From Rhodoblastus sphagnicola (GTDB taxonomy: Bacteria > Pseudomonadota > Alphaproteobacteria > Rhizobiales > Beijerinckiaceae), in contig NZ_NHSJ01000121.1 in the NCBI RefSeq assembly GCF_002937075.1, forward strand, positions 1-64,000: a stretch of DNA of 64,000 nt, given 5' to 3'. This document shows, one piece after another, positions 1 to 64,000 of this stretch; positions within the stretch are counted from its first letter, which is position 1, and each line of letters opens with the position of its first letter. The position numbers and the translations under genes were made by a program. The notes below the pieces were generated by a model, which made no database searches, was not told the origin of the DNA, and was given only the letters and a program-made list of their open reading frames with translations.

Positions 1-64
1 TCCCGAGCCTGTCGCGGCTGCGGCCGCCTCGACGGGGGCGGCCGCAGCCGCGACAGGCTCGGGA
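1..64. repeat. Perfect 28-bp inverted repeat at the window edge
   Basis: Bases 1-28 are the exact reverse complement of bases 37-64, with an 8-base spacer (29-36). The arms are almost pure G+C and lie inside the reading frame of the leftward partial gene, where they encode a Pro/Ala-rich stretch. The left arm begins at base 1, so it may be longer than seen. It could be a real hairpin in a low-complexity linker or a fold-back artefact at a contig end. Confidence 0.9.
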
Positions 65-1065
65 GTTGACACGACGGGCGCGGGCGCCACGGGCGCGGGA
101 ACGGGCGCCACATGAACGGCCGGAGCGAGGGGCGCGACGAAACGGGCCGACGCGGCAGAGCCGGTCTGTAGTGCGAAACGGGCGCCCATCGCGGTAAACA
201 GGGCGGCGACTTGGCCAAAGGCGCCTTGCTCGAAAGCTGGCGCGGGCTCGGCGACCGGCGCGGGGGGAACCTCGGCCTGAGCTTCGGGTTCGGCGATGGT
301 TTCCGGTTCAGTTCCGGTTCCGGTTCCGGTTCCGATTTCGGCTTCGGCTTCGGGTTCAGGAATGGGGTCCGGCTTCGGATCCTTCAGGCGCGCGCGGGCC
401 TGGAACACCGCATCGGGCGTGCGCGCGAAGCGCACGCGCGGCGCGTCGGCGTCCGCATCCTGGTTGACGCCGCGCATGGCTTGGGCGATGGCCAGCTTGG
501 TCTCCTCAAGGCGCCGCGTGTCCTCTTCGATGCGCCGCGCTTCCGCCTCGGCGCGCAGGCGGGTCTCCTCGGCGACGCGGCGGGTCTCTTCCTCCAGCGC
601 GCGCGCGCGCGCTTCTTCCTCGTCGCGGCGGCGCTGGATGAAGGTCTCGGGCGTGCGGGTGAAGCGCACGCGGCCGGGATCTGCGCTCCAGACCTCCGGC
701 GCGGCCGGCGCCGGCTCGGCGGTCGCCGGCGTTTCGGGCTCGACCCAATCGCCGCGCAGCATCCGCCGCGACTTCAGCGTCGCGGCGGCTTCCTGTTCAG
801 CCAGGTCTTGAGCGCCGGGGGCCGGCGCCGACGCCGGCGCGGCGGGCGAATCGATAAGGATGTCGCCGCTGCGGGGCAGACGGACATAGGTCTGGTAGGG
901 CGTCGGCTGATCGTCGAAATCGAAGCTGCGGTCATAGGCGTCGATCTGGCGGAAATCCATGCCGTCATGGCCGTAATAGGCGCGCTGGGCGAGAAGCGGG
1001 ACGCTCCTGTCGCGCCGGCTGGCTCCAAACAGACGCGCCAGCCATTGATCGAGAATCGTGAACAT
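1..1065 (-). CDS. Partial Pro/Glu/Ala-rich coiled-coil protein, function unknown
   Basis: An open leftward frame starts at an ATG (1063-1065) and runs without a stop off the left edge, giving 355 visible codons. I do not recognise the family. Residues 1-70 look like a folded head (MFTILDQWLARLFG...). A highly charged Glu/Arg/Ala helix, probably a coiled coil, follows around residues 150-190. The motif RVRF(T/A)RTP(E/D) occurs twice, once on each side of the coil. The rest is Pro/Ala/Glu-rich low complexity, including a (Gly-Thr)n run from a hexanucleotide repeat. No signal peptide or membrane segment is seen. It diverges from the sensor kinase gene across about 150 bases. Opposite-strand frames here are shadows. 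A scaffold or polarity protein is possible but unproven. Confidence 0.7.
   Translation of the reverse strand, partial: MFTILDQWLARLFGASRRDRSVPLLAQRAYYGHDGMDFRQIDAYDRSFDFDDQPTPYQTYVRLPRSGDILIDSPAAPASAPAPGAQDLAEQEAAATLKSRRMLRGDWVEPETPATAEPAPAAPEVWSADPGRVRFTRTPETFIQRRRDEEEARARALEEETRRVAEETRLRAEAEARRIEEDTRRLEETKLAIAQAMRGVNQDADADAPRVRFARTPDAVFQARARLKDPKPDPIPEPEAEAEIGTGTGTGTEPETIAEPEAQAEVPPAPVAEPAPAFEQGAFGQVAALFTAMGARFALQTGSAASARFVAPLAPAVHVAPVPAPVAPAPVVSTPEPVAAAAAPVEAAAAATGSG
299..334. repeat. Tandem hexanucleotide repeat (GGTTCC) inside the partial gene
   Basis: About five tandem or near-tandem copies of ggttcc are seen on the plus strand. On the coding (minus) strand they encode alternating Gly-Thr. 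Copy-number change would keep the frame, adding or removing two residues per unit. Confidence 0.75.
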
Positions 1066-1215
1066 GGGGTACCCTACAGAACGCTACCGAACAGGATGAG
1101 ACAATGAAGCCTCACGGTTAAAGAGCGGTTTCCCGTTTCGCATCCTCGTTATGACCAATCGCTAACTTGCCCGCGAAGCCGGCATGAATCATGGTGAAAA
1201 AAAAGGGGACGCGCC

Positions 1216-2676
1216 TTGCCGCCGGCGGAATTCAAGAACACGACATTGGCCCGCCTCGGTTCGGCGGACCGATTCTTTCGCACCACCTCGTTCAAGCTGG
1301 CGCTGGCCTATGTCATCATCGTCGGGCTCGGCTTCACCCTGGCGCTGGGTCATGTCGGAGACAATGTCCGCGCCCTGATCAACGAGCAGATCACCCAGAC
1401 GCTCGACGTCGAATTGAAGGGCCTGACCGACCAATACGAGGAGGGTGGGCTCACCCAATTGGTGAATGTGGTGCAGCGGCGCGCGCAGGCGCCCGGCGCC
1501 TCCATTTATCTCGTCGCCGCCCCCAACGGGATCGGGATCGCCGGCAATGTGCTGGAATTGCCGGCGGACGTGCTGAGCCAGACCGCGCCGATGGAAATAG
1601 CCTATGAGCGGCCGGGCGAGGCGAACGTCCGCCGCCGGGCGCTGGCGCGCGCCTATGTCCTGCCGGACGGATTCCGACTTCTCGTCGGCCAGGATCTCGA
1701 GGACCGCGAGCGCCTTGGCCGCATTCTCAGCGCGGCCCTGATGGGATCGCTGCCCTGGCTGCTGGCGATCGGCGCGTTCGGCGGCTTTATCGTGGCGCGA
1801 CGCCTGCTCCAGCGTGTGGACGCCATGAGCGCCAAGGCCACGACCCTGCTGCAGGAAGACCTTACGGGACGCTTGCCGCTGTCGGGCGCGGGCGACGAGA
1901 TCGACCGGCTCGCGCAGAATCTCAACGCCATGCTCGACCGCATCGCCAAGCTGGTGGAGGGCATAAGGCAGGTGTCCGACAACATCGCCCATGATCTGCG
2001 CACCCCGCTGACGCGGCTGCGCAACAACGCCGAGCAGGCCCTGATGGCCGACCGGGGCGATTCGGCGGACGGCGATTCGGCGAGCCGACAGGCCTCGCTG
2101 AAGCAAGCGCTGGAGCATGTGATCGAGGAGGCCGACGGCCTCATCCGCATCTTCAACGCGCTGCTGCTGATCGCCCGCGCCGAGACCCACACTTCATCGG
2201 AAGGGTTTACCGAACTTGACGGGGCGGCGCTCGCCGCCGACATGGTCGAACTCTACGAACCCTCGGCGGAGGAGCGCGGCGTGCATCTCAAGGTCGCGGC
2301 GCGAGGCGCGGAAAAGTTTCGCGGTCATCGCGAGTTGATCGGCCAGGCCCTGGCCAATCTCATCGACAACGCCCTGAAATATGGCGAACCGCCGCTGCCC
2401 GGACAGTTCGGCGAAGTGACGGTGGGCGCGGCCGGCGACGCCCGCGCGGTCGAAATTTTTGTCGCGGATCGCGGGCCGGGCATACCCGCCGCCGACCGCG
2501 AGCGTGTGCTGGAGCGCTTCGTGCGGCTGGAGGCGTCGCGCTCGCGCCCCGGCTCCGGCCTGGGCCTGTCGCTGGCGGCGGCCGTGGCGCGGCTGCACGG
2601 CGGCCAGTTGCGCGTCGAGAACAATGAACCCGGTTTGCGCGTGACGCTGCGCCTGCCGCGCGAGGCCGCGTCATGA
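1216..2676 (+). CDS. Membrane sensor histidine kinase
   Basis: Two-component sensor kinase of 486 aa. Order of parts: membrane segment about residues 26-46, periplasmic sensor about 47-170, second membrane segment about 176-197, HAMP linker, HisKA dimerisation helix with the phosphorylated His in NIAHDLRTPLTRLR (His259), then a HATPase_c domain with the N box (NLIDNALKYG), DRGPGIP and GSGLGLSL. The chosen start is TTG at 1216, preceded by aaaagggga; the in-window ATGs upstream are in other frames. It overlaps glnE by ATGA, so the two are translationally coupled. No response regulator lies next to it in the window, so the partner is unknown. Confidence 0.9.
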   Translation: MPPAEFKNTTLARLGSADRFFRTTSFKLALAYVIIVGLGFTLALGHVGDNVRALINEQITQTLDVELKGLTDQYEEGGLTQLVNVVQRRAQAPGASIYLVAAPNGIGIAGNVLELPADVLSQTAPMEIAYERPGEANVRRRALARAYVLPDGFRLLVGQDLEDRERLGRILSAALMGSLPWLLAIGAFGGFIVARRLLQRVDAMSAKATTLLQEDLTGRLPLSGAGDEIDRLAQNLNAMLDRIAKLVEGIRQVSDNIAHDLRTPLTRLRNNAEQALMADRGDSADGDSASRQASLKQALEHVIEEADGLIRIFNALLLIARAETHTSSEGFTELDGAALAADMVELYEPSAEERGVHLKVAARGAEKFRGHRELIGQALANLIDNALKYGEPPLPGQFGEVTVGAAGDARAVEIFVADRGPGIPAADRERVLERFVRLEASRSRPGSGLGLSLAAAVARLHGGQLRVENNEPGLRVTLRLPREAAS

Positions 2677-5567
2677 CCGCGCTGGCGTTCCCCCGTCCGG
2701 CGCAAAAGACGCACGCGCAGGTCCGTCTCAAGGACCTGCTCGTGGAGGCGCCCGACCTCGCCGACCTGCCGCAATGGCCCGCCTTTCAACCTCTGGCCCT
2801 GGGGCTGGCCGACCAGTCGCCGTTCTTGTGGGGTCTGATCACGCGCGATCCCGACCGGCTCAAGCGCATCCTGCGCCAGGAGGAGCCGGAGGCGGCGCTG
2901 GACGCCGCTTTGGCGCCGCTCAAGGAATGCGGGACGGCCTCATGTTCGGAAGCCCGCGCGATGACCCTGCTGCGCAAGGCCAAGCAGGAAAGCGCGCTGC
3001 TGATCGCCTTGGCGGATCTTTGCGGCGTGTTCGACGTGGTGGCGACGACCGGGGCCTTGTCGCGCGCCGCCGACGCCCTCGTCGGGGCCGCCCTGCGCGC
3101 GGCTTTGCGGCTTGCGGGCGACAGGCTGGACTGGGGGGGCGGCGAACCCGACGAGTTGCGTTGCGGCCTGACCGTTCTGGCGCTCGGCAAGCATGGCGCG
3201 AGGGAGTTGAACTATTCGTCCGACACCGATCTCGTGGTGTTTTTTGACGGCCAGTCGCCGGTTCTGGACGCGGGACAAGGCGCCAAGACCAATGCCGTGC
3301 GCCTGACCCAGCATCTGGTCAAACTGCTGAACGAGCACACCGGCGACGGCTATGTCTTGCGCGTCGATCTGCGGTTGCGGCCCGACCCCGGCTCCACGGC
3401 GATCGCGGTCTCGCTCGACGCCGCGCGGCATTATTACGAGACGCTCGGCCAGAACTGGGAGCGCGCCGCCTTCATCAAGGCGCGGCCGATCGCCGGCGAC
3501 ATCGCCCTTGGCGAAGATTTCCTGGCCGAACTGTCCCCCTTCATCTGGCGCAAATATTTCGACTACGCGGCGATCGCTGACGTCCACGCCATGAAACGCC
3601 AGATTCACGCGGTCAAAGGCCATGCGGAAATCGCCGTCGCCGGCCATGACGTAAAGCTCGGGCGCGGCGGCATCCGCGAAATCGAATTTTTCGTGCAGAC
3701 CCAGCAGCTCATTTTCGGCGGCCGCCGCAAGCAATTGCGCGGCTCGCGCACGCTCGACATGCTGAAACAGCTCCAGGCGGACCAGTGGATCACGCCGCAA
3801 GCGGTGGCCGAACTCAGTGAGGCCTATTGTTTTCTGCGCGGCGTCGAGCATCGGCTGCAAATGCTCAACGACCTCCAGACCCAGCGCCTTCCCGCCGATG
3901 AAGACGCGTTAAAGGCTTTCGCCCGGTTCTGCGGTTTTCCCGGCGTCGCCGGCTTTTCCGCCGCTTTGATCAAGCGGCTGCGCGCGGTGGAGAAACATTA
4001 CGCCCGGCTGTTCGAAAGCGCGCCGGGCCTGGATTCGCGCGCCGGGAGTCTCGTCTTCACCGGCTCCGGCGACGACCCGGAAACGCTGGACACGCTGCGT
4101 GAAATGGGGTTTCGCGACCCGGCCGGCGCGGCCGAGACCGTGCGCGGCTGGCATTTCGGCCGCCGCCCGGCGGTGCGCAGCGCCCGCGCCCGCGAGGTGC
4201 TGACCGAGCTCATCCCAGCCCTGCTCAACGCCTTTTCGAAGTCGGGCGACGCCGATTCGGCCATCGCCGCCTTCGACGAGGCGATGGCGCGCATGCCGGC
4301 GGCGGTGGAGCTGTTCTCGCTGTTGAAATCGCATGAGGCGATGCGGCAATTGTTCGCCGACATTCTGGGCGGCGCCCCGCGCCTCGCCGAAGTGGTGGCG
4401 CAAAAGCCCAATGTGCTGGACGCGGCCATCGACCAGGGTCTGTTGGCCATCGTCGGCGACGAGGAGGATTATCTGCGCCGTCTCGAAGGTTTTCACGAGA
4501 GCGGGTCCAGCCTCGAAGACTTTCTCGACATCGCCCGCACCTTCGCCACGGAAGAAAAGTTCTTGATCGGCCTGCGGCTGTTCGCGGAGTTGATCGAGCC
4601 GGAGCAGGCGGCGCGCTCCTATTCGGCGTTGGCGGGCGCGCTGATTCGCGCTTGCCTGACGCGCGTCGAGGAGGTTTTCGTCGCCGAACACGGCGGCCCG
4701 CCGGGCGGCCGCTTCGCGGTGCTCGGCTTCGGCAAGCTCGGCTCGCGCGAAATGACCGCGACCTCCGATCTCGATCTGGTGGCGGTCTATGATTTCGACC
4801 CGGAAAACCCGGAATCCGACGGCGCCAAGCCGCTGCACGCCTCCGTCTATTACGGTCGCCTCACCCAGCGCCTGATCGCCGCGCTCTCGGCGCCGACGCG
4901 CCGTGGAAAACTCTTTTCGGTGGACATGCGGCTGCGCCCGTCCGGCAACCAGGGCCCGGTGGCGGCGCGGCTCTCGACTTTTGGCGCCTATCAGGCCGAA
5001 CATGCGGAAATCTGGGAGCATATGGCGCTGACCCGCGCCCGGCCGATCGCGGGCGACGCCAGTTTACGCGAAGATGTCAGGGCGATCATCGACTCCACCT
5101 TGTTCGTCAAGCGCGATTTCGCCCTTCTGGCGAAGGAGGCGCTGACGATGCGGAGGTTGATCGAAAAGGAGAAGGGTTTTGCGGGGCCGTGGGATCTGAA
5201 ACTGGCGCCGGGCGGGCTGCTCGACATTGAATTCATCGCGCAGACGCTGGCGCTGGCCCACGGTTTCAAGAAACGCAGTTTTCGCACGCAGGGCACGGCG
5301 GAGATTCTGGCGGCCGCGTCGGGCCGCGCGCTCGACCCGGACGTCGCGGCGCGGTTGGGCGAGGCTTTGGCTTTATTCTCCAAGGTGACGCAATGGCTGC
5401 GGTTGAGCCTCGGCGAGGGCGCCGATCCCGCCCAAGCGGCTGAGGGCGTCAAGCGGCGGTTGGCGGTGGCGGCGGGTCTGCCGGATTTTTCGCGGCTGGA
5501 GCGGGATTTGGCGGAACGGCGCAAGGAGGTGCGGCGGATTTTCGAGGCGTTCATGGCGGCAAGCTGA
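2673..5567 (+). CDS. glnE: Bifunctional glutamine synthetase adenylyltransferase/adenylyl-removing enzyme
   Basis: GlnE (964 aa) adds AMP to glutamine synthetase and removes it, tuning ammonium assimilation to nitrogen status under PII control. Two nucleotidyltransferase modules are visible. The N-terminal deadenylylase-side domain has GLTVLALGKHGARELNYSSDTDL at about residues 165-190. The C-terminal adenylylase domain has FGKLGSREMTATSDLDL at about residues 685-705. Each is followed by the partner helical region with a GGIREIEF or GGLLDIEF motif. Length is normal for the family. The ATG overlaps the stop of the sensor kinase (ATGA), with a gagg about 8 bases upstream. Coupling to a sensor kinase recalls alphaproteobacterial gene order, but the signal is unknown. 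Confidence 0.97.
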   Translation: MTALAFPRPAQKTHAQVRLKDLLVEAPDLADLPQWPAFQPLALGLADQSPFLWGLITRDPDRLKRILRQEEPEAALDAALAPLKECGTASCSEARAMTLLRKAKQESALLIALADLCGVFDVVATTGALSRAADALVGAALRAALRLAGDRLDWGGGEPDELRCGLTVLALGKHGARELNYSSDTDLVVFFDGQSPVLDAGQGAKTNAVRLTQHLVKLLNEHTGDGYVLRVDLRLRPDPGSTAIAVSLDAARHYYETLGQNWERAAFIKARPIAGDIALGEDFLAELSPFIWRKYFDYAAIADVHAMKRQIHAVKGHAEIAVAGHDVKLGRGGIREIEFFVQTQQLIFGGRRKQLRGSRTLDMLKQLQADQWITPQAVAELSEAYCFLRGVEHRLQMLNDLQTQRLPADEDALKAFARFCGFPGVAGFSAALIKRLRAVEKHYARLFESAPGLDSRAGSLVFTGSGDDPETLDTLREMGFRDPAGAAETVRGWHFGRRPAVRSARAREVLTELIPALLNAFSKSGDADSAIAAFDEAMARMPAAVELFSLLKSHEAMRQLFADILGGAPRLAEVVAQKPNVLDAAIDQGLLAIVGDEEDYLRRLEGFHESGSSLEDFLDIARTFATEEKFLIGLRLFAELIEPEQAARSYSALAGALIRACLTRVEEVFVAEHGGPPGGRFAVLGFGKLGSREMTATSDLDLVAVYDFDPENPESDGAKPLHASVYYGRLTQRLIAALSAPTRRGKLFSVDMRLRPSGNQGPVAARLSTFGAYQAEHAEIWEHMALTRARPIAGDASLREDVRAIIDSTLFVKRDFALLAKEALTMRRLIEKEKGFAGPWDLKLAPGGLLDIEFIAQTLALAHGFKKRSFRTQGTAEILAAASGRALDPDVAARLGEALALFSKVTQWLRLSLGEGADPAQAAEGVKRRLAVAAGLPDFSRLERDLAERRKEVRRIFEAFMAAS

Positions 5568-5669
5568 AGATCACCCGCCAATGTTGGACCTGCGGCGGCG
5601 CGGAGCCGTCGTCGAAAAGCCCGGCTTCGGCGTTATTGACGCCCTGACCCGAACGCGCGACAACCTCCG

Positions 5670-7691
5670 ATGACCTTGAACCCGCAAACAGCGAAACCCC
5701 TGTTCTCCTACCGCAAATATTGGGCGCACCGCTTTGGCGTGGCCCCCTTCCTGCCCATGTCGCGCGCGGAAATGGAGGTTTTGGGCTGGGACTCCTGCGA
5801 CATCATCCTCGTCACCGGCGACGCCTATATCGACCATCCCAGTTTCGGCATGGCCATCATCGGCCGCCTGCTGGAATCCCAGGGTTTTCGCGTCGGCATT
5901 ATCGCGCAGCCCGACTGGAGCGGCGCGGAAGCTTTCAAAATTTTGGGAAAACCCAATCTGTTCTGGGGCGTGACCTCCGGCAACATGGATTCCATGGTCA
6001 ACCGCTACACGTCCGACCGGAAATTGCGCCACAATGATTCCTATACGCCGGGTGGCGAGGGCGGCAAACGGCCGGATCGCGCCGTCATCGTCTATGCCCA
6101 GCGCTGCCGCGAGGCGTTTCCCGAAATCCCGATCGTCATCGGCGGCATCGAGGCCTCGCTGCGCCGCATCGCCCATTACGATTACTGGTCCGACAAGATT
6201 CGCCGCTCGGTGCTGATGGATTCCAAGGCCGACCTGCTGCTTTACGGCAATGCCGAGCGCGCCCTGGTCGAAACCGCCCACCGCCTCGCCAAAAAGGGTC
6301 TCGACCAGGATTTTTCCGACATTCGCGGCCTCGCCTTTATGCGCGACTCCGCGCCTGAGGGCTGGACCGAAGCCCCCGCCGACGACCTCGATGGAGACGA
6401 GGGCGTTCATGTCAAGGGCGACAATGTCGTGGTGCGCCTGCCCGCCTATGATCAGGTGGTGGTGGAACCGGAATCCTATGCCCGCGCCTCCCGCGTGCTG
6501 CACCGCGAGAGCAACCCCGGCAATGCCCGCCCCCTGATTCAAAAGCATGGCAAAAGGGAAGTCTGGCTCACGCCGCCGCCGATCCCGCTGACCACGCCGG
6601 AAATGGATGCGGTTTACGGCCTGCCCTACGCCCGCGCGCCGCATCCCGCCTATGGCGAGCGCAAAATCCCGGCGTGGGAGATGATCCGGCATTCCGTCAC
6701 CATTATGCGCGGCTGTTTCGGCGGCTGTTCCTTCTGCTCGATCACCGAGCACGAGGGCCGTGTGATCCAGAGCCGGTCGGAAGACTCGATCCTCAAGGAA
6801 ATCGAGGAGATCCGCGACAAGACCGAAGGGTTTACCGGCGTCATCTCCGATATTGGCGGCCCCACCGCCAACATGTACCGCATGGCCTGCAAGGACAAGC
6901 AGACCGAAAGCGTCTGCCGCCGCCTCTCCTGCGTCTATCCCGACATCTGCAAGAATCTGGACACCAGCCACGACGCCCTGATCCAGCTTTACCGCAAGGC
7001 CCGCGAACTCAAGGGGATCAGGCGGGTGATGGTGGCCTCCGGCGTGCGCTACGATCTCGCGGTGAAAAGCCCGGCCTATGTCAAGGAACTGGTCGCCCAT
7101 CACGTCGGCGGCTATCTGAAAATCGCGCCGGAGCACACCGAGACCGGGCCGCTGTCCAAAATGATGAAGCCGGGCATAGGCGCCTATGACAAGTTCAAGG
7201 ACATGTTCGACCGCGCCGCGCGCGAAGCCAATAAGGAATATTATCTCATTCCCTATTTCATCGCGGCCCATCCCGGCACGACCGACGAGGACATGATGAA
7301 CCTCGCGCTCTGGCTCAAGCGCAACAAATACCGCGCCGATCAGGTCCAGACCTTTTTGCCCTCGCCGATGGCGCTCTCCACCGCCATGTATCATTCCGGC
7401 TTCAATCCATTAAAGCCCGTACGCCACGGCGCCTCCGAAGCGGTGGGCGCCATCAAGGGGCTGCGCCAGCGCCGGTTGCATAAGGCGTTTCTGCGTTACC
7501 ACGATCCGGAAAACTGGCCGATGCTGCGCGAGGCTCTGAAAAACATGGGCCGCGCCGACCTGATCGGGCCGGGCAAGCATCAACTCGTGCCCAACTGGCA
7601 ACCGGCGGGAACCGGCGGAAAGGACGCGCGGCCGGGTTCGGGGCAACGAAACGCCAAGGCGCGGAAATTCCTGACAAAAGGCGTGATCTAA
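5670..7691 (+). CDS. ygiQ: YgiQ family radical SAM protein
   Basis: This 673-aa protein matches the YgiQ (UPF0313) radical SAM family, whose substrate is not established. The N-terminal cobalamin-binding-like region includes [18 protein letters not shown]. The radical SAM cluster motif CxxxCxxC lies in [18 protein letters not shown] at about residue 348. The C-terminus ends in a basic tail. Length is typical. It stands alone, about 100 bases after glnE and about 130 before trxA. A 607-aa open frame on the opposite strand is a codon-bias shadow. A decayed copy of its N-terminal coding region lies inverted at about 9.0-9.16 kb. Confidence 0.93.
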
Positions 7692-7821
7692 CGCCGTTTG
7701 GTCAACGCGCGTTCACCCCGTTCGCCCCAATCCGCGCCTTGACGGCGGATGCCGCCAACCCTAGGTTTCACGCAACTGGACGCGCCCAAGATTCGCGCCC
7801 TCCCCCATCAGCGAGGTTCTC

Positions 7822-8148
7822 ATGTCCACCGTCAAAGTCACCGACGCCACTTTCGAATCGGACGTTCTGCAATCCGCCGAACCGGTGGTGGTTGATTTCT
7901 GGGCGGAGTGGTGCGGACCGTGCAAGATGATCGGCCCGTCGCTCGAAGACCTCGCCAAGGATTATGCCGGCCAAGTGAAGATCGCCAAGGTCAATGTCGA
8001 TGAAAACCCGGGCATCGCGGGCAAGCTGGGCATCCGCTCCATTCCGACCCTGATGCTGTTCAAGGACGGCAAGGTCGCCTCGCAAAAGGTCGGCGCGGCG
8101 CCCAAGGGCGAACTCGACAAATGGATCAGGGCCGGCGCCGGCCTCTGA
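7822..8148 (+). CDS. trxA: Thioredoxin
   Basis: Small cytosolic thioredoxin (108 aa), a general protein-disulfide reductant fed by thioredoxin reductase. The active site WCGPC is at residues 30-34 (Cys31 and Cys34), inside the family context [16 protein letters not shown]. The conserved cis-proline loop SIPTLMLF is also present. Length is standard and there is no signal peptide. The ATG is preceded by gagg five bases upstream. It is followed closely by a strong intrinsic terminator, so it is probably a single-gene transcript. Confidence 0.97.
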
Positions 8149-8166
8149 TCGGTTGTTCCAAATAAA

Positions 8167-8200
8167 GGGGCCGCTCGTCGTCCGCGAGCGGCCCCTTTTT
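8167..8200 (+). terminator. Intrinsic terminator after trxA
   Basis: An 11-bp G+C-rich stem (8167-8177 with 8185-8195) with a 7-base loop is followed at once by TTTTT. It sits 18 bases after the trxA stop and just before the end of the convergent ydfG, so it separates the two transcripts. Confidence 0.92.
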
Positions 8201-8201
8201 G

Positions 8202-8951
8202 TTACCGACGCTTCACCGCGAAACCGCCCCCCGCCTGGCAGGTCGGCATCAGCTCCAGATGGTTGATGTTGACATGCGGCGGCAACGAAACCAGCCAGGC
8301 CACGGTTTCCGCGATATCCTCCGGCGTCAGCGACTGCGTGCCCTCGTAAACCGCCGCCGCCTTGGCCTTGTCGCCGCCAAACCGCACCAGCGAGAATTCA
8401 GAACCGTCGGCCATGCCCGGCTCGATGTCGGTGGCGCGCACATTGTAGCCGGCGAGATCGCTGCGCAAATTCTGCGTGAACTGGCGCACGAAAGCTTTTG
8501 TCCCGCCATAGACGTGGCCGCCGCCATAGGCGTAATTGGCCGCCACCGAACCCAGATTGACGATCAGTCCGTCATTGCGCGCCACCATTTGCGGCAAGAC
8601 CGCGCGGGTCATGTGCGCGAGGCCGGTGACATTGGTGGCGATCATCCGGTCCCAATCGCTGAGATCGGCCTCCCACGCCGGCCCAAGTCCAAGAGCAAGG
8701 CCCGCATTGTTGACGAGCACGTCGATCTCGCGCCAGCCTTCCGGCAGAGACGGGACGAAAGCGGCGATGGCCGCCGTATCCATCATGTCCAGCCGCCTCG
8801 GCAGGAGGTTCGGCCCGAGTTCCGCGGCCAGTTCTTCGAGCCGCTCCAGCCGCCGCCCCGTGGCGATCACCCGATGACCGTCGCGAATGGAGCGTCGCGC
8901 GATGGCCTCGCCAAAACCGGCCGTCGCGCCGGTGACCAACAACGTTTTCAT
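8202..8951 (-). CDS. ydfG: NADP-dependent short-chain dehydrogenase, YdfG type
   Basis: Classical SDR (249 aa) closely resembling YdfG, an NADP-dependent 3-hydroxy acid (allo-threonine/serine) dehydrogenase that also reduces malonic semialdehyde. The Rossmann motif TGATAGFGEAIA is at the N-terminus, followed by ATGRR, which favours NADP. NNAGLALG, the catalytic Ser (GSVAANYAYGG) and YGGTK follow, and the C-terminal HVNINHLELMP is typical of YdfG. The start at 8951 (MKTLLVTGA) is chosen because aggac lies 7 bases upstream and it matches the family. A longer in-frame extension to 9008 runs into pseudogene remains and is rejected. Confidence 0.9.
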   Translation of the reverse strand: MKTLLVTGATAGFGEAIARRSIRDGHRVIATGRRLERLEELAAELGPNLLPRRLDMMDTAAIAAFVPSLPEGWREIDVLVNNAGLALGLGPAWEADLSDWDRMIATNVTGLAHMTRAVLPQMVARNDGLIVNLGSVAANYAYGGGHVYGGTKAFVRQFTQNLRSDLAGYNVRATDIEPGMADGSEFSLVRFGGDKAKAAAVYEGTQSLTPEDIAETVAWLVSLPPHVNINHLELMPTCQAGGGFAVKRR

Positions 8952-9007
8952 GCAAATGTCCTGCGTTGGAGGGAGAACAGTCTGGCCCATCCTGTACCGG
9001 GATGGCA

Positions 9008-9160
9008 AATGACCAAAGGCCGGGATTATCCGCCCCTAAACCCGGGGTTCCATACGACTGCCGATGAGGGCCATGTCGAAGCTGGGAGGATCGAAACAGG
9101 CGTCGCCGGCGACGAGGATGATGGCGCGGGCGTTTCGGCCCAGCGCCTCCATGTCCACTC
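9008..9160 (-). pseudogene. Decayed ygiQ N-terminal fragment
   Basis: The minus strand from about 9160 reads VDMEALGRNARAIILV, then AGDACFDPPSFDMALIGS, which aligns without gaps to residues about 33-70 of the intact YgiQ protein at 5.67-7.69 kb ([18 protein letters not shown], then PSFGMAIIG). The frame meets a TAG at 9036-9038. A one-base shift then recovers GFRGG and a further shift IIPA, matching [10 protein letters not shown]. No other ygiQ part is seen nearby. It is therefore a truncated, frameshifted duplicate, inverted with respect to the intact gene. Fragment edges are approximate. Confidence 0.8.
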
Positions 9161-9169
9161 TGAATAATT

Positions 9170-10024
9170 CTAGGGCAAAAGCGCCTCTATCCCTTGCCGA
9201 TATGTTGGAAATCGAAGTTTAACACCGAGATCGGCAACAATTTTCGCGTTGCGCACGCGCTTGTTGTCTCCATAAAAACTGCGCGCCATCGGCGAGAGTT
9301 GCGCCGCGACAAATTCCTGTTCCGGCGGCGGCTCGATTCCCAAAAGCTCGGCGGCATAGGTCACCACATCCTGCGGCGGCGCTGGTTCGTCGTCGGTGAC
9401 ATTATAAACCCCGCCCGGCGCCGAGCCGGTGAAACAGGCGTTGATCGTCTGGGCGATGTCGGCGACGTGGATGCGATTGAACACCTGGCCGGGCTTGATC
9501 AGGCGTTTTGCCGTGCCGTCGCGCAGTTTTTCGATCACGCTGCGGTCCGGCCCGTAAATGCCGGACAGGCGCAGAACATAAACCTGCTTGCCGGTTCGCG
9601 CGCCAAGGGCGAGCCAGTCGTTTTCCGCCGTCACCCGCCAGCGGGTGCGGTCATTGGAGGGGCGCAGCTCCGACGTCTCGTCGATCCAGGCGCCCTGGTG
9701 GTCGCCGTACACCCCGATGGTCGAGAGATAGACGATTTTGCGCAACCTTCGCGTCGCCGCGATTTTTTCCGCCAGTCGCCGCAGCACGGGGTCGCCTTCA
9801 GCGGTCGGGGCGGCGCTGACCAAGAGGGCGTCGGCGGCGTCCAAAGCTTCGATCAGGCGCGGGTCGATTGCGTCCGCGTCGCCGTCGAACGGGAGCAAGC
9901 GGCAACGGCCCTCGGCCGTGGCTTTTGGCGCGCGTTTGGTGGCCGTCACCTGCTGAAAAACCTGCGCCGCTTCGGCCGCATAAAAACCGGCGCTGTAGCC
10001 GAGCCCGAAGATCAGAAGATTCAC
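9170..10024 (-). CDS. NAD(P)-binding SDR, epimerase-like (YeeZ type)
   Basis: Protein of 284 aa with an N-terminal Rossmann dinucleotide motif (LLIFGLGYSAGFYA) and the extended-SDR features YLSTIGVYGDHQG, LRLSGIYGP and NRIHVADIA. The usual YxxxK pair is not obvious, as in other YeeZ-like proteins, so the enzymatic reaction is unknown. The start is taken as GTG at 10024 because it overlaps the queG stop as GTGA; a five-residue longer start exists. It is the last gene of a fzlA-queG-SDR leftward run. Confidence 0.82.
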   Translation of the reverse strand: MNLLIFGLGYSAGFYAAEAAQVFQQVTATKRAPKATAEGRCRLLPFDGDADAIDPRLIEALDAADALLVSAAPTAEGDPVLRRLAEKIAATRRLRKIVYLSTIGVYGDHQGAWIDETSELRPSNDRTRWRVTAENDWLALGARTGKQVYVLRLSGIYGPDRSVIEKLRDGTAKRLIKPGQVFNRIHVADIAQTINACFTGSAPGGVYNVTDDEPAPPQDVVTYAAELLGIEPPPEQEFVAAQLSPMARSFYGDNKRVRNAKIVADLGVKLRFPTYRQGIEALLP

Positions 10025-11109
10025 GGGTAAAACCCCCATTCGGACCGGACGCTGGGGTCCGGCTCATTGTTTTGTGCGGCCAGAGTCGCAAATTCGTCGC
10101 GCGGCAGCAAGCGCGCCAAAGCCCAGACCGCCATGCCGCGCACCAGGGCTGACTCGTGGCCGAGCCGCGCCATCGCCAACGGCGCGAGCGAAACATCGCC
10201 GGAATTGCCGAGCGCGAGCAGGACGTTGCGCAGAAAGCGCGCGGAACCGACGCGCTTGATCGGATTGCCAGAGAAAAAGGCGCGAAACTCCCCCTCGTCC
10301 ATCGTCGCCAGTTTGGTCAGCGGCGGCGCGACCAGATCGGCGCGCGCGCGAAATTTCGCCTCGTGGGCCTGTTGCGCGAATTTGTTCCAGGGGCAGACGG
10401 CGAGGCAATCGTCGCAGCCATAGATGCGATTGCCAATCTTTTCGCGCAAGTCGCGGGGGATCTGCCCCTTGGCCTCGATGGTGAGATAGGAGACGCACAG
10501 GTTCGCGTCGATTTTTCCCGTGTCGAGCGCGCCGGTCGGGCAGGCGTCGAGGCAGGCGCGGCACGAGCCGCAATGGTCTGTTTCCGGCGCGTCGGAGGCC
10601 AGGTCGAGGGTGGTGAAAATGCTGCCGAGAAACAGCCAGGAGCCAAAATCGCGCGACACCAGATTGGTGTGCTTGCCCTGCCAGCCGAGGCCGGCGGCGG
10701 CGGCGAGCGGCTTTTCCATCACCGGCGCGGTGTCCACGAACACTTTGACTTCGCCCGCCACGCCCAAAATTTTCGCGCGGGCGAGCAGCGCGCCCGCCAA
10801 AAGCTTGAGCTTGCCCTTGACGACATCGTGATAGTCGCGATGGCGCGCGTAAACGGAAATGTTGCCGGCCCGAGGCGGAACGGGGAGGATTTCCGGCCCG
10901 TAGTTCATGGCGAGCATGACCACGCTGCGGACCTCCGGCCAGAGTTTTAGCGGGTCGGCGCGCCAGTCGCGCCTTTCGGCCAGCCAATCCATGTCGCCGT
11001 GGCGGCCTTCGGCTATGAAGGTTTCGAGCGCTGCGGGGGCGTGGGGGATGGCGTCAGGTTTGGTGACGCGGCAGCCGTCAAACCCGAGTCTGGCCGCCTC
11101 GCCGCGCAA
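10021..11109 (-). CDS. queG: Epoxyqueuosine reductase
   Basis: QueG performs the last step of queuosine tRNA modification, reducing epoxyqueuosine to queuosine with cobalamin and two [4Fe-4S] clusters. Visible signatures are HGDMDWLAERRDWRADP, the cluster motifs CGSCRACLDACP and CDDCLAVCP, and a C-terminal HEAT-like helical tail. The start is uncertain. TTG at 11109 lies just after the fzlA stop and gives 362 aa. An in-frame ATG at 11217 would overlap fzlA by about 100 bases, with no matching sequence in the family as I know it. The end overlaps the SDR start (GTGA). Confidence 0.92.
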   Translation of the reverse strand: MRGEAARLGFDGCRVTKPDAIPHAPAALETFIAEGRHGDMDWLAERRDWRADPLKLWPEVRSVVMLAMNYGPEILPVPPRAGNISVYARHRDYHDVVKGKLKLLAGALLARAKILGVAGEVKVFVDTAPVMEKPLAAAAGLGWQGKHTNLVSRDFGSWLFLGSIFTTLDLASDAPETDHCGSCRACLDACPTGALDTGKIDANLCVSYLTIEAKGQIPRDLREKIGNRIYGCDDCLAVCPWNKFAQQAHEAKFRARADLVAPPLTKLATMDEGEFRAFFSGNPIKRVGSARFLRNVLLALGNSGDVSLAPLAMARLGHESALVRGMAVWALARLLPRDEFATLAAQNNEPDPSVRSEWGFYP

Positions 11110-11114
11110 AAAGC

Positions 11115-11813
11115 TTAAAAGTCCACTTCCGCGTAAATCGGATTGACCGCGACGCCCGGCGCCCGATCCGCCAGCAGCGGGCGAAAACTCGGGCGGCTTT
11201 TCAGGCGCTGGTACCATAGTTTGGCCGCTTCTTCCTCGTCCCAGGGCACGTCGCCGAGAAAATCCACGCTCGACAGGTGTGCGGCGGCCGCGAGATCGGC
11301 GTAGGTCATGCGGTCGCCGCCGAGCCAGTTGCGGTTTTGCGACAGCCACGAGATGTAGCGCAGGTGATGGCGCACATTGGCGCGGGCCGCGCGCACCACG
11401 TCCATGTCCGGCGCGCCGCTGCCGATTTCGGTGGCCATGAAGCGCTTATAAACCTTCTCCGTCACCAGCCAGTTCGAGACTTCGCCGAAAAACTTGTCGT
11501 TGAACCAACTCATGAGGCGGCGGGTTTCCACACGCTCCAGCGGCGAGACCGGCAGCAGGCGGTGCGGTCCCAGCGTCTCGCCATAGGTTTCGTCGAGCCA
11601 TTCGGCGATGACGCCCGCGCCGGGAATGACGTTGCCCTCGTCCGTCACCAGGACGGGGGTCTGGCCGGCGGGATCGAGCATGAGAAATTCGCGCCGGCGC
11701 TCGTGGACCCGTTCCTCAATCAACTCGGCCTCGACGCCATATTCGCCGAGCGACAGGCGAATGAAGCGCGAGAGCGGACAGAGCGGATGATGATAGAGCT
11801 GGATCATGCCCAT
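11115..11813 (-). CDS. fzlA: FtsZ-binding glutathione S-transferase-like protein FzlA
   Basis: A GST-fold protein (232 aa). The thioredoxin-like N-terminal half has YHHPLCPLSRFIRLSLGE and DPAGQTPVLV. The helical C-terminal half ends in KSRPSFRPLLADR...YAEVDF. This ending and the overall pattern match FzlA, the alphaproteobacterial protein that binds FtsZ filaments and is needed for constriction in Caulobacter. GST catalysis is not expected. Two ATGs (11813 and 11807) compete for the start. It heads a leftward run with queG and an SDR. A CtrA-type box lies about 80 bases upstream, which would fit cell-cycle control. The identification is by remembered family pattern, not alignment. Confidence 0.82.
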   Translation of the reverse strand: MGMIQLYHHPLCPLSRFIRLSLGEYGVEAELIEERVHERRREFLMLDPAGQTPVLVTDEGNVIPGAGVIAEWLDETYGETLGPHRLLPVSPLERVETRRLMSWFNDKFFGEVSNWLVTEKVYKRFMATEIGSGAPDMDVVRAARANVRHHLRYISWLSQNRNWLGGDRMTYADLAAAAHLSSVDFLGDVPWDEEEAAKLWYQRLKSRPSFRPLLADRAPGVAVNPIYAEVDF

Positions 11814-11894
11814 CTTGTAGGACGTTTCGCGACGCGCCGCACCCTATAGAAGCCCGCACGGCGGTGAACAAGCCCTCAAGTTTGAATGAAAGGC

Positions 11895-11910
11895 TTAACG
11901 GGTCGTTAAC
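11895..11910. promoter_or_regulatory. CtrA-type box between fzlA and the NeuB operon
   Basis: TTAAcgggtcgTTAAC matches the full CtrA consensus TTAA-N7-TTAAC. A further TTAACC half-site follows at 11920-11925. The box is about 80 bases upstream of fzlA and 160 upstream of the NeuB-like gene, so either or both could be controlled. Confidence 0.7.
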
Positions 11911-12069
11911 ATCATTTCATTAACCATCCCTGCCATCCCGGCGGGACGCTCAGGAAAACGTAATCGCGGACGTGTCTTCAATTCTGCGCAAGGAATTCAC
12001 GAATTCTCACCCAGGGTCATGTTTGATGATCCGAGAACCGCCCTCTCTTGTTCCGGAAGGAAACGCGCG

Positions 12070-13599
12070 ATGAATTTCCAACCCGCCGTCCCCAGCAAGA
12101 AACTTTTGCCCGAACGTCTTTTCGTGTTCGAACTCGCCAACAATCACATGGGCGATGTGGCGCATGGGCTGCGCGTCATCGACGAGATCGCCGGCGCGAC
12201 GCAGGGTTTTCCGTTCAGCTTCGCCTTCAAGTTGCAATATCGCGATCTCGACACCTTCATTCATCCTGATTTCGCCGATCGGATGGACATCAAATACATC
12301 AAGCGCTTTTCCGAGACGCGGCTCGACCGCGACCAGACCCGCCGTCTGGTGGCGCGCATCAAGTCGCATGGTTTCCTCACCATGTGCACGCCCTTCGATG
12401 AAACCAGCGTGGACCGCATCGTCGAGGACGGTTTCGATATTCTGAAGATCGCCTCCTGCTCCTTCACGGACTGGCCGCTGTTGGAGAAGATCGGCGCCAC
12501 GGACCTGCCGATCATCGGTTCGACCGCCGGTATCAGGCTGAACGATCTCGACAATGTCGTCGCCTTCATGCGCCACCGCGAAAAGGCATTTTCCCTGATG
12601 GCCTGCGTCGCGCAATATCCGACGCCCCGAGCCGACCTCCAGCTCAACCAGATCGACGTGCTGAAAGCCCGCTATGCCGATCTGCGCGTCGGCTATTCCA
12701 CCCACGAAGACCCGTCCGAAACGCTGCCGGTGGCCATGGCCATCGCCAAGGGCGCGAGCATTTTCGAGAAGCACGTCGGCGTTCCCACCGAAAAATACGC
12801 CTTGAACACCTATTCCGCCGATCCCGCGCAGGTGCGCGTCTGGCTTGAAACCGCGCGCCAAGCTTTTGTCATGGCCGGCGTCGAAGGCGAGCGCATCGAG
12901 CCGAGCGCGGGGGAACTGAAAGCGCTGGCTGGACTGCGCCGGGGCGTGTTCGTCAAGCGCGCCGTCAAGGCGGGCGAACGGCTGCGCGACGTGGATGTGT
13001 TCTTCGCCATTCCCACTGAAACCGCGTCGATCACCGCCAACGACTGGTCGAAATACAACCAGTTCCAGGCCACCCAGGACATTCCCGCCAAGGCGGCGGT
13101 CACGAGCGAAAACACCGAGCTTAGGCAAGTGCGCGCAAAAGTGCGCTCGATCGTGGATCGCGTCAAAGCCCTGCTCGACCAGAGCCGCGGCGTCGTGCCG
13201 GGCGAGGCCGAGCTGGAGATTTCACATCATTACGGCATCGAGCGCTTCGACGAGTTCGGCATCACCATGGTGACCGTGGTCAACCGCAATTATTGCAAGA
13301 AACTGATCGTGGTGCTGCCCGGCCAGAAACACCCCGAGCAATACCACGAGAAGAAGGAAGAGACGTTTCACGTGCTGCATGGCGTGTTGCAACTGGAACT
13401 GGACGGTGTGAAACGCGTCTGCGGTCCAGGCTCCGTGATCACCATCACGCCGGGCATGCGCCACGCTTTCCAGAGCGAGACCGGCGCGGTGTTCGAGGAG
13501 ATTTCCTCGACCCATTTCGTCAACGATTCCTTCTACACCGATCCCGCCATCGGCCAGAACGCCGAGCGGAAAACCCTTTTGCGGCACTGGATCGACTGA
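12070..13599 (+). CDS. NeuB-family nonulosonate synthase fused to SAF-like and cupin domains
   Basis: Protein of 509 aa. Residues 1-285 form a NeuB TIM barrel, the family that condenses phosphoenolpyruvate with a hexosamine-type aldose to give sialic, legionaminic or pseudaminic acids. Visible landmarks are FELANNHMGD, FLTMCTPFDE, ILKIASCSFTDWPLL, QYPTPRADLQLNQI and GYSTHEDPS. An SAF/antifreeze-like part follows at about 287-348. An extra cupin occupies about 385-505, with a metal-type pattern (HPEQYHEKKEETFHVLHG and ITPGMRHAF). The start at 12070 has ggaagga upstream. It heads an operon with a ThDP enzyme, an SDR-HAD fusion and a glycosyltransferase (gaps of 1-8 bases). No CMP-sugar synthetase is visible. 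The exact product is unknown. Confidence 0.85.
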   Translation: MNFQPAVPSKKLLPERLFVFELANNHMGDVAHGLRVIDEIAGATQGFPFSFAFKLQYRDLDTFIHPDFADRMDIKYIKRFSETRLDRDQTRRLVARIKSHGFLTMCTPFDETSVDRIVEDGFDILKIASCSFTDWPLLEKIGATDLPIIGSTAGIRLNDLDNVVAFMRHREKAFSLMACVAQYPTPRADLQLNQIDVLKARYADLRVGYSTHEDPSETLPVAMAIAKGASIFEKHVGVPTEKYALNTYSADPAQVRVWLETARQAFVMAGVEGERIEPSAGELKALAGLRRGVFVKRAVKAGERLRDVDVFFAIPTETASITANDWSKYNQFQATQDIPAKAAVTSENTELRQVRAKVRSIVDRVKALLDQSRGVVPGEAELEISHHYGIERFDEFGITMVTVVNRNYCKKLIVVLPGQKHPEQYHEKKEETFHVLHGVLQLELDGVKRVCGPGSVITITPGMRHAFQSETGAVFEEISSTHFVNDSFYTDPAIGQNAERKTLLRHWID

Positions 13600-13601
13600 C
13601 G

Positions 13602-15611
13602 ATGACCATTCAGAACATCAAGGCGGAAGCCGACGCCATCGGCCCGGTCTCCGTGCGCCTCGCCGACTATGTCGCCAGCTTTGTCGCGAGCCAGGGCGTG
13701 AAAACCGTGTTCCTGGTGCCCGGCGGCGGCGCCATGTTCCTGATCGACGCCTTCGGCCGGTCCACGGAACTCGATTACGTTCCAAACCATCACGAACAGG
13801 CCTCAAGCATAGCGGCGGAAGCCTATGCCAGAGTCAACGGTCATCTCGGTTGCGCCGTGGTGACGACGGGGCCGGGCGCCACCAACGCCATCACCGGCTG
13901 CGCCGGCGCGTGGATCGAATCCGTTCCGCTGCTGATCCTGTCGGGTCAGGTCAAGCGCGCCGACCTCATCGGCGCCAGCGGTGTGCGGCAGATGGGGCCG
14001 CAGGAGGTCGAGATCGTCAAAATGGTGGCGCCGATCACCAAATATGCGGTGACCGTGCTCGACCCCGAAGACATCCGCTTCCATCTGGAAAAGGCGGTTC
14101 ATCTCGCCACCACCGGCCGGCGCGGACCGGTCTGGCTCGACATTCCGCTCGACGTGCAGAATGCGTCCATCGACGTGTCCACCCTGCGCGGTTTTACGCC
14201 CGAACCGATCGCGCCGGCATGCGACCTGGAAACCGAGGCTGGCGCGGTGCTCGACGCCTTGCGAAAAGCCGAGCGGCCGCTGTTGCTCGCCGGCCATGGC
14301 GTGCGGCTGGCCGGCGCGGCGGAAATTTTTCGCGAGCTTTATGAAACGCTTGGCGTCCCCGTGGTCACCACTTGGAACGTGATGGACCTGATCCCGGCGA
14401 GCCACAGGCTGAGTGTCGGCAAGCCGGGAACCGTGGCTTTGCGCGCGCCAAACTTCGCCGTGCAGAATTGCGATCTGCTGCTGTCCATCGGCGCGCGGCT
14501 CGACAATGTCGTCACCGCCTACAATCCGAAAAAGTTCGCGCGTTCGGCGCAAAAGATCGTGGTCGATGTCGATCCCGCCGAGTTGAACAAGTTCCCGGAG
14601 GATTCCGGCATCAGCCGCAAGATCGAGGCGGACGCCAAGATTTTCGTCGAGACGCTGCTGCGGCTGGCGAAACAGGCGCCGGAGTCCCAAGCTCCCGGGT
14701 CTCAAGCTCCCGCGCCTCAAAAAGCCGCGCCGGAAAAGCCTTCGCCCATCTCAAGGCTGTCCGCCTTGTTCCGCCGGACGAAACCGGCTCCCGCGCCCGA
14801 ACCCGCATCCAAGCCTGACGTCTGGCTCGACCATTGCGCGCAATGGAAGCGCAAATATCCGCTCGACGCCACGCCCTTCCCGACCTCGGGCAAGATCGGC
14901 CATTTCCATCTCACCAAGGCGCTCTCGGACGGCCTGCCGGACAACGCGCTGATCGTCACGGGGTCGTCCGGCCTTGGCGTGGAGTTCTTTTACACCGGCT
15001 TCGCCAACAAGCCGGGTCAGCGGGTGTTCCTCACCTCCGGCCTCGGCGCGATGGGCTATGGCATGCCCGCGATGATCGGCGCCTATATGGCCTCCGACAG
15101 AAAGCCCTTCTTCGGCGTCGAGAGCGACGGTTCGCTGATGATGAATTTGCAGGAAATGCAGACCATAGCCAGCCAGAACCTGCCGTTGCGCATGTTCGTC
15201 ATCAACAATCGCGGCTATGCCTCGATCCGCGCGACCCAGCGCAATTATTTCGACGGCCGCTATGTCGGCACCGGCCCGGAAGCGCGGCTCGGACTGCCCG
15301 ACCTGCCGGCGCTGGCCAAAGTGTTCGGCTGGGAGGCTTTCGTCATCGATGACGCCGCCGATCTCGAAGCGGGCATCGCGCGCGCGGTGGCGCACGAGGG
15401 CGGGCCGCTCTTGATCGACGTGCGCGTGGTCGAGAACGAAGCGCTGTTTCCGAAATCGGCGGCCCTGTTCAATGAGGACGGAACCATCCTGTCCATGCCG
15501 CTTGAGGACATGTCGCCGCTGCTGCCGCGCGACGAATTCCGCGCCAACATGATCGCGCCGCTCGATCCAGCTTCGGAAAACGTGCCGGCGCATCTGCTGC
15601 CGAAGGCCTGA
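13602..15611 (+). CDS. Thiamine-diphosphate enzyme, acetolactate-synthase-like
   Basis: Protein of 669 aa with the three-domain ThDP fold. The N-terminal PYR domain has the cofactor-activating Glu in HHEQASSIAAEAYAR (Glu65) and TTGPGATNAITG. A central domain and a C-terminal PP domain follow; the PP domain has the metal/ThDP motif ESDGSLMMN at about residue 506. Between the central and PP domains is an unusual Pro/Ala/Ser-rich linker at about residues 357-406, not expected in acetolactate synthase. It starts 2 bases after the NeuB-cupin gene and ends 1 base before the SDR-HAD gene. In a sugar cluster such an enzyme could ligate a two-carbon unit from pyruvate to a keto sugar, as YerE does, or decarboxylate an intermediate. 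Branched-chain amino-acid synthesis seems unlikely from context. Confidence 0.85.
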   Translation: MTIQNIKAEADAIGPVSVRLADYVASFVASQGVKTVFLVPGGGAMFLIDAFGRSTELDYVPNHHEQASSIAAEAYARVNGHLGCAVVTTGPGATNAITGCAGAWIESVPLLILSGQVKRADLIGASGVRQMGPQEVEIVKMVAPITKYAVTVLDPEDIRFHLEKAVHLATTGRRGPVWLDIPLDVQNASIDVSTLRGFTPEPIAPACDLETEAGAVLDALRKAERPLLLAGHGVRLAGAAEIFRELYETLGVPVVTTWNVMDLIPASHRLSVGKPGTVALRAPNFAVQNCDLLLSIGARLDNVVTAYNPKKFARSAQKIVVDVDPAELNKFPEDSGISRKIEADAKIFVETLLRLAKQAPESQAPGSQAPAPQKAAPEKPSPISRLSALFRRTKPAPAPEPASKPDVWLDHCAQWKRKYPLDATPFPTSGKIGHFHLTKALSDGLPDNALIVTGSSGLGVEFFYTGFANKPGQRVFLTSGLGAMGYGMPAMIGAYMASDRKPFFGVESDGSLMMNLQEMQTIASQNLPLRMFVINNRGYASIRATQRNYFDGRYVGTGPEARLGLPDLPALAKVFGWEAFVIDDAADLEAGIARAVAHEGGPLLIDVRVVENEALFPKSAALFNEDGTILSMPLEDMSPLLPRDEFRANMIAPLDPASENVPAHLLPKA

Positions 15612-15612
15612 G

Positions 15613-17016
15613 ATGCGGACGCTGGACGGCTTTTCCGTCTCCGATCTCGACCAGGCGTGTGGCCGGGTTCAGCCGGCGCTGGCGGCGCTCGACGGCGCCT
15701 CGCTGTTCCTCACCGGCGGCACCGGCTTTTTCGGCCGCTGGTTGCTGGCCTTGCTGGTCCACGCGCGGGCGGAAAAACTTTTCCAATGCGACGTGACGGT
15801 CCTTTCGCGCGCGCCTGAAAAATTTCGCGCCGAGCATCCCGATTTCGCCGACCTGCCGTGGCTGCGGTTTTGCGAAGGCGATGTCGGCTGTTTCGAGTTT
15901 CCCAAGGGCCGCTTCACCCATGTCATCCATGCGGCGACGGACACCAGCGCCGAGGCCGACCGCAACCCGCGCCGTCTCGTCGGCTCTATCGTGGACGGGA
16001 CGCGGCGCGTGCTGGATTTCGCCGAAATGACCGGGGTCAAGCGGCTGCTTTATGTCAGCTCTGGCGCTGTCTATGGCGCGCAGCCCGGCGATCTCGAAAA
16101 AATCCCCGAAGATTACGCCGGCGCCTGCGATCCGCTCGATCCGCGCACGGCCTATGGCCAAGCCAAGCGACTGGCGGAGAATTCTTGCGCCGTCGCCGCG
16201 CGCGACGGTCTGCAAACCGTGATCGCCCGAGCCTTCGCCTTTGTCGGGCCGGGCCTGCCGCTCGACGGCCATTTCGCCATCGGCAATTTCATTGCGGATG
16301 CGCTGGCGGGCCGCGAGATCCTCGTCAAGGGCGACGGGACGCCGCTGCGCTCTTATCTCTATGCCGCCGATCTTGCCGCCTGGCTCATAAGACTCTTGGT
16401 CGAAGGCGAGAGCGGCGCGGCCTATAATGTCGGCTCGGACGCGGCCATTTCCCTCGGAGATCTCGCGCATCTGGTTGCCCGACGCCTTGGCGCTCCCGGC
16501 GTGAAGATGGCTCAGTCGCCGGGCGCCGGCGGCCTGCGGTCGCGCTATATCCCCGCGATCGACAAGGCGCGGCGCGACCTTGGCCTCGACGTCTGGACCG
16601 GTCTTGAAGAAGCGGTCGCCCGCACGGCGGCTTACGCGCGCGAGCAAGAGACGACGCGCCGACCCGCGCCGGTTCACCGCAACGAGCATGGCGGCGGCAA
16701 GCAACTGACTTTCGTGGTCGATGTCGATGGCGTGGTCGCCAGCCTGACTCCGAGCAACGACTACAACCTCTGCACGCCGCTGACGGGGACGATCGAGATC
16801 GTCAACCGCCTCCACGACCAGGGCCATCGCATCGTCATGTTCACCGCGCGCGGTTCAGCCACCGGCCTCGACTGGTTGCAGGCGACACGCGACCAATTCG
16901 CCCGATGGGGCCTGAAATATCATGAATTGCGCTTCGGCAAGCCCGCCGGCGACTATTACATCGACGACCGGCTGATTTCGCTCGGCGAAATGCGGGCCCT
17001 CAGCGAACGGACATAA
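15613..17016 (+). CDS. Fusion of NAD-dependent epimerase/dehydratase and HAD-like phosphatase
   Basis: A 467-aa two-domain protein. Residues 1 to about 345 are an extended SDR acting on nucleotide sugars: GGTGFFGRW dinucleotide motif, VSSGAVYGA, catalytic YGQAK, RAFAFVGPG and RSYLYAADLA. Residues about 365-467 form a small HAD phosphatase-like domain: motif I DVDGVVAS with the nucleophilic Asp, motif II in FTARGS, and DDRLIS as the acidic metal site. The HAD part resembles the stand-alone capsule-biosynthesis phosphatases. Fusion with an SDR suggests two steps on one sugar, possibly dephosphorylation of the NeuB product and reduction or epimerisation. It lies in the NeuB operon, 8 bases before the glycosyltransferase gene. 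Confidence 0.85.
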   Translation: MRTLDGFSVSDLDQACGRVQPALAALDGASLFLTGGTGFFGRWLLALLVHARAEKLFQCDVTVLSRAPEKFRAEHPDFADLPWLRFCEGDVGCFEFPKGRFTHVIHAATDTSAEADRNPRRLVGSIVDGTRRVLDFAEMTGVKRLLYVSSGAVYGAQPGDLEKIPEDYAGACDPLDPRTAYGQAKRLAENSCAVAARDGLQTVIARAFAFVGPGLPLDGHFAIGNFIADALAGREILVKGDGTPLRSYLYAADLAAWLIRLLVEGESGAAYNVGSDAAISLGDLAHLVARRLGAPGVKMAQSPGAGGLRSRYIPAIDKARRDLGLDVWTGLEEAVARTAAYAREQETTRRPAPVHRNEHGGGKQLTFVVDVDGVVASLTPSNDYNLCTPLTGTIEIVNRLHDQGHRIVMFTARGSATGLDWLQATRDQFARWGLKYHELRFGKPAGDYYIDDRLISLGEMRALSERT

Positions 17017-17023
17017 GCTCCCG

Positions 17024-17959
17024 ATGAAAACCATCAGCATCGTCACGCCCTGCTACAACGAGGAGGCCGGCATCGCCGAATGCCATGAGGCCTGTCGCAA
17101 GGTGATGGAGAGCGAACTCTCCAACTACGCCTATGAGCATATCTTCATCGACAATTGTTCGACCGACCGCACCGTGGCGATTCTCAAGGAGATCGCGGCG
17201 CGCGACAAGCGCGTGAAAATCATCGTCAACGCGCGCAATTTCGGGCCGCAGCGCTCGCCGCACCACGCGACCTTGCAGGCAGGCGGCGACGCGGTGACGA
17301 CCGTGCTGGCCGACTTGCAAACGCCCCCGTCGATCCTGCCGGCCATGGTCCGGCAATGGGAGGCGGGCTACAAGGCGGTGATCGCGGTGCGGCGCGGCGC
17401 GACGGAAGGGTTTTTCATCGGACTGGCGCGGAAAACCTTTTATGCCTTGATCAAGCGCCTCTCCAAGATCGAGCAGATTCCCAATTTCATGGGCTACGGC
17501 CTCTACGACCGCCAGTTCATGGATGTCGTGCGCACGCTCTACGAGCCGGAGCCCTATTTTCGCGGCCTCGTTTCCGAAATCGGGTTCGAGCGGGCCATCG
17601 TCGAATATGACCAGCCGGAGCGCAAGCACGGCAAGTCCCGCCACAGCCTGTTCGACCTGATCGATTTCGCCCTGATCGGCCTGACGACTTTTTCCAAGGC
17701 GCCGATGCGCCTGATGACCGTGATCGGCTTTGTCGTCGCCGGCTTGAGCCTGCTCAGCGCCTTCGTCTATCTCTGCGTGAAATTGCTGTTCTGGAGCCAG
17801 GTGCCGATCGGCGTCACCCCCATTCTGCTGGCGACTTTCTTCCTGGGCGCCGTGCAGCTTCTAGCGCTGGGCTTGCTCGGCGAATATGTCGGCCTGCTGC
17901 TGCAATATGCGCGCGGGTTTCCTCTGGTCGTCGAGAAGGAGCGGGTCAATTTCGATTGA
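17024..17959 (+). CDS. Family 2 glycosyltransferase with two membrane helices (DPM1/GtrB/ArnC type)
   Basis: Protein of 311 aa. The cytosolic GT-A domain opens with SIVTPCYNEEAGIAECHEAC and has the metal/nucleotide region DNCSTDRTVAIL and LADLQTPP. It is followed by two strong membrane helices at about residues 228-255 and 265-290, and by the family hallmark LLGEYVGLLL...ARGFPLV. Such enzymes load a sugar onto a polyprenyl phosphate at the inner membrane. As the last gene of the NeuB operon it probably handles the sugar made by the three preceding enzymes. It converges on the next glycosyltransferase with 8 bases between stops and no visible terminator. Confidence 0.88.
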   Translation: MKTISIVTPCYNEEAGIAECHEACRKVMESELSNYAYEHIFIDNCSTDRTVAILKEIAARDKRVKIIVNARNFGPQRSPHHATLQAGGDAVTTVLADLQTPPSILPAMVRQWEAGYKAVIAVRRGATEGFFIGLARKTFYALIKRLSKIEQIPNFMGYGLYDRQFMDVVRTLYEPEPYFRGLVSEIGFERAIVEYDQPERKHGKSRHSLFDLIDFALIGLTTFSKAPMRLMTVIGFVVAGLSLLSAFVYLCVKLLFWSQVPIGVTPILLATFFLGAVQLLALGLLGEYVGLLLQYARGFPLVVEKERVNFD

Positions 17960-17967
17960 GTCCCCGG

Positions 17968-18930
17968 TCAGGCGAGCAAGAACAGGCCGATATTCTTCAA
18001 GGACGAGTTGAACCAGAGTCCGTGCCGGACCAGCGCCAGCCTCCGTTCGAGCGGCCCGAGCTGCGGAAAACGTGCGAGCGCTTTCAACGCGGCCAATTCA
18101 TCCGCAGGCAATCGCGCGGCATGAATATCGGCGAAGGCGCCGGCCTGTCGTGACGCCTGACCGAGCACGTGCTGGACGCGCTGGCGCGCGCTTGTCGGCG
18201 CGGACACGAGGCGGCCGAGCGCGCCCGACAAGGACGACGTGAACGGATCCTTGGTGGCGTTGGCCCCATGCCGGAGGTAGCGCATGGTGATATCGGGCAA
18301 AAGAATGAGCTGGCCAAACGCGATCGCCACCAGAGCCATCCACCAGTCCTGATAGACCGCGCCCGGCGGCATGGGCAGCGCCTGCGCGAGCAAGGCGCGG
18401 TTGACCGCCATGGTCGAACCCAGCGCGGCCGATTCCATCGCCGTGCGGCGCGTGGACGAGCGGGCGGGCGGACCGCTTCGGGTCCAGCGCCAGTATGAGG
18501 CCGCGACCAGGCGCCCCTCGTGATCGACCACCTGTGCGTCCGTGCTGATGGCGATGGGCGTGTGTTCGCCGAATTTCGCTTCCGCCGCGCGCAAGGCGCC
18601 AAGCGTCAGGGCCACGCGGTTGGGCAACCAGCGGTCGTCGGGGTCTGCGGTGAGAATCCAGGGCGCGGTCGTGGCGGCGAGGACCTTGTTGTAATTGCCG
18701 ATAATGCCGAGATTGGGCGAGGGTCCCTCGCCATCGACGAGCAGCATACGCGGCCCCAGGCGGTCCCGCCATTTCCTCAGGACGTCGGCGGTTGCATCCG
18801 CCGAGCCGTCATCGCGCGCCACCAGACGCCACGCGCAATCCAATGTGGACAGATCTTCAATGAAATGATCGATCCATTGCGCCGCATTGTAGCAGGGAAA
18901 TACAATGTCTATTTGAGTATCTGAGTGCAA
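17968..18930 (-). CDS. Family 2 glycosyltransferase
   Basis: Soluble GT-A fold glycosyltransferase of 320 aa. It opens with IDIVFPCYNAAQWIDHFIEDL, has RDDGSADAT for nucleotide binding and the DxD-type ADPDDRW at about residue 95, then QDWWMA as the likely acceptor/catalytic acid region. The pattern resembles rhamnosyl- and other O-antigen transferases. No membrane helix is seen. Its start is 18 bases from a CtrA-type box shared with the divergent radical SAM gene. Donor and acceptor cannot be read from sequence. Confidence 0.85.
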   Translation of the reverse strand: MHSDTQIDIVFPCYNAAQWIDHFIEDLSTLDCAWRLVARDDGSADATADVLRKWRDRLGPRMLLVDGEGPSPNLGIIGNYNKVLAATTAPWILTADPDDRWLPNRVALTLGALRAAEAKFGEHTPIAISTDAQVVDHEGRLVAASYWRWTRSGPPARSSTRRTAMESAALGSTMAVNRALLAQALPMPPGAVYQDWWMALVAIAFGQLILLPDITMRYLRHGANATKDPFTSSLSGALGRLVSAPTSARQRVQHVLGQASRQAGAFADIHAARLPADELAALKALARFPQLGPLERRLALVRHGLWFNSSLKNIGLFLLA

Positions 18931-18947
18931 ATACTTGGTCTCGCTTG

Positions 18948-18962
18948 TTAACGACCCTTTAA
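18948..18962. promoter_or_regulatory. CtrA-type box between divergent polysaccharide genes
   Basis: TTAAcgaccctTTAA is a perfect TTAA-N7-TTAA. It lies 18 bases from the start of the leftward glycosyltransferase gene and 55 from the start of the rightward radical SAM gene. Confidence 0.65.
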
Positions 18963-19016
18963 AGCCTGCCAGCTAACGTAGCATAGCCTGATTCGTGCTT
19001 TTTGAGGAACCGACGC

Positions 19017-20516
19017 ATGAAGTCGCCCGCCGACATGAAGGTCATCCAGATCGAGATCACGAACGCCTGCCCGTTGAAATGTTCGGGCTGCACGCGTCTG
19101 TGCGGGCATCATGAAGAACCCTTCTTCATGGATTTCGAGACCTTCAAGGCGGCCGTCGATTCCCTGAAGGGATTTGACGGCATCGTCGGCGTCATGGGCG
19201 GCGAGCCGACCATCCATCCCGAATTTCCGCGCTTCATGGACTATTATCGCGCCAACGTCGGCTACGACGATCATACGACCGGCTCCTACAAGCCGACCGG
19301 CGATTACATGCGCCACGTCCTCGCCAACACCTGGCACACCGATTACAGCAACAAGCGCGGTCTGTGGTCGATGATGCCGCCGAAATATTACGAGCATTTC
19401 GAACTCATCCAGGACACGTTCGCCTACCAGTCGCTGAACGATCATTCCAAGCCGAGCCTGCACCAGACCCAACTGGTGACCCGCAAGGAGCTGGGCATTC
19501 CCGACGAGGAATGGTTCAAGCTGCGCGATCGCTGCTGGGTGCAGAACCTGTGGAGCGCGTCGATCACGCCCAAGGGCGCTTTCTTCTGCGAGGTGGCGGC
19601 GGCCATGGACGCGACGCTGGGCGGCCCCGGCGGCTGGAAGATCGAGCCGGGCTGGTGGCAACGCAAGCCGGAAGATTTTGGGGACCAGCTTAACTGGTGC
19701 GAGATGTGCAGCGCCTGCCTGCCCATGCCGAGCCGTGACGCGCGCGACCAATGCGACGACGTTTCCCCCGTCTGGGCCGAGAAACTCGAAGGCATCAAGA
19801 GCCCCAAACTGCGCAAGGGGCTGGTCAATGTGTTCGACCCCCAGGTCTGGCAAAAGGACAAGCATTCGATCATCCAGACCCACATGCCCTATATGGACGA
19901 TCAGGAAACCCGGATGGGCAAGGTCCGCGACCGCATGACGCCGCACAAGATCACCGAAGTGCTTTGGCTGACCTGCGCCCTGAAGGACGACGCCGCGCGC
20001 GCGCTGATCGACGCGATGAAAGCGGCGGGCCGGCTCGCCGCCATCGCCTCCCGCGACGAAAACGCGGCGGCGCTCGCGGAACAGGCGGGGGTTCCTTTCG
20101 TCTCCGGCGCGCATGCGCTCAAGGATCTGATCGCCGCGACAAACGGCAAGGACTGGGCCTTGCTCTGCAAGGACGCGGCCATGCCCGTGGAGTTCCTGGA
20201 CTTCGCCAAAACCTGCGTGTTCAACCCCGGCGTCATCCATGGCGGCGGCCCAACCACGCTGGACTATCAGTTCTTCAACTTCCGCGCCCTGTCGCTGCGC
20301 AACGGCGGCGATCTCTTCAATCTCGCCAGCGCCTATCCGGCGCGCAAGGTCGTGACGCTGAAGTCTTGGAAGAAGAAGGACTACGTGCTTTCGGACGTCG
20401 GCATGTTCCTGCGCCGCCTGCTCAAGCGCTGGGTCTGGTTCAATCGCAAGATTCGCGGCAAGGAAGCGGCGCGCGGCTCCTTTGGCGCCTGGAAGGGAAA
20501 CAAGGTGTCGGTGTGA
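19017..20516 (+). CDS. Radical SAM protein of the surface-polysaccharide island, function unknown
   Basis: Protein of 499 aa. The N-terminus has a radical SAM cluster motif (IEITNACPLKCSGCTRLCG, CxxxCxxC) followed by VMGGEPTIHPEF. A second Cys group follows at about residues 175-245 (RCWVQNLWSASITPKGAFFC and WCEMCSACLPMP), consistent with an auxiliary SPASM/twitch-like Fe-S cluster. Residues about 320-440 form a distinct alpha/beta domain that I do not recognise, and the tail is basic. The start at 19017 has gagga 8 bases upstream. Its end overlaps the flippase gene (GTGA), so the two are made together. A radical modification of a lipid-linked sugar or its carrier is plausible; a peptide substrate is not excluded. 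Confidence 0.8.
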   Translation: MKSPADMKVIQIEITNACPLKCSGCTRLCGHHEEPFFMDFETFKAAVDSLKGFDGIVGVMGGEPTIHPEFPRFMDYYRANVGYDDHTTGSYKPTGDYMRHVLANTWHTDYSNKRGLWSMMPPKYYEHFELIQDTFAYQSLNDHSKPSLHQTQLVTRKELGIPDEEWFKLRDRCWVQNLWSASITPKGAFFCEVAAAMDATLGGPGGWKIEPGWWQRKPEDFGDQLNWCEMCSACLPMPSRDARDQCDDVSPVWAEKLEGIKSPKLRKGLVNVFDPQVWQKDKHSIIQTHMPYMDDQETRMGKVRDRMTPHKITEVLWLTCALKDDAARALIDAMKAAGRLAAIASRDENAAALAEQAGVPFVSGAHALKDLIAATNGKDWALLCKDAAMPVEFLDFAKTCVFNPGVIHGGGPTTLDYQFFNFRALSLRNGGDLFNLASAYPARKVVTLKSWKKKDYVLSDVGMFLRRLLKRWVWFNRKIRGKEAARGSFGAWKGNKVSV

Positions 20517-21859
20517 CGCCGGCGCGGGCGCCCTCTTCGCTCGCCGCGCCCGAGGAGAAACGCGGACGGCGCGCCGTCACTTCGTCCGTGGTGGGCGTCG
20601 GTCAGCGCCTGCTTCAGATCGCGAGCGTGCTGTTCATCATGCCGCTCGTCCTGCACATGCTCGGCCGGGACGGGTTTGGCGTCTGGTCCGCCGCCGTGTC
20701 GCTGTCGTGGATGGCCGTCACCGTGGATTTCGGCGTGGGGCAGGCCTTGCTGACCAGCGTCGCCCGCAATCGGGCGCGGGGCGACCTTGCGGAAATCCGG
20801 CGTGAAATCGGGGCGGCGGTGGCGCTGGCGTGCGCCCTTTGCGCCATCGGCGTCGTGCTCGCGCTCACGATCATCCCCGCAGTCGCCGCGCGGGAGACGG
20901 CGGACGCCTATCTGATCTCGGCGCTGTGCCTCGCGGCCAACATTCCCTTCAGCCTCTCCGGCAATATCTGGACCGGCTTGCAGCGTTTCAACATGGCGTT
21001 GATCTGGGAAGCGTTCCAGACGATCATCACGGTTTGCGGCCTGTTCGCGCTCACGCGCGAGAGCGCGGACGTGCGCTGGTATGTGGCCATCACGGCCGGC
21101 GGCCTCCTCGTCGCCAATGCCTGTAGCACCGTCCATCTCTTCGTCCGGCATCCCGAACTGCTTCCAAACTGGGGCGCCGGCGCGGCCGCGTGTTTCGTCC
21201 GCCTGCTGCGAAGCGGCGCGCCGTTCTTCCTGCTCGGCCTCGCGGCCATGCTGTCGATCAATCTCGACAGCGTGATCACTTTGTCGGCGCTCGGGTCGGA
21301 CGCGGCCTCGCGCATGGCCGTGGCGCAGCGGGCGTGCCTGACCGCCTATGGCCTGCTTTGGGTGGTGACGCAGCCGCTCTGGCCCGCCTTTACCGATGCG
21401 ACGACGCGCGGCGATCATTCCTGGGTTCGCCGCCACATTTTCACCGCCCTCGGCATCGTGGGTCTTTGCGCCATTTCCGGTTGCGCCGTTCTCGTCCTGT
21501 TTGGACAGCGCCTCGTTGCGATCTGGATGAACGGCGAACTAGAGATCGACCGGGCCATCCTGTTGGCAGCCTCCGCATGGATCATCGCGTTGAGCATGGG
21601 CCGCGTGGTCGATGTCCTGCTGAACGGGGTCGGCGCGGTCTGGTTTCAGGCCCGCATGGCTCTCGCGCTCGGCGTCGTCGCCTTCGCGCTGAAATTTGCC
21701 TTGGCTCCGGTCCTTGGCGTCGCCGGGATCGTCGGGGCGACCCCACTCGCCTATGCCCTGATTGTCGCGCCGGCCTATGTGGTCTGGCTGCGGCGCTGGC
21801 TGCGGCAGGGCGTCTCGACCGCGGCCGCCGCGCGAGACGAGGCGCTCGACACGGCGTGA
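20513..21859 (+). CDS. Wzx-like oligosaccharide flippase (MATE/MOP superfamily)
   Basis: Integral membrane protein of 448 aa with about 12 hydrophobic helices, typical of Wzx/RfbX transporters that move lipid-linked oligosaccharides across the inner membrane. Family-like features include the early VVGVGQRLLQIASVLFIMPLVLHMLGRDGFGVW and the repeated Gly/Ala-rich helices. The true start is the GTG at 20513, which overlaps the radical SAM stop as GTGA; the frame remains open far upstream, but that part is a shadow of the radical SAM gene. Four bases separate its stop from the convergent UDP-xylose synthase gene. Its presence argues for a Wzx/Wzy-type route, though no Wzy is firmly identified here. 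Confidence 0.85.
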   Translation: MTPARAPSSLAAPEEKRGRRAVTSSVVGVGQRLLQIASVLFIMPLVLHMLGRDGFGVWSAAVSLSWMAVTVDFGVGQALLTSVARNRARGDLAEIRREIGAAVALACALCAIGVVLALTIIPAVAARETADAYLISALCLAANIPFSLSGNIWTGLQRFNMALIWEAFQTIITVCGLFALTRESADVRWYVAITAGGLLVANACSTVHLFVRHPELLPNWGAGAAACFVRLLRSGAPFFLLGLAAMLSINLDSVITLSALGSDAASRMAVAQRACLTAYGLLWVVTQPLWPAFTDATTRGDHSWVRRHIFTALGIVGLCAISGCAVLVLFGQRLVAIWMNGELEIDRAILLAASAWIIALSMGRVVDVLLNGVGAVWFQARMALALGVVAFALKFALAPVLGVAGIVGATPLAYALIVAPAYVVWLRRWLRQGVSTAAAARDEALDTA

Positions 21860-21863
21860 AGTC

Positions 21864-22844
21864 TCAGCAGGCGCGGATGGCGCCGATCGCGCGGGAGGGT
21901 TCGTTGTTGCGCAGGTAATTCTCGAAATAGGCGATGGTCTTGCCAAGACCTTCCCGCAACTGAATCGTCGGGCGCCAGTCGAGGATCTCGTTGGCCTTGG
22001 CGATGTCGGGCTTGCGCTGCCGAGGGTCGTCCGAGGGCAAAGGCCGGAAGGTCACGCGCGATCGGGAACCCGTCAGTTCGATGACCTGCTCGGCCAGTTG
22101 CAGCATGGTGAATTCGTTGGGATTGCCGATGTTGATCGGCCCGACGGTTTCCGGCCCGGTCGCCATCATGCGGATCATCGCCTCGATGAGGTCGTCGACA
22201 TAGCAGAACGAGCGGGTCTGCGCGCCGTCGCCGAAAATCGTGATCTCCTCGCCCTTGAGCGCCTGCATGATGAAATTGGACACGACGCGGCCGTCATTGG
22301 GATGCATGCGCGGGCCGTAAGTGTTGAAGATGCGCACGATCTTGGCGCTCAACTTGTGCTGCCGGACATAGTCGATCACCAGGGTCTCGGCGCATCGCTT
22401 GCCTTCGTCGTAGCAGGAGCGCAATCCGATCGGATTGACGTTGCCCCAATATTCCTCGGGCTGGGGATGCACGCTCGGATCGCCATACACTTCCGAGGTC
22501 GAGGCCTGAAGGAATTTGACCTTCAGCCTTTTGGCGAGACCGAGCATGTTGATCGCGCCGATGACGCTGGTCTTGGTCGTCTGCACCGGATCGAACTGGT
22601 AATGGATCGGCGAGGCCGGGCAGGCGAGATTGTAGATCTCGTCCACTTCGACATAGAGCGGGAAGGTCACGTCGTGACGCAGCAACTCGAACGCCTTGTG
22701 GTCGAGCAGATGGGTCACATTGCGCCGTGTGCCCGTGAAGAAATTATCGACGCAGAGAACGTCGTGCCCGGCCTCCAGCAGCCGTTCGCACAAATGCGAC
22801 CCCAGAAAGCCTGCGCCGCCCGTCACGAGAATTCTCTTGTGCAT
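21864..22844 (-). CDS. UDP-glucuronate decarboxylase (UDP-xylose synthase)
   Basis: Extended SDR of 326 aa that oxidises and decarboxylates UDP-glucuronate to UDP-xylose. It carries the signature sequence of this family: [51 protein letters not shown], the catalytic pair in SCYDEGKR, and [21 protein letters not shown]. The ATG has aggaaag 7 bases upstream. It is the last gene of the leftward rfbF-rfbG-rfbH-membrane protein run, 43 bases after the membrane protein, and supplies a pentose donor for the surface polysaccharide. Confidence 0.95.
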
Positions 22845-22887
22845 TTTGACTTTCCTGAGTGGGGACGTGATTGCGCTTCAGGCCCGG

Positions 22888-24426
22888 TCAGCGGTCCTTG
22901 AGGACTGGATGATCGGGCCAGCAGCGACCGGCGCCCATTGTTTCGAACGATTCGTCGCGGGTGGGTTGCGGCAGCAACCAGCCCGGCGCGCCTCTGGTCG
23001 GCGCGATGTAATTGGTGGGGACGCCGCCAGGGGTCAGTTCATCGGTCGCCGTGATCAGATTGCAGGCGCTGATGTTGTAGCGCGGCAGCAGCAGGGCTTC
23101 CGAGATTTCGATCAGCGGGCCCCCCGCGCCGACAATGACCAGCGCGAGGCCGGTCATGCGCGCGAGACGTTGGGTGGGTTCGAGGGCGAGCAAGGTCGAA
23201 ATGAAGGTGAACGCCAACAGGAACAAGGGCGCGATCGAGCCGCGCATGACGAGATCGTTGCTGGGGCCGAATTTGTAAAGCGGCAGCAGCAGGAGAAACC
23301 CAACCGAAATGACCAGGAGCGGCTTCAACTCCGGTCGCACGCGGGGCCACAGCGCCGCGAGAAACAGCGCATGGGGAATTTCGACCAGAAGGAACAGAGA
23401 ATATGTGCTCCAGAACCCGGTCGCCCGCGCAACCGCGTCATGGGAGATGGAGCCGGCGTCGGCCACCAGATAGACGGCCACGGGCAGAAAACAGGCCGCC
23501 GCCGCGCCGCCGAGCCAGAACCGAAGCGATTTCGGCGCTTCCGCGCGGTCGCGCCAGACGAACCACACGAGGAAGGCGGGCGCCGCCAGCGGCGCGAGCG
23601 GCGACCAGAACAGCAAGGCCGCGAAGATCGCGCCCAAGGCGCCGAGATCGAGTTCGCGCCGCGCCACGGCCACCACCGCCAGCGCGAAGAACCAGCCGGG
23701 GAAGGCATGGTTGGGCACGTAAAAAATCTGGGTGACATGGGCCGAATACTGGAACAGGCGCGCCCACCATTCCGGTTCGCCGCGCATGGTCCAGACGCCG
23801 GTCTGAACGTAGTCGTGGATGATGGAGGAAAACCACGGCAGCAGATCGAGGCCGCTGAAGACAACCAGCAGCAACGCCATGGCGAGGCCGCCGCCGAGGA
23901 TCGCGGCAAGGTAGAGCACAATGGCGAGCAGGAGCGCGTTCTGCGCCAGCAGCACGACATGGGCCGCCATCAGGCCGAAAAAATGTCCGACGAGGCCGGG
24001 GATCATGTACATGCCGAGCGGCGCGCGCAAAAAGTAAGTTTCGTCGCCAAGCCGGTAATATACCGGCGCGACATGGCGCGTGACATCGGCGAGCACGGCG
24101 TCGCGCGTCAGCCAATCGGCGTTGGCCCAGAACAGATGCGTTTCGCCGCCAAGCAGGCACAGCGTGAGCGCGACGAGGCCGCAGGTTCCCAACAAGCGCG
24201 CGTCAATCGGCGCATCGAGCAGGACGCCGGAGGCGCGATGGGTCAGCAGCAGCGCGGCGACGCCACAGCAGCCGATGAGAACCGCGATCATCGCCGGCGC
24301 GGCTAGGCCGGTCGCCCAGATCGCATTGCCGGCGACGAAAACCAGCCCGGCGGCGTTGAAGACCGCCCGGTTGGTGACGACGACGGCCTCGGGCTTGGCT
24401 TGGGGCAAGGCGTCCGTCGCCGTCAT
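22888..24426 (-). CDS. Polytopic membrane protein of the polysaccharide island, possibly GT-C or polymerase
   Basis: Protein of 512 aa with about 11 hydrophobic helices (for example residues 23-60, 85-100, 150-190, 240-270 and 330-400) and a soluble C-terminus carrying a few Pro/Trp motifs. I do not recognise a named family. Size, topology and position suggest a glycosyltransferase of GT-C type or a Wzy-like polymerase. It begins 1 base after the rfbH stop and is therefore in the CDP-sugar operon. A long open frame on the opposite strand is a shadow. Confidence 0.75.
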   Translation of the reverse strand: MTATDALPQAKPEAVVVTNRAVFNAAGLVFVAGNAIWATGLAAPAMIAVLIGCCGVAALLLTHRASGVLLDAPIDARLLGTCGLVALTLCLLGGETHLFWANADWLTRDAVLADVTRHVAPVYYRLGDETYFLRAPLGMYMIPGLVGHFFGLMAAHVVLLAQNALLLAIVLYLAAILGGGLAMALLLVVFSGLDLLPWFSSIIHDYVQTGVWTMRGEPEWWARLFQYSAHVTQIFYVPNHAFPGWFFALAVVAVARRELDLGALGAIFAALLFWSPLAPLAAPAFLVWFVWRDRAEAPKSLRFWLGGAAAACFLPVAVYLVADAGSISHDAVARATGFWSTYSLFLLVEIPHALFLAALWPRVRPELKPLLVISVGFLLLLPLYKFGPSNDLVMRGSIAPLFLLAFTFISTLLALEPTQRLARMTGLALVIVGAGGPLIEISEALLLPRYNISACNLITATDELTPGGVPTNYIAPTRGAPGWLLPQPTRDESFETMGAGRCWPDHPVLKDR

Positions 24427-24427
24427 G

Positions 24428-25774
24428 TCAGGCGCTCTGGCGGGTTGCGGCGGGACGGCGCAAAGCTTCGCGCATGGCGTCGATCATGTGGTCGAGATGG
24501 GCGACCTCGAGTCCGGGATAGACACCGATCCAAAAGGTGCGGTCCACGACGATGTCGGCGTTGGCGAGCGCGCCGGCGATGCGGTATGCGCGATCCTTCA
24601 TGTAGGGCTGGCGCACGAGATTGCCGCCGAACAGAAGCCGCGTCCCGATCCTTTCCGCGTTGAGTTGCTGGACGAGCGCGTCGCGCGAAACCGGCGCGGT
24701 CTCGCGCAGCGTGAGTGGAAAGCCGAACCAGGACGGCTCCGTCCCAGGCGTCGCCTCGGGCAGGATCAACACATCTTCAAGGCCGCGCAGGCCGTGTTTC
24801 AGATGCTCGAAATTGCGACGGCGGGCGGCGATAAAATCTTCGAGGCGGTCGAGTTGCGCCAGTCCCACCGCCGCCTGCATGTCGGTGATCTTCAGGTTGA
24901 AGCCGAGATGCGAATAGACATATTTGTGGTCGTATCCCTGGGGCAAATCGCCGAGTTTCCAGCCATAGCGCTTGTTGCAGGTGGCGTCCTTGCCGGGCGC
25001 GCAATAGCAGTCGCGGCCCCAGTCGCGAAAACTCTCCATGATCTTGGCGAGTTGCGGATTGTCGGTGAAGACGGCTCCGCCCTCGCCCATGGTGATGTGA
25101 TGGGCCGGATAAAAACTCAGCGTGCCGATGTCGCCGAACGTCCCGACATGCCGGCCATCGACGGTGGCGCCGAGCGCGTCGCAGCAATCCTCGATCAGCC
25201 ACAGGCCATGCTTGTCGCAGAGCGCCTTGATCGCCTTGACGTTGAACGGATTGCCCAGCGTGTGCGCGACCATGATCGCTTTTGTCTTGGGACCGATGGC
25301 GGCCTCGAGCGCGGCGACATCGATGTTGTAAGTGGGGATGTCCACATCGACGAAAACCGGAATCGCGCCCCAAAAAATCGCCGGATTGACGGTGGTGGGA
25401 AAGCCGGTGGCGCAGGTGATGACCTCGTCGCCCGGCCTGATCTGGCGGTCTTTCAGGCGCGGCGAGGTCAGCGCCGAGAAAGCCACCAGATTGGCCGAGG
25501 AGCCGGAATTGACGGTCAGCGCATATTTCGCTCCGACGCGCGCGGCGAGTTTTTGCTCGAAGGCGTCGTTGAACCGTCCGGTGGTCAGCCAGAAATCCAG
25601 CGCCGCATCGACCAGAGTCTGCATTTCGCGCGCGCCATAGACCCGGCCGGAGACCGGGACGCTCGCGCCCGGCGCGAACGCAGGCTGGCGGTGCGCGAGG
25701 TCGTGGTAGCGCCCGACCAGATCGAGGATTTGCGCGCGCAGGGCTTCGGCTTCAGGCGATTCTTTCGGCTGCAT
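24428..25774 (-). CDS. rfbH: CDP-6-deoxy-L-threo-D-glycero-4-hexulose-3-dehydrase (RfbH/E1)
   Basis: PMP-dependent dehydrase (448 aa) that removes the 3-hydroxyl of CDP-4-keto-6-deoxyglucose, leading to CDP-3,6-dideoxyhexoses such as abequose, tyvelose, paratose or ascarylose. The aminotransferase fold is visible, with the family-defining His-for-Lys change in [16 protein letters not shown]: His replaces the PLP-binding Lys of ordinary aminotransferases. Iron-sulfur Cys residues are present ([18 protein letters not shown]). The start at 25774 has aggaa upstream and overlaps rfbG by 23 bases. The usual partner reductase (E3) is not in the window. Confidence 0.94.
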
Positions 25775-26882
25775 GCTGTTCCTGGGTCGCGCCCGACTCA
25801 TGCGCGGGAAAGGGAGAGGTCAACCGCACACGCTGACCGAGATAGGCGTCGATCTGGTCGAAGGTTTTTCCGCGCACGTCCGCGCCCGTTGCGTGGGCGC
25901 GATACCAGCGCGCCGTCCAGTCCACGGCCTCGTCGAAGCTCAGCAGCGGCCGCCAGTCGAGCTTCTCGCGCGCCTTGCTGGCGTCGAGGCGCAAAAGACC
26001 GGCCTCGTGCGGATGCGCGGCGCGATCGGGGGTCCAGCGCGCGCCGGGGCCCCAGGCGGCGATGAAGCGGGTGATGAGCGCCTCGACATCCCGCTCGCTA
26101 TCGGGACCGGGGCCGAAATTCCAGCCGTCGGCGAAAGCTTCACCGTGACGCGCGGCTTGTTCGGCCAGCATGAGATAGCCCGACAGCGGCTCCAGCACAT
26201 GCTGCCAGGGACGCACCGCCTTTGGCGCGCGCACGTCCAGCGGACGACCGGCGGCAAAAGCGCGCACGGCGTCGGGAAGGATGCGGTTGTCGGCGAAATC
26301 GCCGCCCCCGATCACATTGCCCGCGCGGGCCGTGGCGATGGTCGCCCCTTGGGCGAAGAACGAGGCGCGATAGGAGGCGGTGACGAGTTCGGCGCAGGCC
26401 TTGCTGTTGGAATAGGGATCGCGGCCGCCCAACGGATCGGTTTCGCGATAGCCCCGGAGCCATTCGCGATTGTCGTAGCATTTGTCGGTGGTGACGTTGA
26501 CCAGCGCTTGCAGATTGGGGCAGGCGCGCGCGGCTTCGAGCACGTTGACCGAGCCCATCACATTGGTCTGGAAGGTGGCGACCGGATCGGCATAGCCGGA
26601 TTTCACCAGCGGCTGGGCCGCCATGTGGATGACGATTTCCGGATCGGCGGCGATCATGACGCGGCGCAGCCTGTCGAGATCGTTGACGTCGCCGCGCACA
26701 TCTTCAAGCGTGTCGCCGACCGACAGGAGATCGAACAGGGACGGGTCGGTGGGGGGGGCGAGGGCGTAGCCGGTGGTCTCGGCGTTCAGCCGCGCCAGCA
26801 TCAGCGACAGCCACGCGCCCTTGAAGCCGGTGTGGCCGGTGACAAAGACGCGTTTCCTGCGCCAGAACCCTGAGTCGATCAC
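25752..26882 (-). CDS. rfbG: CDP-glucose 4,6-dehydratase
   Basis: Extended SDR (376 aa) converting CDP-glucose to CDP-4-keto-6-deoxyglucose. Motifs: [42 protein letters not shown], the catalytic Tyr and Lys in [11 protein letters not shown], and [17 protein letters not shown]. The start is taken as GTG at 26882 because it matches the canonical M-I-D-x-x-F-W N-terminus, has ggagg 5 bases upstream and overlaps the rfbF stop as GTGA; ATGs at 26885 and 26894 are alternatives. It acts between RfbF and RfbH. Confidence 0.95.
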
Positions 26883-27649
26883 CATACCCTCCATGGCGCC
26901 GCCCCGCTCGCCCATTGCTCTTCGAGAAAGGTCTTGTCGCGCAACGTGTCCATCGGCGCCCAGAAACCGGGATGGCTGTAGGCTTGAAGCTCGCCCATGG
27001 CGGTGAGCCTGCTCATCGGTTCGCGCTCCCAGACGGTGTCGTCGCCGTCGATCAGGTCGCAGACCTTGGGCGACAGCAGAAAGAAGCCGCCGCTGATCCA
27101 GCCGCCCTCGTCATCGGGCTTTTCGGTGAAGGCGGTGACGCGCGCGCCGTCGAGTGCGATGCTGCCGAAGCGCTTGGCCGGCCGCACGGCGGTGACGGTG
27201 GCGAGTTTGCCATGGGCGCGGTGGAAGGCGAGTTGGCGAGTGAGGTCGATGTCGCCCACGCCGTCGCCGTAAGTGAGGGCGAATGCGTCGTCATCTCCGA
27301 CAAAATCGCGAATGCGCTTGATGCGACCGCCGGTCATGGTCTTCTCGCCGGTGTCGATCAGCGTCACGCGCCAGGGTTCGGCATGTTCGCGATGCACTTC
27401 CATCCGGTTGGCGCGCATGTCGAAGGTGACGTCCGACATGTGCAGGAAGTAGTTCGAGAAGAATTCCTTGATGTAATAGCCTCTGTAACCGAGACAAATC
27501 ACGAATTCGTTGAAGCCATGCGCCGAATAGATTTTCATGATGTGCCAGAGAATCGGACGCCCGCCGATCTCGATCATGGGCTTGGGCCGGACCGCCGTTT
27601 CCTCGGCAAGCCGTGTGCCCATCCCGCCGGTCAGGATAACCACCTTCAT
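26879..27649 (-). CDS. rfbF: Glucose-1-phosphate cytidylyltransferase
   Basis: RfbF (256 aa) makes CDP-glucose from glucose-1-phosphate and CTP, opening the CDP-dideoxyhexose pathway. The nucleotidyltransferase motif MKVVILTGGMGTRLAEETAVRPKP is at the N-terminus, followed by GGRPILWHIMKIYS and LTYGDGVGDID. The start at 27649 is the first Met of this motif, with gagg upstream. It heads the leftward rfbFGH operon and diverges from a large membrane-protein gene across about 130 bases. Confidence 0.95.
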   Translation of the reverse strand: MKVVILTGGMGTRLAEETAVRPKPMIEIGGRPILWHIMKIYSAHGFNEFVICLGYRGYYIKEFFSNYFLHMSDVTFDMRANRMEVHREHAEPWRVTLIDTGEKTMTGGRIKRIRDFVGDDDAFALTYGDGVGDIDLTRQLAFHRAHGKLATVTAVRPAKRFGSIALDGARVTAFTEKPDDEGGWISGGFFLLSPKVCDLIDGDDTVWEREPMSRLTAMGELQAYSHPGFWAPMDTLRDKTFLEEQWASGAAPWRVW

Positions 27650-27783
27650 GAAATTGCCTCGACTCGCGGCGAACCCGCGTGGGAATCGGGCCATCGTTCC
27701 GGGGCCAGCATGGCTGACGCGGCGTAAAGGATACGTTAAGGCGGGCTGCGGCGGCCCTTGCGTAAGCGTTCCTTAAGGCGCGC

Positions 27784-29682
27784 GTGGCAGAACGGAACCG
27801 ATACAATTCCGGGAGCGAAGGCGTGACGCAATATTTTGGGACCGCTTCCGGCGCGCCTGCGGCGGGCGAGGCGCGGGCGGGCGATCTTGGCGCCTGGGCG
27901 CCCTGGCTGGCGGTTCTCGTCGCGCTGGCCGGCTATCTCCTTCTCGGGTCCGATCGTGTTCTCGACATCTGGCGCCATGGCGCCTTTTACGACACCGACG
28001 ACGCCACGCGCATGGTTCAGGTGCGCGACCTCCTCGCAGGACAGGCCTGGTACGACATGACGGCTTGGCGGTTCGATCCGCCCCACGGCATGTTCTCGCA
28101 CTGGGCTCGTGTCGTCGATGCGCCGCTCGCCGCGCTGGTGCTGCTGTTCCGGCTGTTTCTCGATGGCGTTCTCGCCGAGCGCGCCGCCCGCATCGCCTTT
28201 CCCGCTCTGCTCGCAATGGGGCTTTTCGTCGCCGGCCTTTACGCCGCGCGCGTGTTCGCCGGCCGCTCGATGCGGCTGTTCGGCGTCGCCGCCATGCTGT
28301 TTTGCGGCGTGCTGTTCTGGCAATTTCCCGCCGGACGCATCGATCATCACGCGCCGCAGATCACCGCGCTGCTGGTCGCGGTTGCGGCCATGGCGGCCTG
28401 TTTCGGCAAGGTCGAAACGCGCAAGGCGTCCGCGCTTTCCGGCGTCATGACCGCGCTGAGCCTTTCGATCGGGCTGGAAAACCTGCCCTTTCTCGCCCTC
28501 GTCGCCGCCGCGCCCATGGCGCTGTATGTCTGGCGCGGCCTGGAGGCGCGCGAAACCCTGTACGGCTTCGCCTGTGGCCTTGCCGGCGCGCTGATTCCGC
28601 TGTTCCTGGCGACCGTCGGTCCGAAGCACTGGTTCTTTCCCGCCTGCGACGCGCTTTCGGCGCCCTATGTGCTCGCCTGCCTTGCCGGATGCGTCGCCTA
28701 TGCGCTGATGGCGCGGTTTGGCGCCGCCTCGCCGCCGCGCGCGCGCCTCGCCGTCGCGGGCCTCGCCTGCCTTTGCGCCGTTGCGCCCCTGGGCTTGATG
28801 CCGGCCGCCTGTCTGGCCGATCCCTATTACGGGATCGATCCGCTGGTGCGGAAATACTGGCTGGATCCCAATCCGGAAGTCATTTCCATTGTGCGACAGG
28901 CGCAACTCGACGCCAATCTCGCGCTGCTCTTGGTTGCGCCCACCCTGGTCGGACTTGTGGCCGCGCTGTTCGGCGTCTGGCGCTGCTCCGGAAGCGCCCG
29001 CGCGCGCTGGGCGTTTCTGGCTGCGCAGATCGCGCTCGGCGTCGTGCTCGGCGCCTTGCATATCCGCATCTTCTCGACGGTGATGCCGCTGGTCGCCATC
29101 GGCCTGCTGGCCCCGGTCGCCTTCATCCGCGAGGCCGTCGAAAGCCGCGTTTCCGAACAAACCCGCGGTCTCATTGGCGCGCTGACCGGCCTGATCGCGT
29201 TGTTCGCGCTGTCCAACATGGGCCTGATGATCGAGCTTCCCGAGATCGGGCCTGCCGCGCCCACCGATATCGGCGCCGGGCGCGACCGCTGCATGAATTC
29301 CGCCAGCTACGAGCCGTTGCGGGCGCTGGAGCCGGGCCTCGCCGTCTCCATGATTTCGCCGGGCGCCTATCTGCTGGCCCATACCGACCTCGGCGTGATG
29401 GCCGGTCCATACCATCGCAATCGCGGCAATCGCGGCGCGCTCGACATTCTGTTCGCGCCCCCGGACAAGGCGGAAGCTCTCGCGCGCGCGGCCGGCGCCC
29501 GCTATGTCATCCTGTGCTGGGGTGCCGATGCGGCGGCCTCGTGGAAAAGCTGGTCGCCCGACGGGCTGGCGGCGCGGATCGCGCAAGGTTCCGTTCCCGG
29601 GTGGTTGCGGCCGGTACAGGTCGAGAATACGCCGGTTCACGTTTACGAGCTTGTGGGCGCGGGCGAGAACAGCGCGAACTGA
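27784..29682 (+). CDS. Large polytopic membrane protein, GT-C-like
   Basis: Protein of 632 aa with about 12 hydrophobic helices and a soluble C-terminal domain of about 130 residues. The first loop carries acidic and aromatic residues in the pattern of lipid-sugar-dependent GT-C enzymes (FYDTDDATRMVQVRDLL, then HGMFSHWARVVDAPLA). I do not know a named family. Given the neighbouring CDP-sugar operon it may transfer a sugar from a polyprenyl carrier. The GTG start at 27784 is accepted, but GTG at 27823 has a better ribosome site (gggag). A strong terminator follows. Confidence 0.75.
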   Translation: MAERNRYNSGSEGVTQYFGTASGAPAAGEARAGDLGAWAPWLAVLVALAGYLLLGSDRVLDIWRHGAFYDTDDATRMVQVRDLLAGQAWYDMTAWRFDPPHGMFSHWARVVDAPLAALVLLFRLFLDGVLAERAARIAFPALLAMGLFVAGLYAARVFAGRSMRLFGVAAMLFCGVLFWQFPAGRIDHHAPQITALLVAVAAMAACFGKVETRKASALSGVMTALSLSIGLENLPFLALVAAAPMALYVWRGLEARETLYGFACGLAGALIPLFLATVGPKHWFFPACDALSAPYVLACLAGCVAYALMARFGAASPPRARLAVAGLACLCAVAPLGLMPAACLADPYYGIDPLVRKYWLDPNPEVISIVRQAQLDANLALLLVAPTLVGLVAALFGVWRCSGSARARWAFLAAQIALGVVLGALHIRIFSTVMPLVAIGLLAPVAFIREAVESRVSEQTRGLIGALTGLIALFALSNMGLMIELPEIGPAAPTDIGAGRDRCMNSASYEPLRALEPGLAVSMISPGAYLLAHTDLGVMAGPYHRNRGNRGALDILFAPPDKAEALARAAGARYVILCWGADAAASWKSWSPDGLAARIAQGSVPGWLRPVQVENTPVHVYELVGAGENSAN

Positions 29683-29702
29683 ACGAACGGTCCAGACAGC
29701 AA

Positions 29703-29736
29703 AAAGGCGGCCGCTTGGGCCGCCTTTCGCATTTTT
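29703..29736. terminator. Bidirectional intrinsic terminator
   Basis: A 10-bp stem (29703-29712 with 29718-29727) and 5-base loop lie between two convergent genes. The plus strand has a T run (29732-29736) and the minus strand starts with A-run complements (29701-29705), so it can end both transcripts. Confidence 0.9.
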
Positions 29737-29752
29737 AGTTTAGCGCGAAAAC

Positions 29753-31912
29753 TTACGACTGCTCTTCGGCGGCTTCGGCTTCCTTGGCTTCCGCCTTGGC
29801 CTTGGCTTCGAGGTCCTCGCCGGTCTGCTGATCGACGACGCGCATCGACAGCCGCACCTTGCCGCGATCGTCGAAGCCGAGCAGCTTCACTTTGACCTTG
29901 TCGCCTTCCTTGACCACGTCGGTGGTCTTGGCGACGCGGGTGGCGGCGAGCTGGGAAATGTGGACGAGGCCGTCCTTGGCGCCGAAGAAATTGACGAAGG
30001 CGCCGAAGTCGGTGGTCTTGACCACGGTGCCGTCATAGATCAGGCCGATTTCCGGATCGGAGGCGATCGACTTGATCCAGTTGATGGCGGCCTTGATGGA
30101 ATTGCCGTCGCTGGAGGCGATCTTCACCGTGCCGTCGTCCTCGATGTTGATCTTGGCGCCGGTCTTTTCCACGATTTCGCGGATCACCTTGCCGCCGGAG
30201 CCGATGACTTCGCGGATCTTGTCCACCGCGATCTTCATGGTTTCGATGCGCGGCGCAAACTCTCCGAGCTCCGCGCGGGCGTTGGTGATCGCCTTGGACA
30301 TTTCGCCGAGGATGTGCAGGCGGCCGTCCTTGGCCTGGCCCAGCGCCACCTTCATGATTTCCTCGGTGATGCCGGCGATCTTGATGTCCATCTGCAACGA
30401 GGTGACGCCATATTCGGTGCCGGCCACCTTGAAGTCCATGTCGCCGAGATGGTCCTCGTCGCCGAGAATGTCGGAGAGCACCGCGAAGCGCTCGCCTTCG
30501 AGGATCAGGCCCATGGCGATGCCGGCGGTCGGACGCTTGAGCGGCACGCCGGCGTCCATCAGCGCCAGCGAGGCGCCGCAGACCGTGGCCATCGAGGACG
30601 AGCCGTTGGACTCGGTGATCTCCGACACGACGCGGATCGTGTAGGGGAATTCGGCCGAGGTCGGCAGCATCGGGTGAACAGCGCGCCAGGCGAGCTTGCC
30701 ATGGCCGATTTCGCGGCGGCCGGGTGAGCCGATGCGGCCGGTTTCGCCGACGGAATAGGGAGGGAAGTTGTAGTGCAGCAGGAAGCTTTCCTTGTAGGTG
30801 CCTTCCAAGCTGTCGATGAACTGCTCGTCCTCGCCCGTGCCCAGCGTGGCGACCACCAAAGCCTGCGTTTCGCCGCGGGTAAAGATGGCGGAGCCGTGGG
30901 TGCGCGGCAGCACGCCCACCTGCGCCACGATCGGGCGCACGGTTTTCAGGTCGCGGCCGTCGATGCGCATGCCGTCGTCGAGGATGTTCCAGCGCACGAC
31001 CTTGGCCTGCAATTCATGGAACACGTCGGCGATGAGCTGCTTGTCGAATTTCGCGTCGCCGCCCTCGGGCAGCAGCGCGGCATTGACCTTGGCCTTGATG
31101 GCGTCGATCGCCTTGTAGCGGTCCTGCTTGACGGTGATCTTGTAAGCTTCGCGCAGTTCGGCCTCGGCGATTTCCGCGATGGCCTTCTCGACCTCGCCCT
31201 TCTCGGCCGGGGCGAAGTCGCGCGGCTCCTTGGCGGCGCGCTCGGCGAGGCGGATGATGGCCTCGATCACCGGCTGGAAACCGGCGTGGCCGGCCATGAC
31301 GGCGGCCAGCATGGTCTCTTCCGAAAGCTCCTTGGCTTCGGATTCGACCATCAGCACGGCGTCGGCGGTGCCGGCCACGATGAGGTCGAGGTCGGAGGTC
31401 TTGGCCTCGTCAACGGTGGGGTTGACCTTGATTTCGCCGTTGATGTAGGCGACGCGGGCGCCGCCGACCGGACCCATGAAGGGCACGCCGGACAGGGTGA
31501 GCGCGGCGGAGACGGCGACCAGGGCCAGAATGTCCGGATCGTTCTCCATGTCGTGGCTGAGCACGGTCACGATCACCTGGGTGTCGAAGTAATAGCCGTC
31601 CGGGAACAGCGGGCGGATCGGACGGTCGATCAGGCGGGAGAGCAAGGTCTCGCGCTCGGAGGGACGGCCCTCGCGCTTGAAGTACCCCCCAGGGATACGG
31701 CCAGCCGCGAAGGCCTTTTCCTGATAGTTGACGGTCAGCGGAAAGAAGTCCTGGCCGGGTTTGGCTGTCTTGGCCGAGACCACGGTGGCGAGCACGGTGG
31801 TCTCGCCATAGGTGGCGAGCACGGCGCCGTCGGCCTGACGGGCGACGCGGCCCGTCTCAAGCGTCAGCTTGCGGCCGAACCAATCGATTTCTTCGCGGTG
31901 GATTTCGAACAT
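29753..31912 (-). CDS. pnp: Polynucleotide phosphorylase
   Basis: PNPase (719 aa), the phosphate-dependent 3'-5' exoribonuclease of RNA turnover. Two RNase PH domains are separated by a helical linker; the active-site stretch is [23 protein letters not shown] domain ([29 protein letters not shown]) and an S1 domain ([17 protein letters not shown]...GLVHISQL) follow. The start is the ATG at 31912 ([11 protein letters not shown]), with gagagag upstream. It lies behind rpsO as usual, with a G+C-rich hairpin in the leader region, and ends in a shared terminator. Confidence 0.97.
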
Positions 31913-32106
31913 TCGTCTGTCTCTCTCATGGTTGTGGGTCGCGCCAACCATGTGCAAGACGACGAGAGGCCGTTTTTCGCGGCATCCGGTGATCCTGCCA
32001 TGGTCCGGTCGGACCTGTCGCGGCGGCCCCTGCCGCCAGCGGGTGAGACCGCCTCTTGCGTGGCGGGATTTCGGCAATCCCGCCTGAAGCGCGGCCTCAA
32101 GGAAAA

Positions 32107-32128
32107 GCGGCCGGCAAAAGCCGGCCGC
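32107..32128 (-). terminator. Hairpin terminator or attenuator after rpsO
   Basis: A 9-bp G+C stem (32107-32115 with 32120-32128) has a 4-base loop and, on the minus strand, is followed by TTTTCC. It lies 8 bases downstream of the rpsO stop. Because pnp follows on the same strand, it may give partial termination. Confidence 0.75.
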
Positions 32129-32136
32129 GAAAAGTT

Positions 32137-32406
32137 TTAGCGGCGGATGCCGAGACGCTCGATCAGGGTCTTGTAGCGCCCCTCGTCATTCTTCTTGACG
32201 TAGTCGAGAAGCTGACGCCGCAACGAAACCAGCTTCAGAAGGCCGCGACGCGAATGGTTGTCCTTCGCATGGGTCTTGAAATGCTCGGTCAGGTTGACGA
32301 TTCGTTCGGTCAGGATGGCGACCTGAACTTCCGGCGAGCCGGTATCGCCCTGCTTGGCGCCGTATTCCTTGATGAGCGCGGTTTTGCGCTCTGCCGTGAT
32401 CGACAT
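32137..32406 (-). CDS. rpsO: 30S ribosomal protein S15
   Basis: S15 (89 aa) binds 16S rRNA in the central domain of the small subunit. The sequence is fully typical: [51 protein letters not shown] and [22 protein letters not shown]. The ATG at 32406 has aaaggg upstream; a longer frame to 32535 is an artefact. It precedes pnp, the conserved rpsO-pnp order. Confidence 0.98.
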
Positions 32407-32666
32407 CGGATACCCTTTCTGATTGGGATATTGAGGTTCGAAAATTTCGAGGCCGCTCCGGGATGTCGTCCAGCGCGGTCGCAAATCTCCGTCTCCAGCG
32501 AACATGTTCGCGGGAATGGCGCGCTTATACACCAAACGCGCGCAATCGCCAGCACAAAGCGACTTTCCCTATGGAAAGCACAAAATTCCCACTTCACGCA
32601 GCGAACAAAAAGTTTAGTTTAAGGCCCCGGTATCGACCAAATCAGGCTCGTCGGGAGTAATTCGCA

Positions 32667-33740
32667 ATGATTAATATTTTCGCCCACTATTGGGGCTGGC
32701 TCCTTCTTGTCACGGCCATCGGGTTCGTCGGCGGCATGATGGTGCACCCCGACGAGGAGGATCGCGGCTTTCCGTTCTGGTTTCTCCCGTTGGCGGGCCT
32801 GTTGCTCCTGGGTTACCTCGCCAGCGAGTTCAACCTGATCGGCGGAGACCTTTCGGTCGGGGTCGAGGGCGGCGCGATCGCCTTTGTCGGATTCACGCTC
32901 GGCGCGCTGGCCGGCGGCTTCGGCAAGAAGTTCGGCTTGCGCTGGGGACCGCTGCTGGTCGCAGCGCTGGTGTGGGTCTGCGGCCTCTACATGACGCCCC
33001 CGACGGGACTTACGCCGCCCCCGGCGACCGCCGCCGCTCCGGCTTCGGACGCCGCGGCCAAGGCCGAAGCGGACGCCAAGGCTGCCGCTGTCAAGGCGGA
33101 AGAAGAGGCCAAGGCCGCTGCGGTCAAGGCTGAAGCGGACGCCAAAGCCGCCGCCGCCAAGGCGGAAGAAGAAGTCAAGGCCGCCGCGGCCAAGGCTGAA
33201 GAGGCCAAGAAAGCCGAGGCTAAGGCGGCAGAGGCCAAGCCGGCTCCGGTCCCCGCGCAGGAACCCGTCGCCGCGCCCGAACCGGCGGCCGCCGCCGCTC
33301 CCGCGAGTCTGGCTGACAAGAAGGCGGCCGCGATCGCCGCCGCCGCCGCCCTGCCGGCGACCGGCCCGCTCGACGTCGGCCAGTGCCAGACCGCGCTGTC
33401 CGGCCTGGTCGCCAAGGAGAACATCAAGTTCGCCGCCGGCGGCGCCAAGCTGGCGCCGGAGTCGAAGCCCTTGATCGGCAAGATCGGCGCGGCGCTCGCC
33501 CGTTGTCCCGCCACCGTCAAGGTCGAGGTCTCCGGCCACACCGACAACGCCGGCGAAGCCGCCAAGAACAAGGCGCTGTCGAAGAGCCGCGCGCAGGCCG
33601 TCGTGGATGCGCTCAAGGCCAAGGGCGCCAAGGCCGGCCAACTCGCCGCCGTCGGCTACGGTCAGGAAAAGCCGGTGGCGTCGAACGACACCGCCGAAGG
33701 CAAAGCCGACAACCGCCGCATTGAATTCGCGGTGAAATAA
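32667..33740 (+). CDS. Inner-membrane protein with TolA-like Ala/Lys spacer and OmpA peptidoglycan-binding domain
   Basis: Protein of 357 aa. Residues 1-110 hold about four hydrophobic helices. Residues about 118-195 are a TolA-like Ala/Lys/Glu repeat (KAEADAKAAAVKAEEE-type units). Residues about 240-357 form an OmpA C-terminal domain with the peptidoglycan-binding pattern VEVSGHTDNAGEAAKNKALS, SRAQAVVDAL and NRRIEFAV. This layout would place a peptidoglycan anchor on a long periplasmic arm from the inner membrane. Its function is unknown. The ATG has gggag upstream, and a strong terminator follows. Confidence 0.85.
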   Translation: MINIFAHYWGWLLLVTAIGFVGGMMVHPDEEDRGFPFWFLPLAGLLLLGYLASEFNLIGGDLSVGVEGGAIAFVGFTLGALAGGFGKKFGLRWGPLLVAALVWVCGLYMTPPTGLTPPPATAAAPASDAAAKAEADAKAAAVKAEEEAKAAAVKAEADAKAAAAKAEEEVKAAAAKAEEAKKAEAKAAEAKPAPVPAQEPVAAPEPAAAAAPASLADKKAAAIAAAAALPATGPLDVGQCQTALSGLVAKENIKFAAGGAKLAPESKPLIGKIGAALARCPATVKVEVSGHTDNAGEAAKNKALSKSRAQAVVDALKAKGAKAGQLAAVGYGQEKPVASNDTAEGKADNRRIEFAVK

Positions 33741-33758
33741 CCAGCAGGCTGGGTTCGA

Positions 33759-33803
33759 GGGCGCCGGCGCAAGTTCGATCTTGCTCCGGCGCCCTTGCTT
33801 TTT
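33759..33803 (+). terminator. Intrinsic terminator after the OmpA-domain gene
   Basis: A long nested hairpin, with outer stem 33759-33767/33786-33794 and inner stem 33769-33773/33780-33784, is followed by a T run at 33799-33803. Confidence 0.88.
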
Positions 33804-33864
33804 GCGGGTCGCCTGTTGTCTTGACCAGACAGATTCACGCCAGGGATTTAGGGATTAAGGGCTC

Positions 33865-34791
33865 TTGACCACGATTCTCGCCATCGAGCGCCTGAACAAG
33901 ACTTATGACAACGGTTTTGTCGCGCTGAAGGGTGTAGATCTTTCAATAAGCAGCGGTGAGATTTTTGCGCTGCTCGGGCCTAATGGCGCGGGCAAGACCA
34001 CGCTGATCGGCATCGTCTGCGGCCTGGTGCGCGCGAGTTCGGGAAAGGTGACGGTGGACGGCAACGACATCGCCATCGACTACCGCAAGGCGCGCCAAAC
34101 GATCGGGCTGGTGCCGCAGGAACTGTCCACCAACCAATTCGAGACCGTGATGGATGCGTTGCGCTTTTCGCGCGGGCTGTTCGGCAAGGCGCCCGATCCC
34201 GGTCATCTCGAACGCATCCTGCGCGATCTTTCGCTGTGGGATAAGAAGGACGAGCGCATCGGCGCGCTCTCCGGCGGCATGAAACGGCGCGTGCTGATCG
34301 GGAAGGCGCTCGCCCATGAACCGCGGATCCTGTTTCTCGACGAGCCGACCGCCGGGGTTGACGTCGAACTGCGCCGGGACATGTGGGAGATGGTGCGCCG
34401 CCTGCGCGAACAGGGGGTCACGATCATCCTCACCACCCATTACATCGAGGAGGCCGAGGACATGGCCGACCGGATCGGGGTGATCGACCAGGGCGAACTC
34501 ATGCTCGTCGAGGAGAAGCGCGCCCTGATGCGCCGCCTCGGCCAGGTTCACGTGACCATCGGCCTCACCCAAAAACTCGACGCGCCGCCGGAAAACCTGT
34601 CCGGCGCCAAACTCGACCTCTCGCCCGACGGCATGACCCTCTCCTTCACCCAGAAGGGCCAGGATTGCGACGCCGCCCTCGCCGCCCTGCTGAAAACGCT
34701 GGTCACCGAGGGTATCGAATTCCGTAGCGTCAATTCGGAGCGTTCCTCGCTGGAGGACATATTCATCGATCTGGTGGGGCGACGCCGATGA
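33865..34791 (+). CDS. ABC exporter ATP-binding protein (YadG-like)
   Basis: ATPase of 308 aa for an ABC-2 type exporter. Walker A (GPNGAGKTT), Q-loop (VPQELS), ABC signature (LSGGMKRRV), Walker B ([12 protein letters not shown]) and the switch His ([12 protein letters not shown]) are all present. A C-terminal extension follows, as in DrrA/YadG proteins. The TTG at 33865 is the first suitable start, with aaggg upstream. It overlaps the permease gene as ATGA. The substrate is not known. Confidence 0.93.
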
Positions 34792-35549
34792 ATGTTTACG
34801 CCATCCGCGCCATCTACACCGCGGAACTGGGCCGCACCTGGCGCACACTTTTCCAGAGCATCGCCTCGCCGGTGCTTTCGACCGCGCTCTACTTCGTGGT
34901 GTTCGGCTCGGCCATCGGTTCGCGCATGCAAGCGATCGACGGCGTTTCCTATGGCGCCTTCATCGTGCCGGGCCTGATCCTGCTCACCGTGTTGACCGAA
35001 AGCGTTTCCAACGCGTCGTTCGGCATCTACCTGCCGCGATTCACCGGCCAGATCTACGAATTGCTGTCGGCGCCGGTTTCGGCTGTGGAGGTTATCGCCG
35101 GCTTTGTCGGCGCGGCGGCGACCAAATCGGTGATCCTCGGCCTGATCATCTGCGCCACCGCGCGTCTGTTCGTGCCGTTCGAGATCGTCCATCCCGTGCT
35201 GGCCTTGCTTTATCTCGTGCTGATCTCCGCGACCTTCGCCTTGTTCGGCTTCATTCTCGGGCTGTGGGCGGACGGTTTCGAGAAATTGCAGATCATTCCG
35301 CTGATGGTGATCTCGCCGCTGACTTTTCTTGGCGGCACCTTCTATTCCATCGACATGCTGCCGGGCGTGTGGCGGCAGGTCGCCCTGTTCAACCCCATCG
35401 TCTATCTGATCGAAGGGTTTCGCTGGGCTTTTTACGGCATCTCCACGCTGGCGCCGCTGATCAGCCTCGCCCTCACCTTCGGCATGCTGGTTTTGTGTTC
35501 GGCCGTCGTGGTCTGGATTTTCAAGACGGGCTACCGGCTGCGAACCTGA
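34788..35549 (+). CDS. ABC-2 type exporter permease (YadH-like)
   Basis: Membrane subunit of 253 aa with six predicted helices and the ABC-2 family motif near the C-terminus ([18 protein letters not shown], then [16 protein letters not shown]). It pairs with the preceding ATPase by translational coupling. The pair resembles YadG/YadH, an exporter of unknown substrate. Its 3' end overlaps the convergent amino-acid permease gene by 19 bases. Confidence 0.92.
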
Positions 35550-36994
35550 ACGGGCGTTCCCCTTTTCGCGTGACGCTGGCCATAGGCGAAATAGACCGCC
35601 ATGCCCACGCCGAGCCAGATGAACAGCCGCGCCCAGGTTTCCCAGGGCAGGCCCGCCATCAGGCCGAGACAGGCGAGCACGCCGAGCGCGGGAAGGGCCG
35701 GCGAACCCGGCACGCGGAACGGACGCGGCGTTTCCGGATGGCTGTGGCGCAGATACATCACGGCCATGCAGACCAGGGCGAAGGCCGCGAGCGTGCCGAT
35801 GCTGACCATTTCGCCGAGGACATCGATGGGAAGCAGGCCGGCGAGCGCTGCGACGCAGAGGCCGACCAGCGCCTGGCTGGCCGCCGGGGTGCGGAAACGC
35901 GGATTGATCCGGGCGAACAAGCCGGGCAGCAGGCCGTCATTGGCCATGGCGAAGAGAATGCGCGCCTGCCCGAACAACAGCACCAGAATAACCGTGGTGA
36001 GGCCGGCAAGCGCCGCGAATTTCACCACCACCGCCAGCCAGGGCAAGCCGATGGCGTCGATCACCGCTGAAATGGGATCGGGCCGGTCGAGCGCCGCAAA
36101 GGGAACCACGCCGGTCAGCACGGCGGATACCCCGATGTAGAGCACGGTGCAGACGGCGAGCGAAGCGATCAGGCCGACGGGCACGGTGCGTTGCGGATCC
36201 TTCGCCTCCTGCGCCGCCGTCGACACGGCGTCGAAGCCGATATAGGCGAAGAAAACGACGGCCGCGCCGCGCAAGACTCCGCTCCAGCCGAAATGGCCGA
36301 ACTCCCCGGCGTTTTCGGGGAGGAACGGCGCCCAGTTCGCCGGGACAACGTGCAAACCGCCGGCGATAATCACCACCAGCACCACCGCCAGCTTGAAGCC
36401 GACCATCACATTGTTGACGCGAGCGGATTCGCGTGTGCCCAGCACGAGCAGGCTGGTGATGGCGAGCACCACCAACGCCGCCGGCGCGTTGAACAGGCCG
36501 CCCCCCCCCACCAGGGGAGACGTGAATTGCGCGGGGAGGTGAAGGCCGAGGCTCGCGAGCAGGCTCACCAGATAGCCGGACCAGCCGACCGCGACCGTCG
36601 CCGCGCCCATGGCGTATTCCAGCACCAAATCCCAGCCGATGACCCAGGCGAAGATTTCGCCCAGCGCGATATAGACATAGGAATAGGTGCTGCCGGAGAC
36701 CGGAATCAGCGCCGCGAGTTCCGCATAGCACAGGGCGACGATGGCGCAGGCGAAGCCGGCCAGCGCGAAGGACAGGACGACGGCGGGGCCGGCATAGCGC
36801 GCGGCCGCCGCGCCGGTGAGAACAAATATGCCGGCGCCGATGATGGCGCCGATGCCCAGCGCCGCCAGCGAGACCGGCCCGAGGCTGCGATTGAAGGTTT
36901 GGGACTCGTTCGTTCCGCCTCTGGCGTCGTCAATCGTCTTGCGCGCGAAAAAATTCTGTTTCAAGGCGGCCTCACAAACCTGTCGGGGCGCCAT
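35531..36994 (-). CDS. APC-family cationic amino-acid permease
   Basis: Membrane transporter of 487 aa, 12 to 14 helices, of the amino acid-polyamine-organocation superfamily, CAT branch. The substrate-binding unwound helix is visible as [17 protein letters not shown]. The following helices carry [11 protein letters not shown] and [20 protein letters not shown], typical of the CAT family. An ATG at 36994 is used, but TTG at 36964 ([10 protein letters not shown]) with gagg five bases upstream is an equally good start. Confidence 0.9.
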
Positions 36995-37107
36995 GCTAAT
37001 GCGCGCAAGCCACTTGCAGCAAGACTAAGCGCGCCAAAACTTTAGGCGCCGGAACGAGGCGGGTTGGCTCCGATCGTGCTTCGTGTCCGTCGCAAGCGGG
37101 AATCGAC

Positions 37108-37581
37108 ATGGGCGACAAGCGGGAATGGGTGGTCTGGAACGGCTCCATCGGCATTCTGGACATGGCGGCGCTTGGCCGCATTGAACGCGGCAGCGCGTGG
37201 CTGGCCGAACCCTATGATGTGGTCGGCCCCTTCAGTCTGGATCAACTGGAGACGACCGGCCGCGTCGTCTTTCAGGCCTGCCTGGTGATGTCGAGGGTGC
37301 GGTGGCAGGCGGAGCAGGTCGATTTGCGTCGAGAGGCCCAGGCGCGGCGTCGCGAATACGCCAGCCGGTTCGCCTTGTTCAACGCGGACAAGAGCGATGA
37401 GGGATACCGCGCCGTGCTCGACCTTCCGGAGAAAGGTCCGTTGAGCGCGGGGAAGATCAATTCCGCCTTCCGCCACCTCGCCAAAAAGGCGCATCCCGAC
37501 GCGGGCGGCGATCACGACAGCTACATCCGCCTGAGCGAAGCCCGCGACATTCTGCTGGAGCGCGCCGCCGTCGCCACTTGA
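37108..37581 (+). CDS. Small J-domain protein
   Basis: Protein of 157 aa. A C-terminal J domain (residues about 95-155) carries the Hsp70-activating HPD in KKAHPDAGGDHDSYIRLSEARDILL. The N-terminal half is an unknown domain rich in charged residues. It lacks the Gly/Phe and zinc regions of DnaJ, so it is a specialised co-chaperone that probably recruits DnaK to one target. Two residues separate it from the convergent hemW stop. Confidence 0.82.
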   Translation: MGDKREWVVWNGSIGILDMAALGRIERGSAWLAEPYDVVGPFSLDQLETTGRVVFQACLVMSRVRWQAEQVDLRREAQARRREYASRFALFNADKSDEGYRAVLDLPEKGPLSAGKINSAFRHLAKKAHPDAGGDHDSYIRLSEARDILLERAAVAT

Positions 37582-38754
37582 TCAGGCGGCGAGATCGGCC
37601 ACCACGGCGTCGAGCACCGGAAAGCCTTCCGACGTCACGCGGATGCGGCCGTGGCGGGTATATTCCACCATGCCGTGGGCGATGAGATCGGCGACGCGCG
37701 AGGCCTCGAAACGCTTGCCGGTGAGGGTCTGGAAGCGCGCGGGATCGATGCCCTCCGTCAGGCGCAGGCCCATCAACAAAAATTCGTCGCCCTGCGCCTC
37801 GGTCGAGAGGTTTTCGTCCTCGACCAGCCCATTGCCCTCGGTTTCGACCACGGTAAGCCACATTTCCGGATGCGGCTCGGTCGCCTGCGCCCTTCTTCCT
37901 CCGCGCGCGCCGATGATGCGGCCGTGGGCGCCGGGACCGACGCCGGCATATTCGCCATAGCGCCAGTAGATCAGATTGTGGCGGCTCTCGCAGCCGGGCC
38001 GGGCGTGATTGGAGATTTCATAGGCGGGCATGCCCGCCTTTTCCATCAGTTCCTGCGTGACATCCCACAGGGCGCGGCCGACATCCGCCTTGGGCATTTT
38101 CAGCTTGCCGGCGTCGAACAGCCGCTCGAACATCGTATCCGGCTCAATGGTAAGTTGGTAAAGCGAAAGATGTTCAGGGGCGCGTGCGAGCGCTTCGGTC
38201 AGCTCCGCCGCCCAGGCCCGCGGCGTTTGGCCGGGCCGGGCGTAAATCAGGTCGAACGAGGCGCGCGAAAAGGTCGATGTGGCCACGTCGAGCGCGCGCA
38301 TGGCCTCTTCGACGCTGTGCATGCGCCCGAGCATTTTCAGGTCGGCGTCGTTGAGCGCCTGTACGCCCAGAGAGACGCGATTGACGCCCGCCGCGCGATA
38401 GCCGGCGAAACGCGTCGCCTCGACGCTGGTCGGGTTGGCCTCCAGCGTGATTTCCGCCTGGGGATCGAGCTTCCAGTTCTTGCCGATCGCCTCGATGATC
38501 CGCGCCACCGTTTGGGGCGACATCAGCGAGGGCGTGCCGCCGCCGAAAAAAATCGAGCGGACCACGCGGCCGGGCGTGAGCGCGGCGCGGTGCTTCAGTT
38601 CGGTGAGAATGGCGCTGAGATAGCGGTCTTCTTCATAGGACCCGCGCCGCACATGGCTGTTGAAGTCGCAATAGGGGCATTTGGCCAGACAGAAGGGCCA
38701 ATGGACGTAAACGCCGAAGCCGGGATCCTGCGGTTTGGGTGCGATTGAAGCCAT
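37582..38754 (-). CDS. hemW: Radical SAM heme chaperone HemW
   Basis: HemW (390 aa) carries heme to target proteins and was earlier annotated as an oxygen-independent coproporphyrinogen oxidase. The cluster motif is YVHWPFCLAKCPYCDFNSH (CxxxCxxC), followed by FFGGGTPSLM. The rest is a HemN-like barrel with a C-terminal DNA-binding-like domain. The Cys arrangement matches HemW rather than true HemN. It stands alone. Confidence 0.9.
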   Translation of the reverse strand: MASIAPKPQDPGFGVYVHWPFCLAKCPYCDFNSHVRRGSYEEDRYLSAILTELKHRAALTPGRVVRSIFFGGGTPSLMSPQTVARIIEAIGKNWKLDPQAEITLEANPTSVEATRFAGYRAAGVNRVSLGVQALNDADLKMLGRMHSVEEAMRALDVATSTFSRASFDLIYARPGQTPRAWAAELTEALARAPEHLSLYQLTIEPDTMFERLFDAGKLKMPKADVGRALWDVTQELMEKAGMPAYEISNHARPGCESRHNLIYWRYGEYAGVGPGAHGRIIGARGGRRAQATEPHPEMWLTVVETEGNGLVEDENLSTEAQGDEFLLMGLRLTEGIDPARFQTLTGKRFEASRVADLIAHGMVEYTRHGRIRVTSEGFPVLDAVVADLAA

Positions 38755-38833
38755 GAGTCCTTATGCCATGCCGCGCCGCTGTGGTCACGCGGAGGCTTTA
38801 CGGATTGTTCACCTTCCTTGCGCGGAGGTTAAC

Positions 38834-38856
38834 GGCGCCGGGGAAAGACCGGCGCC
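38834..38856. terminator. Hairpin after the aminotransferase gene
   Basis: An 8-bp perfect G+C stem (38834-38841 with 38849-38856) and a 7-base loop lie just past the stop of the leftward aminotransferase gene. The T run is weak on that strand, so termination is tentative. Confidence 0.45.
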
Positions 38857-38867
38857 GGCTTTTCGCG

Positions 38868-40067
38868 TCACGCCTCCTGCATCACCTTGGCGATGGATTC
38901 GGCGACATAATCAATATTCTTCTCGTTCAGCGCCGCGACGCAGATGCGGCCGGAATCAAGCGCATAAACGGCGTATTTCTCGCGCAGGAGAATCGCCTGC
39001 GGTTTGGTCAGTCGCGAATAGGAGAACATGCCGTTCTGCCGCACAATGTAAGAAAAATCGCGGTCGGGCGCGCGCTCCGCGAGCTTGTCGGCGAGCAGCC
39101 GCCGCATCTTCTTGATGCGGACGCGCATGGCGCCAAGCTCCTCGTCCCATTGCCTGCGCAGGGCGGGGTCGGCGAGCACGGCGGCGGCGGCGGCGGCGCC
39201 GTGGCTGGGAGGCGAGGAATAGGTGATGCGGGCGATGCGCTTGATCTGGCTGAGCACGCGGGCGCGCTCCTGCGCGCTCGCCGTCAGCACGCTCAGCGCG
39301 CCGACGCGCTCGCCGTAAAGCGACAGCGATTTCGAGAAGGAGAAGGACACGAACATCGGGCCGCCGTCGGAGGCGAACAGGCGCACCGAAAAGGCGTCGG
39401 TCTCAAGGCCTTCCGCAAACCCCATATAGGCGGTGTCAAGGAAGGGGGTCAGATTTCTCGCACGCACGACCCGCGCGATTTGACGCCATTGGTCCTGCGA
39501 CAGGTCGAGGCCGGTCGGATTGTGGCAGCAGGCATGCAGCAGCACCACGTCGCCGGCGGGGATGATTTCCAGCGTCGCGAGCAGGCCGGCGAAATCCAGT
39601 TCGCCGTCGGCGCCGTAATAGGGGTAGGTTTCGACGGTGAAACCTGCGGCCGAGAACAGCGCGCGATGGTTCTCCCAACTCGGATCGCTGATCCAGACCC
39701 TGGCGTTCGGCGTCACCACCTTGACCATTTCCGCGCCCAGCTTGAGCGCGCCCGTGCCGCCCAGCGCCTGGACGGTGACGACCTTGGCGAGGTCGCAGGA
39801 GTCGGCGAAGACCAGTTGCGCCACGACGGCGTTGTAGTGGGCGTAGCCGTCGATCGGCACATAGGTGTGCGGGCCGGCCTTGGCGAGCATGGCCTCTTCG
39901 GCCTGCTTGACGCAGGCGAGCAGCGGCACCTTGCCGTTCTCGTCCTGGTAGACGCCGACACCGAGATTGACGCGATGGGGTGTCTTGTCGGCGACATAGG
40001 CCTCGGTGAGGCCGAGGATCGGGTCGCGAGGCAGTTCTTCGACTTGAGCGAACAGGGCGTTGGTCAT
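38868..40067 (-). CDS. Class I aromatic/aspartate aminotransferase (TyrB/AspC type)
   Basis: PLP-dependent aminotransferase (399 aa) for aspartate and/or aromatic amino acids. Typical fold-type I features are present: VNLGVGVYQDENGKVPLL, ISDPSWENH, the region HACCHNPTGLDLS, and the PLP-lysine in VSFSFSKSLSLYGERVG. This N-terminus and size fit the gammaproteobacterial-like TyrB/AspC branch. Substrate preference between aspartate and tyrosine cannot be assigned. Confidence 0.92.
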   Translation of the reverse strand: MTNALFAQVEELPRDPILGLTEAYVADKTPHRVNLGVGVYQDENGKVPLLACVKQAEEAMLAKAGPHTYVPIDGYAHYNAVVAQLVFADSCDLAKVVTVQALGGTGALKLGAEMVKVVTPNARVWISDPSWENHRALFSAAGFTVETYPYYGADGELDFAGLLATLEIIPAGDVVLLHACCHNPTGLDLSQDQWRQIARVVRARNLTPFLDTAYMGFAEGLETDAFSVRLFASDGGPMFVSFSFSKSLSLYGERVGALSVLTASAQERARVLSQIKRIARITYSSPPSHGAAAAAAVLADPALRRQWDEELGAMRVRIKKMRRLLADKLAERAPDRDFSYIVRQNGMFSYSRLTKPQAILLREKYAVYALDSGRICVAALNEKNIDYVAESIAKVMQEA

Positions 40068-40362
40068 GGCTCTCTCGAAATAAGGCTGTTTGCCGCTTGT
40101 TAGCGCAAAGCGCGCGAAAAGTCAGACGCAAATTCTAAAATTGCCGGCCAAGGAACTCTCGACGGCGATCCGACGTTACCAAATTGTAATAGGGAGGAAA
40201 GCGCCTCGCCCTCTTTCGGCCATGGTTCCCGGTCCCTATATGTTCCGTTCGAAAGCCGGTTGCGCCTCTCCCAAGGGAACGGTGTATACCGGTTTGGAAA
40301 CAGCCGGCTGTTGCGGCTGGTTCGGACGCGCCGCGAACGGGCGTCCGCGTTTGGAGGGTTAG

Positions 40363-41271
40363 ATGGCTGCTGCGCTCCCTGTTCTTGCCGGCGACTCCGG
40401 CCTGTCGCGTTACCTTGATGAAATCCGTCGGTTCCCGATGTTGGAGCCGCAGGAGGAATATGTCCTCGCAAAACGGTGGCGCGAACATTCCGACGGCCCG
40501 GCCGCGCACCGGCTGGTGACCTCGCATCTGCGTCTCGTCGCCAAGATCGCCATGGGCTATCGCGGCTACGGCCTGCCGATCGGCGAAGTCATCTCCGAAG
40601 GCAATATTGGCCTGATGCAGGCCGTCAAGCGGTTCGAGCCGGAGAAGGGTTTTCGCTTGGCCACCTATGCTATGTGGTGGATCCGCGCGTCAATTCAAGA
40701 ATATATCTTGCGGTCGTGGAGCCTGGTCAAAATGGGCACCACCGCGAACCAGAAGAAGCTGTTCTTCAACCTGCGCAAGGCCAAGAGCCAGATCTCGGCT
40801 TTGGACGAAGGCGACCTCAAGCCGCACCAAGTGGACACCATCGCCACGAAGCTCGGCGTCAGCAAGCAGGAAGTGGTTGAGATGAACCGCCGGCTCGGCG
40901 GCGACGCCTCGCTCAACTCGCCGCTGCGCGAGGACGGCGACGGCGAATGGCAGGACTGGCTGGTCGATGATTCCGCGAGCCAGGAGAGCCTGCTCGCCGA
41001 GGCCGAGGAAAGCGACAACCGCCGCGCCGCGCTGTCTCAGGCGCTCAACGTGCTTAACGAACGCGAAAGGCGGATTTTCGAGGCGCGTCGCTTGAGCGAC
41101 GAGCCCATTACGCTGGAAGATCTCTCGACGGAGTTCGGGATTTCCCGAGAGCGCGTGCGCCAGATCGAGGTGCGCGCCTTCGAGAAAGTGCAGCAGGCCG
41201 TGCGCGAGAGCGTCGCGCGCGTCGAAGCGGCGCCGCGGCGTCCGCTCCTGACGGCCGCCGCGCGCGCCTGA
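40363..41271 (+). CDS. rpoH: RNA polymerase heat-shock sigma factor RpoH
   Basis: Sigma-32 (302 aa). Region 2 is visible in SEGNIGLMQAVKRFEPEKGFRLATYAMWWIRASIQEY. The RpoH box is QKKLFFNLRKAK, and region 4 is LSTEFGISRERVRQIEVRAFEKVQ. The ATG has ggaggg five bases upstream. An intrinsic terminator follows. A 295-base gap upstream must hold the promoter; I cannot assign a specific sigma site there. Confidence 0.97.
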   Translation: MAAALPVLAGDSGLSRYLDEIRRFPMLEPQEEYVLAKRWREHSDGPAAHRLVTSHLRLVAKIAMGYRGYGLPIGEVISEGNIGLMQAVKRFEPEKGFRLATYAMWWIRASIQEYILRSWSLVKMGTTANQKKLFFNLRKAKSQISALDEGDLKPHQVDTIATKLGVSKQEVVEMNRRLGGDASLNSPLREDGDGEWQDWLVDDSASQESLLAEAEESDNRRAALSQALNVLNERERRIFEARRLSDEPITLEDLSTEFGISRERVRQIEVRAFEKVQQAVRESVARVEAAPRRPLLTAAARA

Positions 41272-41281
41272 ACCTCTTCCG

Positions 41282-41312
41282 CCAAGACGGGCCGCCACCA
41301 AGACGGGCCGCC
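41282..41312. repeat. 15-bp direct repeat after rpoH
   Basis: The sequence ccaagacgggccgcc occurs at 41282-41296 and 41298-41312, next to one another in the space before the rpoH terminator. It looks like a small local duplication. Confidence 0.85.
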
Positions 41313-41334
41313 GCGTTTCCGCGCGGCGGCTTTT
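41307..41334 (+). terminator. Intrinsic terminator after rpoH
   Basis: A 9-bp stem (41307-41315 with 41322-41330) with a 6-base loop is followed by TTTTATTT. It lies at the end of the convergent hypothetical membrane protein gene. Confidence 0.88.
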
Positions 41335-42454
41335 ATTTGCCGTTCCACTCCGCGAGAACGTCGGAGAAGACTTTCCGTCCGCCGGCGCCTTTCTCCATGG
41401 TGATCTTGGCGATCGAGCCATTGGCAAGACTTAGCTGGATGTCCATCCAGTTCGGCGCGTCGAGGAGCGCGCGATTCTGTTCGGCGCTCGTCTGGTTGAG
41501 GCCGGCCAGAAAGGCGTTGGCTGCGATCTGGACCGGCAAGCCTTGCAGCGCCACGCCCTTTGGCGCCTCGTCGGCGCGCATTTCCGGCATGCCGATCGCG
41601 TTGATGGCGCCAATCGGCGAGCCATCCCCTGGAATGAACCGCACATTGATCGTATGCGAGAAGGACAGCGACGGATCGAAATTCTTCTCGATCACCAGCG
41701 TGGTCTTGAGCTTGGCGTCGGGAATGTCGACGTCGGCGTGAATGGCGCTGACCAATTGCTGATTGGGTCCGCGATTGGTGGAATCCCGGCGCCAGACCAC
41801 GGTTCCGACATAGGTCTTCACGCCGCCGGGTTCGGACGGGTCGCGTGTGAGCACGGCGGCGCGATAGGCGATCGGCAAGGTTGGCCCGGCGTTCGGTTCG
41901 GGTTGCGCGACGTTTTCCCCGCCGACGCGCTGGCCTATCTTGGCGCCGGACTCCGGGTTCGCGTTCTCGGTTGGCGGCGCAAGTTTGGCGAGGTCTTCCG
42001 GACGATCGCGCAACTTCCACGCCGCGAAGCCGACCAGCGCGCCGACGCCGGCGAGAGCGCCGAGAATGATGACCAGGCGTCGCAGTCCGCCGCTTTCCTG
42101 CTTGACCGGCCTGGGCGCGGCCGGACGCAGATTGTCCCGCGTCGAAGCCTCGTCGCGGCTCGGTTCACCCTCGGGGGCTTCGTCGCCGGGATAGGCGTCG
42201 GCGGGCGACGGCGCTTCTTCCGCGCGCGCTTTCGCGATGGCGGCCACGGCGAATTCGCTCTCAAGCCGTGCGACGGCTTCGTCGAGCGCCTGGGCCTCGC
42301 GGTCGATTGCGCCCTGGGGGGGCGGCGGCTGCATGGCGTGGAGCTGCCCGAGCAAAGCCTTTTTCGCTCGATCGTAAATGGCCTTGCGCGTTTCCGGCGT
42401 GGAGTTCGGCAGTGCGGCGACCGCCCGCGCCAACAGGGGGTAGTAGTCAGCCAT
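41333..42454 (-). CDS. Single-pass membrane protein of unknown function
   Basis: Protein of 373 aa. Residues 1-120 are cytosolic, Pro/Glu/Ala-rich and partly helical. One hydrophobic segment lies at about 127-145 (LRRLVIILGALAGVGALVGFAAWKL). A periplasmic domain of about 200 residues follows (from about 190, with VVWRRDSTNRG and WMDIQLSLANG). I do not know the family name. It is 3 bases from the purA stop, so it is probably co-transcribed with purA, but has no evident link to purine synthesis. Confidence 0.75.
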   Translation of the reverse strand: MADYYPLLARAVAALPNSTPETRKAIYDRAKKALLGQLHAMQPPPPQGAIDREAQALDEAVARLESEFAVAAIAKARAEEAPSPADAYPGDEAPEGEPSRDEASTRDNLRPAAPRPVKQESGGLRRLVIILGALAGVGALVGFAAWKLRDRPEDLAKLAPPTENANPESGAKIGQRVGGENVAQPEPNAGPTLPIAYRAAVLTRDPSEPGGVKTYVGTVVWRRDSTNRGPNQQLVSAIHADVDIPDAKLKTTLVIEKNFDPSLSFSHTINVRFIPGDGSPIGAINAIGMPEMRADEAPKGVALQGLPVQIAANAFLAGLNQTSAEQNRALLDAPNWMDIQLSLANGSIAKITMEKGAGGRKVFSDVLAEWNGK

Positions 42455-42457
42455 GTA

Positions 42458-43753
<1,296 letters not shown>

Positions 43754-44200
43754 CGAACCCAACTTCCATCAACTGCGCGGCGCTGGCGCGGAAACCTCGC
43801 GCCGCTGTCAAATCCGGCGTGGCTTCCTCCCGGCTGACGAGCCTTGGAGAGAAAGCGCCGGACGCCCAGCCTCGTCGGGGCGGAACTCCTGATGCGACCG
43901 AGGCTTTTTCACGGTCAAGCCGTAGCGGATCGGATCGCTTTAGTAAAGCATTTCCCTGCGTGACGCACTGAGCGGTGTGCCGAAACAAAACAACTTGCGG
44001 GGATTATAATGAAAAAATGCGGTTAAAGGTTAGGGTTAAGAGCTGTTTAAGTAATTGCTGGCAACACTTGCGGTCGTCAAAGCCATGTCGGCGTCCAGGG
44101 CTGATGAGGATTGACGGCGACTTCGGCGCCCGCGTCGCCAGTTTTCGTTGTGTTAACCGCATGGTCCGTCGCGGCTGTGCCCCGAAGAAGGAAATTCGCC
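43754..44200. other. 447-base intergenic region between purA and the first porin-like gene
   Basis: No convincing gene is seen. The stretch is less G+C-rich than its surroundings. It contains a perfect CtrA-type box (44036-44050), further TTAA half-sites around 44023 and 44155, and a TATAAT at 44005-44010 without an obvious correctly spaced -35. It must hold the promoters of both flanking genes. Confidence 0.6.
44036..44050. promoter_or_regulatory. CtrA-type box upstream of the first porin-like gene
   Basis: TTAAgagctgtTTAA is a perfect TTAA-N7-TTAA, 151 bases before the start codon. An extra TTAA half-site sits about 10 bases upstream. Confidence 0.65.
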
Positions 44201-45082
44201 ATGGGCCGCTTCAAAGCCCTTACTCTCGCGAGTGTGCTTGCACTCGGCGCGGCTCAGGCGGCCCAGGCCGCCGACCTCCTGCCTCCCCCGCCTCCGCTCG
44301 AAGAGCCGTCACTGCGTGGCGCGGTGATCGACGAACCGAGCGGCTTCTACCTCCGCGGCGACATCGGGGTCGGCATCAACGACGTCTCCAGCCGGAGTTC
44401 GACTTTCGCGGATCCGGCGACCATGTCTTCGCTCAACGCCTGGTATGGGTCTTCCGAGGCGAGCGCCAGCTATCTGCTCGGCATCGGCGGGGGCTACAAG
44501 GTCAACAACTGGTTCCGTGTGGACGCGACGGGTGAATATCGCGGCAACGCGCTCTACAAATCGAAGAACTACTACACCCAGGCCAATTCGCCGGCCTGCG
44601 TCGGCTTGCCGAGCGGAACGTGCGGCGACAAATATTCGGGATCGGTGAACATTGGTCTTTTCCTGCTCAACGCCTATCTGGACGCGGGAACCTGGTACGG
44701 CGTCACCCCCTACATCGGCGCGGGCGTCGGCGCGGCCGCCTGGTCGATGGGCAATGTGACGGACCAGAGCATGCAGGTTCAGGTCGCGGGAAACCAAGAC
44801 CCGATCGGATCGGGCGTCAGCGATGCGACCTCCGGCGTGAATCTGGCTTGGGCTCTGATGGGCGGCTTATCCTGGGACGTCGCCGAGAACGTGAAAATCG
44901 ATCTTGGCTATCGCTATGTAGACATGGGTCGGATCAACACCGGCACAATTCTCTGCAACGCGACGTGCTGGTACGAACGGCAGCACTTCGATCTCGCCTC
45001 CAGCGACGTGCGTCTTGGCTTGCGCTGGATGGCGGCGGCGGCCCCGGCGTTCGAGCCCCTGCCGGTTCGCGCCAAATATTGA
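44201..45082 (+). CDS. Outer-membrane beta-barrel protein (Omp25/RopB-like)
   Basis: Protein of 293 aa with a clear Sec signal peptide (MGRFKALTLASVLALG..., cleaved at about AQA-AD near residue 25). The mature part is an eight-stranded barrel of the Omp25/RopB type common in Hyphomicrobiales, shown by alternating aromatic strands (FYLRGDIGVGIN, LLGIGGGYKVNNWFRVD, IDLGYRYVDMG). It also ends with a beta strand. The start at 44201 has aagga 8 bases upstream, and longer frames lack signal-peptide logic. A CtrA-type box lies upstream and a terminator follows. It is paralogous to the next gene. Confidence 0.88.
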   Translation: MGRFKALTLASVLALGAAQAAQAADLLPPPPPLEEPSLRGAVIDEPSGFYLRGDIGVGINDVSSRSSTFADPATMSSLNAWYGSSEASASYLLGIGGGYKVNNWFRVDATGEYRGNALYKSKNYYTQANSPACVGLPSGTCGDKYSGSVNIGLFLLNAYLDAGTWYGVTPYIGAGVGAAAWSMGNVTDQSMQVQVAGNQDPIGSGVSDATSGVNLAWALMGGLSWDVAENVKIDLGYRYVDMGRINTGTILCNATCWYERQHFDLASSDVRLGLRWMAAAAPAFEPLPVRAKY

Positions 45083-45105
45083 TCGGCGCCTTCAACGGCA
45101 AACTC

Positions 45106-45133
45106 AAAGGCGGGGGCGGAAGCTTCCGCCTTT
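45106..45133 (+). terminator. Intrinsic terminator after the first porin-like gene
   Basis: A G+C-rich palindrome (core 45115-45130, alternative stem 45106-45113 with 45126-45133) runs into TTTTGCTTT, 24 bases after the stop. Confidence 0.8.
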
Positions 45134-45205
45134 TGCTTTAGGGCGTTGCACTTCCTTCCGCAGAGGAAATTAAATACGAAAACGTCTTTCAGCAAAGCAT
45201 TAAGG

Positions 45206-45222
45206 TTAAGTCGACATTAACC
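45206..45222. promoter_or_regulatory. CtrA-type box upstream of the second porin-like gene
   Basis: TTAAgtcgacaTTAACC is a perfect TTAA-N7-TTAAC. A third TTAA begins at 45200. The site is about 60 bases before the start codon, a suitable distance for promoter control. Confidence 0.7.
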
Positions 45223-45280
45223 CTCCCTGTTCATTCTGCATTCAACTTGAACGAGACGTGGAAGACCGAAGAGGTTCGTT

Positions 45281-46189
45281 ATGCGGAGAGTCACGAAGGC
45301 GGCGGCGGTCGCTACGGTTGTGCTGGCCGGCGGCGTTGCGCAAGCCCTGGCTGCCGACATGAGCCTGCCGCCCATGTACGAGCCCGAATCCCAGCCCATG
45401 GTCGAGTTCGGCTCCGGTTGGTACCTGCGCGGCGACCTCGGCTATTCCAGCATTTCCCTGCCGATGGGCTCGCCGCCCGGCAGCGTGTCAGGTTCGTCAG
45501 CGCCGTCTTCGGCGGCGAGTTTCTTGAGTAATCGCACTGTCCACGATGGCGTGCTCTCGTCGTCTGTCGGCGTCGGCTACCAGTTCAATCAATGGTTCCG
45601 CGCGGATGCAACCTTTGACTGGCGCGAGAGCAATACAGTCAAGGTCAATAGCTATGGCTTGAACTGTGCGCTCGACGAAAATATTTATGACTCCGCCACC
45701 GGAACAACCACGGCCCGCCTGACCAACAACGGCTCCTGCTATAAGACTGACAGCACAACAATCAAGACTTGGACCGGCTTGGTGAACGTCTACGGCGATC
45801 TGGGCACATGGTGGAGCGTGACTCCGTACGTCGGTGGCGGCATTGGCTTGACGAACATCCGCGCCAAGGCCGACGAAGACTGGTACTGGGCATATGGCGG
45901 GGCTTATGGCGGCGCCGGCCACAACCTCTACAAGTCCACCGCCGCAGGCGTCGCGGTCCATTATGGCTATGCGGGGGATGTCGGCCCGTCGCAGGTGCGC
46001 ACCAATTTCTCCTTCGCGCTGATGGCCGGCCTCGCCTACGATATCGCGCCACATCTGAAACTCGACGTGGGCTATCGTTATCTCAACATGGGCTCGCTCA
46101 GCGTCATCAACGCGTCTGGCAACACGGTGCGCAAGACCCTCGATGCGCAGGAAGTGCGCGCCGGCCTGCGTTGGACCCCAGACCTTTGA
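45281..46189 (+). CDS. Outer-membrane beta-barrel protein (Omp25/RopB-like)
   Basis: Protein of 302 aa with a signal peptide (MRRVTKAAAVATVVLAGG..., cut at about ALA-AD near residue 25). The barrel pattern is the same as in the preceding gene: GWYLRGDLGYSS, VGVGYQFNQWFRADATFD, LKLDVGYRYLNMGSL and LRWTPDL. Four Cys residues lie in surface-loop regions (NCALDEN, GSCYKTD and similar), an unusual feature that may allow a loop disulfide. It is an independent unit with its own CtrA-type box. Confidence 0.88.
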   Translation: MRRVTKAAAVATVVLAGGVAQALAADMSLPPMYEPESQPMVEFGSGWYLRGDLGYSSISLPMGSPPGSVSGSSAPSSAASFLSNRTVHDGVLSSSVGVGYQFNQWFRADATFDWRESNTVKVNSYGLNCALDENIYDSATGTTTARLTNNGSCYKTDSTTIKTWTGLVNVYGDLGTWWSVTPYVGGGIGLTNIRAKADEDWYWAYGGAYGGAGHNLYKSTAAGVAVHYGYAGDVGPSQVRTNFSFALMAGLAYDIAPHLKLDVGYRYLNMGSLSVINASGNTVRKTLDAQEVRAGLRWTPDL

Positions 46190-46196
46190 AGCGTTT

Positions 46197-46225
46197 TCAC
46201 GCGAAACGGATGCCGGTTCGCGTGA
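46197..46225. repeat. Extragenic palindrome after the second porin-like gene
   Basis: tcacgcgaa (46197-46205) pairs with ttcgcgtga (46217-46225), with an 11-base spacer. No T run follows, so a repeat element or weak terminator is more likely than a strong terminator. Confidence 0.65.
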
Positions 46226-46291
46226 TGAAAATAAGTTAAAATAGAAACCTATAGCCTCGATCCGGTTCAATCGGATCGGGGCTGTAAAATT

Positions 46292-46555
46292 TCAGGTCTC
46301 GTCGTCGCCCGACGCGCGGTCTTCCGCATCGGCGCATCGCGCGCCGATCGCGGCGGCGAGCCTCCCTTCGAGGGAAGCGCCGCGCTCGCTGTAACTCAAG
46401 GACGCCACGGCGGCGTTGAGCGCCGATTCGCGGCGGCGAAAGGCCGAGACTTCCATCGATCCAGGCGCCGGCACGCGGGCGTCGTCCCAGCCGAACGAAT
46501 CGAACCAGGCGAAATCCTCGGCTGTCAGTCCTGCCTCGCGCAGACGTTCGCGCAT
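46292..46555 (-). CDS. Small conserved-looking protein downstream of the PdhS-like kinase
   Basis: Protein of 87 aa, acidic at the C-terminus. It begins MRERLREAGLTAEDFAWFDSFGWDD. I do not know a family. It has a good ribosome site (gggag about 8 bases upstream) and starts 15 bases after the kinase stop, so it is probably made from the same transcript. A role as a kinase partner or regulator is only inferred from position. Confidence 0.6.
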   Translation of the reverse strand: MRERLREAGLTAEDFAWFDSFGWDDARVPAPGSMEVSAFRRRESALNAAVASLSYSERGASLEGRLAAAIGARCADAEDRASGDDET

Positions 46556-46570
46556 GTCCCGTCTCCCGGT

Positions 46571-49192
46571 TCAGCTTCGCCGCGACGCCTGTTCCATCGC
46601 GCGAATCTGGTCAGCTTGCGAATTCGTGACGACCGCGCCCTGCGCCAGGGGGAAGCCGACTTCGACAAGCGTGCCTTCATTCTTGCGGCTGCGAATGACG
46701 AACTCGGCCTGATTGGCTTCGGCCAGCGCCTTGGTGAGCGGCAGGCCGAGGCCGGTGCCGCCGGCTTTCGACGAGACTTGGCGGAACGGCTCCAGCGCCG
46801 CGCACAATTCCGCGTCGTTCATGCCTATTCCCGTGTCCTTGACCCGCAACAGCAGCACCTTGCCACCGCCGGAGGCGGACGAAGCAATCGAGGTCGAGAC
46901 GATGACCTGGCCGCCCGGCTCATTGTAGCGCACGGCGTTGGCGAGCAGATTGAGCACGATCTGGCGCAGCGCGCGTTCGTCGACGAGCGCGGGCGGCAGG
47001 CCAGGCGCCAGCGCCAGTCTGGTGATGACCCTTTCGCGATTGGCCTGCGGCTGGATCAGCGAAACGCATTCGGCGACGATCTGATTGGCGTCCACGGCCG
47101 AAATATTCAGGTCGAGCTTGCCGGCCTCGATCTTCGACAGGTCGAGCAGATCGTTGACGAGGCTCATGACATGGGCGCCGGAGGCGTGGATGTCCTTGAG
47201 GTAATCCTTGTAGCGCGCGTTGCCGACCGGGCCGAACCGCTCGTCCATGATGACTTCGGTGAAGCCGAGAATGGCGTTGAGCGGCGTGCGAAGCTCGTGC
47301 GTGACGCAGGTGAGATACTCGGTCTTGGCCCGACTTTCGGCCTCGGCGATTTCGGCGCGGCGTTGCGCGTCCCGCAGCGCCAGCTCGTTCTCGCGGGCGC
47401 CAGCGGCCCGGAAGACGGCGCAATATTTGCCGGCGTCGTTCATCCGAACGAAGCTGACCTCCAGCGGCAGGGCCTCGCCGGAGCGGGACAGGCCGTTCAG
47501 GCGCAGCGGCGGCGCGGCGGCGCGCGATGCGAGTTGAGCAAGCGCGGCGACGAACTCCGCGTGGCCGTCCGGCGCGATCAATTCGCGCATATTGGCGCTC
47601 TCGTCGCGCGCGCGCCCGAATAAATTTTCCGCAGCTTCGTTCAACCCGAGCAGATCGCCGTCGCCATTGAACAGCGCGACGCCGTCCGCCGAGGCCTTGA
47701 GGATGGCCATGACATCGGCGGCTTCCGCCTCGCGTTGGCGCAGGCTCGTCTCCAAGGCCGCGGCCCTCGCTTCCAGGCCCGCGGCCCTTGCCTCCAAGCC
47801 CGCGATCCCTGCCTGTACGCGCGATGAATGGCGGACCACCAAGGCCTCGGCGGGCGCTCCGTCCCAGGACGTCGGCGCCGCGTCGACCTCGACGGCAAGC
47901 TCCAGTCCGCCGCGCATCTTCAGGATGCCGGCGCCCATCGCGTTTGCATCGATTGCGCCGGCGCGGAAAAATTCCGCCGCATCGGCGCAGCCCAGCCAGT
48001 TCAGCAGGGTCCGATTGACGCGCAGCCAGGCGCCGTCGCGGCGGATAGCCAGCCCGACGGGCAGGGAATCGAAGAAATCGTCGAACGACGCATCGCCTGC
48101 GTTCGCAACCTCGGCGTCACCCGGCGCGGCGGATGCGTTTTCGCCGTCGCGCGCCCGCGGTTCGCCCTGGGCGCCCAGCGTGCGGGCGATCTCCCGGAAG
48201 GCCTGGCGCTCGTGGGGCGCCAGAGTCACCAAAGCCGCCGGCTCCTCGCGGCTGTCGAAGGCGGCGGAGAGGCGCGGCGGCGGGAAGGGCAGGACGACGC
48301 CGGAGCAGTCCGGCGTCGGCTCTGGCGCGGCCTCATCCCGGATGTCAGGCTCCGATGCGTCCGTGCGCGCTATTTCCCGCAGCCGGTCGAGTTGGATGAC
48401 TCCGAACCCGCGCCACCCGTCAAATCCTTTTTCGCGGTCGAAGGCGGGCAGGGCGCCGAGTGAAACGGGCGCGGCGGCGAGGGCGCCGTCGATCGGCCAG
48501 ATCACCTCGACTCCGCTGAAGGTGACGCGACCGTTGAGCGCCGCCGCCAGTCGCCCCTCGGGGTCCATGCCCAACGCGCGCGCGGATTCGATCAGGTCGC
48601 GCCCGACCAGCGTCGCCGCCGCGCCGCCAAAGATTTCCGCGAGCGGCGGCGTGACTTCGGTAACGACATTGAGCGTATCCGTGCGCCAGAGGAAGCGTGC
48701 GGGCTTAAGGCCGGGATAGCGGCGCTCGAGCGCGCGCTTCAACGCGTCGCAGGCCTGCGAGTTTTGGACGGCGGGCATGTCGGCCGAAACCGGGATGGAT
48801 CGGGCTTGGACTCCGCGCAGGCGCACGCCCAGGCCAGCGAGGACGTAAATCTGCGTGTGGGTGTTGGCGCGCCGGCAGAGAAATGTGATCTTTGCGCCGG
48901 GACCGAAGTCGAAACGCTCGATCCGGCTGGCGCCCGCCGGCAGGGGGCGCAGCCGTTGCGCCACGGCCTGGGCGGGAGCCGCATTCGGGGCAAGCGCGCC
49001 CTCTTGAAGGTCGGAGACGGAGTCCGCGCCAAACAGCGCCAGCGCCGCCGCATTGGCGTGGACAAGGCGCATGGACGCGCCTTCCGTGACCAGGACGGGC
49101 GCGCCGGCGCGCGCGAGCGAGGCGACGCCATTTTCGGCAAGAGCGGCGGCGATGTCCGCCCGAACTTCCTCTGTCGCCTGAATTCCGCTCAT
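46571..49192 (-). CDS. PdhS/PleC/DivJ-type PAS sensor histidine kinase
   Basis: Cytoplasmic sensor kinase of 873 aa. PAS-like segments occur at about residues 15-120, 170-260, 375-450 and 500-610, joined by a Pro/Ala/Glu-rich linker and a coiled coil at about 455-495. The HisKA domain has His632 in CVTHELRTPLNAILGFTE, followed by the PdhS-like stretch GNARYKDYLKDIHASGAH and VNDLLDLSKIEAGKLDL. The HATPase domain ends with the family hallmark LPLTKALAEANQ and NEGTLVEVGFP. Kinases of this type set phosphorylation of DivK and thereby the CtrA pathway. No membrane helix is seen. A perfect CtrA-type box lies 19 bases upstream. Confidence 0.88.
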   Translation of the reverse strand: MSGIQATEEVRADIAAALAENGVASLARAGAPVLVTEGASMRLVHANAAALALFGADSVSDLQEGALAPNAAPAQAVAQRLRPLPAGASRIERFDFGPGAKITFLCRRANTHTQIYVLAGLGVRLRGVQARSIPVSADMPAVQNSQACDALKRALERRYPGLKPARFLWRTDTLNVVTEVTPPLAEIFGGAAATLVGRDLIESARALGMDPEGRLAAALNGRVTFSGVEVIWPIDGALAAAPVSLGALPAFDREKGFDGWRGFGVIQLDRLREIARTDASEPDIRDEAAPEPTPDCSGVVLPFPPPRLSAAFDSREEPAALVTLAPHERQAFREIARTLGAQGEPRARDGENASAAPGDAEVANAGDASFDDFFDSLPVGLAIRRDGAWLRVNRTLLNWLGCADAAEFFRAGAIDANAMGAGILKMRGGLELAVEVDAAPTSWDGAPAEALVVRHSSRVQAGIAGLEARAAGLEARAAALETSLRQREAEAADVMAILKASADGVALFNGDGDLLGLNEAAENLFGRARDESANMRELIAPDGHAEFVAALAQLASRAAAPPLRLNGLSRSGEALPLEVSFVRMNDAGKYCAVFRAAGARENELALRDAQRRAEIAEAESRAKTEYLTCVTHELRTPLNAILGFTEVIMDERFGPVGNARYKDYLKDIHASGAHVMSLVNDLLDLSKIEAGKLDLNISAVDANQIVAECVSLIQPQANRERVITRLALAPGLPPALVDERALRQIVLNLLANAVRYNEPGGQVIVSTSIASSASGGGKVLLLRVKDTGIGMNDAELCAALEPFRQVSSKAGGTGLGLPLTKALAEANQAEFVIRSRKNEGTLVEVGFPLAQGAVVTNSQADQIRAMEQASRRS

Positions 49193-49210
49193 CGTCCCGC
49201 CCAGTGATCT

Positions 49211-49225
49211 TTAATGAAAGATTAA
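49211..49225. promoter_or_regulatory. CtrA-type box upstream of the PdhS-like kinase gene
   Basis: TTAAtgaaagaTTAA is a perfect TTAA-N7-TTAA, 19 bases from the kinase start and about 230 from the phasin gene. Its closeness to the start codon suggests repression or a leader overlap rather than simple activation. Confidence 0.65.
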
Positions 49226-49458
49226 ACACGTAAGCGCATGGGAATCCAGTTTTGATCCAGGACATTTCGTTGCGTTGCGTGCTATGGTGAACAATCAGTT
49301 AATTCCAGCGGTCGACGGAGGGATCCCACGGTCCATGTTGCACTGCACAATCCTATTTGCAGCGCAGCATTTTTCGTGTTAATCATCCGCGCGTAAAGTT
49401 CATTGGCCCGGGAGTGTGGGAGCGCTGGAACCCCGGGCGCAAGCTTACAGGATGTCCC

Positions 49459-49824
49459 ATGACCAATCTCAATCTGGAAGTCCCGCCGGAAGTTCGCGAA
49501 TTCGCCGAAAAGACGGTCGAGCAGGCCCGCAAGGCGTTCGATGGCTATGTCGCCGCCGCTCAGAAGGCCGCGGCCCAGACCGAAACCGCGGCGGAGAATG
49601 CGGCCGCCGGCATGAAGGACCTCAGCTCCAAGGCGATCTCCTACGCCGAAGCCAATGTGAAGGCCGCTTTCGACCTTGCGGAAAGCTTGGTCAAGGCTAA
49701 GGATCCGAAGGAAATCCTGTCGATCCAGTCCGAATATCTCAAGGCGCAGATCGCCGCCGTGCAGGAACAGGCCAAGGCCCTTGGCGACGCCGTCAAGACC
49801 GCCATGACTCCGGACGCCAAGTGA
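49459..49824 (+). CDS. Phasin family protein
   Basis: Phasin (121 aa), a helical protein coating polyhydroxyalkanoate granules. The amphipathic helical pattern is typical: VREFAEKTVEQARKAFDGY, AISYAEANVKAAFDLAESLV and SEYLKAQIAAVQEQAK. The start at 49459 has aggat 7 bases upstream. Its stop overlaps the start of the next phasin gene (TGATG), so both are made together. Phasins are abundant in PHA-storing alphaproteobacteria. Confidence 0.92.
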   Translation: MTNLNLEVPPEVREFAEKTVEQARKAFDGYVAAAQKAAAQTETAAENAAAGMKDLSSKAISYAEANVKAAFDLAESLVKAKDPKEILSIQSEYLKAQIAAVQEQAKALGDAVKTAMTPDAK

Positions 49825-50402
49825 TGGCCACGCCTCCACGCAGGGCCGCAAAGGCCAAGCCGCCGGCGGAAACCGCCCAGTTCGCCCAGTTCACTGAGGC
49901 TTCGGAGGCGGTGGCGCCAGAACCCGAGTCGGTCGGCGTAGCGCCCGAACCCGAAACTGAGCCTGAAACTGAACCCGCGTCCGCGTCCGCGCCGGAACCG
50001 GCGGCGGCGGAGCCCGCCGCTCCAGCTCCGAAGGTCGAAACGCCGGCTCCGGCGTCGAAGGCCGAGAAGCCGGCGAAAGCCGCCGACGCGAAGGCGCCCG
50101 AACCCGTCCATGCGACGGAAAACGCCTTCACCGCCGCGAGCAAGAGCCTACAGGCCTTCTCCACCAAGGCGATGGAGGCCTATCAGGTCAATGCCGCCGC
50201 TTCGATGGACTATATGAAGGCGCTCGCGGGCGTCCGCACTGTCTCCGAGGCCGTCGCTTTGCAGAGCGAACATATGCGCAAGCAGTATGAAGCGATCACC
50301 TCCCAAGCCAAGGAGCTGACGGCGCTCGCCCAGCAGGTTGCGGCGGACGCCACCGGTCCGCTGAAGGATCAGTTCGGCAAGGGATTCAAGTCGTCGAGCT
50401 GA
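49824..50402 (+). CDS. Phasin family protein with long Pro/Glu/Ala N-terminal extension
   Basis: Protein of 192 aa. Residues 1-85 are disordered, rich in Pro, Glu and Ala (EPETEPETEPASASAPEP-type). Residues about 90-192 are a phasin domain similar to the preceding gene (FTAASKSLQAFSTKAMEAYQ, LQSEHMRKQYEAITSQAKEL). The ATG at 49824 overlaps the previous stop. A terminator follows. The extension could set granule spacing or bind a partner; this is not shown. Confidence 0.88.
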   Translation: MATPPRRAAKAKPPAETAQFAQFTEASEAVAPEPESVGVAPEPETEPETEPASASAPEPAAAEPAAPAPKVETPAPASKAEKPAKAADAKAPEPVHATENAFTAASKSLQAFSTKAMEAYQVNAAASMDYMKALAGVRTVSEAVALQSEHMRKQYEAITSQAKELTALAQQVAADATGPLKDQFGKGFKSSS

Positions 50403-50424
50403 GTTTTCCCGAACGTCATTTTTC

Positions 50425-50460
50425 GCGCGCGAATGCTCTTGCATTCGCGCGCCTCTTTTT
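50425..50460 (+). terminator. Intrinsic terminator after the phasin genes
   Basis: A perfect 12-bp stem (50425-50436 with 50441-50452) and 4-base loop are followed by CTCTTTTT. Confidence 0.93.
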
Positions 50461-50478
50461 ATAGGGTCCGCCCGCGTT

Positions 50479-50555
50479 GCCGCCATAGCTCAGTTGGTTA
50501 GAGCGCTAGATTGTGGATCTAGAGGTCCCCTGTTCAAACCAGGGTGGCGGTACCA
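50479..50555 (+). tRNA. tRNA-His (GTG)
   Basis: A complete cloverleaf of 77 bases, with the CCA encoded. The anticodon loop is ttGTGga between ctaga and tctag. The acceptor stem pairs GCCGCCA with TGGCGGT. Position -1 is T and the discriminator base is A73, so it lacks the G-1:C73 pair of most bacterial tRNA-His. This is the known alphaproteobacterial form. Confidence 0.96.
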
Positions 50556-50962
50556 TCTTTCTTAATAATGCAGTGTCTCCGCGAAGGTTGGCTCCACTTT
50601 GCGCGATCGGGAGATGTTCGCGCCAATTTCGTCGACGACAATCATCCCTATGCGCCTTTCCCGGCCAATCGGGCTAAAGGAAAGGCCGCTGACACAACGT
50701 CAAATTTGGGGGTATTGGACGCGAAAGCCGCCCCTCGGGAGGCGAAGATTCCAAGCGAATTTACAATCCGCGGGGCATCCAACTCGCAGAGTGCGGCGGA
50801 TCGTGCTGCGCCCGCACTCATCCAGGCGCGGAAGCCGCGCCTCGAAACGAAGCTGAATCGCTGTTTCGTCAATTATCCATCAGGGATAGGATTCAAGCTG
50901 AGCCTTGGGAAGCCCACGCGGCCGGCGATTAAGTTGTATCGCCGTGTCGCCTTAGGGGCCAA
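50556..50962. other. 407-base stretch without a recognisable gene
   Basis: Between tRNA-His and the cmk stop I see no supported gene. Short open frames on both strands lack family resemblance and good ribosome sites. Base composition is a little lower in G+C than the flanks. No copy of the tRNA 3' end is seen, so there is no direct evidence of an integrated element. Confidence 0.55.
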
Positions 50963-53515
<2,553 letters not shown>

Positions 53516-53519
<4 letters not shown>

Positions 53520-53659
53520 GGCCTGTCCTCCCGGCCGTCGAAGCTGGTGAGTTTTCGCCGCAAGTCACGGTAATCGGCGGTGATCTTGAACATCATCGCC
53601 CCGATGACGACGGCCGCGAAAGCATAGGCCGCGAAAATGAAGCCGGAATAGTCTTTCAC
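53516..53659 (-). CDS. ccmD: Heme exporter protein CcmD
   Basis: A 47-residue protein from GTG at 53659 to TGA. It begins VKDYSGFIFAAYAFAAVVIG, one membrane helix, followed by a basic cytosolic tail (ADYRDLRRKLTSF). CcmD helps release holo-CcmE from CcmABC. GTGA overlaps join it to ccmC and ccmG. It is easily missed because of its length. Confidence 0.88.
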
Positions 53660-54399
53660 GCCGTCGCCTCCGCTTTTTCCTCGGCATGGGCCGCGTCAAT
53701 GCTCAGACGCCGAAGCCTGCGGCGCAGGATCTCGTTACGGATCGCCATGAGGTGAAGCGTGAGAAAAAGAAAGCTGAAGCCCAAAGCCATGATCAGCAAT
53801 GTCCACAGCATGGAGCCGGATATGGCCGGGCCGCCGACGCGAAACACCGACGCCGGCTGATGCAGCGTGTTCCACCAATCGACGGAGAACTTTATGATGG
53901 GAATGTTCACGACGCCGACCAGGGTGAGGATCGCAGCGGCGCGCGCCGCTTGCGCGGGCTCCTCGATCGTCCGCCACAGGCCGACCAGGCCGAGATAGAT
54001 CAGGAACAGCACCAGCACCGAGGTGAGGCGCGCGTCCCAGACCCACCAGGTTCCCCACATCGGCTTGCCCCAGAGCGAACCCGACACCAGGCACAACAGC
54101 GTGAAGGCGGCCCCGAGCGGCGCCGCCGCCTTTTGCGCGGCGTCGGCGAGCGGGTGGCGCCAGACGATCGTGCCGAGCGCGGCTGAGGTCATGATGATGT
54201 AGCACATCATGCTAAGCCATGCCGAGGGCACGTGAAGATACATGATCTTGACCGATGCTCCCTGCTGGTAGTCGTCGGGCGCGACAAAGAAAGTCAGATA
54301 CAGTCCGACGATCAGGAGAAGCGCGGTCGCCGCGGCAAGCCAGGGAATGAGCCTTGCGGCAAGCGCAAGGAAGTTGGTCGGATTGGCGTATTTGAGCAT
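53656..54399 (-). CDS. ccmC: Heme-handling membrane protein CcmC
   Basis: CcmC (247 aa) has six helices and presents heme to CcmE. The Trp-rich heme-handling motif is WGTWWVWDARLTS at about residue 125; periplasmic His residues are in YLHVPSAW and NTLHQPAS. The start at 54399 (MLKYANPTN) is chosen over an upstream frame extension. Confidence 0.95.
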   Translation of the reverse strand: MLKYANPTNFLALAARLIPWLAAATALLLIVGLYLTFFVAPDDYQQGASVKIMYLHVPSAWLSMMCYIIMTSAALGTIVWRHPLADAAQKAAAPLGAAFTLLCLVSGSLWGKPMWGTWWVWDARLTSVLVLFLIYLGLVGLWRTIEEPAQAARAAAILTLVGVVNIPIIKFSVDWWNTLHQPASVFRVGGPAISGSMLWTLLIMALGFSFLFLTLHLMAIRNEILRRRLRRLSIDAAHAEEKAEATA

Positions 54400-54460
54400 C
54401 GCGGATCCATCGATAATACGGGATTGATTAGGCTTGCGCGTCGGCAAAATCAATCGTTCT

Positions 54461-55135
54461 TCATGCGTCGCGGGAGCGCAGCGCGGCGGCCGCGGCGAAA
54501 GGCGCTCCCGCCACGGCGGCCAGAGACAGGCCGCACAGGATCAGTATGGGGATGTGAAACGGCACGGTCCCGCCGCTGGCGGCGGTTGCGGCGGAGACGC
54601 CGAAAATCAGAACGGGCGTCGTGAGCGGCAGAATCAGGACCGCCATCAGCAGGCCGCCGCGCCGCAGGCCGGCCGTGAGCGCCGCGCCAATGGCGCCGAG
54701 CATGGTGAGCGCCGGCGTGCCCGCGAGCAGCGAAAGCGAAATACCCGCGAGCGAAGCCGGCTCCATCGCGAGCGTCAAGCCGAGCAGAGGCGAGGCGACG
54801 ATGAGCGGCAGCGCCGTGGCGATCCAATGCGCGACGCATTTGACGAGAACCACCAGCTCCAGCGGTGTGGCGGCCGTGAGCAGCAAATCCAGCGAGCCAT
54901 CGTCGGCGTCGGACTGAAACAGGCGATCGAGGCCAAGCAGCGTCGCCAGCAAGGCGGCGATCCAGAGAATCGCCGGACCGATTCGCGACAGCAGATTGAG
55001 GTCCGGGCCGATGGCGAAGGGGGTGAGGCTGACCAGAATGAGGAAGAACACGACCCCCATGGCGCCGCCGCCGCCGACCGAGCGCGCAAGTTGTAATTCA
55101 CGCCAGAACAATGCGGAGAGAGCAGATTGCATCAT
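54461..55135 (-). CDS. ccmB: Heme exporter membrane subunit CcmB
   Basis: CcmB (224 aa), six helices, membrane partner of CcmA in the complex that frees holo-CcmE. Typical sequence: FWRELQLARSVGG, FAIGPDLNLLSRIGPAILWIAALLA and LDLLLTAATPLELVVLVK. The ATG overlaps the ccmA stop. A 61-base gap separates it from ccmC. Confidence 0.94.
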   Translation of the reverse strand: MMQSALSALFWRELQLARSVGGGGAMGVVFFLILVSLTPFAIGPDLNLLSRIGPAILWIAALLATLLGLDRLFQSDADDGSLDLLLTAATPLELVVLVKCVAHWIATALPLIVASPLLGLTLAMEPASLAGISLSLLAGTPALTMLGAIGAALTAGLRRGGLLMAVLILPLTTPVLIFGVSAATAASGGTVPFHIPILILCGLSLAAVAGAPFAAAAALRSRDA

Positions 55136-55791
55136 GCGTTTCCAATGGCCCCGGCGTCCGTGGCGCTCAGATCAAGCACGGCGGCGTCGATCAGTCCGAG
55201 CGGCGCGTGGGTCGCGGCGATGATCATGCCGCCCGAGGCGCGATGGCGCGCGAACGCTTCGCCGAGGATTTCCTGCGAGGCGACATCGAGCGCGGTCGCC
55301 GGTTCGTCGAGAATCCACAGCGGGCGTGGCGACACGAACAGCCGCGCCAGGGCGACCCTGCGCTTCTGTCCCGCCGAGAGATAGGCCACGGGAAAATCCG
55401 CCAAACGTTTCAAACCCATGCGGTGCAGCGCCTGGGAGGGCGCAAGACTTTCCCCGGACGAGGGCGTGGCGAGCATGCGCGCCCAGAATTCCAGATTTTC
55501 CGAGGCGGTCAGCGCCGACTTCAAGCCGTCGGCATGGCCGACGTAATGGCAAAGCTCCGGCAGCGGCGCCTCGGAGGCTTCGCCCGCGTGGGTCAGTTCG
55601 CCGCCGCTGAGCGGCAGAAAGCCGGCGATCGCGCGCAACAGCGTCGATTTGCCCGCGCCGTTGCGGCCGAGCGCGACGAGGGCTTCGCCCGCGCGCAATT
55701 CGAAATGGATATTCTTGACGATGGCGCGTCCGCCGCGATCGACGCTGACGCTGCGCGCGCTCAGAGAGGTCAATGCAAATTGTTGATTCAA
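55132..55791 (-). CDS. ccmA: Heme exporter ATP-binding subunit CcmA
   Basis: CcmA (219 aa), the ABC ATPase of the cytochrome c maturation system. Walker A (GRNGAGKST), signature (LSAGQKRRV), Walker B (PLWILDEPATALD) and the switch His (AATHAPLG) are present. It is the first gene of the leftward run ccmABCD-ccmG-aroA-cmk and diverges from acnA across about 145 bases. Confidence 0.95.
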   Translation of the reverse strand: MNQQFALTSLSARSVSVDRGGRAIVKNIHFELRAGEALVALGRNGAGKSTLLRAIAGFLPLSGGELTHAGEASEAPLPELCHYVGHADGLKSALTASENLEFWARMLATPSSGESLAPSQALHRMGLKRLADFPVAYLSAGQKRRVALARLFVSPRPLWILDEPATALDVASQEILGEAFARHRASGGMIIAATHAPLGLIDAAVLDLSATDAGAIGNA

Positions 55792-55935
55792 CGCGGTGAA
55801 TTCCTCTCTCTCGCGTGTCCCGCAAAACGAATTTTATCCGAGCCCCCGCAACTTTTGTTTGTGTAGCGCGCGCATGAGGAATTATCTATAAGCCTTCTCG
55901 ATCATCTTATCCCTCTTTTTCGGGACCCCGCACCG

Positions 55936-58662
55936 ATGGCCTCTCTCGACAGCTTCAAATGCCGCAAGACCCTCAAGGTTGGCGCGAAAACCTATCATTA
56001 CTATTCTCTTAAAGCTGCGGAGAAGAATGGTCTCGAAGGCATTTCGAAGCTGCCCTATTCGATGAAGGTGCTGCTCGAAAATTTGCTGCGCAATGAGGAC
56101 GGGCGCTCGGTCACGAAAGAAGATATCGTTGGCGTCGCCGAATGGCTTGGGAACAAGGGCAAGGTTGAACGGGAAATCGCCTTCCGCCCCGCGCGCGTCC
56201 TGATGCAAGATTTTACAGGCGTCCCGGCGGTGGTGGATCTCGCCGCCATGCGCGACGGCATCGAATCGCTGGGCGGCGATCCCGAAAAGATCAACCCGCT
56301 CGTGCCCGTCGATCTCGTGATCGACCATTCGGTGATCGTCGATCACTTCGGCTCCAAGAGCGCGCTCAAGCAGAATGTCGATCTAGAATACTCCCGCAAT
56401 GGCGAACGCTACACCTTCCTGAAGTGGGGGCAGGGCGCGCTGGACAATTTCCGCGTCGTCCCTCCGGGCACCGGCATCTGCCACCAGGTCAACACGGAAT
56501 ATCTCGCCCAGACGGTCTGGACGCGGAAGGAGAAGTTTCAACCGGCGCGCGGCAAGGCCGTCACGGTCGAGGTCGCCTATCCCGACACCGTGGTCGGCAC
56601 CGATTCGCACACCACCATGGTCAATGGTCTTTCGGTGCTCGGCTGGGGCGTCGGCGGCATTGAGGCGGAGGCCGCCATGCTCGGCCAGCCGCAATCCATG
56701 CTGCTGCCGGAAGTGATCGGTTTCAAGCTGAACGGCAAACTGAAAGAGGGCGTCACGGCCACCGATCTCGTTCTGACCGTCACGCAAATGCTGCGCAAGA
56801 AGGGCGTCGTCGGCAAATTCGTGGAATTCTTCGGCTCTGGCCTCGACGGGCTGACGCTGGCGGATCGCGCCACCATCGCCAATATGGGACCGGAATATGG
56901 CGCGACCTGCGGCTTCTTCCCGATCGATTCGGAAACCATCGATTATCTAGACAAGACCGGCCGCAAGCCGGCGCGCGTGCAGCTCGTCGAAAAATACGCG
57001 CGCGCCCAGGGCCTGTTCCGCACCCGCGCCGCCGCCGAACCGGTGTTCACCGATACCGTGGAACTCGATCTCGCTTCGGTCGTGCCGTCGCTCGCCGGCC
57101 CGAAGCGGCCGGAAGGCCGCATCGCGCTGGACAGCGTCGCGGCCGGTTTTTCCTCGGCCATGGAAACCGAATACAAGAAGATCGCTTCGCTCTCCGAACG
57201 CTACAAGGTCGAGGGCGAAGAGTTCGACATCGGCCACGGCGATGTCGTCATCGCCGCCATCACCTCCTGCACCAACACCTCCAATCCCAGCGTTCTCATC
57301 GGCGCCGGCCTGTTGGCGCGCAACGCCGTCGCCCTTGGCCTGACGGTCAAGCCCTGGGTCAAGACGTCGCTCGCGCCGGGCTCGCAGGTGGTCGCCGAAT
57401 ATCTCACCAAGGCGGGCCTGCAAAAGCCGTTGGACAAGCTCGGCTTCAACCTGGTCGGGTTCGGCTGCACCACCTGCATCGGCAATTCCGGCCCGCTGCC
57501 GGAAAAGATTTCCAAGTCGATCAACGCCAATGGCGTCGTGGCGGCGGCTGTCCTCTCGGGCAATCGCAACTTTGAAGGCCGCGTCTCGCCGGACGTCCAG
57601 GCCAACTATCTGGCTTCGCCGCCCCTGGTCGTCGCCTATGCCCTCGCGGGTTCCATGCAAAAGGATCTGACCAAGGAGCCAATCGGCCACACCAAGAAGG
57701 GCGAACCGGTCTTCCTGCGCGACATCTGGCCGACCTCCAAGGAAATCCAGGAGTTCGTCCGCAAGAACGTCACCAAGTCGCTGTTCAAGTCAAAATACGC
57801 CGATGTCTTCAAGGGCGACGCCAACTGGCGCAAGGTCAAGGCGCCGCAAAGCCAGACCTACGCCTGGGACAACAAGTCGACCTATGTGCAGAACCCGCCC
57901 TATTTCAAGGGCATAGAGATGCAACCGAAGCCGGTGACGGACATCGAGGGCGCGCGCGTCCTGGCGCTGTTCGGCGACAAGATCACCACCGACCATATTT
58001 CCCCGGCCGGATCGATCAAGGCGGCGTCGCCGGCGGGCAAATATCTTCAGGCCAACAAGGTCAAGCCGGAGGATTTCAACCAGTACGGCACCCGGCGCGG
58101 CAACCATGAAGTGATGATGCGCGGCACGTTCGCCAATATCCGCATCAAGAACTTCATGCTCGCCGGCGAAGACGGGTCTGTCCCGGAAGGCGGCAACACC
58201 AAGTTCTTCCCCGGCGGCGAGGTTCTGCCGATCTACGACGCCGCGATGAAATACGCCAAGACCAAGACGCCGCTGGTGGTGTTCGCGGGCGTTGAATATG
58301 GCAATGGCTCCTCGCGCGACTGGGCGGCCAAGGGCACTAACCTGTTGGGCGTCCGCGCCGTGATCGCCGAGAGTTTCGAGCGTATCCACCGTTCGAATCT
58401 GGTCGGCATGGGCGTGCTGCCGCTGACCTTCGAAGAGGGCGTCAGCTGGAAGTCGCTGGGCCTGAAGGGCGACGAAACCATCTCCATCAAGGGTCTCACC
58501 GAGTTGCAGCCTCGCCAGAAGCTTGAGGTGGAAATCACCTATGCCGACGGCGCGGTGAAAAAGGTCAGGCTGAACAACCGCATCCTGACGCTCGACGAAA
58601 TCGAGTACTACAAGAACGGCGGCATTCTGCACTATGTGCTGCGCCAACTCGTCGTCGCCTGA
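55936..58662 (+). CDS. acnA: Aconitate hydratase A
   Basis: AcnA (908 aa), the TCA-cycle citrate/isocitrate isomerase of the AcnA/IRP type. The [4Fe-4S] Cys residues are Cys445 ([12 protein letters not shown]), Cys511 and Cys514 ([12 protein letters not shown]). Substrate-binding motifs such as [22 protein letters not shown] and [13 protein letters not shown] are present. Length is normal. A strong terminator follows. A divergent ccm operon upstream is a common alphaproteobacterial arrangement. Confidence 0.98.
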
Positions 58663-58680
58663 TTTCACGGGATAGAAAAA

Positions 58681-58711
58681 GCCGCCGGGCGTCATCGCCC
58701 GGCGGCTTTTT
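58681..58711 (+). terminator. Intrinsic terminator after acnA
   Basis: A perfect 11-bp stem (58681-58691 with 58696-58706), 4-base loop and T5 tail, with A5 in front (58676-58680), so it may also work in the opposite direction. Confidence 0.95.
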
Positions 58712-58724
58712 GTTGGCGGAAGTC

Positions 58725-58759
58725 ATACGAAATCCGAATGATCCATTCGGATTTCGTAT
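58725..58759. repeat. Extragenic palindrome 1
   Basis: A perfect 16-bp inverted repeat (58725-58740 with 58744-58759) with a 3-base spacer. It is A+T-richer than its surroundings and has no T run. Confidence 0.9.
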
Positions 58760-58764
58760 TCCAT

Positions 58765-58805
58765 TCGCGTGGAATTCCGGCTCCGCCTCAAGGAATTCCA
58801 CGCGA
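58765..58805. repeat. Extragenic palindrome 2
   Basis: A perfect 14-bp inverted repeat (58765-58778 with 58792-58805) enclosing a 13-base spacer. Each arm contains ggaattcc. Confidence 0.88.
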
Positions 58806-58809
58806 TTTC

Positions 58810-58844
58810 GTTTCCGCGAATCGCGAAGCGATCCAGCGGAAACC
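58810..58844. repeat. Extragenic palindrome 3
   Basis: A nested hairpin: outer arms gtttccgc (58810-58817) and gcggaaac (58837-58844), inner arms atcgc and gcgat. It ends 3 bases before the mepA stop codon. Confidence 0.8.
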
Positions 58845-58847
58845 GGA

Positions 58848-59840
58848 TCAGTCGGAGATCAAGACCTTGCGGCATTCCGGCGGCAAGGCCGACATCGGCA
58901 TCGGCGGCTTCGGCTTGGCGTTGGGGTTGGGCCGGGGGTGGAGGATGGTCGGCTTGAACCAATAGGCGAGGGATTCATCGCAGCCTTCGCCCGGCGGGAC
59001 GGGGTCCTGGTCCTTGCAGAGGTCCGCGCCATCGGGGCAAGCGATGCGGACGTGGAAATGGTAATTGTGCCCGTAATAGGGGCGCACCTTGTTCAGCCAG
59101 GCCCGGTCGCCGGTCGCATCGCGGCAGAGCGCCTTCTTGATGGCGGCGTTGACGAAAATGCGCTCGACCACCGGATCGCGCGCCGCCGAGCGGATGATCG
59201 CCAGTTGGCCCGGCGTCCACACCGAACGATCGACATCGAGTCCATCTGCTCGGACCATGTTGGTGGCCGACATCTCCTCGCGCTCTCTCCGCGAGAGATT
59301 GCGATCCGGCATGGGGGTCAGCCAGATGTCGACGTCCAGGCCAATCTGATGCGAGGCGTGGCCGGTGATCATCGGGCCGCCGCGCGGTTGGGACATGTCG
59401 CCGACGAGAATGCCGGGCCAACCCGCCTCGTCGGGCGCCCGCGCGGAAAGATTTTCGAGAAAGCGCACGAGATTGGGATGACCCCAGAAGCGATTGCGCG
59501 AAATGCGCATCACCTGCCAGGTCTCTCCATTGACGGGCAAGGCCTTGGCGCCAGCGAGGCAGCCGCGCGAGTAAAAACCGATCGCGCGCGCCGAAAGATC
59601 GGCGGGTTCGGTCGCGCGTCCGAACAATTCCTTGGCAGGCGTGGCCGGGTCGTCAGGCCGCGCGAGCGGCGGCAGCGGCTTGGGGTCCACCGACCCGATT
59701 TCTTGAGCAACGCCCGCCGTGGCGCAAATGAAGGCCAAACCTAAAACACCGAAGAAAAGCTTGCGCGAAGGTAAACGGCGAGCGATCGGAATGTTTTCGT
59801 CAACCTTTACATCAATTAGAACTTTACGGGCAAAGCTCAT
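58848..59840 (-). CDS. mepA: Penicillin-insensitive murein endopeptidase
   Basis: MepA/LAS-type metallopeptidase (330 aa) that cuts peptidoglycan cross-links. The zinc ligands are visible in GHASHQIGLDVDIWL and in NYHFHVRIACP. An N-terminal hydrophobic segment (about residues 27-46) is a signal peptide or anchor, after a 26-residue basic tail that is longer than usual. The Pro-rich C-terminus ends in CRKVLISD. It diverges from the L,D-transpeptidase gene, another peptidoglycan enzyme. Confidence 0.92.
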   Translation of the reverse strand: MSFARKVLIDVKVDENIPIARRLPSRKLFFGVLGLAFICATAGVAQEIGSVDPKPLPPLARPDDPATPAKELFGRATEPADLSARAIGFYSRGCLAGAKALPVNGETWQVMRISRNRFWGHPNLVRFLENLSARAPDEAGWPGILVGDMSQPRGGPMITGHASHQIGLDVDIWLTPMPDRNLSRREREEMSATNMVRADGLDVDRSVWTPGQLAIIRSAARDPVVERIFVNAAIKKALCRDATGDRAWLNKVRPYYGHNYHFHVRIACPDGADLCKDQDPVPPGEGCDESLAYWFKPTILHPRPNPNAKPKPPMPMSALPPECRKVLISD

Positions 59841-59890
59841 GCTGCGATCCTGTGGAAAGTCAGTGATTGTCTGGGTCTGAGGGGGATTTC

Positions 59891-60463
59891 ATGCGAATAT
59901 TCATTCGGTTAATGGCGCTCATTGCCGCGCTGCTCGTTGCGCCGATGGCGGCGCAGGCCAGAGTCAACATCTCCGTGGATCTGTCCTCCCAGCGCATGGT
60001 CGTCACCTCCGACGGCGGCGCGTCTTACTCCTGGCCGATCTCTTCGGCGCGCGCTGGTTATGTCACGCCGCGCGGCACTTATCACCCCACGAGCCTCCAG
60101 ACGATGCATCGCTCGAAAAAATACCATAATTCGCCGATGCCTCATTCGATTTTCTTCAATGGCGGCTATGCCATTCACGGAACTTACGCCGTTGGCGCGC
60201 TGGGACGCCCCGCTTCCCATGGCTGCATCCGTATCTCGCCGGCGCATGCCTCGACCTTGTTCTCGCTGGTGCGCGCGGAAGGCGCGGTGATCCAGATCGT
60301 CGGCAGCGCGCCGGTTCGTCACTACGCGCGCGCCGGACATCACGGCCACGCTTATGCCCGTGTCGCCCATCACCGTCCACACGCCCATGGGACCGCGCTC
60401 GGCTACGCGCCGCATCATAACGAAAGAATTCAGCGCATCTTCAACCGGATCATGCCGGAATGA
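59891..60463 (+). CDS. L,D-transpeptidase (YkuD family) with His-rich tail
   Basis: Secreted L,D-transpeptidase of 190 aa. A signal peptide (MRIFIRLMALIAALLVAPMAAQA) precedes a short YkuD domain with catalytic SHGCIRISPAHA. A His-rich C-terminal tail (HHGHAYARVAHHRPHAHG) is unusual and may bind metal. The ATG at 59891 has ggggga just upstream; a TTG eight codons earlier is less likely. Gene partners are mepA (divergent) and the next SemiSWEET gene (convergent). Confidence 0.88.
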   Translation: MRIFIRLMALIAALLVAPMAAQARVNISVDLSSQRMVVTSDGGASYSWPISSARAGYVTPRGTYHPTSLQTMHRSKKYHNSPMPHSIFFNGGYAIHGTYAVGALGRPASHGCIRISPAHASTLFSLVRAEGAVIQIVGSAPVRHYARAGHHGHAYARVAHHRPHAHGTALGYAPHHNERIQRIFNRIMPE

Positions 60464-60466
60464 TGA

Positions 60467-60850
60467 TCAGTCGGCCGCTGGATGATCGTAACGCAATTTC
60501 AGTCCGATGATCAGCACGTTCAGAAGAACCGTGATGATGTTGAAGATAACGATGGACATGGACTGGATCAGAAGGCCGTAAATCAACCACAAGCTACAGC
60601 CGGATACGAAAACGCCCTGGGTCAGGAGCGAGATCGACCGGGCGTCCCGACTCCGCAAGATCTTGATGGCTTGCGGGGTCCAACACAAAGTGGTGAGCGT
60701 TCCCGCGCTGAAGCCGACGATTTCCGTGACGAGGTTCAAAAGCCGCTCCTCAACCCATTGAGCCTGGAGGGCGTTCGGGGAACAGTGGATCACCGAATAC
60801 CCTCTATAAGATTGTTTTCGCGCGCGTTCTTCATGCGAGCCGAACTCCAT
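60467..60850 (-). CDS. SemiSWEET sugar transporter (MtN3/PQ-loop)
   Basis: Small membrane protein, up to 127 aa, with three helices forming one triple-helix bundle. The PQ motif is in TTLCWTPQAIKILRSRDARS, followed by GVFVSGCSLWLIYGL and IVIFNIITVLLNVLI. SemiSWEETs dimerise to make a passive sugar channel. The first 37 residues have no family match; TTG at 60739 (with a ggag box 6 bases upstream) would give a usual-length 90-residue protein. Confidence 0.88.
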   Translation of the reverse strand: MEFGSHEERARKQSYRGYSVIHCSPNALQAQWVEERLLNLVTEIVGFSAGTLTTLCWTPQAIKILRSRDARSISLLTQGVFVSGCSLWLIYGLLIQSMSIVIFNIITVLLNVLIIGLKLRYDHPAAD

Positions 60851-60865
60851 TTCGCTTGAAAGACG

Positions 60866-61954
60866 CTAGGGGCCGCCAAATAGCCGGGCGATGACCCGCG
60901 CGGTGTAATCCACCATGGGCACGACACGCGCATAATTCAATCGTGTCGGCCCGATGACGCCGAGTACGCCGACGATTCGGCGCTGGGAGTCATGGAAAGG
61001 CGCCGTCACCATTGATGAGCCGGAAAGGGAAAACAGCTTGTTTTCCGAACCGATGAAGATCCTCACGCCGTCCCCGTCCTCGGCGCGCGCGAGCAGATCG
61101 ATCACGTCGCTCTTGGTTTCGAGGTCGTCGAACAACAGCTTGATCCGCTCAATGTCCGTCATTGCGCTGACATCTTCGAGAAGGTTGGCCTGGCCCCGGA
61201 CGATGAGGTTCTGCGCGGCGCCCGCAGGGCCGGCCCAGATGGCCAGACCGAGCGACACAAGCTTGGCCGTGAGCACGTCGAGTTCCGACTTGGCGGCGGT
61301 GCGCGACATTTCGATTTCACCGCGCACCTGCGCGAGGGTTCGGCCTTTTACGCGCGCGTTGAGATAGTTTCCCGCTTCGACCAGCGCCGATTGCGGAAGA
61401 TCGGGCGGCACCGGAAGCACCCGGTTCTCGACGGAGCCATCCTCTGACACCAGGATCGCCAGCGCCTTCTCCGGTTCCAGGCGAACAAACTCGATCTGTT
61501 TCAGCCGGTTGTTCTCTTTGCTCGTCAACACCACGGCGGCGCCGCGCGACAGGCCGGACAACAGGCTCCCGGCTTCCGCCAGCGCCTCATCGATGCTGCG
61601 CGCGCGTGACGCCGCCTGCATTTGCGTCTCGATCTGGCGCCGGTCGTCGTCGGTCAGGTCGCCAATTTGCAAAAGCGAATCCACGAAAAATCGCAAGCCG
61701 AGTTCCGTAGGCAGCCGTCCGGCGCTGGTATGGGGCGAAAAGATCAGGCCGAGGCTTTCGAGATCCTGCATGACGTTGCGGATGGAGGCAGCCGACAGCG
61801 GCATGGGGAGAATCCGCGACAATTGCCTGGACCCCACGGGTTCGCCATTGGCCAGATAAGACTCGACGATGTTGCGAAAAATCTCGCGCGACCGCTCATT
61901 CAGCCGCGACAGCGCGCCTGGGCTCGATAAAGGAAAATCCGAGTTCGCCGACAT
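60866..61954 (-). CDS. hrcA: Heat-inducible transcription repressor HrcA
   Basis: HrcA (362 aa) represses chaperonin genes by binding CIRCE. The N-terminal winged helix ([29 protein letters not shown]) is followed by [14 protein letters not shown] and a GAF-like domain ending [25 protein letters not shown]. No CIRCE element is seen in the window, so its targets lie elsewhere. RpoH is also present, giving two heat-shock controls. Confidence 0.96.
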
Positions 61955-61987
61955 CCGCAGATTTTACTCGCACCGCTCGAGCCTTGC

Positions 61988-62980
61988 TCAAAGTTTTCTC
62001 AGAGCAACCTCTTCGATCCGATGGCTTGGACCCTTGGTTAGAATGAGGCTCGCTCTTGCGCGCGTTGGCAAGATGTTTTCGTGAAGGTTCCGCAAGTTTA
62101 TCCGGGTCCAGATGTCCTTGGCGACCTCTTCCGCCTCGACATCGCTGATGTCGGAATATCTCTTGAAATAGGATCTGGGGTCGCGGAACATGGTCGAACG
62201 CAGCCGCATGAAGCGCTTGACGTACCATTTCTCCAGCAGCGCCTCGTCGGAATGCAGATAAACGGAAAAGTCGAAAAAGTCCGAGATGAACGACGTTTCC
62301 TTGCCGTCGCGCGGCGGCCGGCTGGGCAGGAGGACGTTGACGCCCTCGACAATCAGAATGTCCGGCCTGTCAACGGAAATCACCTGATCGGGAACGATGT
62401 CATAGGTCAGGTGCGAGTAAACCGGCGCCTCGACATGGCTTTCGCCGGCTTTGACCGCCGAAAGAAACCGCAGCAGCCGGGCGGTGTCGTAGCTTTCCGG
62501 AAAGCCCTTGCGATCCATCATGCGGCGGCGCTTCAGTTGCGCGTTCGACAACAGGAAACCGTCGGTGGTGATCAAATCCACTTTCGGCGTATTGGGCCAA
62601 CGCGACAACAAGGCCTGAAGCACGCGCGCGGTGGTCGATTTGCCGACCGCGACGGAGCCGGCCACGCCGATGATATAGGGCACTTTGCCGTCGGCCCCGA
62701 GAAAGCGTTGCGTCGCCTTGAACAGGCCCTGAGTCGCCGCAACGTAAAGAGCCAGCAGACGCGACAGCGGCAGATAGATCGCGACGACCTCGTCCATCGA
62801 AATGGGATCGTTGATCGATTGCAGCCGGTTCAGATCGTCGATCGTCAGCGTCATCGGCGTGTCGGCGCGCAGACACGCCCATTCGTCGCGCGTGAACCGG
62901 CGATAGGGAGAAAGGCACGGACGCGCGGGCAATTCCCGCGCTTCCGCTCGGATGTCTCGGACCATCTCGACCAAGCCCAT
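61988..62980 (-). CDS. coaA: Pantothenate kinase (type I)
   Basis: CoaA (330 aa) phosphorylates pantothenate, the first step of coenzyme A synthesis. P-loop [24 protein letters not shown], the [12 protein letters not shown] region and the C-terminal [20 protein letters not shown] are typical. The start at 62980 (MGLVEMVRD) has ggag 8 bases upstream; a longer frame overlaps hisE and is rejected. It follows hisE in a his-coaA run. Confidence 0.95.
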
Positions 62981-62996
62981 TCTCCGTCTCCGACTC

Positions 62997-63326
62997 TTAC
63001 CCCTGGCTGGCGCGAGAGGCCTTTTCCTGGTGGCCCGACTGCTGGGTGCGACGGGCGAGTTCACCGATCACATCCTGCAACGGAACGCCGCCGTCTTGAA
63101 GCAAGACCAATAGATGATACAGCACGTCGGCCGCCTCCATCTTGAGCCCGACCTTGTCACGTTCGACCGCCGCGATCACGGCTTCTACGGCTTCTTCGCC
63201 GAATTTCTTGGCGACGCGCGCCACGCCGGCGTCAAGCAGCGATTTTGTGTAGGATTTGTCGGCGGAGGACTGGGCGCGGCTGGCGATCAGCACGGCGAGA
63301 TCGTCGAGGGTGAAATTTGCGGTCAT
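62997..63326 (-). CDS. hisE: Phosphoribosyl-ATP pyrophosphatase
   Basis: HisE (109 aa) hydrolyses phosphoribosyl-ATP in histidine biosynthesis. Typical sequence: [30 protein letters not shown] and [12 protein letters not shown]. Its start overlaps the hisF stop (ATGA). Confidence 0.95.
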
Positions 63327-64000
63327 GAGGCGGTCTTTGCGGCGGTCTGGGTTTGAGGATCGAGGCGCATGGGCAGGCCGGCCTTCGCCATATAAGATTT
63401 GGCCTCGCCAATGGTGAATTCGCCAAAGTGAAAGATTGAGGCGGCGAGAACCGCGCTGGCGTGACCCAGGCTGATGCCTTCGACCAAATGATCCAGCGTG
63501 CCCACGCCGCCCGACGCGATCACCGGAATCGAAACGGCGTCGGCGATGGTGCGGGTCAGTTCGAGATCGAAGCCGGATTTGGCGCCGTCGCGGTCCATCG
63601 AGGTCAGCAGGATTTCACCCGCTCCGAGCGACGCGACTTCCTGCGCATAGGCCACGGCGTCGATGCCGGTGGGGCGGCGTCCGCCATGGGTAAAAATCTC
63701 CCATTTTTGCGGGCCGACCTGCTTGGCGTCGATGGCGACGACAATGCACTGGCTGCCGAATTTCTCCGCGCCCTGCCGGACGAAATCGCGATTATGCACG
63801 GCTGCCGTCATGATCGAGGCCTTGTCGGCGCCCGCCAGCAGGAGATTGCGGATGTCGTCGATGCCGCGCACGCCGCCGCCGACGGTGAGCGGCATGAAGC
63901 AGGCTTCCGCCGTGCGCCGGACGACGTCGAGCAGCACGCCGCGCTCCTCGTGGCTCGCGGTAATGTCGAGGAAGCACAGTTCGTCGGCGCCGGCGGCGTC
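63323..64000 (-). CDS. hisF: Imidazole glycerol phosphate synthase subunit HisF (partial)
   Basis: The cyclase subunit of IGP synthase. The right edge cuts the N-terminus; 225 residues are visible. The frame is open up to 64000 and reads [19 protein letters not shown] at the edge, matching the second half-barrel start. Internal landmarks [37 protein letters not shown] and [19 protein letters not shown] are present. The upstream his genes lie beyond the window. Confidence 0.96.

Follow-up and report, generated by a model that had tools for sequence, protein, structure and literature searches.

The 64,000-nucleotide stretch of DNA analysed here (the window) carries genes that probably encode a pathway in which two arms meet to give a higher sugar branched at C4. 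In the first arm, RfbF, RfbG and RfbH would turn glucose-1-phosphate into CDP-4-keto-3,6-dideoxyglucose. In the second arm, which would start from a four-gene operon, the cupin isomerase domain of a NeuB-cupin fusion would convert a ketose into an aldose (or aldose phosphate), its NeuB domain would join this aldose with PEP to give a 3-deoxy-2-ulosonic acid, and a HAD domain would strip a phosphate. A thiamine diphosphate (ThDP) enzyme would then use the ulosonic acid as 2-keto acid donor, losing CO2 and attaching the acyl remainder at the keto group on C4 of the CDP-sugar, after which an SDR would reduce the new branch ketone and a GT2 would transfer the finished residue to polyprenyl phosphate, for a surface polysaccharide. 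A pentose or a hexose as the aldose would lead to a sugar of 13 or 14 carbons. The earlier note on this DNA had proposed a new acidic or branched sugar; its guess of a branch agrees with this pathway, whereas a neutral branched higher sugar is now favoured over an acidic one because the carboxylate would leave as CO2. Observed are the locus, the gene families in it and their conserved combination; we infer each catalytic step, in what order the steps run, and which donor is used and how long it is.

The four-gene operon

Four intact ORFs occupy positions 12,070-17,959 of the + strand with intergenic gaps of 2, 1 and 7 bases, in agreement with the closely spaced four-gene operon claimed earlier. 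Pfam searches run for each domain, as the earlier note had suggested, support NeuB, Cupin_2, Lyx_isomer, TPP N, M and C, Epimerase and Glycos_transf_2, with the HAD domain below cut-off. The first gene (12070..13599, + strand) codes for a NeuB-SAF-cupin fusion of 509 aa, in which residues 1-350 are predicted to be of the PEP-dependent 2-keto-3-deoxy acid synthase type and residues 381-509 to form a D-lyxose-isomerase-like cupin. It scores 124 bits to NeuB, 40 to Cupin_2 and 25.6 to Lyx_isomer (PF07385), the last above its cut-off of 20.8 yet covering just profile positions 56-110 of 222; the cupin alignment with 2y0o spans both halves. A sequence search identified 3g8r as a solved relative (E 1e-115), and an AlphaFold2 model of the fusion (pLDDT 92.9, pTM 0.77) matched 3g8r (E 8e-45) and 2y0o (E 1e-10) in Foldseek, with alignments to 3g8r and 1xuu of 335-342 columns. 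The protein in 3g8r, a putative NeuB-like protein from Chromobacterium violaceum with no assigned function, has a NeuB-SAF fold 53% identical to gene 1, although its crystallised chain (350 residues) is devoid of the cupin that gene 1 carries. His212 and His235, which we take to be the two metal-binding histidines known from N. meningitidis NeuB, are invariant in all 54 aligned NeuB sequences. By its NeuB domain, these two histidines and its SAF domain, gene 1 is, as judged from sequence, a member of the NeuB superfamily, but the equivalogs of the known routes lie far off (TIGR03569, 122 bits against a cut-off of 400; TIGR03586, 103 against 340), so that it does not score as an N-acetylneuraminate or pseudaminate synthase of those routes. 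The cupin domain is predicted by similarity to be ketol-isomerase-like, although it could have a regulatory or binding role instead. In a plasmid search with the NeuB-cupin query no place reached 80% coverage, the first match listed being 26% identical over 64%.

The ThDP enzyme (13602..15611, + strand; 669 aa from the chosen ATG, the open frame itself beginning at 13293) contains the Pfam TPP N, M and C domains. Its best solved relative is 8rph (E 1e-114), which we take to be JanthE and to which it is nearer than to the best acetolactate synthase, 6lpi (E 3e-74); 5ahk, presumably a YerE, is no better than the latter (E 2e-73). In single-sequence comparisons gene 2 scores 255-287 bits to five YerE-type enzymes versus 229 to the acetolactate synthase of its own genome, a modest margin, and at 30-34% identity it is only a distant relative of the YerE-type enzymes compared. 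The position taken to be the catalytic Glu is kept in 73 of 73 aligned ThDP sequences (acetolactate synthase included), and SDG stands at the place of the canonical GDG motif, of which the first residue is also replaced in JanthE, by Cys instead of the Ser of gene 2. JanthE is described as a CDG-motif ThDP lyase that accepts ketones and long 2-keto acids, its physiological substrates being stated as unidentified. Gene 2 resembles a JanthE/YerE-like carboligase, predicted to decarboxylate a 2-keto acid and to add the remainder to a ketone. The earlier note knew of no standard nonulosonate pathway with a ThDP enzyme; the enzyme does belong to a known kind, this ketone-accepting one, which accounts for its presence in the operon. 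A phosphonate route was dropped, gene 2 being of other size and family than those we assume for the enzyme of that route. The best 25 of 1630 records in a plasmid search with the ThDP query are 29-36% identical and are named acetolactate synthase where annotated, and when 398 genomes from the family to which G584 belongs were searched for close relatives of JanthE (E up to 1e-140), none had one.

The third gene (15613..17016, + strand) encodes a protein of 467 aa that fuses an extended SDR (residues 1-345; Pfam Epimerase, 124 bits) to a HAD domain (residues 353-467), which has no Pfam match at cut-off and was recognised through its relatives, among them a capsule biosynthesis protein (9iqw, E 8e-12). 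It scores 24.6 bits to the NCBIfam EcbF-BcbF capsule phosphatase, far under the cut-off of 162, and is 54-64% identical to HADs located beside a NeuB-cupin and a CMP-sugar synthetase in five other loci (L040, L114, L115, L120 and L121). We propose the SDR as candidate reductase of the branch ketone and the HAD as candidate ulosonate-phosphate phosphatase. The last gene (17024..17959, + strand; 311 aa, Pfam Glycos_transf_2) has the appearance of an ArnC/PgfS/GtrB-type GT2 (NCBIfam PgfS 176 bits, ArnC-type PRK10714 122 bits, both under cut-off), is 41-44% identical to the GT2s of YerE-type clusters (L236-L238 and L241) and is proposed as candidate transferase onto polyprenyl phosphate.

The RfbFGH arm and its co-occurrence with the operon

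The decisive context, overlooked by the earlier note, is given by the CDP-glucose genes of the same locus, which lie 6.5 kb downstream of the operon on the opposite strand, an arrangement that counts against a joint pathway. They encode RfbF, a glucose-1-phosphate cytidylyltransferase (26879..27694, - strand; TIGR02623, 435 bits, cut-off 300) whose true start is probably near residue 16, RfbG, a CDP-glucose 4,6-dehydratase (25752..26915, - strand; TIGR02622, 466 bits, cut-off 278), and RfbH, a CDP-4-keto-6-deoxyglucose-3-dehydrase (24428..25801, - strand; NF011936, 728 bits, cut-off 423). In an 11-residue stretch of the RfbH translation the PLP lysine is replaced by histidine, the hallmark of RfbH, found in 47 of the 47 RfbH ORFs examined (window included). 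With all three proteins above equivalog cut-offs, the locus is predicted to encode the supply of CDP-4-keto-3,6-dideoxyglucose. A membrane-protein-like ORF comes after rfbH (22888..24426, - strand), and its relative adjoins rfbH in three other loci (L044, L047 and L048).

To survey the combination, the loci of the 80 nearest NeuB relatives were fetched out of 496 found. All 80 contain a NeuB-cupin gene and 72 also a ThDP gene, which follows NeuB-cupin immediately in 48, is separated from it by a single gene in 13, precedes it immediately in seven and lies farther off in four; the two are immediate neighbours in 55/72, or in 68/72 when one intervening gene is allowed. This adjacency recurs under many phylum-level labels and in phage contigs; a search of named phages gave only two weak matches. 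The refuting condition set by the earlier note, that the genes would not occur together elsewhere, is contradicted for the core pair. The full set of four with the HAD fusion was encountered, besides the window, in Rhodoblastus acidophilus DSM 137 (L044) alone, in the same order and with 79-91% identity per domain. NeuB-ThDP-SDR-GT2 is found lacking the HAD in L046-L048, two of which (L047 and L048) have one opposite-strand gene ahead of GT2.

Among the 72 loci with a ThDP gene, RfbF is present in 44, RfbG in 39, RfbH in 45, any of them in 51 and all three in 36, and rfbH lies directly upstream of NeuB on the same strand in 34. For the 21 whose fetched DNA has none of the rfb genes at threshold, RfbH was found elsewhere in 14 of the genomes, compared with a background of 13 in 230 genomes of the window's class (its own included). 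It was not found in the other seven genomes, two of which have a contig-end piece of RfbG (L073) or RfbH (L108), and another acceptor is possible in genomes lacking it. An SDR is present in 36/72, and one or another of three types of HAD gene in 43/72 versus none of 20 canonical NeuB loci; since none of these types was found in the remaining 29 (close relatives L045-L048 among them), dephosphorylation may be optional. A simple HAD-motif scan gave 37/72 and 2/20, and the only loci that it gained over the sequence search were L105 and L111. Transketolase and heptose-type genes occur in L042 and in a Butyrivibrio locus (L104), so the acceptor or the donor may vary. Two genomes from the genus to which G167 belongs have genes for an HpcH/HpaI-like protein and a HAD-motif protein located after RfbH and ahead of the ThDP gene, in the order RfbF-G-H-aldolase-HAD-ThDP-SDR.

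CMP-sugar synthetase and alternative readings

Using an iterated profile (a single-sequence query had caught only 5/20 controls), CMP-sugar synthetase (NeuA) was found in the fetched DNA of none of the 72 loci with a ThDP gene, of five of the eight without one (the other three being short contigs with rfb genes) and of 17 of the 20 canonical NeuB loci, which were hand-picked as controls by rank and contig size. The same profile search did not find it in the window, and an acidic nonulosonate product was dropped on this ground. This absence and the low NeuB equivalog scores bear out the view of the earlier note that the operon stands outside the standard nonulosonate routes; it had also reported no epimerase or aminotransferase of those routes nearby, and a DegT-family PLP enzyme is in fact present, which is the RfbH dehydrase.

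The locus could instead make two separate sugars for the same polysaccharide, an ordinary pyruvate-using YerE giving a yersiniose-like two-carbon branch and the NeuB-cupin an independent ulosonic acid residue. We regard this as unlikely, even if the two parts do occur apart: YerE-type clusters with RfbFGH, SDR and GT2 exist that have no NeuB of the gene-1 family (L236-L238), and NeuB-cupin is found with a CMP-sugar synthetase and no ThDP gene in L040, L114, L115 and L120-L122. RfbH was absent at threshold from the 20 controls, but one (L251) has RfbF and RfbG and another (L247) a YerE-like ThDP gene; extended as L262, the latter shows an RfbF-G-H-SDR-ThDP cluster with canonical NeuB about 6 kb from the ThDP gene and about 9 kb from RfbH, which counts against the control. 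L264, from the same genus, is similar in appearance, and in G187 (L263) RfbH has a canonical NeuB at a distance of 3 kb, and no ThDP gene was seen. An independent residue of ulosonic acid would, however, be expected to need CMP activation, for which no synthetase was found in the fetched DNA of any of the 72 loci; the NeuB-cupin and ThDP genes adjoin as counted above, and in the tree the ThDP enzymes linked to NeuB group separately from the five YerE-type ones (support only 0.63).

That the ThDP enzyme would merely decarboxylate the ulosonic acid to a 2-deoxy aldose or acid used elsewhere, RfbFGH yielding a plain 3,6-dideoxyhexose, appears quite improbable. ThDP decarboxylases catalyse such decarboxylations, and an RfbFGH cluster with an SDR has no carboligase in its fetched DNA (L270), but the closest characterised relatives of gene 2 are carboligases with ketone acceptors, and rfbH so often directly precedes NeuB. 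Chance neighbourhood within a polysaccharide locus, for which the mosaic nature of such loci and the distance between the two gene groups could be invoked, has hardly any probability left, being already contradicted by the counts and by the same adjacency under many phylum-level labels and in phage contigs.

Comparison with known systems

The Kdo pathway, composed of the isomerase KdsD, the PEP synthase KdsA and the HAD phosphatase KdsC, has the same three reaction types as the proposed donor arm, but its isomerase and synthase belong to other protein families, and the route proposed here has no CMP transfer afterwards. The YerE/yersiniose A pathway shares with the locus the RfbFGH acceptor arm, a ThDP enzyme of the decarboxylase superfamily, an SDR and a GT2. 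Both YerE and ErwE are described as acting on the product of RfbH. YerE uses pyruvate, so that, unlike here, its pathway can do without NeuB, isomerase and phosphatase, whereas ErwE requires a 2-keto acid that is hydroxylated and has a longer chain than pyruvate. Long 2-keto acid donors, as proposed here, are likewise described for ErwE (erwiniose), MMAR_2332 (caryophyllose) and MygE (gastriose), and the available parts of the reports mention no NeuB-type source for them.

If confirmed, the two-armed pathway would provide the origin of the long 2-keto acid donor, a missing half of long-branched sugar biosynthesis; it would also connect work on NeuB (sialic acid) with that on YerE (branched sugar) and offer a testable substrate for JanthE-like enzymes. 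More tentatively, and with the balance tilting somewhat against it, a widespread, as yet unnamed class of natural sugars of about 13-14 carbons might exist, in which a sialic-acid-type ulosonic acid (minus CO2) is fused to C4 of a CDP-dideoxyhexose. Such sugars would be used on polysaccharides, and perhaps on flagellins, in many phyla, and phages would encode them too for glycosylation of their own. New surface sugars are predicted in cultured bacteria that carry the genes, among them Rhodoblastus acidophilus (L044), Pseudomonas taeanensis (L057), Methylophaga aminisulfidivorans (L094) and Butyrivibrio species (L101, L104 and L105).

The operon and its surroundings

The earlier note had described four tightly spaced genes, and this was borne out: gene 1 (NeuB-SAF-cupin, 12070-13599), gene 2 (ThDP enzyme, 13602-15611), gene 3 (SDR plus HAD, 15613-17016) and gene 4 (GT2, 17024-17959) are intact ORFs separated by 2, 1 and 7 bases. 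They form the start of a surface-polysaccharide-like region reaching to about 29.7 kb. Another GT2 follows on the minus strand (17968-18930), and after it come a radical SAM-like protein (19002-20516), whose Pfam Radical_SAM score of 28.1 bits is just under the 29.5-bit cut-off, and a membrane protein with its end at 21859, called flippase-like from its appearance alone. The minus strand also carries an extended SDR (21864-22844), an ORF resembling a membrane protein (22888-24426) and RfbH, RfbG and RfbF (24428-27694), the enzymes making CDP-4-keto-3,6-dideoxyglucose. These last three, absent from the earlier note's account, all pass as NCBIfam equivalogs (score/cut-off in bits: RfbF 435/300, RfbG 466/278, RfbH 728/423). 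The genome assembly, a draft, totals 5.09 Mb over 141 contigs, and the closest named relative of the operon is that of Rhodoblastus acidophilus DSM 137 (locus L044), whose NeuB-cupin is 88% identical.

Gene 1 is composed of a NeuB domain, a SAF-like region and a cupin (a Pfam family over its cut-off). The closest structure is 3g8r from Chromobacterium violaceum (E 1e-115; 53% identity in Foldseek), and the cupin aligns with the D-lyxose isomerase 2y0o in both halves (E 3e-10). An AlphaFold2 model from a 54-sequence input has a mean pLDDT of 92.9 and a pTM of 0.77, so that the single domains are predicted well and their arrangement relative to each other less well; searched with Foldseek, it retrieved 3g8r (E 8e-45) and 2y0o (E 1e-10). 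N-acetylneuraminate synthase (122 bits, cut-off 400) and pseudaminate synthase (103 bits, cut-off 340) were rejected by the NCBIfam test because both scores fall far under the cut-offs. Gene 3 joins an extended SDR to a HAD domain similar to 9iqw (E 8e-12), and gene 4 is a GT2 resembling PgfS and ArnC, with scores under their cut-offs.

For gene 2 the top structure is 8rph (E 1e-114), followed by an acetolactate synthase (E 3e-74) and 5ahk (E 2e-73). We take 8rph to be JanthE, an identity that the CDG motif in its alignment fits, and 5ahk to be a YerE. Gene 2 scores 255-287 bits against five YerE-type enzymes and 229 against the acetolactate synthase of its own genome. Judged by its sequence, it is certainly JanthE-like, and it is YerE-like in the wider sense used by the review PMC12247030. 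The ThDP-binding GDG motif is SDG in gene 2, and this SDG, found also in many of its NeuB-linked relatives, is a natural counterpart of JanthE's CDG: the first residue is S in 37 and G in 28 of 65 aligned NeuB-linked enzymes (drawn from 75 loci, six without a usable ORF and four too short). Another use of the subfamily is seen in loci L234 and L235, whose ThDP enzymes are 40-42% identical to gene 2; neither a NeuB of gene 1's family nor rfb genes were found in their fetched DNA.

Conservation of the locus and exclusion of CMP-sugar synthetases

One scan of genome contigs, run with an alignment of three NeuB sequences, yielded 496 relatives, the best 80 of which (L044-L123) were kept and define all conservation counts; MAGs are frequent among them, and some are closely related to each other. 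Their titles, with genera placed in their phyla, cover Alpha-, Beta-, Gamma- and Deltaproteobacteria, Elusimicrobia, Cyanobacteria (Microcystis), Nitrospirae, Acidobacteria, Chloroflexi, Bacteroidetes, Lentisphaerae, Verrucomicrobia, Firmicutes, Thermotogae and candidate phyla. By tblastn, NeuB and cupin are present in 80/80 of these loci and the ThDP enzyme, called when scoring above an acetolactate synthase decoy, in 72/80. The ThDP gene lies directly after NeuB-cupin in 48 of these 72, with one gene between in 13, directly before in 7 and farther away in 4. The 72 loci also carry RfbF (44), RfbG (39), RfbH (45), any of these (51) or all three (36), together with SDR (36), GT2 (25), C-methyltransferase (26) and a HAD protein (43). 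The HAD proteins fall into three types unrelated to each other: Gph-like in 30 loci, a second type in 12 and that of the window in 1. RfbH is directly upstream (at most 300 bases, same strand) in 34/72; where more than 6.5 kb upstream was available (52/72), RfbH was found in 38/52 and any rfb gene in 44/52. All 47 RfbH ORFs examined, the window's included, have His at the position of the PLP lysine of aminotransferases. Among 20 control loci picked by hand from canonical NeuB matches, the three HAD types, SDR and RfbH were all 0/20, RfbF plus RfbG 1/20 (L251) and ThDP 1/20 (L247).

In 21 ThDP-carrying loci no rfb gene reached the threshold within the fetched DNA; their genomes were searched with NF011936, and RfbH exceeded the cut-off in 14. 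It was not found by this model in the other seven (L073, L077, L079, L084, L092, L103, L108), two of which hold contig-end pieces (of RfbG in L073, of RfbH in L108). RfbH thus occurs in at least 59/72 loci or their genomes, since these 14 add to the locus matches and six loci with RfbF or RfbG but no RfbH at threshold (L081, L085, L088, L090, L091, L097) lay outside the genome search. The base rate is 13/230 genomes of the window's class, and the 13 include the window's own genome and the two others known to hold NeuB and ThDP (G167, G194); the contrast is descriptive, because the base rate covers one class and the 72 loci many phyla.

A CMP-sugar synthetase, searched with an iterated profile, is present in 17/20 canonical loci and in 5/8 loci without the ThDP gene (L114, L115, L120, L121, L122), and in none of the 72 fetched loci with it. 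The other three without ThDP (L068, L089, L113) are short contigs carrying rfb genes. L114 has the synthetase (CTP_transf_3) and a HAD domain within one ORF, and ORFs as long in L115, L120 and L121 match both; the HAD parts of these four are 54-64% identical to the window's HAD. In L040, an alphaproteobacterial NeuB-cupin locus with no ThDP gene in the fetched DNA, synthetase and HAD are likewise both present. We read this pattern as one acid with two fates, CMP activation or ThDP-dependent decarboxylative coupling. Among the best 80 of 118 viral-contig NeuB loci, ThDP was found in 47 (called without a decoy), NeuA in 14 (by a single-sequence search of low sensitivity) and both in none.

A radical SAM and a C-methyltransferase family, both named by Pfam, recur beside NeuB-ThDP, with 22 loci each in clustering (e.g., L052:16763-17878, L053:12881-14017 and relatives). 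In L094 (Methylophaga aminisulfidivorans) and L107 (an uncultured gammaproteobacterium), genes that by eye we take to be flgI-flgL look-alikes lie directly upstream of rfbF-G-H-NeuB-ThDP, hinting at flagellin glycosylation.

A proposed pathway

We infer all reactions of the following pathway: a 3-deoxy-2-ulosonic acid made by NeuB-cupin from an aldose or aldose phosphate, with the cupin as a possible isomerase and the HAD domain as a possible phosphatase for the ulosonate, would be decarboxylated and coupled by the ThDP enzyme to C4 of CDP-4-keto-3,6-dideoxyglucose. The resulting chain would be deoxy next to the former ketone, as in the chain of caryophyllose. Passages of PMC12247030, PMC9912281 and PMC7821131 describe caryophyllose as a C12 sugar whose C4 bears a hydroxylated C6 chain. 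In its chemical synthesis, described in the last of these, an acid chloride prepared by way of a digitoxose-configured intermediate was joined to a 4-keto sugar and the ketone was then reduced. In passages of PMC12247030, YerE takes acetaldehyde from pyruvate and adds it to CDP-3,6-dideoxy-4-keto-D-glucose, and ErwE does not use pyruvate, its preferred donors being longer, functionalised acids (4-hydroxy-2-oxo acids, for example); a passage of PMC12188165 states that the physiological substrates of JanthE are unidentified. No paper joining NeuB with YerE-like enzymes was recognised in a literature search partly swamped by unrelated words, so an earlier description is possible.

Other RfbH neighbourhoods and phage contigs

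The surroundings of RfbH were compared in 13 alphaproteobacterial genomes. A YerE-like ThDP enzyme is found in seven (the window's own, G167, G194 at about 12 kb from RfbH, G039, G190, G073, G137) and a split transketolase in three (G078 and G117 by eye, G045 by Pfam); neither was found around RfbH in G187, G213 and G059 (a short contig). G187 (locus L263) has a canonical NeuB 3 kb from RfbH and no ThDP gene in the fetched DNA, which speaks against simple linkage.

Within one genus, G167 has RfbF, RfbG, RfbH, NeuB, ThDP and SDR in one locus, and G039 and G1010 have the order RfbF-RfbG-RfbH-HpcH/HpaI-like protein-HAD-motif protein-ThDP-SDR. The HpcH/HpaI call comes from a single Pfam match just over the cut-off (29.2/25 bits); NCBIfam gave one match, very weak, with a C-C lyase model, and the PDB none; the HAD-motif protein was named from its sequence motif alone and has no library match. 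The HpcH-like protein was not found in the four remaining genomes of this genus. If the call is right, two sources of 3-deoxy-2-keto acids, one a pyruvate aldolase and the other a PEP synthase, would replace each other.

Alphaproteobacterial RfbF-G-H clusters with a split transketolase (L272 by Pfam, L267 and L269 by eye), SDR and GT2 were observed, and these transketolases are possibly ketone-accepting; Krug et al. found 13 sequences, all from Streptomycetes, according to a passage of the review PMC12247030. Two NeuB/ThDP loci (L042:1255-8064 and L104:341-6008) combine split transketolase-like genes with an HldE-like PfkB-cytidylyltransferase fusion and a SIS-domain protein (by Pfam in L042, by eye in L104); the acceptor or donor may there be heptose-derived.

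The module was not seen in any named phage record. Parts of it sit in one island on IMG/VR phage contigs: RfbG-RfbH-RfbF, NeuB-cupin and ThDP next to a minor head and a tape measure protein (L133:858-8426); ThDP (two ORFs), RfbF-like, RfbH and NeuB-cupin with a major head protein (L138:5768-11479); and RfbH-like, ThDP, a weak relative of RfbG and a NeuB that lacks the cupin, with UvsX (L185:5527-11074).
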